Source: Acholeplasmatales bacterium
GTDB lineage: Bacteria > Bacillota_I > Bacilli_A > Acholeplasmatales > Acholeplasmataceae
NCBI GenBank assembly: GCA_031284745.1
Contig: JAITXJ010000025.1
Span: 1-51,028 of the forward strand
Reading direction: 5' to 3'
Length of the DNA stretch: 51,028 bases
This document shows positions 1 to 51,028 of the stretch, piece after piece (the first letter of the stretch is position 1; the number at the start of each line of letters is the position of its first letter). The notes beneath the pieces are model-generated. The model ran no database searches. It had not been told where the DNA came from and worked only from the letters and a program-made list of their open reading frames with translations. A program made the position numbers and the translations under genes.

Positions 1-43
1 TTATTAATTTGTTTCCTAATTATTAAAGTAATTGTTTGTTAAT

Positions 44-117
44 TCAAACTCTCTAAAATATTCAATTTTCAAAGACTTGTAACACATCTTATAAAAACGT
101 GCTTATTAATTATATCA
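44..117 (-). promoter_or_regulatory. Probable rRNA operon promoter and leader, running off the left edge
   Basis: On the minus strand an extended -10 element TGATATAAT lies at 117-109. The transcript would run through GTCTTTGAAAATTGAATA (about 76-59), which resembles the conserved 'TCTTTGAAAACTGAA' stretch found in leaders and spacers of Firmicutes rRNA operons. It then reads AGAGAGTTTGA (54-44), the usual 5' end of 16S rRNA. After that the sequence no longer matches 16S (expected TCCTGGCTCAG) and is AT-rich to position 1. The leader reading is inference from motif resemblance; chance similarity or an assembly break at an rRNA repeat cannot be excluded. Confidence 0.4.
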
Positions 118-151
118 CAATTTATTTTTATTATAAAAGTGATAATAATGG

Positions 152-236
152 TGGTGGACGAGGACAGATTCGGACTGCCGAACTCTTAGAGAACAGATTT
201 ACAGTCTGCCGCGTTTAGCCACTTCGCTACTCGTCC
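152..236 (-). tRNA. tRNA-Tyr (anticodon GTA)
   Basis: The minus strand folds as a class II tRNA. Acceptor strands GGACGAG and CTCGTCC pair perfectly, followed by discriminator A and an encoded CCA (154-152). The anticodon GTA lies at 202-200 in the loop of CAGACTGTAAATCTG. A long variable arm separates it from the T arm, as expected for bacterial tRNA-Tyr. At 85 nt including CCA it is normal length. It lies just upstream of the putative rRNA leader in the same orientation. Confidence 0.95.
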
Positions 237-249
237 ACACGTAATGAAT

Positions 250-278
250 ATTATACTATATTTTAGTTAAATCGTTAA
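250..278 (-). promoter_or_regulatory. Promoter of tRNA-Tyr
   Basis: On the minus strand, TTAACG (278-273) and TATAAT (255-250) are separated by exactly 17 bases, a good sigma-A arrangement. The predicted start is a few bases upstream of the tRNA 5' end at 236. The rest of the gap to the rsmG stop codon (278-347) is AT-rich with no gene visible. Confidence 0.6.
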
Positions 279-347
279 TTTAATGCGAAAAATGGCACAT
301 TTTAATTTATTAAAGGGTTATTTATAAAAAATCTATTTATTAAGGGA

Positions 348-962
348 TTATAACATTCGAATAAGATGCGAAAATCTTTCATTTTCGACAACCGGTAATT
401 GGTACTTTATAGTTTTTTCCAAAACGTATTTCCATTTAGTTATCGGCAAGTCATTTTTAATCGTTTGAAAAACAATTTTTCCATCTTTTTTTAATATTTT
501 TTTACTAATTGTGAACAAAATATCCAATCCTGCAAATGCCCTTGATAAAAATATATCATACTTGAATTTAATATTTTTTACATCATCATTAATGACTACA
601 ACATCATATATTTTTAACATATGTAGAAGTTGTTTTATAAATATACATTTTGTTTTGTCTATTTCAACAAGACTAATATTTAATTTTGGATTAATTATTT
701 TTAATGGAATGCTGGGAAAACCAGCGCCAAAACCCACGTCAACAATTTTTTGAGTCTCGTTTATTAAATTGTAAACAGATAATGAATCAGCAAAATGCCG
801 AAAATATATTTCTCTCTCCAATTTGATAGCTGATAAATTAATATATTTCATGCTTAAACTTAAAAAATTATAATATATATCAAACTTCTTCAGTTGTTCC
901 TCGTTGATCACGATATGAAATTCTTCTTTGACAAAACAAATAAACTCTTCTTTAAAATCCAA
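348..962 (-). CDS. rsmG: 16S rRNA (guanine-N7)-methyltransferase RsmG
   Basis: RsmG (GidB) uses SAM to methylate N7 of a guanine in the 530 loop of 16S rRNA (G527 in E. coli numbering). The SAM-binding motif VDVGFGAGFPSIPL is at about residues 73-86, followed by the family's 'LVEIDKTKCIFI' segment and the 'LSRAFAG' region. The start is TTG at 962, since the next ATG is 37 codons in. It follows mnmG by one base, the classical gidA-gidB pairing. At 204 residues it is short: the protein ends just after VENERFSHLIRML and lacks the basic tail with a YPRKxGTPNKxP-like motif usual in this family. No continuation of that tail is visible in the other frames downstream. Function is firm; whether the shortened C-terminus is natural is unclear. 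Confidence 0.92.
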   Translation of the reverse strand: MDFKEEFICFVKEEFHIVINEEQLKKFDIYYNFLSLSMKYINLSAIKLEREIYFRHFADSLSVYNLINETQKIVDVGFGAGFPSIPLKIINPKLNISLVEIDKTKCIFIKQLLHMLKIYDVVVINDDVKNIKFKYDIFLSRAFAGLDILFTISKKILKKDGKIVFQTIKNDLPITKWKYVLEKTIKYQLPVVENERFSHLIRML

Positions 963-963
963 C

Positions 964-2814
964 TTATTTTCTTCCTCTTAAAAAATATAATAAAACATTA
1001 ATATCTGATGGGTTAATGCCTAATATACGACCAGCTTGACCAATAGAATTGGGTTTTATTTTATTAAGCTTTTCTTTCGCTTCCAACGATAAATTATCAA
1101 CATCATTATAATTTAAGCTTAATGGAATGACAAAATTTTCATATTTTTTTTGTTCTAACGCCACTTCAAATTCTTTTTTTATATAACCATCATATTTGAT
1201 TCTAATAATTATATCCTTAATAGTTTTCACATCTAAATCGGGTAGTAGGCCTCCCTTTACTTCTTTAACATCAATTTCTGGTCTTTTAATCAAATCAAAA
1301 TAGTTTGTTGGACTAAATAATTCCGCACTATTAATACTAGTTAGCCAATTGTTAAAAATATTATTAGGATTTATTTTATTTTTTTGACACTTATCAATCG
1401 TTTCATCAATAAATTGATACTTTTTAACAATTAATTTATAATCATCAAGACTAACTAGCCCATATTTATAGCCATATTTGCTAAGTCTTTCATCAGCGTT
1501 ATCATTTCTTAAAATTAATCGGTATTCTGCTCTGCTCGTCAGCATGCGGTATGGTTCATTAGTTCCTTTATTGATTAAATCATCAATTAAAACGCCAATA
1601 TAGGCTTCGTCTCTTCTCAATATGAACGGATCCAAATTATATATTTTATTGCCAATATTAATGGCGGCCATCAATCCCTGACAAGCAGCTTCTTCGTAAC
1701 CACTAGTTCCATTAATTTGACCAGCAAGAAAAAGGTTCTTAATTTTCTTAGTTTCCAAAGTTGAATAAATTTCTAAGGGGTTTATGGCATCATACTCAAT
1801 AGCATAAGCAAATTTATCAATTTTAGCATATTCTAAACCCACGATGCTCTTAACCATCTTGTCTTGAATGTCCCGGGGCATCGATGTTGAAAAACCTTGC
1901 AAATAAAGTGTATTTAGATCTAAGCTTTCTAATTCCAAAAAAATTTGATGGGTGTCATGTGAAGCAAATCGTACAATTTTATCCTCAATTGAAGGACAAT
2001 ATCGCGGTCCAATTCCTTTTATAATTCCGCCAAAGAGAGCGCTTTTTTCTAGATTATTTAAAATAATCTTTTTAGTTAAGGTTGTCGTTCTAGTAATTCC
2101 ACATGGTATAGTTATCTTATAATCTGTAACATCTTGATAATTAGAGAAAGAATAGAATTCATCATCCCCAAATTGATATGTTAAATCATTAAAATTTACC
2201 GATGATATAGTTATTCTTGGTGGAGTGCCGGTTTTTAATCTAATAACTTCAAACCCTAACTCTTTTAATTGCATTGATAATCCAAAGGTGGTTTTTTCGC
2301 CAGATGGACCGGAAATCGAGATTTCATCTCCTATTAAACAGCGACTATTTAGATATGTCCCAGTTGTTAAAAGTACATAATCAGCATTATATTTACTTCC
2401 ATCAGTCAAAACAACCCCATTAATTAAATTATCCACAATAATTAATTTTTCAACGCTGCCTTCCATAATTGTTAGATTGTTAGATTGAAATAATAAGTTT
2501 TTCATTTGCTTGGAATATTCTAGTTTATCTATCTGAGCTCGCAAAGCCTGCACCGCATAACCTTTACCAGAATTTAACATTTTCATCTGAATCTGGGTTT
2601 TATCAGCTAGAATTCCCATAACACCACCCAATGCATCAATTTCTCGAACAATAATGCCTTTGGCTGGCCCCCCAATCGAGGGATTGCAGGGAAGAGTGGC
2701 AATTTTATTTAAGTCTAAAGTAATTAGTAGGGTCTGTATATTTCTTTTGGAAAGGCATAAAGCGGCCTCACATCCAGCATGTCCAGCCCCAACAATTATT
2801 GCTTGATAATTCAT
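964..2814 (-). CDS. mnmG: tRNA uridine-5-carboxymethylaminomethyl modification enzyme MnmG (GidA)
   Basis: FAD-binding subunit of the MnmE-MnmG complex that installs (carboxymethyl)aminomethyl groups on the wobble U34 of certain tRNAs. The N-terminal dinucleotide-binding motif is VGAGHAGCEAA (about residues 8-18). Further family signatures are PCNPSIGGPAKG (about 43-54), GPRYCPSIEDK, and TSRAEYRLILRNDNAD in the C-terminal half. Length, 616 residues, is normal. It overlaps the tkt stop codon by ATGA and is followed after one base by rsmG, so the two modification genes are probably translated from one message with tkt. MnmE is not in this window. Confidence 0.97.
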   Translation of the reverse strand: MNYQAIIVGAGHAGCEAALCLSKRNIQTLLITLDLNKIATLPCNPSIGGPAKGIIVREIDALGGVMGILADKTQIQMKMLNSGKGYAVQALRAQIDKLEYSKQMKNLLFQSNNLTIMEGSVEKLIIVDNLINGVVLTDGSKYNADYVLLTTGTYLNSRCLIGDEISISGPSGEKTTFGLSMQLKELGFEVIRLKTGTPPRITISSVNFNDLTYQFGDDEFYSFSNYQDVTDYKITIPCGITRTTTLTKKIILNNLEKSALFGGIIKGIGPRYCPSIEDKIVRFASHDTHQIFLELESLDLNTLYLQGFSTSMPRDIQDKMVKSIVGLEYAKIDKFAYAIEYDAINPLEIYSTLETKKIKNLFLAGQINGTSGYEEAACQGLMAAINIGNKIYNLDPFILRRDEAYIGVLIDDLINKGTNEPYRMLTSRAEYRLILRNDNADERLSKYGYKYGLVSLDDYKLIVKKYQFIDETIDKCQKNKINPNNIFNNWLTSINSAELFSPTNYFDLIKRPEIDVKEVKGGLLPDLDVKTIKDIIIRIKYDGYIKKEFEVALEQKKYENFVIPLSLNYNDVDNLSLEAKEKLNKIKPNSIGQAGRILGINPSDINVLLYFLRGRK

Positions 2815-4769
2815 AAATTTATAAGATAATTAGCTAATTTTTCTTTAGTAAAGCCAAATTTGTCTAGTACTAAATTTAGAGATGCACTTTCGCCAAAACG
2901 TTCAATACCATAGACATGAGAAGCATAGCGATACCAAATTTCCGTAGTGCCCATCTCGACCGCAACAGTAATATTTCGATTTGGCAAGATACTATTTTTA
3001 AATTCATCTGATTGTTTATTAAAAAGAAAAGTCGAAGGCATGCTAACAATTCTGATATTAAATTTAGAAGCAAGTATTTTTTTAGCTTCCAAACATAAGG
3101 TTATTTCTGATCCGCAGCTTAATAAAATAAAATCAATTTTTTTAGACTCATCTTCTCTATCAATAATATAAGCACCGCGAGAAACATCAAAATTAGACTG
3201 TTCTAAATTAGGTAAATCTTGTCTAGTTAAAACAATAACAGTAGGTGTATTTTTGCTTAATGAAGCGATTTCATAAGCACCGATTGTTTCTTTTGTATCA
3301 CAAGGGCGAAGAACATTTACATTGGGAATGCTTCGAAGCGAAGTTAACTGTTCAATTGGCTGATGAGTGGGCCCATCTTCCCCAACGGCTATCGTATCGT
3401 GAGTAAAAATAAATATATTTGGTAGGTGAGAAATTGCTGCAACTCTAATAGCTGGTTTCATATAATCAGAAAAACTAAAAAAAGTTCCAGTAAAGGTTCT
3501 TAATCCTCCAAACAATAAAATACCATTAGTTATAGTACCCATCGCATGTTCTCTCACACCGAAATTGATATTTCTTCCACTTAAGTGATCACTACTATAG
3601 TGTCCGTCATTTCCCTTTGCCTTGGTACTACTAGTTAAATCAGCACTTCCACCAATTAAATTGAGATTCAATGTGGAATATTTATTAATAACCGAGCCAA
3701 TAACATTTCTGGTTGAATTTTTAGTTAAATCTAATAATTCCTTAAAATCAGTTCTGTTAACCAATATTTGATTATCATTAAAAAAAGAAATTAATAATTT
3801 ATAGTCATCAGGATACATGGTTTGATATTCATTCAATAATTGTTTGTGAGCCATATAAATATTTCGACCTTTTTGGAAAATAGTTTTATGGAAATGTGCT
3901 AACACTTCCTTAGGTACATAAAAGGGCTCGAGGGAATAGTTATTTTTAGTTTTAAGTTGTATGATATCATCCTTATCAAGAGGGGCTCCGTGCACCTTAG
4001 AAGTATTTTCCACCAAAGATCCCCTGCCTATAACAGTTCGACACTCAATTATAGTTGGTCCATTTTCCGACTTCTTAGCCAGAGAAATCGCGCGGCTAAT
4101 ACTTTCTGTTTCACTATCAACCAAATGATAATTCCAACCACAAGCTTTAAATTTAAGCTGTATATTTTCACTAGTTGCTAAATCAGTTTTTCCATCCAAT
4201 TGGATTTTATTAGAATCGTAAAGCAATATTAGTTTACTTAATTTCAGATGCCCAGCTAAGCTTATAGCTTCATGAGCAACACCCTCTTGTAAATCACCAT
4301 CACCGCACAAAACATAGGTATAGTTATCAAAAATAGAAAATCCATTTTTATTAAATTTTTGGGCTAAGACTGTTTGTGCAATAGCTAAACCCACTCCATT
4401 TCCAATCCCCTGACCTAATGGTCCAGTTGTTGCTTCAACACCTGGGGTCGTGCCAACTTCTGGATGACCTGGCGTAATTCCAAAACTTCGAAAATGTTTA
4501 AGATCATCAATTGTTAGTTGAAAACCAGATAAATACAAAAATGAATAAAGAAGAGCGGAACCATGCCCAGCTGAAAGAACAAAACGATCACGGTTAATAA
4601 ACTTGGGCTCACCAGGGTAAACATTTAAATGTTTAGTGAAAAGAGTATATAAAATTGGTGCGCTACCAAGAACAATTCCAGGATGTCCTGATGACGCCGA
4701 GTTAATCATATCAATACCTAAAAAACTTGCGGCATTGATACATAATTTATTTAATTCTTTTACTTTCAT
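2811..4769 (-). CDS. tkt: Transketolase
   Basis: Thiamine-diphosphate enzyme that moves two-carbon ketol units between sugar phosphates in the non-oxidative pentose phosphate pathway. The 652-residue length is typical. Visible signatures are the N-terminal SASSGHPGIVLGSAP substrate segment (about 24-38), the ThDP/Mg motif GDGDLQEGVAHEA (about 156-168), GGSADLTSS at the start of the pyrimidine-binding domain, and FGVREHAMG with the catalytic Glu. It lies two bases after a membrane protein gene and overlaps mnmG by four bases, so it sits in a four-gene group. No other pentose phosphate gene is in view. Confidence 0.97.
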   Translation of the reverse strand: MKVKELNKLCINAASFLGIDMINSASSGHPGIVLGSAPILYTLFTKHLNVYPGEPKFINRDRFVLSAGHGSALLYSFLYLSGFQLTIDDLKHFRSFGITPGHPEVGTTPGVEATTGPLGQGIGNGVGLAIAQTVLAQKFNKNGFSIFDNYTYVLCGDGDLQEGVAHEAISLAGHLKLSKLILLYDSNKIQLDGKTDLATSENIQLKFKACGWNYHLVDSETESISRAISLAKKSENGPTIIECRTVIGRGSLVENTSKVHGAPLDKDDIIQLKTKNNYSLEPFYVPKEVLAHFHKTIFQKGRNIYMAHKQLLNEYQTMYPDDYKLLISFFNDNQILVNRTDFKELLDLTKNSTRNVIGSVINKYSTLNLNLIGGSADLTSSTKAKGNDGHYSSDHLSGRNINFGVREHAMGTITNGILLFGGLRTFTGTFFSFSDYMKPAIRVAAISHLPNIFIFTHDTIAVGEDGPTHQPIEQLTSLRSIPNVNVLRPCDTKETIGAYEIASLSKNTPTVIVLTRQDLPNLEQSNFDVSRGAYIIDREDESKKIDFILLSCGSEITLCLEAKKILASKFNIRIVSMPSTFLFNKQSDEFKNSILPNRNITVAVEMGTTEIWYRYASHVYGIERFGESASLNLVLDKFGFTKEKLANYLINL

Positions 4770-4771
4770 AA

Positions 4772-5515
4772 TTAATTTTTGTTATTTGAACCTGGTTCTT
4801 TAGAAGCATCTTCCTCCTCGGCAGTTGGTTGAGCTAAAGGTTCCTTCCCAATCACTTCTTCGGAGGTCGCCCCATCTAAATGCTCAATTTCACTCGAAGG
4901 TACTAACTCTTCATTTTCCGTTGGCTCATCGTTAGTTTCAATTATTTGAGGTTCTTTAGAAGCATAAAAATCCACTTGTTTTTTTACTATAGCTTCAATA
5001 CCACTTTCTCCAAATAAATTATTCATATCGCTTTGATAAGTTTTAAGACTTTTACTTTGAGGATTTTTAAAAATAAAAGAAGTTACAAGCACGACTACCA
5101 AACTCCCAACAACCGCATATAATGCTGCATTTGATAGTTTAGAATTGTTAGTTACGCTCGAAACAATTAAAGAAACAATTAAGAATACCAATACTATTCC
5201 TAATGTGGCATAGGAAATTATTTTATTAATAAAATTATACTTTAATAATCTATTTAAATGCTGAATAAACGTCTGATTAGCCGCTACAGTAAATAGTTCT
5301 TGGAAAGTACTATAATATTCATCATCAACGAACATTATATAGTCTTTTCCCTTACAAGCCCAAACGTAATAAACCTTTCTAGCAATATGAGATTGGTAAG
5401 AATCTTGAATATTGAAAGAATAAATTTTGACAATTGAACCATCATTTAATTTTTGAACATCAATCGGTTCTCCATGAACCTTTTTAAATAACTTAGCATT
5501 ATATACTCTATACAT
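4772..5515 (-). CDS. Membrane protein of unknown function with acidic C-terminal tail
   Basis: I do not recognise a family. The 247-residue protein has a soluble N-terminal half of about 95 residues, two hydrophobic segments (about 100-122 and 130-148) that look like a transmembrane hairpin, and then about 95 residues whose end (from about 195) is rich in Glu, Asp, Pro and Ser and looks disordered. No signal peptide or catalytic motif is evident. Both termini probably lie on the same side of the membrane. The start is supported by AAAGGAG about 7 bases upstream. It is first in a group with tkt, mnmG and rsmG, but that placement gives no functional clue. Confidence 0.8.
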   Translation of the reverse strand: MYRVYNAKLFKKVHGEPIDVQKLNDGSIVKIYSFNIQDSYQSHIARKVYYVWACKGKDYIMFVDDEYYSTFQELFTVAANQTFIQHLNRLLKYNFINKIISYATLGIVLVFLIVSLIVSSVTNNSKLSNAALYAVVGSLVVVLVTSFIFKNPQSKSLKTYQSDMNNLFGESGIEAIVKKQVDFYASKEPQIIETNDEPTENEELVPSSEIEHLDGATSEEVIGKEPLAQPTAEEEDASKEPGSNNKN

Positions 5516-5536
5516 AATAATACTCCTTTTATAAAT

Positions 5537-5545
5537 ATCATATCA
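5537..5545 (-). promoter_or_regulatory. Extended -10 promoter for the membrane protein-tkt-mnmG-rsmG group
   Basis: Minus strand reads TGATATGAT, an extended -10 (TGnTATGAT), followed after a short stretch by the AAAGGAG ribosome-binding site of the membrane-protein gene. No good -35 is seen. The 5' leader would be only about 15 bases. Confidence 0.45.
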
Positions 5546-5597
5546 TTTTTATATTATTTCATTCATTAATAGCAAATAATACGTTAATTTAAAGAAA

Positions 5598-5705
5598 AGT
5601 CCCCTATTTCATTAACACTCACATAATCATTACGCTTATGGCTGCTTCAATCAAGTCCTGACCAAATTCACAAATAACTATTGAATGTTAATGAAATAAG
5701 AGACT
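5598..5705 (-). ncRNA. ffs: Signal recognition particle RNA (small bacterial SRP RNA)
   Basis: The minus strand contains GGTCAGGACTTGATTGAAGC followed by AGCC, matching the conserved SRP apical loop (GGUCAGGUCC..GGAAGCAGCC) that binds Ffh. Flanking strands at 5705-5686 (AGTCTCTTATTTCATTAACA) and 5617-5598 (TGTTAATGAAATAGGGGACT) pair over 20 bp including G-U pairs, giving the expected long hairpin. The 3' strand runs into TTTTCTTT, which should act as terminator. The 5' end overlaps the tadA stop codon, so it may be processed from a tadA transcript or use a promoter inside the end of tadA. tadA next to the SRP RNA is a classic Firmicutes arrangement, but the usual next gene dnaX is absent. Confidence 0.9.
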
Positions 5706-6132
5706 ACTTATTTCTTTTATTTATAAAGAAATTCTTTAACAATTGTGTTGAAGTATCTTTCATAATACCAAAAATACTTTCAATTACTATTGTATCATTT
5801 TTATATATTTTTTCACAAGATATGTATATTTTTGCTATTCTTGAATTCTTTATGGCGAGAAAACATAGATCACAAGGACTCAAAGTAACATACATAGTAC
5901 AGCCACTTAAGTTCCAGCTTTTAATCCTTTTGGCCGCTTTCTTAATGGCTACTATTTCTGCGTGCCCCATAATATCATACTTTCCCTGGCGGATATTATG
6001 TCCTACACTAAGAACCTTATTTTTATATACAATACAACAACCAACGGGCACCTCATCCTTTTTATAGGCTTTAATAGCTTCTTTTATGGCAATATCCATA
6101 AAATATTCGTTGCTATTTACTGGGTACTTCAT
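5704..6132 (-). CDS. tadA: tRNA-specific adenosine deaminase TadA
   Basis: Zinc-dependent deaminase that converts A34 to inosine in the anticodon of tRNA-Arg(ACG). Key zinc and catalytic residues are visible: HAE (in MGHAEIVA) with His ligand and Glu proton shuttle, and PCDLC (in TLSPCDLC) with the two Cys ligands. I chose ATG 6132 because MKYPVNSNEYFMDIAIKEA matches the start of the family. An upstream in-frame ATG at 6174 would add 14 residues wholly inside tdk, and a start at 6099 would also be possible. With the chosen start it has 142 residues and overlaps the end of tdk by 20 bases, so it is translationally coupled to it. The SRP RNA follows directly. Confidence 0.92.
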   Translation of the reverse strand: MKYPVNSNEYFMDIAIKEAIKAYKKDEVPVGCCIVYKNKVLSVGHNIRQGKYDIMGHAEIVAIKKAAKRIKSWNLSGCTMYVTLSPCDLCFLAIKNSRIAKIYISCEKIYKNDTIVIESIFGIMKDTSTQLLKNFFINKRNK

Positions 6133-6688
6133 GATGACAACGACACCTAGGTTCGTATGACTCCTTAGCCGCAACTAAAATAAGTGGGTCATTCTCCAGG
6201 GCCGGTTTTCCATTAATAATTCTTTGTGTTCTCGTTGCTGGTTCCCCACAAACAACACAAATTGCCGTAAGCTTTGTAACATTTTCCGCAATTGCTAAAA
6301 GATTGCCCATTGGTCCAAAGGGTTGTCCTCTAAAATTACGATCAAGCCCCCCAACAATTACTCTAATACCAAGATCAGCTAAATTATCGACTACCTTTAT
6401 TAATCCGTCATCGAAAAATTGAGCCTCATCGATAATAACAGCATTAATAGAACTGGTAATATATTTTTCTATTTCTGATGAAGAATCAATTAAAATTGCC
6501 TGACAGGTTCTTAAATTATGTGAAACAATTTCGCTTTCATTAGAATATCTTTTATCAATAGATGGTTTAAAAACAAGATATTTTTTCTTAGCATAATCTA
6601 ATCTACGAATTCTTCTAATTAATTCCTCAGTTTTCCCAGCGAACATTGGTCCACATACGATTTCAATACTTCCGGCTTTTTTGTCCAT
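6113..6688 (-). CDS. tdk: Thymidine kinase
   Basis: Phosphorylates thymidine with ATP in the pyrimidine salvage pathway. This is the TK1-like (type II) form of 191 residues. The P-loop GPMFAGKT is at about 13-20, the Walker B/DEAQFF segment near 89, and a structural zinc site is formed by CVVC and CRCHH. The lasso region with GRQPFGPMG-like sequence (RGQPFGPMG) is conserved. ATG 6688 is preceded by GAGGT at good spacing. It leads a two-gene group with tadA. A TATAAT lies about 24 bases upstream of the start, with no clear -35. Confidence 0.96.
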   Translation of the reverse strand: MDKKAGSIEIVCGPMFAGKTEELIRRIRRLDYAKKKYLVFKPSIDKRYSNESEIVSHNLRTCQAILIDSSSEIEKYITSSINAVIIDEAQFFDDGLIKVVDNLADLGIRVIVGGLDRNFRGQPFGPMGNLLAIAENVTKLTAICVVCGEPATRTQRIINGKPALENDPLILVAAKESYEPRCRCHHEVPSK

Positions 6689-6786
6689 GATTTACCTCAC
6701 TTGAAATTAATTATATAACAAATTCTATTTATTGAAAATTATTTTGCTTAACCATATAAATTATAAATTTGTTCCAAAATTGGCTG

Positions 6787-6814
6787 AAAAAAAACTAGAT
6801 TTTTTATTTCTAGT
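6787..6814 (-). terminator. Intrinsic terminator of rpmE
   Basis: On the minus strand ACTAGA (6814-6809) pairs with TCTAGT (6799-6794), followed by a run of T (6793-6787). The stem contains the TAG stop codon of rpmE, so translation termination and the terminator are physically merged. The stem is short and AT-rich, but the U tract is long. Confidence 0.65.
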
Positions 6815-7034
6815 CTTCTTCATTCTTTTTTTGGGTAATTCCATACTTTCTATTAAACTTTTCAACTGCGCCTGTTGCTTGAGTGAAGGTTTGCTTGCCA
6901 GTATAGAAAGCGTGACAATTAGAGCAAGTATCGATTTTAATATCTTTAGCTGTTGATCCAATTTCATACTCTGAACCACAAGTGGAACATTTAACTTTGG
7001 TCAGATAATACTTTGGTTGTATTTTTTTTTGCAT
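6810..7034 (-). CDS. rpmE: 50S ribosomal protein L31
   Basis: L31 of the large subunit, 74 residues with start ATG 7034 (MQKKIQPKYY). AAAGGAG lies six bases before this ATG, which decides against an in-frame upstream ATG at 7055. Zinc-ribbon cysteines CSTCG and CSNCH are present, so this is the zinc-containing (C+) form. Other marks are HAFYTGKQ and the conserved 'VEKFNRKYG' end. It has its own promoter, a 5' leader hairpin and a terminator, so it appears to be a single-gene transcription unit between yebC and tdk. Confidence 0.97.
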   Translation of the reverse strand: MQKKIQPKYYLTKVKCSTCGSEYEIGSTAKDIKIDTCSNCHAFYTGKQTFTQATGAVEKFNRKYGITQKKNEED

Positions 7035-7046
7035 TTTTCTCCTTTG

Positions 7047-7070
7047 CCATAACAAAGCATATTGTTATAG
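7047..7070 (-). promoter_or_regulatory. Leader hairpin immediately upstream of the rpmE ribosome-binding site
   Basis: On the minus strand CTATAACAA (7070-7062) pairs with TTGTTATGG (7055-7047) over 9 bp including one G-U, with a six-base loop. It starts about five bases after the predicted transcription start and ends just before GGCAAAGGAG, the ribosome-binding site. Such placement suits autoregulation of translation by L31. The function is inference. Confidence 0.5.
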
Positions 7071-7081
7071 GGACAAATATA

Positions 7082-7090
7082 ATTATATCA
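7082..7090 (-). promoter_or_regulatory. Extended -10 promoter of rpmE
   Basis: Minus strand reads TGATATAAT, a consensus extended -10 (TGnTATAAT). No matching -35 is seen, which is common for extended -10 promoters. Transcription would start near 7075, giving a leader of about 41 bases. Confidence 0.6.
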
Positions 7091-7112
7091 CATTTGAATA
7101 ATTATTTATTTT

Positions 7113-7844
7113 CTACTCTTCTTCCTCGTTGGATACCCACTTAGCGTTGTGGTAATATTCCTGAACATCTTCAATTTCATCAAGGTCAGCAATAAATCTC
7201 TCAATCTTGCCAATATCTTCTGGATTAGTAATTTCCATGACATTAAGTGGAATATAAGTTACTTCATCATCCACTAAATTAATATCTTCCTTTAAAGAGA
7301 ATAGTGCTTGTTTAATTTTATTATAATCGGCATATTCACCTAGAACAGTTACTATTCCATCCTCTTCTTCAATATCCGCATCAACTTCATTTAAAATTAA
7401 CGCCTCTAAAACTTGTTCTTCATTAAATTCATTGGTAGACAAAATGGCTTTATGTTCAAATTGGTGCATCACTGTTTGACCAAAATTGCCTCCCCTTTTT
7501 TGGTAGGAATTTCGAACGATGGCCACCGTTCTCGAAACATTATCAGTTAAGCATTCCACAATAAAACTTGTACCCGCTGGTCCAAAACCTTGATAGCTTA
7601 CACTTGTATAATTTTCACCAGTTCCACCTTTGGCTTTCTCTATTGATCTTTTAATGACATCAGCTGTAACTTGTTCTTTTTTGGCCCTTTCAATAACTCT
7701 TTTTAAACTGGCGTTCATATCGGGGTCTGGCACACCACTTTTAGCGGCCATATATATTTCCTTAGCCCATTTTGCATATAGCTTTGATTTTGCTGCGGCA
7801 GTTTTTGCCATTGAAGCAGCTCTGACTTCGTGTGCTCTTCCCAT
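7113..7844 (-). CDS. yebC: YebC/PmpR-family translation/transcription factor
   Basis: TACO1/YebC/PmpR family protein of 243 residues. Members have been described as DNA-binding regulators and, more recently, as factors that help ribosomes through difficult sequences such as proline stretches. Family marks are MGRAHEVRAASMAKTAAAKS at the N-terminus (variant of the usual 'GRSKWAxIKHxKAxxDA' type), PDPDMNASLKRVIERAK, and the 'YQGFGPAGTSFIVECLTDN' block. The ATG is overlapped by the ppa stop (TAATG), with AAAGGAG upstream, so it is coupled to ppa. The sequence MGRAHEVRAASMAKT is typical of the Mollicutes/Firmicutes branch. A polyproline role could matter here, since the lipoprotein at 17691 has ten consecutive prolines; that link is only a suggestion. 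Confidence 0.93.
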   Translation of the reverse strand: MGRAHEVRAASMAKTAAAKSKLYAKWAKEIYMAAKSGVPDPDMNASLKRVIERAKKEQVTADVIKRSIEKAKGGTGENYTSVSYQGFGPAGTSFIVECLTDNVSRTVAIVRNSYQKRGGNFGQTVMHQFEHKAILSTNEFNEEQVLEALILNEVDADIEEEDGIVTVLGEYADYNKIKQALFSLKEDINLVDDEVTYIPLNVMEITNPEDIGKIERFIADLDEIEDVQEYYHNAKWVSNEEEE

Positions 7845-8371
7845 TATTTTTTCTCCTTTTTATAAGATTCTATACACTTTTGAATTATTTTTTTTGCATT
7901 CTCTCGATTGCCAATATTTTGAATAAATGTGCGCTTTCCTTCCAACTCTTTATAAATTTCAAAGAAGTGCGACATTTCTTCGACAATATGCTTAGGCAAT
8001 TCTTCAATATTTTGATAATTATTATAACTGGGATCACCAAACGGTATCGCCACAATCTTTTCATCAATCTCATCAGAATCGATCATTTTAATCACGCCAA
8101 TAGGATAACATTTGACAAGGCTCATCGGTTCGATATCTTCTTGACATAAAACTAAAACATCCAATGGGTCATGATCGCCGGCGAGCGTCCGAGGAATAAA
8201 TCCATAATTAGCTGGATAATGGGTAGAAGTAAATAAAACACGATCTAAAATAATTAGGCCTGTTTCCTTATCTAATTCATATTTCTTCTTGCTTCCCTTG
8301 GATATTTCTATTACCGCGATAAAGCATTCGGGAGTTATTCGGTTTTCATTGATATCATGTAATATGTTCAT
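7844..8371 (-). CDS. ppa: Inorganic pyrophosphatase (family I)
   Basis: Soluble Mg-dependent enzyme that hydrolyses pyrophosphate to phosphate and pulls biosynthetic reactions forward. The 175-residue length is normal for family I. The metal-binding signature DHDPLDVLV is at about residues 65-73 (pattern DxDPxDxLV), preceded by YPANYGFIP. It shares one base with the yebC start. Upstream (8372-8544) is an AT-rich gap of about 170 bases with a TATAAT-like -10 about 20 bases before the start and a weak ribosome-binding site (GTAGAG). I see no gene or convincing RNA structure in that gap. Confidence 0.96.
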   Translation of the reverse strand: MNILHDINENRITPECFIAVIEISKGSKKKYELDKETGLIILDRVLFTSTHYPANYGFIPRTLAGDHDPLDVLVLCQEDIEPMSLVKCYPIGVIKMIDSDEIDEKIVAIPFGDPSYNNYQNIEELPKHIVEEMSHFFEIYKELEGKRTFIQNIGNRENAKKIIQKCIESYKKEKK

Positions 8372-8544
8372 AAATACTCTACTTTCTTTAAAATTATACT
8401 ATTTTTTATTTTTTTTAGCGTTTATTTGGATATTTTAAGCCATTTTAGAATTTTTTTCAGTTTTCTTTAGTTGCCGGTACTTTAATAGAAACTCTTATCT
8501 GGTTATTTTAGTCAAACCAAAAATATAATCGCTATTTTCTATGA

Positions 8545-9399
8545 CTAATTAAATTTAAGATTGTTATGGAGGCAATACAGCTGGTAAGTGTTACTTAAAA
8601 GAGAGACTACCGTTAAGGGCCCAACCCCTCCCGGAACAGGGGTTATAAATGAGGCCTTTTTTACTAGTGCTTCATAATCTACATCACCTACTAAGTTGCC
8701 TTCCAAGCGATTGATTCCCACATCAATAATAATGCACCCTTTTTTGACCATTTCCGCCGTTAGAAACTTTGGCTGGCCAATAGCACAAATAATTAAATCC
8801 GCTTTTTTTGTATGAAGGCTTAAATTTTTAGTTTTAGAGTGACAAATAGTCACTGTCGCGTTTAAATCAAGAAGCATTTTAGCAATGGGCATACCCACAA
8901 TATTAGAGCGGCCAATTACACAAGCGTTTAAGCCCGTAACATTGATATTATATTCTTTTAGGAGTAGAATGATTCCAAATGGGGTCGCTGGTCGAATAGC
9001 CGTTTCTCCTAAAAATAATTTTCCGGCATTATAGTTGCTAAAACCATCTGCATCTTTATTATAATCAATATGATTCATTAATTCTTTAATATTTAAACTA
9101 GGAGGAAGAGGTTGCTGAATAATAATACCATCAACACTCGGATCGCTATTTAATGTCTCTAGAAATTGAAGAATTTCGCGTTGCTGGACATCATCTTCAA
9201 AACGATGTAATTCCACCAAAATTCCTGATTGTTTGCCTCTTAAAATCTTCGACTTGATGTAACTATTGGAAGCCAAATTATTACCAACTTGAATAATTGC
9301 CAACTTAGGAGCTCTTTGTACTTGTAAAAAACTCCTATTAATTTTTTCCTTTAACTCAATAATGATTTTATCGGCTAGCAATTTACCATTGAGAATCAT
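8545..9399 (-). CDS. folD: Bifunctional methylene-THF dehydrogenase / methenyl-THF cyclohydrolase FolD
   Basis: Interconverts 5,10-methylene-THF and 10-formyl-THF using NAD(P). Visible marks are the substrate site with the catalytic Lys in SYIKSKILRGKQSG (about 46-59), DGIIIQQPLPP (about 94-104), the Rossmann motif VIGRSNIVGMP, and the C-terminal PVPGGVGPLTV. Length, 284 residues, is normal. It overlaps the fhs stop by four bases and so forms a pair supplying one-carbon units for purine and formyl-methionine synthesis. Confidence 0.97.
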   Translation of the reverse strand: MILNGKLLADKIIIELKEKINRSFLQVQRAPKLAIIQVGNNLASNSYIKSKILRGKQSGILVELHRFEDDVQQREILQFLETLNSDPSVDGIIIQQPLPPSLNIKELMNHIDYNKDADGFSNYNAGKLFLGETAIRPATPFGIILLLKEYNINVTGLNACVIGRSNIVGMPIAKMLLDLNATVTICHSKTKNLSLHTKKADLIICAIGQPKFLTAEMVKKGCIIIDVGINRLEGNLVGDVDYEALVKKASFITPVPGGVGPLTVVSLLSNTYQLYCLHNNLKFN

Positions 9400-10961
9400 A
9401 AAATAATATTACCTTTTTTATCTAATTTCATATCTTCATACCTTGGGTGAACACCTAGCCCCGGCAAAGTCACAATTCCCTTGGTTAAGCAAACTAATAA
9501 TTTAGATCCATTGTTGACAATAATATTGCTGATAGATAAATTAAAATCTTCCGGAACATTTAAAAGTGTAGCATCACCACTTAGGGATAGCGGGGTTTTC
9601 GCAATACACACTTGATAATCAAGATTACCGATTTTATCTAATACAAGGGCTGCTCTTTTACTAAATTCCACATTAGTGGCTCCATAAACTTTCTGGGCAA
9701 TTTGCAGAATTTTTTGTGATGGCAAATCATGAATATCATATATCCCTTTAATTTCATCCTTATGAACACAATTATCCATCACCATTCGTGCTAAATCCAG
9801 ACAGCCTTTCGCCCCTTGTTTAAAACCACGTGACTCGCAACAAGGATATCCGCGGACTTCACACCACTTGGAAACTACCTCAAGGTCCTCCTTTTTATCG
9901 GTATCAAATACATTAATTGCCACCACAAAAGGTAAATTAAATTGTTTAATATTGTTAATATGAGCCGCTAAATTTTTAAGACCATTTTCCAAAATATTTT
10001 CTTTATTGTTATATTCTCCATGATACTTTATAGCTTGAATAGTAGCAACAATAACTACACAATCAGGATTTTTTTTAATAATTGGTACCTTAATGTCCAT
10101 AAATTTTTCGGCACCTAAATCAGAACCAAATCCCGCTTCAGTAACCACAAAATTAGCATACTTAAGGCCAATTAGCGTACCAAATACACTGCTGCAACCA
10201 TGAGCTACATTCGCAAAGGGGCCAGTATGAATCAGTGCCGGACTCCCATAATAACTTTGCACAATATTAGGATTTATTGCCTCTTTAAGTAAAACCATCA
10301 ATCCCTCAACACAATTTAATTTTTTAGCATAAACATAATTATCATCAAAGTCAATTCCGATGATAATATCGCCAAGTCTGCTTCGTAAATCATCAATCGA
10401 AATACTTAAAGCTAAAATTGCCATAATTTCGGAAGCTGCCGTAATAATAAATTTACGCTTTCCATAAATTGTTTCAATATCTCTAAGAGCACGATCGTTC
10501 ATATCAATAGCTCTAGGCCAATATACTTCTTTAATTTTCAGATTGTTTCCAAAGTGAAGGTGATTATCAATGGCGGCGCTTAATAAATTATGAGCACTAG
10601 TAATTGCGTGAAAATCGCCATTAAAATGCAAATTAATCTCTGCTCCCGGCAATAAAGTCGTTTTCCCTCCCCCAACAGCACCACCTTTTAAACCAAAAAC
10701 CGGTCCCAAACTTGGTTCTCTTAGGGCTAAAATGGCTCCTTGTTTTAAGAGATTTAAACCATCACATAAACCAATTGAAATGGTTGTTTTCCCCTCTCCC
10801 TTGGCAGTGGGAGTCATCGCTGTCACTAAAATTAATTTGCCTTGCTTATTTTTATCTGATTCCAAACATTTAATATTAATTTTAGCTTTTTCATTAGGAT
10901 AAAAAGTAACATATTTGCTTTCAATTCCTAATTTTTTAATCGTACTTTTTAATTTATCCAT
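9396..10961 (-). CDS. fhs: Formate-tetrahydrofolate ligase
   Basis: ATP-dependent ligase that makes 10-formyl-THF from formate and THF, feeding FolD. The nucleotide site TPTAKGEGKTTISIGL is at about residues 51-66; LREPSLGPVFGLKGGAVGGG follows. At 521 residues it is about 35 shorter than the usual 555, mainly because the N-terminus begins directly with a short MDKLKSTIKKLGI helix and C-terminal segments are trimmed. The ATG is supported by AAGGAG seven bases upstream, so no longer start is needed. A tRNA-Arg ends only 25 bases upstream on the same strand. Confidence 0.96.
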   Translation of the reverse strand: MDKLKSTIKKLGIESKYVTFYPNEKAKINIKCLESDKNKQGKLILVTAMTPTAKGEGKTTISIGLCDGLNLLKQGAILALREPSLGPVFGLKGGAVGGGKTTLLPGAEINLHFNGDFHAITSAHNLLSAAIDNHLHFGNNLKIKEVYWPRAIDMNDRALRDIETIYGKRKFIITAASEIMAILALSISIDDLRSRLGDIIIGIDFDDNYVYAKKLNCVEGLMVLLKEAINPNIVQSYYGSPALIHTGPFANVAHGCSSVFGTLIGLKYANFVVTEAGFGSDLGAEKFMDIKVPIIKKNPDCVVIVATIQAIKYHGEYNNKENILENGLKNLAAHINNIKQFNLPFVVAINVFDTDKKEDLEVVSKWCEVRGYPCCESRGFKQGAKGCLDLARMVMDNCVHKDEIKGIYDIHDLPSQKILQIAQKVYGATNVEFSKRAALVLDKIGNLDYQVCIAKTPLSLSGDATLLNVPEDFNLSISNIIVNNGSKLLVCLTKGIVTLPGLGVHPRYEDMKLDKKGNIIL

Positions 10962-10986
10962 TGGTTTGCTCCTTAAGTATAAATGA

Positions 10987-11061
10987 TGGCGTTCTCGATG
11001 GGAATCGAACCCATAACTGCTCCTTAGGAGGGAACTGTAATATCCATTTTACTACAAGAAC
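10987..11061 (-). tRNA. tRNA-Arg (anticodon CCT)
   Basis: Minus strand folds as a class I tRNA: acceptor GTTCTTG/CGAGAAC (one G-U), D stem GTAA/TTAC, anticodon stem GTTCC/GGAGC with loop CTCCTAA, T stem ATGGG/CCCAT with TTCGATT loop, discriminator G and encoded CCA (10989-10987). Anticodon CCT (11028-11026) reads AGG. Length 75 nt with CCA. Confidence 0.95.
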
Positions 11062-11069
11062 CTTCTAAT

Positions 11070-11078
11070 ATTATATCA
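11070..11078 (-). promoter_or_regulatory. Extended -10 promoter of tRNA-Arg
   Basis: Minus strand TGATATAAT, identical to the rpmE element, ends nine bases upstream of the tRNA 5' end. No -35 is seen at the usual spacing. It lies in the divergent gap with serS. Confidence 0.6.
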
Positions 11079-11139
11079 ATATTCAATAATATGGCCCAAT
11101 ACTTACAAAAATGATAAAATTATTGTAGTAGGTGACATT

Positions 11140-12411
11140 ATGTTAGACATTAAATATATCGTAGAAAACAAAGAAGAAGTTAAAAAAATCCTTAGTAACC
11201 GCAATGGTGATTATTCCTTTATTGATACCATTGTGGAAAAATACAATCAAAGAAAGGTTAATTTACTCGAAGTTGAGCAGGCCAAAAGTCAACGAAATAA
11301 CCTTTCTAAGGAAATCGGTCTATATAAAAGAACTGGGCAAGACGCTACTGAGTTAATGAACAAGGTCTCAGCATTAGCTGACCAAATCGCCACCATCGAC
11401 AATGTTGTTTTGCTGCTAGAAAAAGAAATCTTCGATCTCATGAGTATCGTACCTAATTTACCAGATTCTAGTGTTCCCATTGGTGTTGATGAAACATTCA
11501 ATCGCGTTGTTCGGACTTATCTTAATCCCCCTATTTTTTCCTTCCCCATAAAGGACCATGTTGATTTAGGACAAAATTTAGGTATTCTCGATTTTGAACG
11601 AGCAGGAAAAATAACTGGTACCAGATTCGTCATCGATAAGGGTCTTGGTGCTAGACTAGAACGTTCCCTAATTCAATTCATGATGGATCTTCATTCAACA
11701 AAACATGGTTACACCGAAATTATCCCCCCTTATATCGTTAATGAAAAAAGTATGTTTTCCACTGGTCAATTTCCTAAATTTAAAGATCAAGCCTTTCATC
11801 TAGAAGGTACTGACTATTATCTCAATCCTACAGCAGAAGTACCAGTTATTAATTCCTTACGGGATGAAATTATTGATGGTAATCTTTTACCATTAAAATA
11901 CGTGGGTTATACCACCGCTTTTCGAAGTGAAGCTGGCAGTGCTGGGCGAGATACTCGCGGTATTTTACGTCAACATCAATTTAATAAAGTTGAATTAATT
12001 AAATTTACCAAACCGGAAGACGGGCCTAAAGAATTAGAGTTAATGTTAAAAGATGCAGAAAAAGTCTTAAAACTTTTGGAATTACCATATCGGGTGGTAT
12101 GCTTATCGACTGGTGATTTAGGATTTAATGCTATTAAAACTTATGATATCGAAGTATGGGTTCCTTCTCAAAATACTTATCGTGAAATCTCTAGTGTTTC
12201 CAGCGATGGAGATTTTCAAGCCAGAAGAGCTTCTATTAGATTTAAAAGAACAAAAGAAGCTAAAACGGAATTTGTTCACACCCTTAATGGTAGTGGCTTA
12301 GCCATTGGGCGAACAATGATTGCGATAATTGAAAATTATCAAAATGCGGATGGCACGATTACCGTCCCTAAAGTATTAAGAAAATATTTAAAAACTGCGA
12401 TCATTAAATAA
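11140..12411 (+). CDS. serS: Serine-tRNA ligase
   Basis: Class II aminoacyl-tRNA synthetase charging tRNA-Ser. The N-terminal antiparallel coiled coil is at about residues 30-105. Motif 2 is [20 protein letters not shown] (about 262-281) and motif 3 [19 protein letters not shown] (about 387-405). The 423-residue length is normal. AGGTG precedes the ATG at good spacing, with GATAAAAT further upstream as a possible -10. Its stop lies one base from the stop of the convergent hit gene, with no terminator hairpin visible between them. Confidence 0.97.
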
Positions 12412-12412
12412 T

Positions 12413-12820
12413 TTAAGCTATTTTAAGTAATTCCTGTAATTTTAAAAAATCTTCTTTCTTCGTGATATTTTGATGATTGGGAATAATAAAACTTATTTTA
12501 TCGTCAATATAGCGGGGAATTAAATGAAAATGCAAATGAGCAATACTTTGTCCGGCTAATTCACCATTATTAGAAATAATATTAAGATCATTAACTCCTA
12601 GTTTGTTTTTCAGTTGTTGAGCCAACATTTGAATGACTAAAACTACATCGCTCAAGGAAGCGGCCGATATCGTAAAAATATCCTTAGCTTCTTCCTTTGG
12701 AACAACTAGCAGATGCCCAGGAGTGGCTTGGGAAATATCTAAAAAAGCAATAGTTTGAGAGTTCTCATAAATGATATAGGCGGGTATTTCGCGATTAATA
12801 ATTTTAGTAAATAATGACAT
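12413..12820 (-). CDS. HIT family nucleotide-binding hydrolase
   Basis: Histidine-triad protein of 135 residues that hydrolyses phosphoramidates or adenylated nucleotides. The triad HLHFHLIPR (about residues 97-105) is intact, and the substrate-positioning N-terminal half (IPAYIIYENSQTIAFLDI, PGHLLVVPK) is typical of bacterial Hit/HinT proteins. GGAG precedes the ATG. It is a single gene facing serS, with divergent promoters shared with pduL. Confidence 0.95.
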   Translation of the reverse strand: MSLFTKIINREIPAYIIYENSQTIAFLDISQATPGHLLVVPKEEAKDIFTISAASLSDVVLVIQMLAQQLKNKLGVNDLNIISNNGELAGQSIAHLHFHLIPRYIDDKISFIIPNHQNITKKEDFLKLQELLKIA

Positions 12821-12838
12821 ATCTTGTTCTCCATAAAA

Positions 12839-12847
12839 AGTATATCA
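12839..12847 (-). promoter_or_regulatory. Extended -10 promoter of the HIT gene
   Basis: Minus strand TGATATACT (TGnTATACT) ends six bases upstream of the GGAG ribosome-binding site. The predicted 5' leader is very short. No -35 is obvious. Confidence 0.5.
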
Positions 12848-12927
12848 AATAATTGAGATATTATGGATAAATATCACCTTAAATGATCTGTTTTACGATT
12901 CTCACAAGTCGATTTTGTAGAAAAAAA

Positions 12928-12936
12928 TGATATAAT
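12928..12936 (+). promoter_or_regulatory. Extended -10 promoter of the pduL group
   Basis: TGATATAAT, a consensus extended -10, lies 13 bases upstream of the GGAGGG ribosome-binding site of pduL. No good -35 is seen. It is the only clear promoter upstream of the five overlapping genes from pduL to ispE. Confidence 0.6.
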
Positions 12937-12958
12937 AATAATGTAGATGGAGGGTATC

Positions 12959-13555
12959 ATGAAAAAAATACCAGTAGGAATTAGTGCCAGACATGTCCAT
13001 GTCAGTAAAGAACATTTAGAGATATTATTTGGAAAAAATTATGAATTAACCGTTTTTAAACCGCTCAGCCAACCAGGTCAATATGCTTCCAATGAAAAAG
13101 TAAAAATCATTAGCCCCGGTGGAAAAGAAATAGAAGCACGAATTTTAGGACCAGTCCGAAGTGCTTCGCAAGTGGAAATTAGTAAAAGCGATGCTTTTAC
13201 CTATAAATTCGATACCAAAGAATTAGTCGTTCCTGTACGTTCAAGTGGCGATATTATTGGAAGTGGTCGCTGTACTTTAGTGGGGCCGGTTGGAAGTGTC
13301 GAATTAACTCAAGGGGTTATTATTGCCGATCGACATATTCACATGTCACCGGATGATGCAACATATTATAATGTCAAGGATGGCGAACGTTATGCCTTAA
13401 AAATTAGTGGTGAAAAACCAGTAATTTTAGGTAATGTACTCATTAGAGTAAGTCCTAAATTTGTTTTAGATGCTCATGTCGATACCGATGACGGCAATGC
13501 TAATCTGCTTAAAACCGGGGATCAAGCAACCCTAATTAAACGCAAATTGTTTTAA
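12959..13555 (+). CDS. pduL: Phosphate propanoyltransferase / phosphotransacetylase, PduL type
   Basis: PduL-type phosphotransacylase converts acyl-CoA plus phosphate to acyl phosphate and CoA; with acetate kinase it would give ATP by substrate-level phosphorylation. The two beta-barrel halves carry the zinc-binding histidines: VGISARHVHVS (about residues 6-16) and IADRHIHMSPDDA (about 121-133). I place the start at ATG 12959 because an in-frame ATG at 12947 lies in the GGAGGG ribosome-binding site. Length is 198 residues. No microcompartment shell gene is nearby and no obvious encapsulation peptide precedes the first domain, so I infer a cytosolic housekeeping role in place of Pta. It shares one base (TAATG) with the next gene. 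Confidence 0.94.
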   Translation: MKKIPVGISARHVHVSKEHLEILFGKNYELTVFKPLSQPGQYASNEKVKIISPGGKEIEARILGPVRSASQVEISKSDAFTYKFDTKELVVPVRSSGDIIGSGRCTLVGPVGSVELTQGVIIADRHIHMSPDDATYYNVKDGERYALKISGEKPVILGNVLIRVSPKFVLDAHVDTDDGNANLLKTGDQATLIKRKLF

Positions 13556-14742
13556 TGGATAAACTAACAAATATTCAAGTTTTTCGTGACCCTATTTATG
13601 GCTATATTCATGTTGAATATCGCTTTATTAAGGAACTTATCGATACTTTTGTTTTTCAAAGATTACGTCGAATCAAACAACTAAGTGGTGTTTGCATGGT
13701 TTTTCATTGTGCTGAACATTCACGATTTTCCCATAGTTTAGGGGTTTATGAATTAGCTAATCGTTTATGTAAAAATAATGACGTTAATAATACTCTATCT
13801 GATCGAGAAAAGCTCTTACTTTTGACAAGCGCACTTTTACACGATATCGGTCATGGAGCTTATTCTCATGCTTTTGAAGATGTTTTCAAAGTTAACCATG
13901 AACAAATTGGCGCTCGCATTATTAAAGAAGATCAAGAAATTCAAAAAATTTTAAGTCAAGTAGATGAAAAGTTTAGCACCGATTGTAGCAACATAATTTT
14001 GCATAAAAGTCCTTATAAAATTATTGAAAGTTTAATTTCATCCCAAATCGATATTGATCGTCTCGATTATCTCGGACGTGATGCCTATTTTACCGGAGCC
14101 CCTTATGGTTATGTCGATTTTGAAAGAATCATTCGCATCATGCGAATCGTCGATGGGCGGGTCGTATTTAAAGAATCAGGAATCCATGCGATTGAAAACT
14201 ACCTTATTTCCCGTTACCACATGTACTGGCAAGTCTATTATCATAAAACCGCACGTGGTTATGAAATAATTTTAGAAAAAATTTATAATCGCATCTATGA
14301 TTTATTAAAAGAAAGGTATCATTTTATCAATAATGTCCAATTAATTGCGGCTATTACCAAAAATCCTCATAGCATTCACGATTATTTACAAATTGATGAC
14401 AATTATATTAACTCTTTAATTGTCGCTTTATTAAATGAGGAAGATCCGATATTGCATCAATTATGTTACGATTTTACCCATCGTAAAATTTGGGCCTCAT
14501 TACCATACGACCCTAGCAATGAATTAATCAAAAATATCATAGCTAAAGGAAATTTATATAATTATTGCATTAGAGGAGTTAGTCAAAATACTTATAATGA
14601 GACAACTATCATCGATAATTCCATCAATATTTTATTAGATGATGGTTCCATTAAGAGCATATTAAATGTTTCACCGGTCGTTAATAGTTTACAAACGAGC
14701 GGCTATAAAGAAGATCTTCGCTTTTTTTACCGACATGAATAA
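13555..14742 (+). CDS. HD-domain phosphohydrolase (YwfO/dGTPase-like)
   Basis: HD superfamily metal-dependent phosphohydrolase of 395 residues. The metal site is assembled from HSRFSHSLGVYELA (about residues 60-73) and LLHDIGHGAYSH (about 94-105), with a downstream Asp in SQIDIDRLDYLGRDA (about 163-177), the 'DRLDYLxRD' block typical of YwfO-like and SAMHD1-like enzymes. A (d)NTP phosphohydrolase activity is likely but the substrate is unknown. The start codon overlaps the pduL stop by one base. In many Firmicutes a TatD nuclease gene precedes rnmV; here this HD enzyme occupies that place. Confidence 0.9.
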   Translation: MDKLTNIQVFRDPIYGYIHVEYRFIKELIDTFVFQRLRRIKQLSGVCMVFHCAEHSRFSHSLGVYELANRLCKNNDVNNTLSDREKLLLLTSALLHDIGHGAYSHAFEDVFKVNHEQIGARIIKEDQEIQKILSQVDEKFSTDCSNIILHKSPYKIIESLISSQIDIDRLDYLGRDAYFTGAPYGYVDFERIIRIMRIVDGRVVFKESGIHAIENYLISRYHMYWQVYYHKTARGYEIILEKIYNRIYDLLKERYHFINNVQLIAAITKNPHSIHDYLQIDDNYINSLIVALLNEEDPILHQLCYDFTHRKIWASLPYDPSNELIKNIIAKGNLYNYCIRGVSQNTYNETTIIDNSINILLDDGSIKSILNVSPVVNSLQTSGYKEDLRFFYRHE

Positions 14743-15268
14743 ATTATATGTCGTCGAAGGTATTCACGATGAGGATAAACTTCATAAAATAGATCCATTA
14801 ATTAATACTTATAGCATTGGCGGATATGGTTTAAATGAAGATGATTTTTTGTTTTTGGCTCAGGCGTCGAAAAATTGTCAAATAGTTCTCTTATTTGACC
14901 CCGATGCAGCCGGCACTAATTTCTTTAACAAAATTTCGGCCCGCATTCCCAATTGTCAATGTATTTATTTGAACCAAGCTGATGCTTTAGCTAAAAATTC
15001 TCACAAAATTGGCGTTGAGCATGTGGAAATTAATTGTTTAAAGAGCTATCTTGATTATCAAGCAACGGAAATTAAGATCAAAAGCATTACTTTTGATGAT
15101 CTTTACCAATTAGGCTTAACAACAACCGTTAATTCAGCACAAAAAAGAGCGAATATTTCTAAGATACTTCATTTAGGAAATCCCAATACAAAGCAATTTT
15201 TAAACAGAATAAATATTATTGGCTGCTCGATCGAAAAGTTAAGAACGCTGGTATTGTCTAATGATTAA
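14735..15268 (+). CDS. rnmV: Ribonuclease M5
   Basis: Toprim-domain nuclease that matures the 5S rRNA precursor. The Toprim motifs are VVEGIHDEDKL (about residues 5-15, catalytic Glu) and LLFDPDAAG (about 50-58, DxD). I chose ATG 14735 (MNKLYVVEGIHD), which overlaps the HD gene by eight bases. A further upstream in-frame ATG would add 23 residues unlike the family. The 177-residue length is normal. It overlaps ksgA by eight bases, the standard rnmV-ksgA pairing of low-GC Gram-positives. Confidence 0.95.
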   Translation: MNKLYVVEGIHDEDKLHKIDPLINTYSIGGYGLNEDDFLFLAQASKNCQIVLLFDPDAAGTNFFNKISARIPNCQCIYLNQADALAKNSHKIGVEHVEINCLKSYLDYQATEIKIKSITFDDLYQLGLTTTVNSAQKRANISKILHLGNPNTKQFLNRINIIGCSIEKLRTLVLSND

Positions 15269-16049
15269 AGCAAAAAAAAGATGGGGACAAAATTTCATCT
15301 CTGATCGAAATATTTTACAAAAAATCGTTGATCTTAGTCAGATTGACCACCAAAATGTTCTGGAAATTGGACCGGGAATGGGTGGTTTAACAAGAATCCT
15401 GGCGAAAGAGGCTAAAAAACTCTTATGTTATGAAATTGATGAGGATTTGCATGAATTTTTAGACGAAATTGAAGAAAAATTTACTAATACCAAAATTATT
15501 TATCAAGATTTCTTAGCAAACGATTCAAATTCAGTCATCAAGGAATACTTTTCTCAAGAGCCAGTCATTCTGGTTTCAAACTTGCCGTACTATATTACCA
15601 CGCAAGTAATCATGAGTTTTCTAACAAATAGTTCACTTCAAAGAGCAATCATTATGGTTCAAAAAGAGGTTGGCGAACGTATTATTTCACTTCCTAATAA
15701 TAAAGAATATGGGCAATTAAGCGTAAATATACAAGGTTCTTGTTGGGTAAAAAAACTCTTAAATATTAAGCGTGGACTTTTTAACCCCGTTCCCAATGTG
15801 GATTCCATTTTAATTAGTCTCGAAAAATATGCTCCTTTAGACCCAGAGTTTGTAAATTTTAATCGCCTAATCTTTGCTAATAAACGCAAGACCCTTTACA
15901 ATAATTTACTAGCCAACCTTCATTTAAGTTCCAATCAGGCCAGTCAATTATTAATGGATTTAAAAATAAACTCAAACTCTCGTAGCGAACAATTAAATAT
16001 TGATACCATTAAGGAACTTTATAATTCATGGAAAAAATTACCCAATTAG
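15261..16049 (+). CDS. ksgA: 16S rRNA dimethyladenosine transferase KsgA/RsmA
   Basis: SAM-dependent enzyme that dimethylates the two adjacent adenosines in the 3'-terminal hairpin of 16S rRNA during late 30S assembly. Signatures: KKRWGQNFISDRNIL (about 4-18), SAM motif VLEIGPGMGGLT (about 33-44), catalytic NLPYYITT (about 108-115), and the C-terminal NKRKTLYNNL. Length, 262 residues, is normal. The start lies inside the end of rnmV, and the end overlaps ispE by 22 bases. Confidence 0.97.
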   Translation: MIKAKKRWGQNFISDRNILQKIVDLSQIDHQNVLEIGPGMGGLTRILAKEAKKLLCYEIDEDLHEFLDEIEEKFTNTKIIYQDFLANDSNSVIKEYFSQEPVILVSNLPYYITTQVIMSFLTNSSLQRAIIMVQKEVGERIISLPNNKEYGQLSVNIQGSCWVKKLLNIKRGLFNPVPNVDSILISLEKYAPLDPEFVNFNRLIFANKRKTLYNNLLANLHLSSNQASQLLMDLKINSNSRSEQLNIDTIKELYNSWKKLPN

Positions 16050-16816
16050 CTCCCGCCAAACTTAATTTATCACTCTATGTCACCGGCAAACAAGATAATT
16101 ATCATCTGTTGGAGATGATTAATATTGTTTTACCGTTTTATGACATCATTGAAATTCAAAAAAATACCGAAGACGTTCTTGAATCTTCCCTCGATATTCC
16201 CAACAACATTGTTTTAAAAGCTCTGCAGCTTTGGCGCGATTTCACAAAAATCCCTCACAAGGTGAGAATAATTCTCACTAAAAATATTCCTCTTGGGGCC
16301 GGTTTAGGTGGCGAAAGTGCTGATGCAGCGGCCATGATCCGTGGATTAAATAACTTATTCGAGATCAACACCCCTTTAGAGCAATTTATACCATTAGCTC
16401 AAAAATTAGGTTCAGATGTGGCTTTTTGTTTATTTAATCGTTGGGCGAAAGTTAGTCATCTAGGCGAGGAACTTTTGTTTTTAACTCCTAACCCCAAAAT
16501 TAAGAAAATTCTGCTAATTTTACCTAATTTAGCATGTTCTACTTCCGAAGTCTTTAAACACTATCCCGATACTTTTGAATTTAATCCTAATTTATTGTTA
16601 AACTATCATTATCACTATAAACAATTTATCAAAGACCTTCACAATAGTTTAACTGCCACCACGGTCCAACTTTATCCCGATTTAACAGCTCTTTCTCAAA
16701 TACCGATGGTTCATATGAGTGGAAGTGGTTCGTGTTTTTTTATTATCAATCCCACGCAAAAAAATTATAACTCTCTTAAAAAAATATCCTATCGAACGAT
16801 GCTTTTAACGCTTTAA
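16028..16816 (+). CDS. ispE: 4-diphosphocytidyl-2-C-methyl-D-erythritol kinase
   Basis: GHMP kinase of the non-mevalonate (MEP) isoprenoid pathway. It phosphorylates the 2-hydroxyl of CDP-methylerythritol. The ATP motif PLGAGLGGESADAAAMIRG is at about residues 90-108, and the C-terminal GHMP motif HMSGSGSCFFI is near residue 237. N-terminal APAKLNLSLYV is typical. It overlaps ksgA and is last in the pduL group. Its stop overlaps the stop of the convergent SDR gene by four bases (16813-16816), with no room for a terminator. Its presence implies the MEP pathway; no other MEP gene is in the window. Confidence 0.95.
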   Translation: MEKITQLAPAKLNLSLYVTGKQDNYHLLEMINIVLPFYDIIEIQKNTEDVLESSLDIPNNIVLKALQLWRDFTKIPHKVRIILTKNIPLGAGLGGESADAAAMIRGLNNLFEINTPLEQFIPLAQKLGSDVAFCLFNRWAKVSHLGEELLFLTPNPKIKKILLILPNLACSTSEVFKHYPDTFEFNPNLLLNYHYHYKQFIKDLHNSLTATTVQLYPDLTALSQIPMVHMSGSGSCFFIINPTQKNYNSLKKISYRTMLLTL

Positions 16817-17544
16817 AACTCCCAGGGGATAAATCCTTCGGGATCTTCCATCAACCAATTTTTCTCTTCCCCTTTTGCATCGATTACTTTGGCTTTAATT
16901 TGATATTTGCGAATAACAGCTTTTAGAAGTTGCGTAAAATTGAGGTTTAAATTACTATTAATTAAATATAATCCCGAAGGTTTCTCACAGACGATATCGA
17001 CAATTTTTTTACTACTATCAGCATTAAAACTAGCAGAAATATAAGAATTACAATTACCAAAGATTTCATGATGTTTATCTTTAGTACTTTCAATATAAGA
17101 AACCATATTATTTGGATGAGTAACATCAACTTCATCGATTTGCCAGCCAAGTCGCAGGATAAAAGCATTTTTATTAACCAGGTTAACCGAGTTCTCACAC
17201 GCTGCTTTATATTTACTATATTCATCATTAGGCTTTAAAACGCTATCTTTGGTTAAAGGTCCTTTTGTATCACCATAAACGTTCATGGTACTGATATAAG
17301 CAAAAACAATATTATGCTCAAAAGCAAATTTGGCCAATAATTTAGTCCAAGCGATGGGGCCATAGGCTAAGTGAAAGATATAATCGGGTTTTAATCTACC
17401 TAAGTATTCTAGTGAACCAACATCATCCACCTCAGGATAATCAGTACGATCCCAAGCTACCCATCTAATTCCTCTTCTTTCTAGGTTGCTGGCCACCTTT
17501 GGAGCTATCATTCCATGCATCCCCGTTATTAGTGCTGTTTTCAT
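16813..17544 (-). CDS. NAD(P)-dependent epimerase/reductase, extended SDR (RmlD-like)
   Basis: Nucleotide-binding Rossmann protein of 243 residues. The glycine motif is ALITGMHGMIAPKVA (about 3-17), with a 'DYIFHLAYGP' strand and the SDR catalytic pair in YSKYK (about 108-112), preceded by a possible Ser/Thr in YISTMNVYG. This pattern is like dTDP-4-dehydrorhamnose reductases and sugar-nucleotide epimerases. At 243 residues the C-terminal substrate domain is reduced. The substrate cannot be told from sequence, and no sugar-nucleotide genes are adjacent. GAGG lies eight bases before the ATG, with TATAAT further upstream. Confidence 0.8.
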   Translation of the reverse strand: MKTALITGMHGMIAPKVASNLERRGIRWVAWDRTDYPEVDDVGSLEYLGRLKPDYIFHLAYGPIAWTKLLAKFAFEHNIVFAYISTMNVYGDTKGPLTKDSVLKPNDEYSKYKAACENSVNLVNKNAFILRLGWQIDEVDVTHPNNMVSYIESTKDKHHEIFGNCNSYISASFNADSSKKIVDIVCEKPSGLYLINSNLNLNFTQLLKAVIRKYQIKAKVIDAKGEEKNWLMEDPEGFIPWEF

Positions 17545-17678
17545 TTCTTTAACCTCATAATAATTATATATGAATTTTGAAAAATTCTTTAAAAAACCAA
17601 AAAGCCGGCTAATTTCTTACTGAAATCGTTTTCAAATTATTTAATATTGAATTTTCATTGAATCTTTTGAAAATAGTG

Positions 17679-17684
17679 TATAAT
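17679..17684 (+). promoter_or_regulatory. Promoter -10 of the 913-residue lipoprotein, placed for a leaderless mRNA
   Basis: TATAAT ends six bases before the ATG at 17691, so transcription should begin at or next to the start codon. There is no purine-rich ribosome-binding site in between (TAACGT). A possible weak -35 (TTGAAT) lies slightly too close. The geometry suggests leaderless translation. Confidence 0.5.
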
Positions 17685-17690
17685 TAACGT

Positions 17691-20432
17691 ATGAAAAGGA
17701 TTATATTATTATTCGTTTTAAGCCTTACACTTAGTTTGATTGCGTTTGGTTGTAAGCCAGCAACACCTCCTCCACCACCGCCACCTCCACCACCCGTTTA
17801 TTCTAACTATGTAATTACTTATTTAGTTAAGTATCCTGACGATGGTAATTATTTTACTTATAAATCTGTCTTATACAATACTGCTAACCCCTTTAATTTT
17901 GAAACTGGTCCCGATGATCAAGGTAATTATTATTTTAATGGCTGGAGTGCTAGCCCTGAAGGAACAATTCTGCCAACAACATATCAAGTAACTAGCGATC
18001 TTAATCTTTATGGCTGGTATTCGTTAGATCTTCCAGATTTTGCTCTAGAAATTGGCGACATTTTAAGTTGGTTTGAAATCAATTATTCTTATGCCTTTGA
18101 AACTGGGTGGACCTACGGAAATTTCCTAGTCACCGAACACGGCATGTTGGATGCCATCGCCAATGATAGTACCAATCCTAATGGTCTAACTAGAGATTAT
18201 CGTGATGTCATGCACTATAGTTATTTAGAAGGTTCCACAATTCATTTCTTTCGAGGCAATGAATTTGGTTTTGCTAGTTACAACGAACGATACAATTTAG
18301 CAACTTTCAATGAATATAATATTTATAATCAATTAATTTTTAATGATGATGATAATTATGTCACGATCAACCTAAATGGCGAATTTAACTACGATGGCAG
18401 TTTCTCCTATGAAAAAAATATTGCCTCTTTCTTTGCTCGCTTAATTTTAGGTGATGAACTCGGCTATTGTCGCGCAATTGAGATAGAATTCGTCGACGAT
18501 ACCTTAATTGTTTATGGGATTGCTAAAGAAGCATTTTCCTTTCTAGAATTACCTGGCGTTTTGAGTCCAAGTGGTAAACCAGTTATTTTTACTAGTGAGT
18601 TTAATGATATTGACACCACCGAAATTGGTCCTTTTACCGAATTTTACTTATCTAATACCATTCCCGTCTATGGTGATCTTGGTAATTGGGATGATTTACT
18701 TAGCGTCTTAAATCAACAAATGTATGTCGTCTTGAATGAAGACGTGGAAGATGCCTATCTTGCTTTAGTTTCTGTACTTCCAAGTATACCAGGAGAATTA
18801 GATTTTGATTATTATAGCGAACCTGATTCTGTTTACTATTTTTCGCGAATTTCTTTTGCAATTTTCAATAAAACCGAAAGTGACTTAGCTTTATTTGTTC
18901 AACAAGCTTTTCCTCTATCGATGGGTATCGATGATGAATGGGGTTTATATTTAGTTAATGATCCCATTAAAATTTATTTATTGCCTTATTACAATCAAAG
19001 TGATCAAATCTTGGTTATGAACTTTTATTTCCAGCATTATGGATTGTGGCCAGAATTACAAGTCAATAATCTAATTCATAACACCTTCCCTGATATTGAT
19101 GTTCCACCTCTTTTAGGAGCAGTTCGTTATTATTTTAGTAGTAACTTTACAGGAAATTACGTGGTTGCTTACTTAGAGGCTGGACAAAGTCCCCAAGCAA
19201 TGGTCGAAACTTGGATTGCTTATCTACTAAACAATCATGGTTATTTACGAGTAATGACTAATCAGGGCGAGCAAATTCAAGATCCAAGTAAGCGAATTGC
19301 CTTGTATTTCCAAACCTTTAATGATTTTGGTCCGGAAGTTATGATTGATTTTATGCTGGCAAGTCCCGGAGCAGAGATTGGTTGGCCAATCACCCAATTA
19401 AATGATTTAGGCCTCAATATTATCCCTGAGTGTGATGGCCAATTTTACTCCATTGGTTATCAATCAGTCATCGATGCCTGGCTCATTAGTGTCATTAACC
19501 CAAATATTGGTTTTTATGAATATCAAGCTCTACTAACTTCTTTGGGTTTTACAAGAGTGTTTGAGGATCCTGCGTGGTCAACAATGTATTCCTTTTTAGC
19601 TCCTGATGGTATTCATCAAGTAACTGTCTCTAATCGAACATTTGAAGGTCAATATTGGATTACAATCTATGATCGAGTTTCTAGTCCCTTAGTTTATACT
19701 TCCTATATTCCCTCTTCATTAAATACTCTTATTGGTCCAAACTATTTAGATATACCGTTTGCTCAAGGAGCAGGAGCATCTTATAGTTTAATTAATTCTT
19801 ATTTAATTTTTGGACAAGGGATGGAAGATGTTCCTTCTAACTTAAGATATAATGTTTGGGGAATCTACTCAATTAATTTAACACCAGAAGAAATTACAAC
19901 CTTTTATGCGAATTTTATCGCTGGGGGCTGGGCTCGTGGGGAGTTTGGAATGTATTATAGTGATCAATATCCCGGCTTAGGAATTAATTATATTGATTTC
20001 TTGGATGGTTCAATTTTAGTGGGCGGGGCTAATTACTATTATGGTTATAGTAATGCTAATGCAGCTATTTCCGCGGCCATTGCGGCTTTCTTATTGAAGT
20101 ATCCAACTTATTCAACGCAAATCAATGATATATCAGATGCCTTTCCTAGTTTACCAAATAATAGTTATCAAACTACTTTAACATATATTTATGGTTCACC
20201 CCAGGGATCAGAACAAATGGAAATTGCCATTACTGGCATTAATAATACAACAGCAACTACCTTTCGCAATGAGTTGTTTGCAAACTACTCCTTCCAACCA
20301 CTGCCAAACAATCGTTATCAGGGGGCCCTATGGAGTCAAAGAGGCTATGCAAATATTAGCGGGGGAACAATCTGGTTTGATATTACCTTAGCTTATTTCA
20401 GCAATGTATTATATATTTATATAAGGAACTAA
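17691..20432 (+). CDS. Large secreted lipoprotein: polyproline linker, InlB-type repeat and tandem ~100-residue modules
   Basis: 913 residues. A signal peptide ends in a weak lipobox (IAFG before Cys21), followed by a run of ten prolines (about 27-36) using mixed codons. Residues about 39-113 resemble a Listeria-Bacteroides (InlB B-type) repeat: FNGWSASPEGTILP then LYGWYS. The remainder has no recognised enzyme motif. From about residue 345 to the end I see about five degenerate units of 95-115 residues. Units starting WPELQVNNLI (about 453) and WPITQLNDLG (about 565) are clearest, each with a later 'L...GY/GF' turn and alternating Tyr/Phe-rich strands. The same unit type occurs in the next gene and in the metalloprotease gene at 46185. 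Probably an anchored surface protein; function unknown. Confidence 0.85.
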   Translation: MKRIILLFVLSLTLSLIAFGCKPATPPPPPPPPPPVYSNYVITYLVKYPDDGNYFTYKSVLYNTANPFNFETGPDDQGNYYFNGWSASPEGTILPTTYQVTSDLNLYGWYSLDLPDFALEIGDILSWFEINYSYAFETGWTYGNFLVTEHGMLDAIANDSTNPNGLTRDYRDVMHYSYLEGSTIHFFRGNEFGFASYNERYNLATFNEYNIYNQLIFNDDDNYVTINLNGEFNYDGSFSYEKNIASFFARLILGDELGYCRAIEIEFVDDTLIVYGIAKEAFSFLELPGVLSPSGKPVIFTSEFNDIDTTEIGPFTEFYLSNTIPVYGDLGNWDDLLSVLNQQMYVVLNEDVEDAYLALVSVLPSIPGELDFDYYSEPDSVYYFSRISFAIFNKTESDLALFVQQAFPLSMGIDDEWGLYLVNDPIKIYLLPYYNQSDQILVMNFYFQHYGLWPELQVNNLIHNTFPDIDVPPLLGAVRYYFSSNFTGNYVVAYLEAGQSPQAMVETWIAYLLNNHGYLRVMTNQGEQIQDPSKRIALYFQTFNDFGPEVMIDFMLASPGAEIGWPITQLNDLGLNIIPECDGQFYSIGYQSVIDAWLISVINPNIGFYEYQALLTSLGFTRVFEDPAWSTMYSFLAPDGIHQVTVSNRTFEGQYWITIYDRVSSPLVYTSYIPSSLNTLIGPNYLDIPFAQGAGASYSLINSYLIFGQGMEDVPSNLRYNVWGIYSINLTPEEITTFYANFIAGGWARGEFGMYYSDQYPGLGINYIDFLDGSILVGGANYYYGYSNANAAISAAIAAFLLKYPTYSTQINDISDAFPSLPNNSYQTTLTYIYGSPQGSEQMEIAITGINNTTATTFRNELFANYSFQPLPNNRYQGALWSQRGYANISGGTIWFDITLAYFSNVLYIYIRN

Positions 20433-20487
20433 TATATTTTAAAATATATATTAAATATAGAATTAACATTTTTTATTGGAGGAATTT

Positions 20488-23400
20488 ATGAAAAAAATTG
20501 TTATCACTCTTAGTTTAATTTTAGGGTTGGTAGTTACAGGTTTAATTCTTGTAAGTTGCACACCAGAACCTAAAGTTGAAACTTACAATCTCAATGTTAC
20601 AAATCAAAATCCTGATTTGGGTACCATCTCTGGCACCCCGAATGGTACCTATGATGAAGGCACAACAATTAGCGTTTCGGCTGATCCGAATGCAGGAGCT
20701 TCTTTTACGGGTTGGTATCAAGATGGTGTTTTAATCGTTACAGCCGAAGATTATAGTTTCCCAATCGATCAGGACACTAATTTGGTGGCGCATTTTGCGG
20801 TCTTACCAGTTTATTATTCCTATAGCGTTTCTTCACAAAGCACCGACCGAGGAACCGTAGCTGGCACTGCCAGTGGTAGTTATTTAAAGGGATCTGCTCT
20901 TCGAGCAATTGCTAATGCTAAATCAGGCGCTTATTTTACTGGTTGGTATCAAGCAAATCAATTAGTATCTTCTTCATCGACTTATGATTTTACTTTAGAA
21001 GCTGATACTACTTTAGTTGCCCACTTTGAATTAGAAATAATTCATTACACCTTGTTAATATCTTCGGAAAATTCACTTTATGGTAGTGTCTCTGGTTCAC
21101 CTAGTGGACAATATGATGAAAATACCACCTTGACAGTAGTCGCAACCGCGGTTGATGGAGCTTCTTTCGATGGATGGTATAGTGGCACAACTTTAGTATC
21201 TAGTGATTCTCCTTATGTCTTTGATTTAGTAGGCAATATCACTTTAGTGGCTAAATTTTCGCAAATAGCTACTGATACTGTGGAAATAAACGGCGCTCCT
21301 GAATGGGCTTTAGTTGGCGATTCATTTACAGTTGGTGTTACTATTACACCTTCTAACTCTTGGTTAGCCTATCATCCCGCTAATTTGGTGGTTACTCCTT
21401 CGGCAAGCGCAACTCTTGGCAGTGATGGTCTCGTGACAATTTCTGCTGCTACTACCGTTAATATTAGTTATGTTTTAAATGATTCCACCGTTTTAGCAAG
21501 CCAAAATATCATTGTTTTACCTGATATTTCAACCTTAGGAACTAATTTTACCATTACTTCCGGCACTAAGACTTGGGTGGCTGCGGAAGGTTTTTATAAA
21601 GAAATTACCTCCGGAGTAGAAACTCTCGCCTATATTCGTAATGTTCAAGATCTTTATTGGCGAGTTACGAAAGATAATTTAGGCGCACCCGTCGGTGTTA
21701 CTTGGCATGTATCGATGGATGCCTCGGTAGCTTATAACACAATTTCCACCAATACTTTATTTTCTAGTTCGGAAGGTATTGTTTATTCCGCTAATGTAAT
21801 TACTTTGTATTCCTCTAATCCCGATTCTTTATTAGCTAAATTAGCACAATTTAGTTCCGCCTTAACTGGGGTACCGGTAGCTTATGCTTATTGGGATAAT
21901 GGTGTGCTCAATATCTCTGATGGAAATTCTACTGTCGTAACAATTAGTGGATTTGGTGAATCAGTGGATGAACGTTTATCAAGACTATATGAATCAGGTT
22001 CCACCAATGTTCCTCAAACAGCTTGGATTGCAACTTGGGCGGAAATCGGTAGTGTTTATGCTGCTTCGATTGACTCAGTCATCTTTGACTTAATTCCTAA
22101 CGAAAGTCAATATCACCTCTTCAAAAGTCCTTTCTTTTCTAGTGAAGAATATTATAATATCCTCGAGGCAACACTGGTTGATATAGATTATTCCCAATAT
22201 GTGGCCTACTTAAATGGTTTACAAATACCTCTAGTTGGCGGAAGATACAACGTTAGTGTCGATCCAGGCTTAAAATTATTAGTAGCTAATCTGAGCGGAA
22301 CCTTAATTGGTCTATATATCGAAAAACCACTTGATAAAGTTTGGCCAGAAGCTCAAATTATTAGTCTCATCAATAATAATCTTGGCGTCACTGTGGGAGT
22401 TAACGCTCCAGCGTTCGAGGGTGGCGATGCTTATATTGCTAAATACGTCTCCGATTTTAATCAATATGTACAAATAAGAGTATTATTCTTAAATTCGCAG
22501 CCAAGTGCCGCCAGTGCCGCCCCATACCTTCAAGCCTATTATGATAATTTACTAGCTGCCGGTTGGCATTATGTTGCAACAACTGATGGTATCAACCTTG
22601 TAAATGCCGCTAATAACCTACGAGTAACCGTTTCCTATTCGGATTGGTCTTATTACTTTGAAATAAATATTTATAAAGTAACAACCATCACTCCACTTCC
22701 TTCTTCCTGGCCAACCGCTAGTTTAGTTAGTAATTTAGGCGCGAGTGTGGCGGATGTTCCCCAAATTGCCGGAATTGGTTTCAATTATTTCTGGAACTCC
22801 TTTGATAATTATGCAACAGTTCGGGTCTATGCTGTGGGTATAACTACACAGTCTTACATAAATATTTTAAACGCTAATGGTTACCTAGTAATCTTCCATA
22901 ATCCTCGTATGTGGGATGGTTCTGGTACTAGTTATGTTAATGGAACTTGGCAGATTACCGTATCCAACAATGGAACTAATATCATTGATATTCTTATTTA
23001 TGCAGAAGTTGATCCATTACCTGCGTTTAGTTCAAGTTGGCCAGCTGAAGTTAATGTCTTTTCACCAGTTGCAATCGTTCCCGAATTAGTATATCCAACC
23101 GCTCAATTTGCCGTGGTTAAAAATACCGCTTCGGTTTTACAAATTTATATTATCGGCCTTAGTGGTTATAATGCAGCTGTTTATGCCCTCACTTTAGCGA
23201 TGGCCGGCTGGCAGGTTGATATTAATTCTTTAGTAGCAACTCATCCTTCTGATCCCGGAGTTGTTCTATCCTTAGCGCTCTTAGCTAATGATGGGGCCTT
23301 AGTAACCATAAATAAGACCACCTTTAACACAACTTGGGATAGTTTCTTAGTGGCTATCGGTGCTCGATATAACTATGCCTTTACTAGCGTTATCTTCCCT

Positions 23401-23658
23401 TCAATTGGGACATTTACGGGAATTAGTTGGGACCCAGCTCAATCAACTGGAGCCAACAAAACCACAATTACCATTACCGGCGTTGATCAAGCAACTTATG
23501 AAAATTGGTTTGCTTTACTAGCCGCTACAACTGGTTGGCAAGTATTCAACGGGGGAACCCAATATGATTACCGATTAACCGGCATGTGGCCTTCCATTTC
23601 CGATATCGTTTATAATGCTCAAACCCAAACTTTAGTCTTTTCTTTCCGCGTTTGGTAA
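20488..23658 (+). CDS. Large secreted lipoprotein: three InlB-type repeats and tandem ~100-residue modules
   Basis: 1056 residues from ATG 20488, chosen because GGAGG lies five bases upstream; an in-frame TTG at 20476 precedes that site. The signal peptide ends in a good lipobox (LVSC, Cys24). Three divergent InlB-type repeats follow (about 31-104, 108-182, 184-259), each with 'GTV/SG..SG.Y..G', 'FTGWYQ' and 'LVAHF'. An Ig-like stretch may follow to about 350. The C-terminal half has repeated modules starting WPEAQIISLI (about 618), WPTASLVSNL (about 740), WPAEVNVFSP (about 850), with 'Y...L...GW' inside each, and a last one near 969. It lies 55 bases after the previous lipoprotein gene, separated only by an AT-rich palindrome, so the two are probably co-transcribed paralogues. 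Confidence 0.87.
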   Translation: MKKIVITLSLILGLVVTGLILVSCTPEPKVETYNLNVTNQNPDLGTISGTPNGTYDEGTTISVSADPNAGASFTGWYQDGVLIVTAEDYSFPIDQDTNLVAHFAVLPVYYSYSVSSQSTDRGTVAGTASGSYLKGSALRAIANAKSGAYFTGWYQANQLVSSSSTYDFTLEADTTLVAHFELEIIHYTLLISSENSLYGSVSGSPSGQYDENTTLTVVATAVDGASFDGWYSGTTLVSSDSPYVFDLVGNITLVAKFSQIATDTVEINGAPEWALVGDSFTVGVTITPSNSWLAYHPANLVVTPSASATLGSDGLVTISAATTVNISYVLNDSTVLASQNIIVLPDISTLGTNFTITSGTKTWVAAEGFYKEITSGVETLAYIRNVQDLYWRVTKDNLGAPVGVTWHVSMDASVAYNTISTNTLFSSSEGIVYSANVITLYSSNPDSLLAKLAQFSSALTGVPVAYAYWDNGVLNISDGNSTVVTISGFGESVDERLSRLYESGSTNVPQTAWIATWAEIGSVYAASIDSVIFDLIPNESQYHLFKSPFFSSEEYYNILEATLVDIDYSQYVAYLNGLQIPLVGGRYNVSVDPGLKLLVANLSGTLIGLYIEKPLDKVWPEAQIISLINNNLGVTVGVNAPAFEGGDAYIAKYVSDFNQYVQIRVLFLNSQPSAASAAPYLQAYYDNLLAAGWHYVATTDGINLVNAANNLRVTVSYSDWSYYFEINIYKVTTITPLPSSWPTASLVSNLGASVADVPQIAGIGFNYFWNSFDNYATVRVYAVGITTQSYINILNANGYLVIFHNPRMWDGSGTSYVNGTWQITVSNNGTNIIDILIYAEVDPLPAFSSSWPAEVNVFSPVAIVPELVYPTAQFAVVKNTASVLQIYIIGLSGYNAAVYALTLAMAGWQVDINSLVATHPSDPGVVLSLALLANDGALVTINKTTFNTTWDSFLVAIGARYNYAFTSVIFPSIGTFTGISWDPAQSTGANKTTITITGVDQATYENWFALLAATTGWQVFNGGTQYDYRLTGMWPSISDIVYNAQTQTLVFSFRVW

Positions 23659-23673
23659 AATTAAAATCTTTCG

Positions 23674-23707
23674 AAAAAACATCCTCCTTCGTGGTGGGTG
23701 TTTTTTC
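23674..23707 (+). terminator. Intrinsic terminator after the lipoprotein pair
   Basis: AACATCC (23678-23684) and GGGTGTT pair, with CC/GG continuing after one T-T mismatch, closed by a TTCG-containing loop and followed by TTTTTT (23701-23706). A run of A upstream means it could also work weakly on the opposite strand. Confidence 0.75.
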
Positions 23708-23776
23708 TTTGTTAAATGTTCCACCTTATAAATAGCAATAAAACGATTCTTTGATAAAATAGTAGTGAGGTTTTTT

Positions 23777-24547
23777 ATGAAATTATTATCTTGGAACGTT
23801 AATGGAATCCGCGCACTCAACAAAAATATTGACTTTTATCAAACGATTATTCAACAAGATTATGATATTATCGCCCTACAAGAAATTAAAGCTAGTTTAT
23901 TACAAGTTCAAGAAGAAAACATAAATTTTGGAAACTATCACCTTTTTTGGAATCCTTCCATCATTAAAAAGGGGTATTCTGGTACCGCCATTTTATCGAA
24001 AGTCCAACCATTAAAAGTAATTTATGGTTTAGGACATCAAGCTATCGATGAAGAAGGCCGAATACTAACCTTAGAATATCCTAATTTGTATTTTGTGGTT
24101 GCCTACACCCCCAATTCCCAAGAAGAACTCAAAAGGCTGGATTTTCGGCTCATGTTCGAAGAAGAATTCCGCAATTATCTAATTAAACTTAATCACCATA
24201 AACCAGTCATCATTTGTGGTGATCTCAATGTTGCTCATCAAGAAATTGATCTAAAAAATCCGAAGGCTAATATCCATAATCCTGGTTTTTCTGCTCCCGA
24301 AAGGTCCGCCTTTTCCCAACTTTTAGCCGCTGGGTTTTGTGATACCTATCGGAGTCTTCATCCTAATACAATTAAATATAGTTGGTGGAGTTATCGCTTT
24401 AATTCACGCGCCAAAAATATCGGTTGGCGGATTGACTATTTTCTAGTTTCTAACGCCCTTCAACCGCTTCTGCGCGAGGCTCAGATTTATGATGAAATCA
24501 TCGGCAGTGATCATTGTCCAGTATTTTTGAATCTTGACCTTAGTTAA
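23777..24547 (+). CDS. exoA: Exodeoxyribonuclease III / AP endonuclease
   Basis: Base-excision repair enzyme that nicks DNA at abasic sites and trims 3' blocks. The 256-residue protein starts MKLLSWNVNGIRA at ATG 23777. The GTG at 23765 is part of the GTGAGG ribosome-binding site. Catalytic blocks visible are LQEIKAS (metal-binding Glu), the 'YTPNSQEE' segment, GDLNVAHQEIDL, WWSYR, GWRIDYFLVS and the C-terminal GSDHCPVFL with the active-site His. The gene has its own ribosome-binding site and a GATAAAAT -10 candidate directly upstream. Confidence 0.96.
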   Translation: MKLLSWNVNGIRALNKNIDFYQTIIQQDYDIIALQEIKASLLQVQEENINFGNYHLFWNPSIIKKGYSGTAILSKVQPLKVIYGLGHQAIDEEGRILTLEYPNLYFVVAYTPNSQEELKRLDFRLMFEEEFRNYLIKLNHHKPVIICGDLNVAHQEIDLKNPKANIHNPGFSAPERSAFSQLLAAGFCDTYRSLHPNTIKYSWWSYRFNSRAKNIGWRIDYFLVSNALQPLLREAQIYDEIIGSDHCPVFLNLDLS

Positions 24548-24624
24548 TTATCACTACATTTACTACGCATTAAATTACCAAATTTCACAACTTAATATAA
24601 AATATTAAAGGGGTAACTTTTTGA

Positions 24625-24630
24625 TATTAT
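24625..24630 (+). promoter_or_regulatory. Promoter -10 of tilS, placed for a leaderless mRNA
   Basis: TATTAT ends six bases before the ATG of tilS at 24637, the same spacing as at 17679. Between them is only TATAGT, with no ribosome-binding site. No confident -35 is seen; TATTAA about 16 bases upstream is a weak candidate. Confidence 0.4.
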
Positions 24631-24636
24631 TATAGT

Positions 24637-25929
24637 ATGAGCAATTTTCTCTTAGATTCCTTAAATAAATTTAATATTACCAAGCAAAAATTACTCCTAG
24701 CTATCAGCGGTGGAGTAGATTCCATGGTGCTGCTAGCGCAATTTAATGAACTAAAAAAACTTGGTTTGGTTAACAATGAGTCCATTATTGTCACCTTTGA
24801 TCATCATAAAAGAGCTGATTCCCTCGATGATGCAAAGTTCGTTTATCAATATTGTTTAAATAATCAACTTTCTTGCTTCATCGAAAATATTGAGGTGGAA
24901 GCCACCAATTTTCAAGAGTTAGCTCGTAATCAACGTTACCAAATTTTAAAAGAGTTGGCGTTTAAGCATGGGATCACCTACATTTTAAGTGCTCACCATG
25001 CTGATGATTTATTAGAGTCGATACTCATTAAATTTTTAAGAGGGTCCAATCTCTTAGGTTATAGTGGTTTTCAAGCTTGGAAGGAGGAAGATGGTTTTGT
25101 CTTTGTCAAACCATTTTTTGCACAAAGTAAGCAAGATTTAATAACTTGGGCCCATAGCCATCATCTTGATTTTCGTCAAGATAGTTCCAATGATGAAGAT
25201 AATTACTTAAGAAATAAATTACGTCACCATGTCGTTCCCCTCTTAAAAGATTATAACCCCAACATTTTAACGCAAGCAACGCGTTATCATGATACCCTTC
25301 GGGAGTATTTTAATTTCATTCGTCAACAAAGCATTGTTTATTATCAAAAAAATGGCGGGTCCCTAGCCAGTTTTTTAGCACTTAATCCACTTTTACAAAA
25401 AGATTTAATTTCCTATCTTTTCGAACAGTTAGATATTTCTTTTAATAGCCAGATAATTGAAGAAACCATTAAAACTCTGCAAAATCCCCAAAAACGCAGT
25501 TTAATCAAAACTATTAATCCCCATTATTCTTTAATTAAGAATTGGGAGACGTTTGAAATCGTTGCTACTTCCCCCGATGAGACAATTTATACCCTTGAAT
25601 ATTATTCAACACCTCCCAGCATCCAAGACCAAGAACAATCAAATTATAATGTTTTATGTTATAATAATATAGATTATCCACTAAGTGTTAGAAAACCCGC
25701 TCGTGGTGATCTTCTAAAAATGACCTACGGAACGAAAAGTCTGAAAAAATTAATGATTGAAAAACAAATTCCCTCCTATCGCAGGAACCAACTCCTCGTT
25801 CTCGTTGATCGCCATAATAACATCCTATATGTTGAAGATATCTACATAAATCGCGCTCTTGGTGATGACCACCAGTTATACATCAAAAAAATAGGACCTC
25901 TCAAAGGTCAAAAAAAGGAGAAAAAATGA
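24637..25929 (+). CDS. tilS: tRNA(Ile)-lysidine synthase
   Basis: ATP-dependent enzyme that attaches lysine to C34 of the CAU-anticodon tRNA-Ile so that it reads AUA. The PP-loop motif AISGGVDSMVLL is at about residues 22-33. Other family parts are the 'LSAHHADDLLESILIKFLRG' block (about 116-135), DSSNDEDNYLRNKLRH (about 183-198), and a C-terminal TilS substrate domain with 'LKKLMIEKQIPSYRRN'. Length, 430 residues, is normal. It ends in ATGA overlapping ftsH. In Bacillus an hpt gene lies between these two; here it is absent. Confidence 0.96.
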   Translation: MSNFLLDSLNKFNITKQKLLLAISGGVDSMVLLAQFNELKKLGLVNNESIIVTFDHHKRADSLDDAKFVYQYCLNNQLSCFIENIEVEATNFQELARNQRYQILKELAFKHGITYILSAHHADDLLESILIKFLRGSNLLGYSGFQAWKEEDGFVFVKPFFAQSKQDLITWAHSHHLDFRQDSSNDEDNYLRNKLRHHVVPLLKDYNPNILTQATRYHDTLREYFNFIRQQSIVYYQKNGGSLASFLALNPLLQKDLISYLFEQLDISFNSQIIEETIKTLQNPQKRSLIKTINPHYSLIKNWETFEIVATSPDETIYTLEYYSTPPSIQDQEQSNYNVLCYNNIDYPLSVRKPARGDLLKMTYGTKSLKKLMIEKQIPSYRRNQLLVLVDRHNNILYVEDIYINRALGDDHQLYIKKIGPLKGQKKEKK

Positions 25930-27809
25930 ACCCTGGCATCAAAAGAAAACCCAATCTACTCATCATAATTATCTCGGTCTTAGTGGTAATCGGAATAGTT
26001 ACCCTAATTTTAACTAATCTTGGCTTTCGTGGTAAAGAAATCGGTCTTGATGATTTTTATAATTATGTAGAAACCGATCATGTTAAAGATTTTGAAATTA
26101 TTACCCATGGGGGAGATAATGGTGCTCTTTATGACATCACTGGTAATTTTAAAAGTGAAATTCAAATTGATGGAAAATACTATAGTGAATTCCATGTCAC
26201 CTTTCCCGTGGGTCTACTCACCGATGTTTATGAATTTGCTACCCAAAAAGGCTTTACCAATTTCTTAAAAGATAAATCGAGTTTTAATATTTGGGGTCTC
26301 TTACTGCAATTACTACCTTTACTTCTCATGGTGATTTTCTTTATTCTCATCATCCGTTCCAGTCGGGGAAGCAATAATGAAGCTTTTAGTTTTGGAAAAT
26401 CTCGAGCTAAATTATCTAAAGGTGAAAAAGTTACCTTTAAGGATGTAGCGGGGGTTGATGAAGAAAAACAAGAGTTAGAAGAAATTATTGACTTTCTTAA
26501 AAATCCGAAAGTCTACGCCGAAATGGGTGCCAAAATTCCCAAAGGAATCTTACTTTTTGGAGCCCCAGGAACCGGTAAAACTTTATTAGCCAAGGCTACC
26601 GCTGGCGAAGCGGGTGTCCCATTTTTTCAAATAAGTGGTTCTGACTTCGTGGAAATGTTTGTCGGAGTAGGAGCTTCTCGTGTTCGAGATATGTTTCAAA
26701 CCGCCAAAGCAGCTTCCCCTTGTATTGTCTTTATTGATGAAATAGATGCAGTTGGTCGTCAAAGAGGAGCCGGTCTTGGTGGGGGAAATGATGAAAGAGA
26801 ACAAACCCTTAATCAATTACTAGTAGAATTAGATGGTTTCCCTACTAATTTAGGAGTTATCGTCATGGCCGCCACTAATCGTCCCGACGTTTTAGATAAA
26901 GCGCTTTTGCGTCCTGGCCGTTTTGATCGACAAATAACCATCAGTCTACCAGATGTCACCGCTCGTGAAGCAATCTTAATTGTTCATGCCCGCAATAAAA
27001 AAATTGATCCAACTATTAAATGGAATGAGGTAGCCGCCAGAATTCCAGGTTTTAGTGGAGCAGATATTGCTAATTTATTAAACGAAGCGACTCTTCTGGC
27101 TGTCCGCTCGAAACGTAATTTAGTTAATGTTCAAGATATCGATGAAGCGGTGGACCGAGTTATTATGGGTCCTGCAAAAAAGAGTCGAAAATATTCCGTG
27201 AAAGAAAAAGAACGCGTTGCCTTCCATGAAGCTGGTCATGCGGTTATTGGTTTAAAACTTAGTGGTGCCAAGATTGTTCAAAAAGTAACTATTATTCCCC
27301 GCGGCGATGCTGGTGGATATAACCTTCTTTTAGATAAAGAAGAAACTTTTGTGAAAACCAAAGAAGAATTCATTGCTAACATAATTTCCTATCTTGGTGG
27401 TCGAGCCGCCGAAGAAATTGTTTATGGCACTATTAGTAGCGGCGCTTATTCCGATATTTCGAGTTCCACCGCCATTGCGCGTAGTATGGTTACCGAACTT
27501 GGTTTAAGTGATTTAGGACCTATCCAATATGAAGATCGTAATCATGATGTTTTCTTAGGTCGCGATTACTTAGAAAATTCTCGAACTATTTCTGATAAAT
27601 TAGCCGAAGCCATCGACAACGAAATTCATAAGATTATCTTTAATTGTTATGAAGAAACTAAGCGAATTATTGGGGAAAACCGTGAACTATTAAATACTAT
27701 TGCAAAATATTTAATTAGTGTGGAAACCCTTAATAAGAGCGATATCGATGAAATCGTTGCTACTGGTCATCTGGGCTGGTGGGATGAAAAAAATTTAGAT
27801 CCAAAATAA
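25926..27809 (+). CDS. ftsH: ATP-dependent zinc metalloprotease FtsH
   Basis: Membrane-anchored AAA+ protease for membrane-protein quality control. Transmembrane segments lie at about residues 10-30 and 118-140, flanking the small extracytoplasmic domain. Walker A GAPGTGKT is near 211, Walker B CIVFIDEIDA near 267, the SRH region with ATNRPDVLDKALLRPGRFDRQ, and the zinc site HEAGH near 435. Length, 627 residues, is normal. Start overlaps tilS by four bases. It is followed after three bases by the S4-domain gene. Confidence 0.98.
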   Translation: MNPGIKRKPNLLIIIISVLVVIGIVTLILTNLGFRGKEIGLDDFYNYVETDHVKDFEIITHGGDNGALYDITGNFKSEIQIDGKYYSEFHVTFPVGLLTDVYEFATQKGFTNFLKDKSSFNIWGLLLQLLPLLLMVIFFILIIRSSRGSNNEAFSFGKSRAKLSKGEKVTFKDVAGVDEEKQELEEIIDFLKNPKVYAEMGAKIPKGILLFGAPGTGKTLLAKATAGEAGVPFFQISGSDFVEMFVGVGASRVRDMFQTAKAASPCIVFIDEIDAVGRQRGAGLGGGNDEREQTLNQLLVELDGFPTNLGVIVMAATNRPDVLDKALLRPGRFDRQITISLPDVTAREAILIVHARNKKIDPTIKWNEVAARIPGFSGADIANLLNEATLLAVRSKRNLVNVQDIDEAVDRVIMGPAKKSRKYSVKEKERVAFHEAGHAVIGLKLSGAKIVQKVTIIPRGDAGGYNLLLDKEETFVKTKEEFIANIISYLGGRAAEEIVYGTISSGAYSDISSSTAIARSMVTELGLSDLGPIQYEDRNHDVFLGRDYLENSRTISDKLAEAIDNEIHKIIFNCYEETKRIIGENRELLNTIAKYLISVETLNKSDIDEIVATGHLGWWDEKNLDPK

Positions 27810-27812
27810 AAA

Positions 27813-28049
27813 ATGCGTTTGGATAAGTATCTTAAATTATCCCGGCTCATCAAAAGAAGAACCATTGCCAAAAAAGCTGCGGATTTAAGTTTAGTTTATG
27901 TTAATGATAAAATCGCCAAACCTTCTTATTTTCTAAAATTAGAAGATCAGATCAGATTGGTACTAGGATTTAAAATTATTACTATTAGAGTACAGTCATT
28001 TAATATCAAAGAAGAAATGTATGAACTCATCGCGGAGGAAATTAAATGA
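27813..28049 (+). CDS. rqcP: S4-domain RNA-binding protein RqcP (YabO/Hsp15-like)
   Basis: 78-residue S4 protein. The N-terminal MRLDKYLKLSRLIKRRTIAKKAAD is the standard S4 start and 'VYVND.IAKPSYFLKLEDQI' the core. In Firmicutes the YabO/RqcP protein binds 50S subunits and assists RqcH in tailing stalled nascent chains. The gene starts three bases after the ftsH stop with no ribosome-binding site visible, so it probably depends on translation of ftsH. Its TGA stop overlaps the lysS start (ATGA). Confidence 0.9.
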   Translation: MRLDKYLKLSRLIKRRTIAKKAADLSLVYVNDKIAKPSYFLKLEDQIRLVLGFKIITIRVQSFNIKEEMYELIAEEIK

Positions 28050-29521
28050 GAAAATATAGCGAACAACAAAATTTTCGAATAGCCAAAATAGCTCAACTCC
28101 AAAAGTTAGGAGTTTTACCATTTGGAGAAGCTTTTTCCAAAGTGGATGATTGTGCTTCTTTAAAAAAAAATTGGGATAGTCTGGATTCAGCGTCGCTTGA
28201 AGCGAAAAATGTTGCGGTCAAATTAGCTGGCCGCATTGTTTTACAAAGAATCCAAGGAAAGGCCGGTTTTATCACAATTCAAGATGGTTATGGTCGTATC
28301 CAAGTTTATGTACGTTTAGATAATGTTGGACCTGAGTCATATGAAATTTTTAAATTAGGTGACCTCGGAGATTTTGTGGGTGTTGAAGGTGTTCTTTTTC
28401 GGACCCACACCAATGAATTAACCATTAAAGCCTATAAATATACCCATCTTTCCAAAGCTATTACTCCCCTACCAGATAAATTTCATGGTTTACAAGATGT
28501 CGAAGAAACTCGCCGTAAAAGATATTTGGGAATGATTACTTCCGAAGAAGTAAAAACCGTGGCTTATACACGACCAAAAATTATTCGTAGTATTCAAAAT
28601 TACTTCGATACGAAAGGTTTCATTGAAGTAGAAACTCCGGTTTTACAACCTATTTTAGGAGGAGCAAGTGCTAAACCCTTCATTACTCATCATAACGTTT
28701 TAGACATGGACTTTTATTTACGGATTGCTACGGAATTGCCTTTAAAAAAATTAGTTGTTGGCGGTATGGAAAAGGTCTATGAAATTGGTCGACTTTTTCG
28801 TAACGAAGGAATGGATGCCAAACATAATCCGGAATTCACCACCGTTGAGGCTTACATGGCTTATGCCGATGTCCACACGATGATGGATTTAGTGGAAGAT
28901 TGTTTAAGTACTGTGGTGAAAAATATCACCGGTAGTTATGACCTTAAGTTTGGTGATTTAGATTTGCATATCCATGATTTCAAAAGAATCTCCATGGTTG
29001 AGGCAATCAAAGAAGTTATTCAAGTGGACTTTAACACGGTTAAAACTTTGACAGCAGCGAAAAAACTCGCTACTAAGCACCACATCGAAGTTCCCGCTCA
29101 TTTTAAAATTGGCCACATTATTGAAGCCTTTTTTGATCAATTTGTGGAACCAACCATTATTCAACCAACCATTATTTATCACCACCCAATTGAAATATCT
29201 CCGCTTGCCAAAAAAGCCGCTGATCCCCGCTGGGCTGAACGTTTTGAATTATTTATTGCCGGAGCAGAATACGCTAATGCTTTTAGTGAACTCAATGATC
29301 CGTTAGACCAATTGGAACGTTTTGAAGCCCAAGTGAAAGAAAAAGCCTTAGGCAATGAAGAAACCTGCGAAGTTGATTTAGACTACATTGAGGCCCTAGA
29401 ATATGGCTTACCACCAACTGGCGGTATCGGCATCGGGATTGATCGTTTAATTATGTTAATAACTAATACCCCTAATATTCGTGATGTCATCCTCTTTCCC
29501 CATTTAAGGAAAAATAAATGA
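28046..29521 (+). CDS. lysS: Lysine-tRNA ligase (class II)
   Basis: Charges tRNA-Lys. The 491-residue protein has the N-terminal OB anticodon-binding domain (about 58-150, with 'LAGRIVLQRIQGKAGFITIQ') and the class II catalytic domain: motif 2 RLFRNEGMDAKHNPEFTTVE (about 250-269) and motif 3 GGIGIGIDRLIMLI near the end. It is coupled to the S4-domain gene upstream and overlaps the S41-like lipoprotein gene downstream, both by ATGA. Confidence 0.97.
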   Translation: MRKYSEQQNFRIAKIAQLQKLGVLPFGEAFSKVDDCASLKKNWDSLDSASLEAKNVAVKLAGRIVLQRIQGKAGFITIQDGYGRIQVYVRLDNVGPESYEIFKLGDLGDFVGVEGVLFRTHTNELTIKAYKYTHLSKAITPLPDKFHGLQDVEETRRKRYLGMITSEEVKTVAYTRPKIIRSIQNYFDTKGFIEVETPVLQPILGGASAKPFITHHNVLDMDFYLRIATELPLKKLVVGGMEKVYEIGRLFRNEGMDAKHNPEFTTVEAYMAYADVHTMMDLVEDCLSTVVKNITGSYDLKFGDLDLHIHDFKRISMVEAIKEVIQVDFNTVKTLTAAKKLATKHHIEVPAHFKIGHIIEAFFDQFVEPTIIQPTIIYHHPIEISPLAKKAADPRWAERFELFIAGAEYANAFSELNDPLDQLERFEAQVKEKALGNEETCEVDLDYIEALEYGLPPTGGIGIGIDRLIMLITNTPNIRDVILFPHLRKNK

Positions 29522-31287
29522 AAAAATTGTTCTTAATTCTTCTTTCTGTTTTATGTATTGGTACCTTATATAGTTGCCAATGGCTGAATAATTTCTTTAA
29601 TCCCAGTGTCAAATTAGTGGAAGATTATAATGTCGTAATCAGTGAAAGAAGAACAGCTGATTTCATCAACTATGCTGATGAATATCATTTACAAAATAGT
29701 TCAACCACCATTTATTATTTAGATAATGAAGGCGTGCCTTATGTCGATATCCAACAAATGTTCAATCTTTTAAAGGGATTTTTACATAGTGAAGTTTTAT
29801 ATTATCGCAATATTAGCAATCATGAAACTAAAATTTATTATTATGTTAATTTAGCTTCGAATCCCTTAACTTGTATCCTTAATTACCAGCAAGATTCCAT
29901 TGAGGCCAATACTTATAATTTCTTTCAATATTATGTTTATCAATCAGAAAATACCAACGCTGCTAAATATTTATCATTGAGTGGTTCCACCGAATATGGC
30001 GATCAAAGTATCAAATATTCACTTCAGCCTTATGGCTTTAATGTTCTAGCTATCAAAGACGAAGGAGAAGTTAAAAGTTTAATGCCTTTGAGTATTTTTT
30101 CCATGATCTTCTTAAGTGCTGGTTACTATAGTCTCTATTATAATGGCACCACCCTTAATGGTGTTGATCTAATCAATGACAAAAACAGTGCTTTCTACGA
30201 GGCAGTACGTCAGGGAGAATATAACGACACTAATAAGAGTCCCTCTTTGATCAATGCCACTTATCAAAGTTTTATTTTTGGTCTCGATTATTTTTATGGC
30301 TTACGCGAAGACCCAGAAACCAGTTATCGAAATTTAATATCACAAGAATACCAAAATTTAATGCTTTCTACCAATAAAGAAGACAATACCTTAGGTTATT
30401 CAAGTTTTGTTTATCAATATTTAAATGAAGGTCATTCCTCCTACCAAGGACCATCACTATATGATTCCCCCAATGCCAAGTTTAATTTACAAAATGTTAG
30501 TGAACTAGGTAGTCGAATGCAAGAAAGATATCAAGTAAATCAATTATTAAATGAAAAATTTTCTCAACGCTTTAATGGGGCTCTAACCACCGATGATCTT
30601 TATAGTATCGTTCCCGCTGTTCGTTATCAAAATAATACCGCAATCATCTATCTTGATCAATTTAATAATGGGGTAGAGGAAGAAATATACAATAGCGATG
30701 GCACCTATCGAAGTGAAGCTTATAAATCTGATGCTGATGCCCTTTTAAATAAAGCCATGACCGATATTCAGACTCATCCCAATGTTGATAAGGTGATTCT
30801 TGATATTAGTCGCAACCCTGGAGGCAACTTAGGGGCCCTTTTACGGGTCTTAGGATACTTAACTGATGAGCCCATCAGAAATGCCATGGTCTATAATTAC
30901 ACTAGGTCTTTAAGTATTACCAACTACCTTACAGATACTAATCGTGATCAAAACCCCGCCAATGATGCCTATAGCGAATATAATTGGTATTTATTGATTT
31001 CTCCCGTTTCCTATTCGGCCGCCAACATTGCTGCTTCGATTTTTTCTAACATGAATTTAGGAACCATCATAGGTCAAAAAAGCGGTGGAGGGGCCTGTGG
31101 AATCCTTCCATTAATTCTGGCGGATGGTTCAACTATCGTCATTAGTGGTCCTAATAAATTTGTCACCGCCAATGAATTTAATGATAGTTGGATATACTGG
31201 GATAATGAACTGGGAATATTTCCCAATATCTACATCGATTATAAAAACTTTTACGATGATGCTTATCTAGAAAGCATCCTAAATTAA
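29518..31287 (+). CDS. S41-family peptidase lipoprotein
   Basis: 589 residues with signal peptide and lipobox LYSC (Cys20). The C-terminal part is a tail-specific (S41) peptidase fold: VILDISRNPGGNLGALL (about 424-440), a probable catalytic Ser in SYSAANIAAS (near 498) and a Lys in GQKSGGGA (near 519), matching the usual Ser-Lys dyad spacing of about 20 residues. The N-terminal 300 residues are rich in Tyr and Asn and unfamiliar. No PDZ domain is obvious, unlike most CtpA proteins, so it is closer to the secreted C-terminal-processing-like group. It sits at the end of the tilS-lysS run and is followed immediately by a membrane protein gene. Confidence 0.85.
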   Translation: MKKLFLILLSVLCIGTLYSCQWLNNFFNPSVKLVEDYNVVISERRTADFINYADEYHLQNSSTTIYYLDNEGVPYVDIQQMFNLLKGFLHSEVLYYRNISNHETKIYYYVNLASNPLTCILNYQQDSIEANTYNFFQYYVYQSENTNAAKYLSLSGSTEYGDQSIKYSLQPYGFNVLAIKDEGEVKSLMPLSIFSMIFLSAGYYSLYYNGTTLNGVDLINDKNSAFYEAVRQGEYNDTNKSPSLINATYQSFIFGLDYFYGLREDPETSYRNLISQEYQNLMLSTNKEDNTLGYSSFVYQYLNEGHSSYQGPSLYDSPNAKFNLQNVSELGSRMQERYQVNQLLNEKFSQRFNGALTTDDLYSIVPAVRYQNNTAIIYLDQFNNGVEEEIYNSDGTYRSEAYKSDADALLNKAMTDIQTHPNVDKVILDISRNPGGNLGALLRVLGYLTDEPIRNAMVYNYTRSLSITNYLTDTNRDQNPANDAYSEYNWYLLISPVSYSAANIAASIFSNMNLGTIIGQKSGGGACGILPLILADGSTIVISGPNKFVTANEFNDSWIYWDNELGIFPNIYIDYKNFYDDAYLESILN

Positions 31288-31953
31288 ATGGACCTGTTCG
31301 AAAAATCAGCTTTTAAGCAAAAATTTACCATTGGTCTTTTGGGAATATTATTGCCGATAATGACAATTAGTTCCTGCTTATTTTTTGGTGAACATAAAAT
31401 TCCGCGGAGTATTAGTGCTTCTTATTATACTAATTCGATGCCGATATTAGAAGTATCATTGGGTATTTTAGGGGTAGTCTTTATCACTTACTCCAATAAA
31501 AATCTCTTCTATTCAATCATTCATTGGCTCATCGGAATCAGTGCCATCGGCATTGCCATCTTCCCAACTTATGTCGAATCCTTTGCTGGACCAGTGGGGA
31601 TCTTTGATTTGATGGGAGCAACTTCTGGGATTTTTCATCAAATATTTACCGGCATCTTCTTTGTTTTAATTGCTTTCACCATGGTGTTTTTGCTTGCTAA
31701 TTGTTTTGAAACTAAATTTAGTTTTCCCCGACATCACGATAAATACTATTTTGCTAGCGGAATAATTGAAGCCTTTTTACTCCTCGTTTTAGCCTTTGGT
31801 ATTATTTTCGATTTAAATAGTTATTTCCATGAATTTATTTTTCTTTTAGAAGTCTTACTTTTATGGAATTTCGGTATTTGTTTCATGATTAACTCTTGGG
31901 ACATCTATCATCAAAGTCAACCCCAAAAAAACGTTAGCGACGAAATCAGCTAA
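31288..31953 (+). CDS. Polytopic membrane protein of unknown function
   Basis: 221 residues with about six hydrophobic segments (about 13-31, 51-66, 72-90, 112-134, 150-172, 180-198). The 'RSISASYYTNSMPILEVSLGILG' stretch, written here in parts as SISASYYTN and LEVSLGILG, followed by a 'AIGIAIFPT' segment, resembles a widespread uncharacterised membrane family that has 'SIS.YY' after the first helix. No catalytic motif is evident. The ATG directly follows the S41 stop codon with no ribosome-binding site, so expression should depend on that gene. A terminator follows. Confidence 0.8.
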   Translation: MDLFEKSAFKQKFTIGLLGILLPIMTISSCLFFGEHKIPRSISASYYTNSMPILEVSLGILGVVFITYSNKNLFYSIIHWLIGISAIGIAIFPTYVESFAGPVGIFDLMGATSGIFHQIFTGIFFVLIAFTMVFLLANCFETKFSFPRHHDKYYFASGIIEAFLLLVLAFGIIFDLNSYFHEFIFLLEVLLLWNFGICFMINSWDIYHQSQPQKNVSDEIS

Positions 31954-31980
31954 CTAAAAAAAATACTTTATCATTATTTC

Positions 31981-32005
31981 AACACCTTTAATTAGGTGTT
32001 TTTTT
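31981..32005 (+). terminator. Intrinsic terminator ending the exoA-to-membrane-protein side
   Basis: AACACCT (31981-31987) and AGGTGTT (31994-32000) form a seven-base-pair stem with loop TTAATT, followed by TTTTT. It lies between two convergent gene groups; the other strand lacks a T run after the stem, so it serves the plus strand. Confidence 0.85.
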
Positions 32006-32007
32006 AT

Positions 32008-33405
32008 TTAAAAATCAATAGATTTAGGGGTTCTAGGAAAAGGCAAGACATCACGAATATTTTCCACCCCCGTTAGATAAATTAGTAATCGTTCAAAGCC
32101 CATTCCAAAACCCGAATGAACACAGCCACCATATTTTCTTAAATTTAAATACCATTGCAAGGATTGTAAGGGAATATTCATCTGCTGCATTCTTTGAGCT
32201 AGTTTTTCATAATTATCTTCACGCTGCGATCCACCGCATAATTCACCACTGCCCGGTACTAATAAATCTACCGCCGCCACGGTAGTTTGATCAGGATTGA
32301 GTTTCATATAAAAGGCTTTGATATCCTTGGGCCAATTAGTCACAAAGACAGGTGACTGAAAATAAACATCAGTTAAATATTTTTCATGTTCACGCGCAAT
32401 ATCAGCCCCATATCGTGGTTCATTTTCAAACGTAACACCTTTCGATTGGGCTTCCTTTAAAATAGAAATAACTTCATGATGAGTAACTCGCACAAATTTA
32501 GCTTTTAAAACCTTGGTTAATTTTACTTGTAGTCCAGGACTCACAAATTTATCAAAGAAAGTCACTTCATCAGCTAAGTTTTTCAACATATATTTCACTA
32601 AATATTTGACCATCGCTTCCATTACATCCATATTACCAGTTAAATCGGTAAACGCCATTTCCGGTTCTATCATCCAAAACTCGGAAGCATGAGTTAAAGT
32701 ATTCGAGTTTTCCGCCCGAAAAGTGGGTCCAAAAGTGTAAATATTTCGAAAAGATAAAGCAAATGACTCGCCTTCAAGTTGTCCTGTTACAGCTAAAGAA
32801 GCGCTCTGGCCAAAGAAATCTTTGCTATAGTTAACACTGCCATCAGGATTTTTGGCAACGTTATTTAAATCCAAAGTTGTCACACTAAAGGTCTGACCAG
32901 CTCCCTCAGAATCATTAGCCGTTAAAATTGGGGTATGAACATAAATAAAATTTTTATTTTGAAAAAATTGATGAATCGCATAAGCTATTTTGGAGCGCAC
33001 ACGAAAAACCGCATTAAAGAGATTAGTTCTTGGCCGCAAGTAAGCTTGCTCCCGCAAGAATTCGCGAGTATGTCTTTTGGGTTGAATAGGATAATCTTCC
33101 GATGAATCACCCAATAATTCAATTAAAGTTGCGTGAATTTCGTAACTTTGGGCCATCTGAGGAGTCGCTACTAAAGTGCCAATAACTTTAATACAAGCGC
33201 CAGCTCGTAAACTTCGAGCAAGTTCTACATTGGTCGTGGTATTAAAATAAACGATCTGAAGACAATCCAAAGTTGTCCCATCATTAACTACCAAAAAACC
33301 AAATTCTTTTTGATCACGATTATTTCGAACCCAAGCGGAAACTTCCACTTCTTGCTGGACATACTTATTAAATTTACTTTTTAATTCTTTATTCGTTACT
33401 TTCAT
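32008..33405 (-). CDS. asnS: Asparagine-tRNA ligase
   Basis: Class IIb synthetase charging tRNA-Asn. The N-terminal OB fold spans about 16-105 (VEVSAWVRNNRDQKEFGFL). Catalytic motifs are FGPTFRAENSNTLTHASEFW (motif 2, about 220-239), with AEN as in AsnRS and not the aspartyl pattern, and FGMGFERLLIYLTG (motif 3). Length 465 is normal. Start overlaps the end of rmuC by 17 bases, and AGGAGG is present upstream of the ATG. Confidence 0.97.
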   Translation of the reverse strand: MKVTNKELKSKFNKYVQQEVEVSAWVRNNRDQKEFGFLVVNDGTTLDCLQIVYFNTTTNVELARSLRAGACIKVIGTLVATPQMAQSYEIHATLIELLGDSSEDYPIQPKRHTREFLREQAYLRPRTNLFNAVFRVRSKIAYAIHQFFQNKNFIYVHTPILTANDSEGAGQTFSVTTLDLNNVAKNPDGSVNYSKDFFGQSASLAVTGQLEGESFALSFRNIYTFGPTFRAENSNTLTHASEFWMIEPEMAFTDLTGNMDVMEAMVKYLVKYMLKNLADEVTFFDKFVSPGLQVKLTKVLKAKFVRVTHHEVISILKEAQSKGVTFENEPRYGADIAREHEKYLTDVYFQSPVFVTNWPKDIKAFYMKLNPDQTTVAAVDLLVPGSGELCGGSQREDNYEKLAQRMQQMNIPLQSLQWYLNLRKYGGCVHSGFGMGFERLLIYLTGVENIRDVLPFPRTPKSIDF

Positions 33406-34735
33406 CCGCTACCTCCTTAGTTTTATAAAGATCAACATTTTCGATTTTTTTAAATTGTTTTTGAATCTTTTCGGTGGTGATATTGATACTAGTGGTATCT
33501 TCACTTAAATTTTTAATATGACCCACTAATTTATCCCAACGTTTTTCAAAATTCCCAAATTCTTTAGCTAAATTCTCTAACGCCTCTTTAATCACTTGTG
33601 TCGAGCGATTCATTTCAATATTGCGGGAGGCTGTTTGAATTAAAGCCAAAACAGCAATTAAAGTTGTCGGAGATGTTAGCCAAACATGATGATTATTAGC
33701 CTCCGTGACTAAATCTGGATAATTGGCGTTAATTTCCGCATAAATGCTTTCACTAGGAAGAAACATTAAAGCAATTTCTGCCGTTGTCGGAGAATTGATA
33801 TATTTGTGAGAAATATCTTTAATGTGTTTTTTAACATCATTTTTAAAAGCACTAACCGCGAGTTTTAAATCATTCTCACTAGCTTTGGTCTCCTGGGTTT
33901 TTTGATAATTTTCCAAAGGAAACTTCGAATCAATACATAAAATATTGATCGGTGCAGGGCAGAGGATGACCGCATCCGGAATGGGATTAATCAACGCTCC
34001 CTTGTCATCTTTGACTAAATAAGGTAGAACATATTGCTTTTGACAAATTTGATCATTATCGCCATAAACACTATACAAAATTTGGTAAAGAGTAGATTCA
34101 CCATAACTACCTCGCGATTTTTTATTAGCTAAAATATCTTTTAAAGATAGAACATCTTGACCGAGTCGCTCCATATTTTTTTGTGCATCATCAATTTTGG
34201 TGAGTTGTTCAATGACCTTCATAAATGTTTCATTAGAATTTTTAAAACCAACACTTAATTTTTCATCAACCTTTTTATCAATATTATCTAAACGATTATT
34301 AATATTATCGATTAAATTTTTCGATAATTCTAAATAGCCAACATTATTAGCTTGTTTTAATTCATCGAGTTTAATAATTGTATCATTATTCAATTTAAAG
34401 CGATATTCACTAATTTCTTTTAAGTTACTTTCCATCTTATTTTCAATTAAACCTAAACGATTATTAATAACTTCATGGACATCATGGGTTAATTTTAAAT
34501 AATTATCTAGCGAACTGGCCGTAATTTTACTAGCTAAAGTACCCAGATCTTCCACATTTTTTGTTCTTAATTCCCAAATCTCTTTGCTAAATTTCTCACT
34601 AATGATTCTTTCCAATTGTTGAAAATTTTGCTTATCTACGGGAGCCTGTTTTCGGAAAATAATTGGTAAAATAAGGCTAATCAAAGCCAGTATTACCGCT
34701 AAACTAATTAAAATTATAAGTATAATATCCATCAT
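33389..34735 (-). CDS. rmuC: DNA recombination protein RmuC homologue
   Basis: 448 residues: an N-terminal membrane anchor (about 4-27), a long coiled coil (about 35-210), then the RmuC domain with GSYGESTLYQILYSV, PDAVILCPAPINILCIDSKFPL and a 'FLPSESIYAEI' block. RmuC is thought to be a nuclease-like factor limiting DNA inversions; its PD-(D/E)XK relation is from the family, and the 'DAVI...IDSKFP' segment seen here would carry the acidic and Lys residues. A GAAGGA site lies upstream of the start. It sits between the YiiX-like gene and asnS in the rpmH run, probably as passenger. Confidence 0.93.
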   Translation of the reverse strand: MMDIILIILISLAVILALISLILPIIFRKQAPVDKQNFQQLERIISEKFSKEIWELRTKNVEDLGTLASKITASSLDNYLKLTHDVHEVINNRLGLIENKMESNLKEISEYRFKLNNDTIIKLDELKQANNVGYLELSKNLIDNINNRLDNIDKKVDEKLSVGFKNSNETFMKVIEQLTKIDDAQKNMERLGQDVLSLKDILANKKSRGSYGESTLYQILYSVYGDNDQICQKQYVLPYLVKDDKGALINPIPDAVILCPAPINILCIDSKFPLENYQKTQETKASENDLKLAVSAFKNDVKKHIKDISHKYINSPTTAEIALMFLPSESIYAEINANYPDLVTEANNHHVWLTSPTTLIAVLALIQTASRNIEMNRSTQVIKEALENLAKEFGNFEKRWDKLVGHIKNLSEDTTSINITTEKIQKQFKKIENVDLYKTKEVADESNE

Positions 34736-34749
34736 CTTAGTTCATCCTT

Positions 34750-35568
34750 CTAAATATAATAATACTTGTCAATGTCCCCGTCCAACTTATAATATAAATA
34801 CATATAGGCATCCTTAGAAACGAGCATATCATTTTGCATGGAAGCTACTCCATCTTTGTTTAAATTGAAGTTTTTACTTTGACCTTCAGGGGTAAAGGAA
34901 CTCCAAGCACGATTAACCACATCACCACAATAAAATTTCGTCGTTTTATTCATAATAAAGAGATAATTAAAGCCACCTTCTCCTTTGATGCGATTATCAT
35001 AATATTCTTGAGCATTGGCCACCGCCTTTTGCATATCTCCAGCGGTTGCGTTTTTCATTCGTAAAGCAAAGAATTCATTAGTATAAGGTTCACTAAACCA
35101 ATAGTTTGTTCCCTTATAAACTCCGGTGTCATCGATATTTGGATAACCTGAATTAGGATATAAGATATGATCGATAACTGGAACATCACCAAAACCAATT
35201 GCCTCAAATAAAGCATCATCATTACCTACTAAAGCCGAATGTCCACCAATAAAGAAAGCTAGTGAATCATTAATCCAAGCCGGTGCTTCACGAAAGGTTC
35301 CCACTAAATTAACTAAGATATCACCAGGATGACTTAGGCGAATAGGACTTTGGCTCATGGGATCAAAACTATATTCGGGGTGATAGTTAGGTAAATTAAC
35401 CCGATAATAGGCTCTTTTATGGACAACATCTTCATATTCTAATTGTGAGTGACCAATAAACTCTTTAATTTGCTGGTTGATTATAATCTTTTCTACGCTA
35501 GTGGAACCGACAATATAAAGTAAAATCGCGAGAAAAACTAAAACAAACCCAATTAATATTTTTTTCAT
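34750..35568 (-). CDS. YiiX/YebB-like permuted NlpC/P60 cysteine hydrolase, membrane anchored
   Basis: 272 residues with a single N-terminal hydrophobic segment (about 3-23), no lipobox. The remainder matches the circularly permuted papain-like (NlpC/P60 relative, Orthopoxvirus G6R/YiiX) pattern: HPGDILVNLVG (about 80-90), a catalytic-looking His in FIGGHSALVG (near 110), and Cys in KFYCGDVVNRAW (near 214). In this family His precedes Cys, as here. Targets are unknown; amide bonds in lipids or peptides are possible. The start overlaps the jag stop by ATGA, placing it in the yidC group. Confidence 0.72.
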   Translation of the reverse strand: MKKILIGFVLVFLAILLYIVGSTSVEKIIINQQIKEFIGHSQLEYEDVVHKRAYYRVNLPNYHPEYSFDPMSQSPIRLSHPGDILVNLVGTFREAPAWINDSLAFFIGGHSALVGNDDALFEAIGFGDVPVIDHILYPNSGYPNIDDTGVYKGTNYWFSEPYTNEFFALRMKNATAGDMQKAVANAQEYYDNRIKGEGGFNYLFIMNKTTKFYCGDVVNRAWSSFTPEGQSKNFNLNKDGVASMQNDMLVSKDAYMYLYYKLDGDIDKYYYI

Positions 35569-36182
35569 TCTTTATAAGCAATGACAATTGCGCGATTTTC
35601 TCCCTCACCAACTGATTCAGTAGTAATATGAGCCCAATCAGCTAAGTGTTCATGAATAATTCGACGATCAAAAGCGTTCATCGGATCCAATCGAACCGCC
35701 AAATGTGTGCTTTGAACTTCTTTAGCCACTTTCAAGGCTAAAATTTCTAAATTTTTCCGATGATGATCTTGATAATTAGCAATATCCACACTTACACGCA
35801 GATTTTCTCCGCGTGAGATCATTGAAGATAGGTAATTTCGTACTAAATATTGTAAAGAAGCTAAATTACGTCCCTCTTTGCCTATCACTAAACCATTGTT
35901 GGGGGTATTCAAACGGAATGATATTTCTTCATCGCTAATAATGCGAAACTCCGCTTGACAATTAAAACCCATACTGGATAAAATCGATATTAAATAATCT
36001 TTACCTAAGACACCTAAGTTTATATTGGATGCTGCCTCAAATTCAATAAGCGTTTCCCCGTCTTCTTGAACTCGACGAATTTTAGCCAAGGTAATCTTTT
36101 CCGCTGGTAACTTTAATAATTGGGCGGCTTTATCTAAAGCTAAAGCCTCATCTTTCACTTGAAAGGTTATTTTCTTTAACAT
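35565..36182 (-). CDS. khpB: RNA-binding protein KhpB (Jag)
   Basis: 205-residue Jag/SpoIIIJ-associated protein with all three domains: Jag_N (about 1-50), KH with LVIGKEGRNLASLQYLV (about 98-114), and R3H in NAFDRRIIHEHLADW followed by TTESVGEGENR near the end. It binds RNA with its partner KhpA and affects cell-envelope genes in Gram-positive bacteria. It directly follows yidC, the standard arrangement, and its TGA stop overlaps the YiiX-like start. Confidence 0.95.
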   Translation of the reverse strand: MLKKITFQVKDEALALDKAAQLLKLPAEKITLAKIRRVQEDGETLIEFEAASNINLGVLGKDYLISILSSMGFNCQAEFRIISDEEISFRLNTPNNGLVIGKEGRNLASLQYLVRNYLSSMISRGENLRVSVDIANYQDHHRKNLEILALKVAKEVQSTHLAVRLDPMNAFDRRIIHEHLADWAHITTESVGEGENRAIVIAYKE

Positions 36183-36183
36183 T

Positions 36184-37986
36184 TTATTTTCCTCCTAAAG
36201 GACCACTAATAATGGTTTGCTTATTTTTTAATTTTTCTAAATTAGCTTTTTTAATTTTCATAATGATTTTATTAATAAAATTGGTGGGAATAAGATAGAA
36301 AATATTTAAAACTCGATTAAAGAAAGTTTTAATCTTACTATTGTTTTGTGGATTAGCAATCTTATCCAAATTTTCATAATAACTATTTTCATATTCATCG
36401 ATAACTAATTGTTTATAGGATAACTTTCTTTGATATTTATCTTCATACAAGGAACCAATCGAAGACTTAACTTGAATTAAGCGATATTTGCGTCCGTTTA
36501 AATATTTCATTAACATTGTTTGAAATAATGAATATAAATTACCAACGATCCAATAAAAGGTTAGAGCGTTATTATTAGAGAAGGCCATAAAAATCATCAT
36601 CGCTGTCATGACCCACATCATCATCTTACCCATATTACCACCCATGGGGCCGCCTGCCTTAGCTGGTTGTTTGGTGGCAACACTCTTATGGTGATTGGCG
36701 GTCTTTTTCAAGTAAGCGGGTTTCTTTTGACCAACTAACATTAGGACAATATAAGTGATACTCATAATGATAACTAAGAACAGATGAGAGAAAGTCCAAC
36801 TAGAGGTCCCTCCCGAAAGAAAGTTCGATAGTCCAAAACCAGGGGTATCTTTAATTGTATTTGCAAACATCCCACCGGCCACCGTAATTCGACGAACTAC
36901 CTGCCACATCGCCGTAAAAATAGGAAATTGCAAAATCATCAGTAAGCAACCACTAAATTTAATACCATATTTTTTATAAATCTTCATCGTCTCTTGCTGC
37001 TTTTGTTGTTGGCTCATTTTATCGGTACGATTACGATATTTTTCTTCTAATTTTTGAATATCTGGATTAGCCAAAGCCATCTTGAAACTCATGTTGTTAG
37101 AATTAGCATAAATTGGCCAAGCCATGGTTCGCACAATAATGGTGGTTAACAAAATACCTAGCCAAAAAAGACCAAAACTTGTATAATTCATGATATAGGC
37201 TACCCAAATAACTAAGATATAATCAAACCACTGAGCGCTAGTGCCATATTTTAAATGAATAGGACTTTCCCCACCGGCTACTAAAACGGGTACTGGGGTA
37301 TTTAAATTAACCCCTTCAATACTGATACTGAATTTAACTTTGTAGGTTCCCCCTCGAAGAATAATTTGGCGAAAGGTACCATCACTAGTATCTGGATATT
37401 CCTCATTATTGAGAAGATATTTCACGCTAGATAAACCCTTAAGACTAATTCCTCGATCATAATTCGTCGTTCCATCAGTATAAAAAACTTTTTCTAGGAC
37501 ATAATCACGATTAAATTCATGACCAAATTGATAGGAAAACGAACCACTAACTTTCGTTGAATAAATAATAGGTTGAGCGTTTTCATTAATAACAGGGTAC
37601 TTAGTAACGGGGTCACGAACTAATTGAGGGTTAATTATAATGGGATAGACAGTATAAATATTAGGATTCTTCGGATAACTAATTCGGTAGTATCTGATCT
37701 CCAAGCCTGGATGCGTCGCCGTATCAGTTATATAATCATCATCCTTAATTAACAAGCTACTAAAATCATAACGAACCGCTGAACCAGATTGAAAAATACC
37801 AATTACTTCTAATCCAGTCTTATCGATTTCACTCGCACTTTGCACAACCAAATTAGTTGGATAACTATTGATAAACAACTCCATGGGCTGTTCCTCTTCT
37901 TTCTTACAACTAAATAAGAAAAATAATGCCCCAAAAAAGATTAAGGCCACTAATACTATTCTCATTCGTAAATTTCTTTTTTCCAT
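36184..37986 (-). CDS. yidC: Membrane protein insertase YidC with large extra ectodomain
   Basis: Inserts proteins into the membrane, alone or with SecYEG. I chose ATG 37986, six bases after GGAG; an in-frame ATG at 37998 inside rnpA is also possible. The signal peptide ends with lipobox LFSC (Cys27), as in Gram-positive YidC. The core domain is at about 245-500: WFDYILVIWVAYIMNY, the groove Arg in TTIIVRTMAWP, the 'MSFKMALANPDIQKLEEKY' coiled loop, and the 'FPIFTAMWQVVRRI' helix. At 600 residues it is about twice the usual Gram-positive length: some 215 residues of extracellular beta-type sequence lie between lipobox and first core helix, and there is a long basic C-terminal tail. Confidence 0.95.
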   Translation of the reverse strand: MEKRNLRMRIVLVALIFFGALFFLFSCKKEEEQPMELFINSYPTNLVVQSASEIDKTGLEVIGIFQSGSAVRYDFSSLLIKDDDYITDTATHPGLEIRYYRISYPKNPNIYTVYPIIINPQLVRDPVTKYPVINENAQPIIYSTKVSGSFSYQFGHEFNRDYVLEKVFYTDGTTNYDRGISLKGLSSVKYLLNNEEYPDTSDGTFRQIILRGGTYKVKFSISIEGVNLNTPVPVLVAGGESPIHLKYGTSAQWFDYILVIWVAYIMNYTSFGLFWLGILLTTIIVRTMAWPIYANSNNMSFKMALANPDIQKLEEKYRNRTDKMSQQQKQQETMKIYKKYGIKFSGCLLMILQFPIFTAMWQVVRRITVAGGMFANTIKDTPGFGLSNFLSGGTSSWTFSHLFLVIIMSITYIVLMLVGQKKPAYLKKTANHHKSVATKQPAKAGGPMGGNMGKMMMWVMTAMMIFMAFSNNNALTFYWIVGNLYSLFQTMLMKYLNGRKYRLIQVKSSIGSLYEDKYQRKLSYKQLVIDEYENSYYENLDKIANPQNNSKIKTFFNRVLNIFYLIPTNFINKIIMKIKKANLEKLKNKQTIISGPLGGK

Positions 37987-37987
37987 T

Positions 37988-38326
37988 CTATTCTCCATTA
38001 ATAATGTGACTTTTTTTCAAAAGCCCCTCTATTTCCTTTTTTATTTCTTCATACTTTAATTCGTTAGCAAAAGTTTTCACAATTATAACGAAATCAAATA
38101 AACCAATAACTAAACTATTTAAATCAATAATGGCCCGAATTCTTCGTTTCATGAGATTTCTCTTCACGGAATTACCATACTTGCGACCAATGGAAATCAA
38201 GAAACGAAAATGTGGACCTTGATTAACTTTCTTAATTATTGTAAAATTTTTTGTCGTTTTCGCTTCCCGTAAAGCGAAGATGCTATCAATTACTTTTTTA
38301 CTAGCTAAACTAAATTCTCTTTTCAT
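37988..38326 (-). CDS. rnpA: Ribonuclease P protein component
   Basis: Protein subunit of RNase P, which trims the 5' leader of pre-tRNAs. 112 residues, basic, with the N-terminal 'REFSLASKKVIDSIF', the RNR-type block SIGRKYGNSVKRNLMKRRIRA (about 48-67) and the 'DFVIIVK' strand. It lacks a visible ribosome-binding site: the bases before ATG 38326 are TTTTTATTATAA, directly after a terminator-like hairpin. Its stop is one base from the yidC start. Confidence 0.95.
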   Translation of the reverse strand: MKREFSLASKKVIDSIFALREAKTTKNFTIIKKVNQGPHFRFLISIGRKYGNSVKRNLMKRRIRAIIDLNSLVIGLFDFVIIVKTFANELKYEEIKKEIEGLLKKSHIINGE

Positions 38327-38335
38327 ATTTATAAT

Positions 38336-38373
38336 AAAAAGACTACTTCAAAATTAAGTTCTTCGAAGTAGTC
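38336..38373 (-). terminator. Terminator-like hairpin (possible attenuator) between rpmH and rnpA
   Basis: On the minus strand GAAGTAGTC... reads as GACTACTTC (38373-38365) pairing perfectly with GAAGTAGTC (38349-38341) over 9 bp, loop 15 bases, followed by TTTTT (38340-38336). This is a good intrinsic terminator placed 16 bases after the rpmH stop and 10 bases before the rnpA start. Confidence 0.75.
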
Positions 38374-38389
38374 GAGGTTATTATGAAAT

Positions 38390-38524
38390 TTAAACGGTAA
38401 GTTGTGCACGGCCTTTTGCACGTCGAGCTGATAATACTTTTCTGCCGCCTGGGGTTGCCATTCTGGCTCTAAACCCATGGGTCACCACTCTTTTATGTTT
38501 ACTTGGTTGATAAGTTCTTTTCAT
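38390..38524 (-). CDS. rpmH: 50S ribosomal protein L34
   Basis: 44-residue basic protein starting [20 protein letters not shown], continuing [19 protein letters not shown], an unmistakable L34. AAAGGAG lies five to eight bases upstream of the ATG, and a TATAAT about 40 bases upstream is a probable -10. It leads the classical rpmH-rnpA-yidC-jag series. dnaA, usually divergent or adjacent in Firmicutes, is not here; the upstream gap has no DnaA-box cluster that I can see. Confidence 0.97.
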
Positions 38525-38675
38525 TACTTTACTCCTTTAAAAAAGATATACCATATAATTATACAATAAACTTCCATAATTTTAATTTTTTTACTTCAAG
38601 CCAACCAATGTTCCTTGTTTCCATTAAAAAATGTTTCAACATTACGATAAATATCATCATCTTTAACTAAATATT

Positions 38676-38684
38676 TGGTATACT
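38676..38684 (+). promoter_or_regulatory. Extended -10 promoter of the hydrolase-like/GNAT gene
   Basis: TGGTATACT (TGnTATACT) lies about 28 bases upstream of the AAGGG ribosome-binding site. The divergent rpmH promoter lies on the other strand of the same 200-base gap, which otherwise shows no gene. Confidence 0.45.
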
Positions 38685-38724
38685 ATAAGTACTAGATACT
38701 ACCCAATTTAGTAAGGGAATGAAA

Positions 38725-40221
38725 ATGATGGATGCTACAACATTAAAAGAAAAAATGCAGAAAATAATCGAATATTATCAACCATATGGTTCGACGATTA
38801 TTAAAGTGAAGGATAAGATAATCTTTGAAGATTATTTTGGTTGGGAAACCAAGGATAAATCCCCAATTACCAAAGATACCCTTTATAATATTGAATTACA
38901 ATCCAAGTTTTTATTAACTCTCGCTACGATGAAACTAGTCGAACAAAAATTATTAAAATTAAATACTAAACTTTCTACCCTTTTAAATTTAACTGGTGAA
39001 GTTGGCCAGTTGAGCGTTCGCAAGATTTTACTATGCAAAGACCAACTTTTAGATTTTAATTCACAAAGACTTCAAGAAATGAATAGGGATGAGGAGTATC
39101 AAAAATTAGATCCTATTGAAAAAAAACTTCAAGATTTTTGCTTAACTGCTCGGCAAATAACTGATCAGGAATACCATAATTTTCTTGCTCAACAACCATT
39201 AAAGGGAGTAGTGGATATTGATACCGATTGCCGACGTTATATTTTAAAACAAATTATTCAAAAGATCACTAAGAAAGATTTTTTTGATTATTTACAAGAG
39301 GATATCTTTAGTAAGTTAGATATCACTATTTACAGAAATTTTAACTATCAGGTGGCTAATTACACTTCGCGTTTTAGTGATTCTAAGATGCGACTCATCA
39401 CGCTCAAAGACCCTTTAGTTGCTACTATCGGCTTAAAGATGGGTGATCTAGCTAAATTTCTCGAAGCTTTTTTTCATGGAACAATTATTAATGAGGAAAG
39501 CTTAAAATTTTTAGGACCAAAGCGCCATAATTTTGGTCTTTTAATCGATTATGAAAAAGGTTTTTATGGCGTGCAAATGGAATTTTTAACCACAACCTTC
39601 CAAGGTTATTATAATAAGCAACAAGATACCTTACTCATTTTGGCCTTAAATCATAAGGGACTCTTAATCCCAGGGCCAGTTAATGATGAGTCCTACATTG
39701 GTGACTTATTGCGGTTGGTCAATGAATACAATTTTCAATACTCCCACCCCACATTAGTACCCTTAACTTCCAAATGGATTCATAGCGCCATCGAGATCGA
39801 ACTAAAACCAGAACAATATCGCTATGTTTGTAATGGTGCAGCCACTATTGCTTGGTGTAGTGTTTATGCAAAAAACAAATTAATGGTTCTGGTCGATAAT
39901 GAGATTGCCGTTGGCTTATGCTCTTTATATCAAGATAAGACTAAGAATTACTATTCAATCGATTCAGTAATGGTTGATAAAAAATATCAAAACTTGGGTT
40001 ATGGAAAGCAAATTATTCAACAGTCTCTGGCCATATTACAAAAGAAAGGATGCAAAGTCATCAATATTGGCGTAAGCATGGAAAACATTGCCGCCTATCA
40101 TATTTACTTGAATGCCGGATTTAAAATTAAAAACATGGATGCCTGGGGATATGATCTGGTTTGGGAAGATAGTTATTTAGCTAGTCCTATTCCTGGGCTG
40201 GCGAAATTGAACGATCAATAA
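38725..40221 (+). CDS. Serine-hydrolase-like (beta-lactamase fold) domain fused to a GNAT acetyltransferase
   Basis: 498 residues from ATG 38725, seven bases after AAGGG (an ATG at 38719 is too close to that site). The N-terminal 330 residues have the outline of class C beta-lactamase/serine hydrolases: 'ITKDTLYNIELQSKFLLTLATM' (in parts DTLYNIELQSK), 'LNTKLSTLLNL', 'DFFDYLQEDIFSKLDI'. The nucleophile of the SxxK motif is replaced: the aligned residues are LQSK, and the Tyr-x-Asn element is not seen, so it is probably inactive. The last 130 residues are a GNAT domain with the acetyl-CoA loop KYQNLGYGKQII, 'SVMVDKKYQNLG' and 'NIAAYHIYLNAGFK'. Substrate unknown. Confidence 0.8.
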   Translation: MMDATTLKEKMQKIIEYYQPYGSTIIKVKDKIIFEDYFGWETKDKSPITKDTLYNIELQSKFLLTLATMKLVEQKLLKLNTKLSTLLNLTGEVGQLSVRKILLCKDQLLDFNSQRLQEMNRDEEYQKLDPIEKKLQDFCLTARQITDQEYHNFLAQQPLKGVVDIDTDCRRYILKQIIQKITKKDFFDYLQEDIFSKLDITIYRNFNYQVANYTSRFSDSKMRLITLKDPLVATIGLKMGDLAKFLEAFFHGTIINEESLKFLGPKRHNFGLLIDYEKGFYGVQMEFLTTTFQGYYNKQQDTLLILALNHKGLLIPGPVNDESYIGDLLRLVNEYNFQYSHPTLVPLTSKWIHSAIEIELKPEQYRYVCNGAATIAWCSVYAKNKLMVLVDNEIAVGLCSLYQDKTKNYYSIDSVMVDKKYQNLGYGKQIIQQSLAILQKKGCKVINIGVSMENIAAYHIYLNAGFKIKNMDAWGYDLVWEDSYLASPIPGLAKLNDQ

Positions 40222-41095
40222 ATTTCGACCAAATCAATTTTTCCAAGGCCGAAACACCCGCCAAAGCTCCTAAACTGGCTCCAATGATGAGAACGCTATA
40301 AATAATATTAATTTCAAAAGGTTTATTTAACCAGGTAAAGGAAATACGCGGAAATAAATTATAAAGGAAAGTAATCGGATTAGCGTAACGGGAAGTAAAG
40401 AAAAAATTATATTCCCATAATTCATTAAAAAACCACAAAACGACAAAAACCGGAACAATCCAAATAAAGTTTTTTAAAGCACTTTTAATATTGGGTTTTA
40501 TTTGTTTGGAGATTAAATAATAGATGACAAAGATAATAAAGAAGTTATGTCCGACATTAGCCACGATACATTCAATATCGTAAATGGGAATGCCATAGGT
40601 AAAACCTAAGAAAAAATTCGCCAGATAACCAATCAAACCAAAACATAAAATGTAATTATCAAACATTTTATTTCGATGAAGAACCCTTATCGCAATCATC
40701 ACGGCTGCATAATTACAAACATTCAGTGGTAAACGATAATATAATATTCCCACTTTCGTATCCAGAGCTCGTGCTACTAAGAAGAAGACATAAGTTAACG
40801 AAAAAAGCAAACTCACCACAAATTGAGCCTTTTTATGATCCTGAATATAAATATGCATCACAAAAGGAACACCGATGCACCATAGCGTAAAAGTAATCGC
40901 TAAGAAACTAAATTGGGTATAGTTTTCATAATCTTTTAAAGCAATTACTAAAACATAGGTGGAAAGACTAAAATATAAAAGAATAATTAATTGCTTAATG
41001 GTGAGAAGTTTTTTGTGATAAAGAAGAGCACTCCAAACCCCATTAAAAGTTGCTCCTAAAGATAAAATGATTACTAAAACAAGATAATAAATCAT
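40187..41095 (-). CDS. YwaF/TIGR02206-type integral membrane protein
   Basis: 302 residues with about seven to eight hydrophobic helices. LPLNVCNYAAVMIAI resembles the 'LPLHLC..A' signature of YwaF/TMEM164-type proteins, followed by a conserved 'VGHNFF' His in a later helix. The bacterial function is unknown. The 3' end overlaps the convergent GNAT fusion gene by 35 bases. The ATG shares one base with the stop of a small upstream ORF (TAATG), and there is no separate ribosome-binding site, so its translation depends on the small ORF. Confidence 0.8.
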   Translation of the reverse strand: MIYYLVLVIILSLGATFNGVWSALLYHKKLLTIKQLIILLYFSLSTYVLVIALKDYENYTQFSFLAITFTLWCIGVPFVMHIYIQDHKKAQFVVSLLFSLTYVFFLVARALDTKVGILYYRLPLNVCNYAAVMIAIRVLHRNKMFDNYILCFGLIGYLANFFLGFTYGIPIYDIECIVANVGHNFFIIFVIYYLISKQIKPNIKSALKNFIWIVPVFVVLWFFNELWEYNFFFTSRYANPITFLYNLFPRISFTWLNKPFEINIIYSVLIIGASLGALAGVSALEKLIWSKFIDRSISPAQE

Positions 41096-41202
41096 TATGA
41101 AAGAAAAAGTATCAACGATGAGAAAGTTCTGATGGAAAAGAAATTATGACCTATTTTCCGCCAAATATCCTTAGTTATTAAAAATTGTTTAAAATTATTC
41201 AT
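41095..41202 (-). CDS. 35-residue small ORF coupled to the YwaF-type gene
   Basis: ATG 41202 to TAA 41095 encodes a 35-residue peptide, basic and aromatic at first (MNNFKQFLITKDIWRKIGHN) then FFSIRTFSSLILFLS, hydrophobic at the end. GGAG lies eight bases upstream of its ATG and a consensus extended -10 just before that. Its stop overlaps the next start as TAATG. It may be a leader peptide, a small membrane-associated protein, or the real N-terminus of the YwaF-type protein split by a frameshift. Confidence 0.6.
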   Translation of the reverse strand: MNNFKQFLITKDIWRKIGHNFFSIRTFSSLILFLS

Positions 41203-41220
41203 CAATAAGTCTCCATAATA

Positions 41221-41229
41221 ATTATATCA
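41221..41229 (-). promoter_or_regulatory. Extended -10 promoter of the small ORF and YwaF-type gene
   Basis: Minus strand TGATATAAT. Transcription should start near the GGAG site at 41214, so the leader is only about ten bases. No -35 found. Confidence 0.6.
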
Positions 41230-41273
41230 ATTTTCTGCGGTTCGTCGAAGTTTTTGGCCACAGATGGGGTTAA

Positions 41274-43109
41274 TTACTCTTTATTTAAGCCTAAATGTAG
41301 GCTATAATATTTACCTTGCAGGGCCAAAAGTTCTTCATGATTACCCTGTTCAATGATTCTTCCCTGATCAAGCACAATGATGGTGGAAGCATTTTTAATG
41401 GTAGAAAGGCGATGAGCAATCACAAAGACAGTTCGTCCCTGCATTAATTGATCCATCCCTTTTTGTACTAAACTCTCAGTCCTCGTATCAATCGAAGAAG
41501 TGGCTTCATCTAAGATCATGATTGGTGGATCAGAAACAGCAACTCGAGCAATCGAAAGCAGTTGTCTTTGGCCTTGGGAAAGATTCATCCCGTTAGATTC
41601 GATGATAAAATTATAACCTTCTGGTAAACGCATGATAAATTCATGGGCATTGGCTAATTTTGCTGCCGCAAAAACTTCTTCTTCGCTGGCATCTAATTTC
41701 CCAAAGCGAATGTTATCCATAATGGTGCCGCTAAAGAGATTGGTATCCTGTAAAACCATCCCAATGGCTTGACGCAAATAGTTCTTTTTAATTTTATTGA
41801 TATTGATTCCATCAATCCGAATTTTCCCATCCGCAATATCATAAAAGCGATTTAACAAATTAGTAATGGTCGTTTTCCCGGCCCCTGTGGCTCCCACGAA
41901 AGCGATTTTACTACCGGGTGCCGCATCAATGGAAATATTATGCAAAACTCTTTGGTTAACTTCATAACCGAAATCGACCGCTAATAATTGGACCCAACCT
42001 TGAATTTTTTCTTCACTGATTTGACCATCATGATGGGGGTGATGCCAATAGGCAATTTTTTTCGGACTTAGGGGTTCATTTTTATAAACAATCGATACAT
42101 AGCCTTCATCACTTTCCACGGGTTCATCTAGCAAACTAAAGATCCGGCGTGCTCCCGAAAGAGCTAAAATAATGGAATTGATTTGTTGAGATATTTGGCC
42201 AACTGGTTGCGAAAGATTCTTCGCTAACATTAAAAAACCAGCAATCGCTCCCAAAGTAATGCCTCCCCAATGATTAAGGGCTAAAAAACCTCCCGCAAAG
42301 GCAATGAGAACATATTGAATATTACCAATATTGCCCATAATCGGTTGTAAAATACTCGAATATAAATGGGCCTTGGTCGCATGGGATTGTAACAAATCAT
42401 TTTTTTCATCAAATTCTCTTTGGGCTTGTTGTTCATGAGAAAAAACCTTAATAACTTTTTGTCCTGTGGTCATTTCTTCCACAAAGGCATTGATTTGACC
42501 CAAAACTTTTTGTTGAGCAAGAAAGTGCGTAGCCGATTTAGAAGCTAAAACTTTTAAAACGATGATCATCATAATCATACAAAGGATGACAATTAAAGTT
42601 AAGTAGAGGTTCATGATGAACATAATCACTACGACCGCCAGGATATTGATGATGGAGGCTAAACATTGCGGAAGACTAATGGAAATCATTTGTCTGAGGG
42701 TATCGATATCGTTGGTATAGCGACTCATGATATCCCCAAAAGGGTGGGTATCAAAATATTGCACACTAAGAGCTTGCGTATGAGTAAACATTTGATTGCG
42801 TAAGTGTTTTAAACTTCCTTGGGAAACGATGACCATCAAACGATTATAAATAAAAGTTGCTACGACCCCCAAAAGATAAATTAAACCCATGATCAAAATT
42901 GCTTGTACCAGACCACCAAAGTTCGGGTTGACTTGATTAATAAGGGGGCTAATATAATCATCGATAATAATCTTAATAAAGTAGGAACCCAAAACTCCCG
43001 CGGCGGCGGAAGCTAAAATACAAAGAAAAACTAAAAAAATAATCAGAGGATATTTTTTAAAAATAAATCGAAAAAGGCGCCCAGCTACCGAAGGTGATTT
43101 TTTACTCAT
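41274..43109 (-). CDS. ABC exporter half-transporter, canonical subunit (BmrD/LmrD-like)
   Basis: Type IV (B-family) ABC exporter of 611 residues: six transmembrane helices (about 1-315) and a C-terminal ATPase. Walker A GATGAGKT, signature LSQGQRQL (variant of LSGGQ), Walker B IMILDEATSSID with catalytic Glu, and switch His in VIAHRLST are present. I chose ATG 43109 (MSKKSPSVAGRLF), six bases after GAGGAG. It overlaps the partner gene by eight bases. Extra residues between helix 6 and the ATPase (LSPKKIAYWHHPHHDG region) are an insert. Substrates are typically drugs, lipids or peptides; none can be told here. Confidence 0.93.
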   Translation of the reverse strand: MSKKSPSVAGRLFRFIFKKYPLIIFLVFLCILASAAAGVLGSYFIKIIIDDYISPLINQVNPNFGGLVQAILIMGLIYLLGVVATFIYNRLMVIVSQGSLKHLRNQMFTHTQALSVQYFDTHPFGDIMSRYTNDIDTLRQMISISLPQCLASIINILAVVVIMFIMNLYLTLIVILCMIMMIIVLKVLASKSATHFLAQQKVLGQINAFVEEMTTGQKVIKVFSHEQQAQREFDEKNDLLQSHATKAHLYSSILQPIMGNIGNIQYVLIAFAGGFLALNHWGGITLGAIAGFLMLAKNLSQPVGQISQQINSIILALSGARRIFSLLDEPVESDEGYVSIVYKNEPLSPKKIAYWHHPHHDGQISEEKIQGWVQLLAVDFGYEVNQRVLHNISIDAAPGSKIAFVGATGAGKTTITNLLNRFYDIADGKIRIDGININKIKKNYLRQAIGMVLQDTNLFSGTIMDNIRFGKLDASEEEVFAAAKLANAHEFIMRLPEGYNFIIESNGMNLSQGQRQLLSIARVAVSDPPIMILDEATSSIDTRTESLVQKGMDQLMQGRTVFVIAHRLSTIKNASTIIVLDQGRIIEQGNHEELLALQGKYYSLHLGLNKE

Positions 43110-44835
43110 CAAAATCTCCTCTAAATTGGGAGGCTGCAATTTCTTGATAAATTGTATTGCGCTGCATCAGTTCGTGATGCGAACCAATATCCATGATTTG
43201 TCCATCATTTAAAACGATGATCTGCTGAGCCTCTTGAATGCTAGATAATCTTTGAGCAATAATTATTTTCGTCATTTTGGGAAAATTATCCCTCAAAGCT
43301 TGGTGAATTAGCGCTTCGGTTTTGGTATCAATGGCACTGGTTGAATCATCTAAAATCAAAATTTTCGGTTGCTTTAAAAGGGCACGAGCCAAACATAAGC
43401 GTTGCTTTTGTCCTCCGGAAAAATTACTACCCCCCTGCAGTACCAAGGTTTCATAGTTATTTTCTAAATTATTGATAAAATCTTGGGCTTGGGAAATCTT
43501 AACATAATAGTCCATCTCAGAAAGGCTAGCTTGGGGATTACCCCAGGAGAGGTTCTCGCGAATACTTCCTCGAAATAAAACATTCTTTTGTAAAACAACA
43601 GCAACCCCTTGACGCAGAGTATCCAAATCATATTCCTTCACATTGACTCCACCCACGAGGACTTCTCCGCTAGTAGCATCATATAGCCGGCAAATCAAAT
43701 TGATTAGCGAGGTCTTTCCACTACCTGTGGAACCCACAATCGCAACGGTTTGTCCACTAGCAATTTTAAAATTTAAGTTCGTCAAACAAAGTTTATTTAA
43801 ATCCCCCACATAAGAAAAATTAACCTGCCGAAATTCAATACTCCCCTCGGATATTTCTAAAATGGGCTCATCGCCATTGACAATCGTCGATTTTTCTTTC
43901 AGGACTTCCACCACTCTCGAAGCCGAAGTTGAAGCGATAACAATCATCACTAAAACAAAAGAAAGCAACATCAGGCTCATTAAAATTTGCATTGCATAAC
44001 CAATTAAGCTCATTAGTTGACCAGTAGTGAGGTTACCTCTATTGACGATTAATTTGGCTCCGATCCAAGCAATTAGTAAAATGCTCGCATAAGAACAAAT
44101 TTGCATTAAGGGAGAATTCCAGGATACAATCCTTTCCGCTTTCGAAAAATTTTGGTAAATATCTTGCGAATCGTTCGTAAATTGCTGGATCTGTTGTTCT
44201 TCGCGAACAAAGGATTTCACCACCCGAATTCCTCGAAGATTTTCGCCGACTACTTGATTTAATTTATCGTACTTCTGAAAGACTTTTTCAAATAAAGGAT
44301 GGGCCTTCCAAACCACCAAAAATAAACCACCACCTAATATTGGTACTAGTGCTAAAAAAATAAAAGCAATCTGCACATTGATGGTAAAGGTTAAAATTAA
44401 ACATAACAAGAGCATAATAGGTGCGCGGACTGCTTGGCGAATAATGGCTTGATAGGCATTACGAATATTTGTCACATCAGTGGTAATTCGCGTGATTAAA
44501 CTGGCAGTAGAAAACTTATCAATATTTTCAAAAGAAAAATTAGAAATATTGTGATACATCATTGAGCGAATATTATGAGCCAGGCCGGAGGCAGCAATCG
44601 CTGAATAAGAGGCGCTTAAAACACCAAATAGTAATGAGATCAAACTTAAGGCCAGGAGGATTAAACCAATCTTCAAGATGAAATCTCCACTTCCCTTTTC
44701 AATTCCTTGATCGATTAAGAGACCCATTAAAAGCGGAATTGCTACTTCGACAAAAACTTCTAAAACCATAAAAATGGCCGAAAAATAACTTTCCTTTTGA
44801 TATTTTTTTAAACAACTAAGAATCGTTTTAATCAT
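43102..44835 (-). CDS. ABC exporter half-transporter, degenerate-site subunit (BmrC/LmrC-like)
   Basis: 577 residues with the same fold as the next gene. Walker A GSTGSGKT and signature FSGGQKQR are good. The Walker B end is LILDDSTSAID, with Asp in place of the catalytic Glu, and the switch His is Gln (IIAQRLSS). Together with LSQGQ in the partner this defines one degenerate nucleotide site, as in heterodimeric exporters like BmrCD and TM287/288. I chose ATG 44835 (MIKTILSCLKKYQ), two bases after hslO; a longer form would extend into hslO. No ribosome-binding site is obvious, so coupling to hslO is likely. Confidence 0.92.
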   Translation of the reverse strand: MIKTILSCLKKYQKESYFSAIFMVLEVFVEVAIPLLMGLLIDQGIEKGSGDFILKIGLILLALSLISLLFGVLSASYSAIAASGLAHNIRSMMYHNISNFSFENIDKFSTASLITRITTDVTNIRNAYQAIIRQAVRAPIMLLLCLILTFTINVQIAFIFLALVPILGGGLFLVVWKAHPLFEKVFQKYDKLNQVVGENLRGIRVVKSFVREEQQIQQFTNDSQDIYQNFSKAERIVSWNSPLMQICSYASILLIAWIGAKLIVNRGNLTTGQLMSLIGYAMQILMSLMLLSFVLVMIVIASTSASRVVEVLKEKSTIVNGDEPILEISEGSIEFRQVNFSYVGDLNKLCLTNLNFKIASGQTVAIVGSTGSGKTSLINLICRLYDATSGEVLVGGVNVKEYDLDTLRQGVAVVLQKNVLFRGSIRENLSWGNPQASLSEMDYYVKISQAQDFINNLENNYETLVLQGGSNFSGGQKQRLCLARALLKQPKILILDDSTSAIDTKTEALIHQALRDNFPKMTKIIIAQRLSSIQEAQQIIVLNDGQIMDIGSHHELMQRNTIYQEIAASQFRGDFDE

Positions 44836-44837
44836 GA

Positions 44838-45626
44838 CTAACGAAGGGGTCGTTTTTTTTGAATAATCTTGGTTAATTGATCGGTGTTCCAATCATAGGA
44901 GCGATGACAAAAAGGACAAACGACATTAATCCCTCGATCTTCAGCTAATAAACGTTCAAGCTCTTCGACTTGCAAAGATGTTATTTTTTGTTCATACTTT
45001 CGTTTAGAACAATTGCAATGGTAATGCGCTTCGATGCTCGAAACAATTTGGTAGTCTTCCCCACCTAAACTTTTTAAAATAGTTGCAACACTTTGGTAGT
45101 CAATTTTCTGACCAAGAACATCATGAACTTGTCTTTTAGTTTCTTTACTAGCTCCAGGTAATAATTGTAATAAAAAACCCTTCTTGCGCTTTCCAATCTG
45201 TACCTGGGTACAACTGGCTACTTGTTCACTAAATAAATAGTATTGCGTAAAAATATCATCGACATTAGCCGAACCAATTTCAATGCTGGAAGTAAATGAT
45301 TCCCTTCCGATCGTTCTTACTACTTGCAAGATTCCTTGACTAATAGCTTGATTACTAAGTATTTCCACATCAGCTTTAATTTGTCCGTGTTTATTAGCCA
45401 AGGCCGACATTTCGATTTCGGGACTGGTTAGCTTTACCAATAATTCCTCTTCCTCTTTAAAGCTTTGCGTGTAAAGTAAACTACATATTAAAAATTTCGA
45501 AAAATCTTCATTATTATTGTGATGAATTCTTTGCGCTTGGCGGATCAAATAATAGGTATCCGCCACCACCAACCGCACTTCTTTGTTCCAAGCTAGTGCT
45601 ACAACTAAACTATCTTTTCTAGCCAT
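44838..45626 (-). CDS. hslO: 33 kDa chaperonin Hsp33
   Basis: Redox-regulated holdase chaperone that is switched on by oxidative unfolding. The C-terminal zinc centre is intact: CNC (in AHYHCNCSKRKYE) and CPFC (in VVCPFCHRSYDW). The N-terminal domain has LVVALAWNKEVRLVV and the Hsp33 'EAQRxH'-like segment (RQAQRIHH). At 262 residues it is somewhat short. It sits two bases after maf, followed by the ABC pair, in the run begun by the metalloprotease. Confidence 0.95.
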   Translation of the reverse strand: MARKDSLVVALAWNKEVRLVVADTYYLIRQAQRIHHNNNEDFSKFLICSLLYTQSFKEEEELLVKLTSPEIEMSALANKHGQIKADVEILSNQAISQGILQVVRTIGRESFTSSIEIGSANVDDIFTQYYLFSEQVASCTQVQIGKRKKGFLLQLLPGASKETKRQVHDVLGQKIDYQSVATILKSLGGEDYQIVSSIEAHYHCNCSKRKYEQKITSLQVEELERLLAEDRGINVVCPFCHRSYDWNTDQLTKIIQKKRPLR

Positions 45627-45628
45627 CT

Positions 45629-46183
45629 TTATTCCGAGAAAATCAATTTTTGAATTTTTTCCAGTGGTAGACCAATAACCGTTGCATAATTGCCCTCAAC
45701 TTTTTTGACAAATCCATCACTCAAAGACTGAATCCCATAAGATCCGGCCTTCCCCCAATATTCACCTCGATCTAAATATTGTTGAATTTCTAAAGGGCTA
45801 AGTTTTTTAAAAATAACTTTCGCTTTTTCATAAAAAGTAAAAATCTTTTTTTGGTAATAGACCGAAGCACCAGAATAGACATAGTGAGGAGCCAAAGAAA
45901 GTTGTAACAACATCGTATAAGCATCTTCTCTTGAGGTGGGTTTTCCATAAATAACCCCCTTTTGATAGACAATCGTATCCGCACAAATAATCGTATCCTG
46001 GGGATACTTTTCAATAAGAACTTTTAATTTACCTAAACTAAGAGCTTGAACCAAACTACTTGGTTTGTGTTGTTTGTGTTTAAGCTCATCTTCATCAAAA
46101 TTACTAGGAGCAACAAGAAAGTCTTGGGTAATCTGTTCTAAAAGAGCCCGACGTCCTTGAGAGTTACTACCTAAAATTAACAT
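45629..46183 (-). CDS. maf: Maf-family nucleoside triphosphate pyrophosphatase
   Basis: House-cleaning hydrolase of (modified) dTTP/UTP or m7GTP-type nucleotides. The Maf signature is LGSNSQGRRALL (about 4-15, with a Gly-Arg phosphate site), FDEDEL, ADTIVYQKGVIYGKP (about 68-82) and WGKAGSYGIQ near the end. Length, 184 residues, is normal. GGAG of its ribosome-binding site is the last codons of the upstream metalloprotease gene, so they are coupled. Confidence 0.93.
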   Translation of the reverse strand: MLILGSNSQGRRALLEQITQDFLVAPSNFDEDELKHKQHKPSSLVQALSLGKLKVLIEKYPQDTIICADTIVYQKGVIYGKPTSREDAYTMLLQLSLAPHYVYSGASVYYQKKIFTFYEKAKVIFKKLSPLEIQQYLDRGEYWGKAGSYGIQSLSDGFVKKVEGNYATVIGLPLEKIQKLIFSE

Positions 46184-46184
46184 C

Positions 46185-49100
46185 TTAACTCCAAGTTAAT
46201 GTTATATTCGCAAAGCCATTACCAATACTACCGTTAATGGTAATAATGACATTGATTGCGCTCGAATTGGTATCCCAAGTATAGTACTGTCCAAGATTAA
46301 GGGTTCCACTCCTTAGGAGATCACCACTTTTCACCCCGCTGGAGCGAATGGAATTATTATGGTCGGCTTCCAGAATTTCAATTAAATTATTCGAACTAGC
46401 TGATTCATTATCATATAGAAAATTCATCCACCAACTATTACCCGAAGAATAAACATTGGAATTGACATGGTAAATCACTACCCCATCAACCGTTGGTAAG
46501 ATTCCCTGATTACTATGTGCAGCATACAAACCTTCCCCGGCTTCATAATACATAATCAAGAGATATTCACCAAAAATCGAGCCATTCCAGCTACTTCCAT
46601 AAGGAATTAAAATCGTATCTCCTGCAATTTCATATTGTGGTAAATTGAATGTAAAGGTTCCATGTGTAGCAATATAAGGTTCAATCCAACCAAAGAAGAA
46701 TTTATTAAAAGGACCATGATCACCACAATTATAATCTTGCATATCAAAACCACCAAGAGGACCACGGTTGCTATTGCTATATAAATCTGTCATACCCAAC
46801 ATATGACCAGTTTCATGGATGTAGGTTTCCGCATTTCGGCCACTGATGACACCACTTAAACCCGTATCGCTCGCAAAATTAATCGAAGCCCATTGATAAT
46901 ATTGTAATTTCTTACCATCAACAGTCACGTTTTTTAAACCAGTAGCTTGCGGAAGATAAACCCAAGCCCACCAAGGATCGGTACTGTAATCATAACCGCG
47001 CGAGTAAATGAAATATACTCCATCTAAGGTCCCATCGTTATTATTATCATATTGAGCAAAATTAATCGTCGAGTCCATTCCCACTAAGGCTTCACGAATA
47101 ATATCCTGATCACGATAATTAGCGTATTGTCCCGAACTAACTTGGTAACTCGCATAATTTTTTGAAGCCGTAAAGACAGGTGAAATATCAAAAGTAACAT
47201 TTAAGTTTCCATAAGAAGAAACTCTTAAATAAGAGCTCACGCTTTCCCAACCTGTTTCCGCATGAGTACCATTGAAAACATAATTTAAATTATTTAATTC
47301 GGTCGTGGTAAAACTATCATTAGGAAATTGAACAGGAATGACTAAAGAATGATAGGTCCCCACACTCGGCATACTGGTATAGGACATGTTCGACTGGTAT
47401 TCATAAATATTTTGATAGCCAGTTCCACTATGTGGATAAGGAATATTATAAGGAGGAGTTCGATCTTCGGTTAAAGTCCATCTAACACCATAAGTTAAAT
47501 TTTCTAAAGTAAGATAAAACTCTTCACCCACCAAATAATAGCCATTACTATTTTCTAAATAACCTAAGCCAGCTAATTCAGCTAAATATTGATTTAGGGT
47601 TACGCTATTCCAATCTAAAATATTTACCTCAATATTAATGGTAAATTCACCACTATTATTCACCAAATTCACATAATAAGCTTCAATATTCGAAACTAAT
47701 AAAGCGGAAACATTAGAGCCATAAATAGAATTAATTTCACTATAAGGGAAAGCATCGACAAAAGGTCCTTCGTCCACAATGCTATAACTAATATAAATAT
47801 GATGCAAGTAAATGGCACGATTAACCAGTGATTTTAAATTAAGATTAAAAGAACTACTATGAACATTTAAATCTTCCACCACATAATTAATCACCGAAGT
47901 TGATTCAAAATGATATTCGGATAAATAATTACCAAAGCCAATTTGCGCTATCGCACTTCCTCCCGCGGAAACACTTAATCCTAGGGAATAGCCATGAATA
48001 ACGACGTTACTTGGTAAAGTAGTATTAAGTAACCAATAAGCTAATTGCGGATTAGCGGTGGTGCCAATTTGCAAACCCTTCGTTGAACTAAAACTAATAG
48101 CGCTCATCGCTTGCGATTGCCAGGACCAATTTAAATTACCGACGTTATTGATAATACCACCACCAATATTTACTTGTCCACTAACTAATTGCCACTGATA
48201 GTCAAAATCTAAAACCAATATCTTTTTAACTTCCACCTGATAACTAATTGCCTTATTAACACTACCTTCTTGATAATTTATGGTAACATTATAAAACCCA
48301 GCTATACCCCATAAAATTGATGAAGCATTAATCGTATAACTTGTCACATTTTGAAAAGTGCTATTGCTATAAAAAGCCCGAACTTCCAAGCCCAAAGTAT
48401 TAAGACTAGTGGCTTCTAAACTATAAGTTGTTTGCTCAGGGAAAGCCACTAAGGAGATGCTTGTTAAAGTATAAACAGTTAAATCATAAGAAGCATAAAT
48501 AGTAACCGCATGATAGGTATAACTAATTAAAACATTATAAACACCAGTTACCCCCCACACCACATTCGATAAATCGATGTCTACCGCAACTACTGCGATA
48601 GTGGAATCACTATAAGTAACTTGAAATTCGAGGCCAGCACTACTATAATCACTTAACCTTTCATCAATATAATAATTTTGTTTAGGAAAATTTAAGAACA
48701 TTCCGCCCACCGGAGTTACAAGAATAATTTCAATATAAAAACTTGTTGACTTCGTAATGCTATTATGAGTATAAGAAACAATGACTTGATAACTACCACC
48801 AAAGCCATAATTAATATTTGAAGTATTAATAACTAATTCACTAAGAGCGAGAATACTAGTAACACTATCACTATAATTAGCTCTTACAATTAGACCCGTT
48901 ACATCAATTTCTAAATCAGCATCACTATATTGAGTAATATATGGTAAACTAATAATTTCAATTGATTGGAGAGTTAATACTTGGTATACAGCATAATAAC
49001 TTTGATTTTGACTAACTGTGCCCAACGGAATAATTTGCCCAAAAGGCGATAAACTCCAACCCAATAATTCCCCACTGACTTGGCCATTATAACTAATTTG

Positions 49101-49871
49101 TTGACCATAATGATAGGTTTGACTAATACTGGTAAGATCATCAATAACAAAGGTAATTACATAGTCAATATAACTACTACTATATTGAGCTGTATAGCTA
49201 GTGTTGGTAGTAGCTATCGTTAATTGTGGGTTCCAACCACTAAAGGTATAGTTATAAACATTATCACTTGGTTTAGTTGGCACTAAATTAGTGGTTACAA
49301 CTTCATTCTTTTGAAAACTAACAGTTTCTAAAAGACTTCCATCATAATTTAAAAAAGTAATAATAACTGAACCATTAGAATAGCTATAAATGTGAATATA
49401 GCTGCTTAGAATAGTTATTTCTTCAAGAGTAACAGAATATTGAGAATCTAAATAAAAGCCATTTAATTGACTGCTTTCATAACCAGGTATAACTATTTGG
49501 CTCAATACTAAGATATTATCGACTGTTGGCACATAATAAGCATTATTATCTAGATGAACATAAGCCCCAAAGGTATTAACAAACAAAGCAACAATTACTT
49601 GATTGTTAGCTTTAACTTTTAAAGTATCGCTTAATTCAATAAGAATATCGTTTTCAAACCATCCAACAAAGGTATAACCATCATCACTAATTGCCTTTAA
49701 AGTAGCAAGTTCATTTTTCTTATAATTAGTCTTTAGTCCGGTTACTTCCCCATTTTCATAATTAACTGTAATTTTATAATTAGTATTACCAAAAAATCCA
49801 TTACAAGCAACTAAAATAATAGTAGAAACAATAATCACTAATAATAATCCTAATTTTTTCATTTTATTCAT
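46185..49871 (-). CDS. M6-like zinc metalloprotease lipoprotein with InlB-type, Ig-like and shared repeat modules
   Basis: 1228 residues. Lipobox LVAC (Cys23). InlB/Listeria-Bacteroides-type segments lie at about 31-100, 170-230 and 238-296 (marks: FVGWFEN, ITFLNYDG, LLGWSLSPFG). Three Ig-like (Big_3-type) repeats at about 297-565 each end 'I.WG..G.Y.V.I.Y'. A 705-800 segment (FPYSEINSIY ... YLAELAGLGY) matches the modules of the lipoproteins at 17691 and 20488. The catalytic domain follows (about 815-1130): SYLRVSSYGNL, a Ca-type loop YDNNNDGTLDGV, and HETGHMLGMTDLYS (near 1019), the HExxHxxGxxD zinc motif of M6 proteases. Start has GAGG eight bases upstream. It leads maf-hslO-ABC. Likely a cell-anchored degradative or processing protease. 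Confidence 0.88.
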   Translation of the reverse strand: MNKMKKLGLLLVIIVSTIILVACNGFFGNTNYKITVNYENGEVTGLKTNYKKNELATLKAISDDGYTFVGWFENDILIELSDTLKVKANNQVIVALFVNTFGAYVHLDNNAYYVPTVDNILVLSQIVIPGYESSQLNGFYLDSQYSVTLEEITILSSYIHIYSYSNGSVIITFLNYDGSLLETVSFQKNEVVTTNLVPTKPSDNVYNYTFSGWNPQLTIATTNTSYTAQYSSSYIDYVITFVIDDLTSISQTYHYGQQISYNGQVSGELLGWSLSPFGQIIPLGTVSQNQSYYAVYQVLTLQSIEIISLPYITQYSDADLEIDVTGLIVRANYSDSVTSILALSELVINTSNINYGFGGSYQVIVSYTHNSITKSTSFYIEIILVTPVGGMFLNFPKQNYYIDERLSDYSSAGLEFQVTYSDSTIAVVAVDIDLSNVVWGVTGVYNVLISYTYHAVTIYASYDLTVYTLTSISLVAFPEQTTYSLEATSLNTLGLEVRAFYSNSTFQNVTSYTINASSILWGIAGFYNVTINYQEGSVNKAISYQVEVKKILVLDFDYQWQLVSGQVNIGGGIINNVGNLNWSWQSQAMSAISFSSTKGLQIGTTANPQLAYWLLNTTLPSNVVIHGYSLGLSVSAGGSAIAQIGFGNYLSEYHFESTSVINYVVEDLNVHSSSFNLNLKSLVNRAIYLHHIYISYSIVDEGPFVDAFPYSEINSIYGSNVSALLVSNIEAYYVNLVNNSGEFTINIEVNILDWNSVTLNQYLAELAGLGYLENSNGYYLVGEEFYLTLENLTYGVRWTLTEDRTPPYNIPYPHSGTGYQNIYEYQSNMSYTSMPSVGTYHSLVIPVQFPNDSFTTTELNNLNYVFNGTHAETGWESVSSYLRVSSYGNLNVTFDISPVFTASKNYASYQVSSGQYANYRDQDIIREALVGMDSTINFAQYDNNNDGTLDGVYFIYSRGYDYSTDPWWAWVYLPQATGLKNVTVDGKKLQYYQWASINFASDTGLSGVISGRNAETYIHETGHMLGMTDLYSNSNRGPLGGFDMQDYNCGDHGPFNKFFFGWIEPYIATHGTFTFNLPQYEIAGDTILIPYGSSWNGSIFGEYLLIMYYEAGEGLYAAHSNQGILPTVDGVVIYHVNSNVYSSGNSWWMNFLYDNESASSNNLIEILEADHNNSIRSSGVKSGDLLRSGTLNLGQYYTWDTNSSAINVIITINGSIGNGFANITLTWS

Positions 49872-50275
49872 TGATAATTCCTCACTTAGGTTCTTAATGA
49901 ACGAGACTAATCCTCACTCATTGATAATATTTTATCATTAATTAAAAAAAAAACTTAAGTAATGGTTGCTGTTTCTCACCAATAATATTTAATATTACAT
50001 ATTAATTATTATACATAAGGGGAAAAAAGAGTCTTTTTTTAAAAAATAATCTTTTATATGATAATAATTGAGAACAATAAATGCCTTTACCAAACATAAC
50101 TTCTCCAAAAAAACAATCAAAGATTAGGTGATGCTAGAAATAATCACCGATGATTGCCTAATAGGATTAATACTTTAAAGGTTAAATATTTTTCCTAAAC
50201 TACCTTTCATAAGAAGAGTATCTAGAAAATGAAATAATATTTTAATATTCGTTAATGATTACTCACGAAATAAGT
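49872..50275. other. 404-base AT-rich intergenic region with dyad symmetries
   Basis: No ORF or known RNA is seen. Near the metalloprotease start is a dyad TGATAA-TATT-TTATCA (49922-49937) overlapping a possible minus-strand -10 (GATAAAAT), which could be an operator. The motif CATTGATAAT occurs twice, at the metalloprotease start and about 50 bases further on. A second structure at 50123-50162 can fold two ways: GGTGAT/ATCACC, or ATTAGG/CCTAAT with inner AATCA/TGATT. No T run follows it, so it is not a standard terminator. Its role is unknown. Confidence 0.3.
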
Positions 50276-50965
50276 CTATTTAGTGTGATCTGGCACCCCT
50301 AATATTTTTCTTATTTGATAATCTAGGCTACGATCAAGCCTTAATGGATTACGATTAAAATCTGTGCGGCCTGGCATTTGATTTAAATTAATGTAGGCAT
50401 CTTGATCATTGTCTTCCTGCGGAACCGGAAAAGCTAGTTCTTCGATGGAGGAAACATGTACTAAAGCAAAACAAATATTAGTCCAATTGACTGCTAGATT
50501 ATAAGAAACAGATGATGCATCAATAGTTAATTGAATCTTCCGGGGATTATCTTTAGAAATTAAATTAAATGAAAGTATTTCTTCAAAATATAATACCGTA
50601 TGCACAAAATTATTTTGCGTTACTGAAAAACCATCCGGTGTTTCAAGAAGAACTATTTGAAAACCAAGGACCATATCCAAAAAAGGGTCTTCCATAGGCA
50701 GAACTTTTTTTTCGTATTCATCGTATAGGGGTTCCCACTGTCCCAGACTATTATATAGACCTACACTTCCTACATCAATTTCTACTGGAACGTGATATAG
50801 ATCTTGATCCCACGTATCACTAACTTTGACGCTAATGAAATAGTAAAATTTGGGAATTGTGGATGGCGTGGTTTCAGTTCCTTTCTCACCTTCAACCTTC
50901 ACACTACAAGAACTAATCAGTAAACTTAAAATAACTGTTAATAAGATTAAATAGAGCTTCTTCAT
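50276..50965 (-). CDS. Lipoprotein of unknown function
   Basis: 229 residues. Signal peptide with lipobox ISSC (Cys20), then a Thr/Ser/Pro linker and a compact domain of mixed strands with no motif I recognise. The C-terminus has an acidic stretch (PQEDNDQDAY) and a basic end (RNPLRLDRSLDYQIRK). AAGGAG lies seven bases upstream of the ATG. The start overlaps the stop of a gene entering from the right edge (ATGA), so it is the second gene of a group. It lacks the repeat modules found in the other large lipoproteins. Confidence 0.8.
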   Translation of the reverse strand: MKKLYLILLTVILSLLISSCSVKVEGEKGTETTPSTIPKFYYFISVKVSDTWDQDLYHVPVEIDVGSVGLYNSLGQWEPLYDEYEKKVLPMEDPFLDMVLGFQIVLLETPDGFSVTQNNFVHTVLYFEEILSFNLISKDNPRKIQLTIDASSVSYNLAVNWTNICFALVHVSSIEELAFPVPQEDNDQDAYINLNQMPGRTDFNRNPLRLDRSLDYQIRKILGVPDHTK

Positions 50966-51028
50966 AAAAATTCTCCTTCTTCTTGTGAAATATAAGAAAT
51001 AGGATCATTCGTTTTAGCATGTAATAAA
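50962..51028 (-). CDS. C-terminal end of a gene cut by the window edge
   Basis: An open frame enters from the right edge and ends LLHAKTNDPISYISQEEGEF-L with TGA at 50964-50962, overlapping the next ATG as ATGA. The 21 visible codons fit the codon habits of the window, and the overlap style matches many neighbours. Too short to identify; it could be a chance open frame. Confidence 0.45.
   Translation of the reverse strand, partial: LLHAKTNDPISYISQEEGEFL

Follow-up and report, generated by a model that had tools for sequence, protein, structure and literature searches.

Surface proteins built on InlB B-repeats (List_Bact_rpt; PF18998, PF09479) and those built on tandem Big_2 or aBig_2 domains provide the closest described comparisons for the genes analysed here, together with the uncharacterised Pfam family DUF6591 (PF20234), for which we know of no structure; literature searches turned up no pertinent work, either on DUF6591 or on Acholeplasma lipoproteins of the InlB type. 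The window, the whole 51,028-nucleotide stretch under analysis (contig JAITXJ010000025.1 of an Acholeplasmatales bacterium), encodes two adjacent lipoproteins, P1 and P2, that share features with each of these. The N-terminal stalk of P2 is of the InlB type, whereas the five C-terminal units of P1 and P2 are unrelated to the InlB domain. Big_2 and aBig_2 domains serve as an exchangeable stalk in orthologues and relatives of the pair, yet they have an Ig-like beta fold and the P1/P2 unit is alpha/beta. DUF6591 runs through the same elements as the unit, namely a W-P start, a helix, (I/L)P, a strand pair, a helix ending in Y...GF and a second strand pair. Unlike DUF6591 itself, the window's units score below the reportable Pfam level and correspond to the first ~100 of its 228 positions, and P1 and P2 carry five copies each on InlB or Big stalks.

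P1 and P2 are neighbouring + strand open reading frames among genes that look to be of ordinary housekeeping type. The features of the locus are as follows, with unit E-values from a six-frame profile search of the window's whole genome.

17658..17684, + strand: promoter-like TTGAAT-15-TATAAT just 5' of P1, read from the sequence (spacing 15)
17691..20432, + strand: P1, predicted lipoprotein of 913 aa, lipobox AFGC at residues 18-21
17808..18026, + strand: single degenerate InlB/List-Bact-type repeat of P1 (residues 40-112), by sequence pattern
18027..18689, + strand: middle segment of P1 (residues 113-333), conserved in the orthologue H1
18690..19046, + strand: P1 unit 0 (residues 334-452), weak by sequence, placed by co-linear alignment A6 and secondary structure order
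19047..19382, + strand: P1 unit 1 (residues 453-564), 4.0e-15
19383..19709, + strand: P1 unit 2 (residues 565-673), 2.5e-13
19710..20051, + strand: P1 unit 3 (residues 674-787), weak by sequence, placed by co-linear alignment and secondary structure order
20052..20429, + strand: P1 unit 4 (residues 788-913), 2.8e-8
20478..20482, + strand: Shine-Dalgarno sequence GGAGG of P2, before ATG 20488
20488..23658, + strand: P2, predicted lipoprotein of 1056 aa from ATG 20488, lipobox LVSC, Cys codon 20557-20559
20596..21261, + strand: three InlB B-repeats of P2 (PF18998, three stretches, E 1.1e-27)
21262..22029, + strand: middle segment of P2, with no detectable relation to that of P1
22030..22341, + strand: P2 unit 0, weak by sequence, placed by co-linear alignment
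22342..22707, + strand: P2 unit 1, 1.3e-16
22708..23037, + strand: P2 unit 2, 3.4e-15; predicted structure pLDDT 88.9, pTM 0.80
23038..23331, + strand: P2 unit 3, 2.2e-6
23332..23655, + strand: P2 unit 4, 3.1e-13
23673..23707, + strand: predicted intrinsic terminator after P2 (-18.6 kcal/mol, z -6.0, U-rich 3' side)

Both proteins begin with a signal peptide II pattern and a lipobox cysteine. Because GGAGG lies at 20478-20482, we place the start of P2 at ATG 20488 rather than at the listed TTG 20476, a mechanical choice of the first codon of the reading frame. No Shine-Dalgarno sequence was seen before the ATG of P1, and the TATAAT ends 7 bases before this codon, so that the expected transcription start coincides with it (17658-17693); the P1 message may therefore be leaderless, in contrast to the adjoining P2. 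The TTGAAT-15-TATAAT element was not among the predictions of a promoter scan. The two genes are probably co-transcribed as one operon. A PADLOC search of P1 and P2 gave a chance-level match only. Elsewhere in the window, a giant 1228-aa protein with an InlB repeat (46185-49871, - strand) has no unit match, and a 500-residue protein (38719-40221, + strand) appears to fuse a beta-lactamase-type domain to a GNAT acetyltransferase.

The initial annotation described both proteins as repeat arrays that follow ordinary InlB-type repeats. This holds for P2, in which Pfam profiles (PF18998/PF09479) recognise three repeats, with a 231-nt periodicity in the DNA; P1 carries at most one degenerate repeat, for which the Pfam search found no match. 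The order it gave also lacked a segment, since in both proteins the InlB part is followed by ~220-255 residues of other, non-repeat sequence before the first unit begins. No Pfam domain was matched in the P1 middle segment, and the idea that the two middle segments are one domain found no support (hhalign probability 0.4%). Another InlB lipoprotein of the same genome (622 residues, G000:C38:3758-5626, L009), with a weak M1-type metallopeptidase match, lies beside trmD/rimM-like genes.

In its C-terminal half, each of P1 and P2 carries an array of five units of ~100 residues, co-linear between the two proteins, and the tandem repeat proposed from the first reading proved real. Units cut at their W-P starts (P1 453 and 565; P2 623, 745 and 855 counted from TTG, or 619, 741 and 851 counted from ATG) align to each other in register in single-sequence comparisons without a profile, and the starts read initially (453/565 and 618/740/850) agree within about 5 residues. 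Within a 20-sequence database, pairwise matches reached 0.001 between unit 2 of P1 and unit 2 of P2, and 5e-4 to 9e-4 between unit 2 of the orthologue H2 and unit 1 of P2. The recurrence expected in related lineages was also found, as profile searches recover units in other genera. A profile made solely from units of other genera gave E=1.8e-7 for P2 and 5e-4 for H1, against 0.039 for the best of 1005 shuffled or reversed controls, in a comparison that is partly circular, the training units having been picked because the window's own profile found them. Narrower training weakened the match: ten units from one protein of another genus (G004) found P2 at 0.01, those plus units from G001 at 5e-5, and a profile of S41 inserts alone did not find P1 or P2 above shuffles. 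The family is therefore very divergent, with unit-to-unit identity of 12-27%, and the case for a single family is built on the chaining of profiles, together with register, order and fold. In the ten-unit profile (A1), P, P, L and G are invariant and W is present in 9 of 10 units; an attempt to align unit pairs taken with overlap (A5) came out misaligned and was dropped. Four lipoproteins account for all 11 matches at E≤5 in the window's genome: besides P1 and P2, two that are encoded on a different contig.

Where the earlier reading allowed four to five units per protein, five are supported by the co-linear alignment, position scoring of units 1 and 2 and the secondary structure of the P1 array. 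Units 0 and 3 of P1 and unit 0 of P2 have little sequence support by themselves, and are placed mostly by their order in the alignment and by a model of low confidence.

The unit had been regarded as unnamed, and in a direct sense it is: a direct search gave no PF20234 match for P1, P2 or any of the ten units at E≤10, no unit matched another Pfam domain directly, NCBIfam gave no direct match for the units of P1/P2, and the PF20228 (DUF6587) profile gave no matches. A distant kinship with DUF6591 nevertheless emerges through intermediate sequences. Among 100 Bacilli genomes, PF20234 scored over cut-off in three, and its place in one of them (G238) is one that the unit profile had found independently. 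Two lipoproteins bridge the families by matching both profiles at the same residues: L108 (G444) reaches PF20234 1.2e-8, over cut-off, and L102 reaches 6.7e-6, just under cut-off in one search and over it in another. In the DUF6591 protein L119:1836-2597, the second of two tandem repeats is matched by the unit profile over its full length as well (9e-4, model positions 1-99), and a profile comparison by hhalign against four DUF6591-type repeats reaches 93.8%. Convergence on a simple alpha/beta pattern by a separate, truly unnamed superfamily would fit the missing direct Pfam matches and the hhalign value of 26% obtained when the two bridging repeats are left out, with only the two DUF6591-proper repeats remaining. 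We consider such convergence improbable, given the two bridging proteins, the full-length coverage of a DUF6591 repeat and the common W-P...L-P...Y...GF pattern and tandem habit. Because of the bridging proteins, the full-length match and the profile comparison, we regard the unit as a divergent tandem relative of DUF6591, homologous by these comparisons to its N-terminal ~100 positions; it falls outside the family by the Pfam curated cut-off, and the rest of the 228-position domain has no counterpart. As DUF6591 is a family without an assigned function, the name itself explains little.

Structure prediction adds to this picture. The model of P2 unit 2, built from a 17-row alignment of paralogous units and predicted with high confidence, has the order helix-strand-strand-helix-strand-strand-strand-strand; the rows of the structure alignment are sequences from the window and L111. 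When the P1 array was modelled in full from five rows, all five segments showed approximately a helix-strand-strand-helix-strands order; as the mean pLDDT of this model is 62.7, we treat it as supporting only. Foldseek searches of the unit against PDB and viral models returned none at E≤0.001 (best TM about 0.42), and sequence searches of the PDB using two unit profiles found nothing above chance level. Weak Foldseek similarities to profilin, Flpp3 and TP0453, none at E≤0.001, were not used. The predicted order presumably resembles profilin/roadblock-type folds, and we do not claim a new fold.

Orthologues of both genes, H1 and H2, adjoin in the same order in an Acholeplasmatales MAG of a different genus (G002, JAITXT010000008.1). 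P1 aligns with H1 over residues 125-902 (E 4e-72) and P2 with H2 at E 2e-7; a third copy, H3, lies next to them. Beside H1-H2-H3, a 1443-residue lipoprotein (L046:821-5152) that lacks Pfam domains and shows weak unit matches at about eight places is possibly a fourth array protein. The stalks in G002 are Big_2 domains instead of InlB, and InlB, Big_2 and aBig_2 all occur over the same kind of array; the stalk is thus exchangeable and the array kept. P1, P2, H1, H2 and H3 align as five co-linear units, in which, for all five proteins, a unit 1 profile from one paralogue group singles out unit 1 in the other group, and a unit 2 profile singles out unit 2 for four of them, with a near tie in the fifth; units 0, 3 and 4 carry little position-specific signal. 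This co-linearity and the position identity of units 1 and 2 indicate that the array most likely predates the split of P1 and P2, and the duplication suggested in the initial annotation is supported. An array-bearing ancestor would have been duplicated before at least two genera diverged.

The domain is spread well beyond this locus. Within the order, the A1 profile found carriers in 15 of 160 genomes; in the class Bacilli, a 41-unit profile (A2) found them in 54 of 395 genomes and 29 of 193 genera, with 1 to about 10 units per protein. The arrays follow Big_2, aBig_2, InlB or Ser-rich linkers, as in a 1145-residue lipoprotein of another genus (G004, L055) in which one Big_2 domain precedes ten tandem units. 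Nearly all carriers examined have a lipobox; those without are H3, an incomplete H3 copy, one 5'-truncated reading frame and one S41 protein of doubtful start. Many of the genomes in the family to which the window's genome belongs (f1) form a group of 0.3-0.9 Mb in size.

A second setting is the secreted peptidase. In S41 peptidases of families f1, f5, f16 and f24, one unit sits as an insertion between the His-motif part (HTSYGY) and the Ser-motif part (FSAANS), and in L100 and L110 units stand N-terminal to HELGH-type peptidases. InlB-type lipoproteins whose S41 domain is interrupted by one DUF6591-like unit (L048:3802-6396, L047, L049-L053, L056, L057, L101 and L106) form a type conserved across several families. 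L048:3802-6396, from the same order, resembles P1/P2 in its lipobox, InlB start and unit, and differs in that its unit lies within a catalytic domain; neither an S41 catalytic domain nor an HExxH motif was found in P1 or P2 by Pfam search and motif check. In the window's genome, a metallopeptidase-like lipoprotein (HETGH, HETGHLLGLLDYY; G000:C23, L091:6936-8552) is flanked by two unit-bearing lipoproteins, and a weak candidate unit may occupy its first ~100 residues. Such company raises the idea that the units are protease-associated regulators, acting in substrate recognition or propeptide-like inhibition; P1 and P2, as relatives without an enzyme, would then sequester the substrates of peptidases secreted by the organism, or present them. 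The S41 insertions, the HELGH fusions and the flanked HETGH lipoprotein speak for it; however, P1 and P2 retain no peptidase remnant, most other carriers have no recognised peptidase domain, and the candidate unit of the HETGH protein is weak, which leaves this explanation quite unlikely for the pair.

In the A2 alignment, no polar residue is conserved to 40%, and the conserved residues are W, P, Y, L, G and I only. Enzymatic activity of the unit is therefore unlikely. With identities of 12-27%, a purely architectural role is possible: the units might be passive beads that distance other parts of the protein and have no ligand of their own. Tandem beads in variable number, conservation that is structural only and the exchange of company with Ig-like stalk domains would all suit a spacer. 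Yet the lipid anchor is N-terminal, so the array forms the distal tip rather than the stalk; a single unit sits inside S41 catalytic domains, where a spacer has no obvious use; and units 1 and 2 keep their own identity between paralogues. A passive spacer is accordingly a minority reading, if a credible one.

The distal position on a lipid-anchored stalk, the multiplicity, the divergence between units and the recurrent fusion to secreted peptidases instead favour a binding module. P1 and P2 would be secreted, lipid-anchored surface proteins, probably from one operon, in which an InlB-type stalk and a middle segment carry the five-unit alpha/beta array as a multivalent extracellular binding surface for protein, peptide or glycan, on a cell that from its lineage is probably wall-less; other Bacilli place the same module inside or beside secreted peptidases. 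As a whole, paired lipoproteins with five DUF6591-like units serving as a multivalent binding array is the explanation toward which we lean, with modest confidence. That the units of P1 and P2 bind something is the most likely reading of their role, about evenly balanced against the spacer and protease-regulator explanations taken together.

As Pfam and NCBIfam miss the units, large lipoproteins of Acholeplasma-like and small-genome Bacilli look uncharacterised beyond their stalks. What is new here is that the unit, by sequence comparison, is a previously unrecognised distant relative of DUF6591. More speculatively, wall-less and other small-genome Bacilli may possess in it a large class of binding domains for the cell exterior that has escaped annotation and whose fold has no match in the PDB; these would serve much as Ig or CBM arrays do, as tandem surface arrays and as insertions setting the substrate choice of secreted peptidases, with DUF6591 as only the best-sampled outlier of the class. 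One domain, its fold and its DUF6591 link unify many lipoproteins across the Bacilli genomes sampled; the insertion into S41 peptidases offers a handle on what the unit does, and recognising the domain points to what these cells show on their surface.

Follow-up and report, generated by a model that had tools for sequence, protein, structure and literature searches.

Architecture of the protease and the lipoproteins

The window, i.e. the whole analysed stretch of 51,028 nucleotides, belongs to a genome of 968,181 bases in 49 contigs and carries on its reverse strand an open reading frame of 1228 amino acids (46185..49871), which encodes an M6-like metalloprotease lipoprotein according to the ORF list and the TIGR03296 M6 domain. 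The match to TIGR03296 covered residues 845-1070 with an E value of 3.6e-23 and a score of 82.9 bits. This score is under the curated cut-off of 110.8, and we therefore use the name "M6-like"; the ortholog of A. oculi scored 87.8 bits with the same model. PF05547 matched neither the protease nor any other protein of this genome, and 14 control genomes likewise gave none. The catalytic domain, delimited by a profile of 18 sequences including that of the window, occupied residues about 832-1225 (46197..47378, reverse strand). The alignment columns placed the zinc-site motif HExxHxxGxxD at residues about 1019-1029 as HETGHMLGMTD (46785..46817, reverse strand), and the H, E, H, G, and D of this M6 peptidase motif were invariant in the 18 M6-like sequences.

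The N-terminus of the protease was read from the sequence as a signal peptide (residues 1-23, 49803..49871, reverse strand) with ILVAC, which we take to be lipobox-like from general knowledge. A divergent InlB B-repeat followed at residues 32-98 (49578..49778, reverse strand), supported by PF18998 (E 2.6e-9) and by BLASTP to lipoprotein 2 (1e-5). The segment under study, located by profile matches, lay at residues about 706-798 counted from Met (720-812 in stop-to-stop numbering; 47478..47756, reverse strand), with FPYSEINSIY starting at residue 708 and YLAELAGLGY at 762, and the zinc-site motif was found some 220 residues past it. A 229-aa lipoprotein with no Pfam match (50276-50965, reverse strand) adjoins the protease.

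The two lipoproteins are encoded on the forward strand. Lipoprotein 1 (913 aa, 17691..20432) carried about five modules over its last 580 residues, as judged from self- and outside profiles, and lipoprotein 2 (20476..23658) contained three InlB B-type repeats (PF18998, E 1.1e-27, three stretches) followed by about five modules. The tandem units of both proteins were diverged in the profile comparisons, with some 100 residues each. The InlB B-type repeats at the N-termini represent a second and plainer tie between the protease and lipoprotein 2, which was absent from the earlier note. The window also encodes an S41-type peptidase lipoprotein of 589 aa (29518..31287, forward strand; PF03572, 1e-14, and BLASTP) with no module insertion.

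Relationship of the protease segment to the lipoprotein modules

Direct comparison of the protease with the lipoproteins gave null results. BLASTP found nothing significant over the module region, the profile of the lipoprotein modules alone scored the protease at -3.0 bits, and hhalign of the protease and lipoprotein module profiles gave a probability of 0.2%. The poor alignment of the ten diverged modules may partly explain the null results of BLASTP and hhalign. A single-sequence search of 101 genomes with the lipoprotein 2 modules returned only lipoprotein 2 itself, and neither the protease-only profile, which did find the protease, nor the S41-only profile found the lipoproteins above decoys. 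The bare motif was no more frequent in the protease than expected by chance, with at least one copy in 362 of 1000 shuffles, while the three copies seen in lipoprotein 2 were reached by 3 of 1000 shuffles.

The search of 101 genomes with the protease, together with full-ORF comparison, showed that the segment recurred ahead of the M6 domain in the orthologs. A profile of 13 seed copies, among them the window segment, matched 24 copies at 48.9-136.8 bits in eleven other proteases (two of them near-identical), with one to five copies each. The window segment scored 1.5e-26 with this profile, which itself contained it, and 3.3e-4 with a profile of the protease modules of relatives from which the window rows were excluded.

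The protease and the lipoproteins were connected by way of intermediate sequences, namely a 688-aa module-only lipoprotein encoded on contig C23 of the same genome and the large module proteins of relatives. An iterated search, seeded only from the ten lipoprotein modules, was run over 314 ORFs together with 628 decoys made by reversal or shuffling. It recruited modules of the S41-type, module-only, and protease kinds; the window protease was matched at 4.6e-5 before it became a member, and none of the 628 decoys was admitted. Reversed or shuffled seeds produced no drift. With the profile seeded from the C23 lipoprotein and with the ORFs of the window withheld, the window protease reached 8.1e-9 and outranked every decoy from round two onwards; lipoprotein 2 reached 3.5e-4 in the last round at a stricter threshold, and some middle rounds put decoys above it. 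When two distant Bacilli proteins served as seeds, the values in the last round were 2.5e-5 for the protease, 2.7e-4, 7.8e-4, and 3.5e-3 for lipoprotein 2, and 0.044 for lipoprotein 1, against 0.16 for the best decoy.

The individual modules were placed with an outside profile of 83 modules from module-only proteins, which contained no window row and no protease row but did include the C23 proteins of the same genome. In lipoprotein 2, this profile matched residues 623-744 (22342..22707) at 8.2e-10 and 745-854 (22708..23037) at 2.0e-8; residues 855-953 and 954-1060 (23038..23655) scored 0.36 and 2.4e-3, and were also delimited by the self-profile. In lipoprotein 1, residues 565-676 (19383..19718) scored 1.6e-3 and residues 453-564 (19047..19382) 0.023, and the modules at 677-785 and 786-913 (19719..20429) were delimited by the self-profile, the C-terminal one matching an outside profile at 0.044; all of these lie on the forward strand. 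The protease scored 2.2e-4. The best of the 628 decoys scored 0.056, and the three window proteins ranked above all of them, in register. The profile used to recruit many of the relatives (A7) had window sequences in 7 of its 32 rows, so the recruitment was not fully blind.

Judged from these profiles, the protease segment and the tandem modules of both lipoproteins almost certainly belong to one domain family. The earlier note had proposed that the segment is built like the lipoprotein modules and that the module is common to all three proteins. Both proposals held: pairwise comparison of the segment with the modules was null, but profiles built with intermediates were clear, no decoy among the 628 did better than the match at about 706-798, and the predicted order of structural elements was the same.

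Conserved positions and predicted fold

The "Y..L..G" plan could be refined to Y-x3-L-x3-G-[FWY] (family columns 54, 58, 62, and 63), preceded by a proline and two strands, and it is present in the protease as YLAELAGLGY. Over 95 thinned modules, the proline was conserved in 97%, Y in 88%, L in 87%, and G in 87%, together with an aromatic residue after G (89%), an aromatic residue at column 72 (94%), and aliphatic strands; the maximum for a polar residue among the listed conserved columns was 53%, for D. The proline before the first strand was missing from the window protease module, which has LLVSN there. Since 3% of the other modules also lacked it, this proline is not strictly defining for the family. 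From their sequence, the conserved positions look like the signature of a fold rather than a binding site, and they decide neither for nor against a ligand.

The AlphaFold2 model of the protease segment, computed with 21 modules from relatives, had a pLDDT of 62.7 and showed helices at 9-16 and 55-67 and strands at 28-36, 42-50, 85-87, and 100-103. The model of one lipoprotein 2 module (residues 742-850) had a pLDDT of 74.0, with helices at 6-13 and 50-59 and strands at 32-35, 38-46, 63-68, 76-80, 84-90, and 95-103. The two alignments behind these models (A4 and A6) had no module in common, and the one for the lipoprotein consisted solely of modules from the window lipoproteins and from L105. 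When compared by order of the elements rather than by superposed coordinates, the two models agreed at this modest confidence, with helix-strand-strand-helix-strand-strand in the protease and the same order followed by two more strands in the lipoprotein.

Foldseek of both models against the PDB gave no match at E <= 0.001, and the first matches (kinases, DcrB) were not trusted. The best of the weak PDB neighbours was TP0453 (Z 4.8) for the protease model and DcrB (6e8a; Z 6.5, 3.3 Å over 79 residues) for the lipoprotein model, which also had TP0453 at Z 5.6. The structural neighbours of the models thus belong to α+β folds of the DcrB, BamC, START, and TP0453 type; with Z below 8 and no sequence match, the likeness may reflect just a common arrangement. 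An M6 prodomain was absent from the neighbours listed for the models, an absence that excludes nothing. The module region had no sequence match in Pfam, NCBIfam, or the PDB.

Occurrence of the module in related genomes

The protease-type profile matched 18 of 160 genomes of the order, and a module match was found in 41 of 395 genomes of the class. Orthologs of the protease were present in Acholeplasma laidlawii, A. oculi, and Paracholeplasma vituli, all Acholeplasmatales, and the module occurred also in other families of the class. The module-bearing ORFs, from 49 genomes, were of three kinds: M6-like, S41-type, and others with no M6 or S41 match. By a crude pattern, 35 of the 53 listed module-bearing ORFs outside the M6 kind had lipobox-like N-termini.

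In the relatives, one to six copies of the module stood ahead of the M6 domain. Among 36 distinct M6 proteins, 16 had the module; its last copy ended 26-27 residues before the M6 domain in 14 of them and 32 and 36 residues before it in the other two, the window protease being the one with 36. When the window module was compared by profile with other copies, tandem and module-only copies gave 16.3 and 17.7 bits and last copies 6.9 bits. The M6 paralogs of the same genome (contigs C12, C23, and C31) and the M6 proteins of Clostridia carried no module. Because 20 of the 36 distinct M6 proteins lacked it, the module is not a general M6 prodomain, and on the evidence of this distribution, the possibility raised beforehand that the segment is a standard prodomain of this kind was not borne out. 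Contig C31 encodes two M6-like lipoproteins in tandem (5976-10046), both without modules. A stretch of about 7.5 kb on contig C23 (3123-5186 and 6927-10482) encodes the 688-aa module lipoprotein together with two further proteins, one of 647 aa that has the module and a 541-aa M6 protein that does not.

The module was found in 15 of the 17 S41 proteins seen, in all 15 between two parts homologous to the S41 protein of the window; the alignment pieces overlapped the module edges in four of them. BLASTP of the window S41 protein against one such protein (P0001), for instance, gave two pieces (6e-25 and 4e-16) flanking the module. The two proteins without it were that of the window and a 339-aa ORF located where a fetched stretch ends. 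S41 proteins with and without the insertion offer a natural comparison for testing the role of the module. The reading of the ~880-aa proteins as a housekeeping enzyme drawn in by profile drift was rejected, as they are S41-type lipoproteins.

Possible roles of the module

The protease segment very probably represents a single copy of an extracellular module, mobile, non-catalytic, and ~100 residues long, that is reused in surface lipoproteins. With a predicted helix-strand-strand-helix-strands fold, it would be employed by Acholeplasmatales and other Bacilli in three settings: in module-only proteins as tandem arrays, ahead of an M6-like domain as one to six copies, and within S41-type peptidases as one copy. 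Homology, architecture, the near-constant distance to the M6 domain, and the S41 insertion are results of the analysis. The points that count against this explanation are the null result of the direct protease-lipoprotein comparison, the failure of the protease-only and S41-only profiles to find the lipoproteins, the missing proline in the window module, the modest pLDDT, the weak PDB matches, and the window rows in the recruiting profile. The lipid anchor would tether these proteins to the outside of the membrane. The tandem arrangement suggests spacing or recognition, and the arrays may thus serve as spacers or recognition rods; the fixed position beside M6, like the S41 insertion, points to a function close to the active site, where protein substrates might meet the module as an exosite or gate. 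A role in recognition or as an exosite can be put forward tentatively, at a little under an even chance, and a mainly structural spacer role is a possibility of perhaps one in three.

The module could be a plain structural spacer, like the bacterial Ig repeats, that binds nothing and is shared through easy shuffling alone. This seems possible, with a likelihood well below even; it is consistent with the core-like character of the conserved positions and with arrays that adjoin InlB B-type, aBig_2, and Big_2 domains, but it does not readily explain the S41 insertion and the fixed distance to M6. The Ig-like repeats (aBig_2 PF20578, Big_2 PF02368) are likewise tandem extracellular spacer or recognition domains and occur in module-bearing proteins. 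Bacterial Ig repeats are all-β, whereas the module is predicted to have helices among its strands. The InlB B-repeat, or Listeria-Bacteroides repeat (PF18998, PF09479), is likewise a small surface-protein repeat present in module-bearing proteins, but it is a different sequence family, which Pfam places at the N-termini and not over the module.

It is unlikely that the last module is a juxta-catalytic prodomain or gate, which would cover or prop the M6 active site and be removed or moved for activation. The spacing of 26-27 residues from M6, seen in 14 of the 16 module-bearing proteins, and the insertion inside the S41 peptidase point to such a function, but more than half of the distinct M6 proteins (20 of 36) do without the module, which also occurs far from catalytic domains in tandem arrays and in enzyme-free proteins; moreover, the window copy is nearer to the tandem and module-only copies than to the last copies. 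InhA and PrtV are M6 peptidases with an N-terminal prodomain. The proteins described here resemble them in having a module ahead of an M6-like catalytic domain, but the module and M6 profiles matched no PDB chain, and the module is not constant among M6 proteins. A bolder proposal, which we consider quite unlikely, is that M6-like and S41-type enzymes, two unrelated protease families, have each placed a portable substrate-handling domain beside or inside the catalytic domain in Acholeplasmatales and related Bacilli, where it would set which proteins are cut at the cell surface, with the module-only lipoproteins collecting those same targets or acting as decoys for them.

The earlier note had gone further and suggested a common ligand or docking surface and a surface system for capturing and degrading polymers. 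In such a system, the lipoproteins would collect a polymer bound by the shared modules and the protease would cut it. Neither suggestion found support. The conserved columns consist of P, Y, L, G, aromatic, and aliphatic residues, and with no strongly conserved polar position (none listed above 53%), one common ligand for the protease and lipoprotein modules is improbable. The presence of one module type in the protease and in both lipoproteins, all from one genome, and a third module-only lipoprotein of that genome (C23, 688 aa) close to another M6 gene, would fit a system of capture and degradation, but the other M6 genes of the genome lack the module, and co-occurrence across related genomes revealed no regular pairing. 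Of the 49 genomes, 24 had module-only proteins alone, 9 had M6 alone, 9 had S41 alone, and 5 had M6 and S41. M6 and other module ORFs occurred together in two, the window genome and G034, and the other ORF of G034 (L097, 640 aa) runs off the end of its contig and seems to be a truncated protease. With G034 discounted, module proteases and module-only lipoproteins were paired in 1 of the 49 genomes, that of the window; sampling was uneven, and as the genomes known only from the 160-genome scan were searched with the narrower protease-type profile, some pairings could have escaped notice. The system as a whole is thus very doubtful, and polymer capture and degradation is a guess.

A chance or compositional likeness among β-rich, Y/S/N-rich surface proteins, which would account for the negative pairwise tests and for a bare motif not enriched in the protease, is already disfavoured and highly improbable, as decoys of the same composition never entered (0 of 628), reversed or shuffled seeds did not drift, and the outside profile matched the three window proteins in register and better than any decoy.

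In kind, the module is an ordinary reusable surface module, of a family to which sequence searches of Pfam, NCBIfam, and the PDB gave no name. The work defines this family in Acholeplasmatales, named species among them, as well as in further families of the class, and ties two unrelated surface proteases to many lipoproteins with no recognised enzyme domain. The search records for literature on Acholeplasma metalloproteases, lipoproteins and repeat domains, surface proteins and peptidase S41, and immune inhibitor A propeptides contained no such module; in the retrieved part of PMC4221730, the sole "metalloprotease" was FtsH.

The genes between the protease and lipoprotein loci were mostly housekeeping among those scanned. 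One ORF of the window (38719-40221, forward strand) combines a beta-lactamase-like domain (PF00144, residues 28-203) with a GNAT acetyltransferase domain (residues 384-468).
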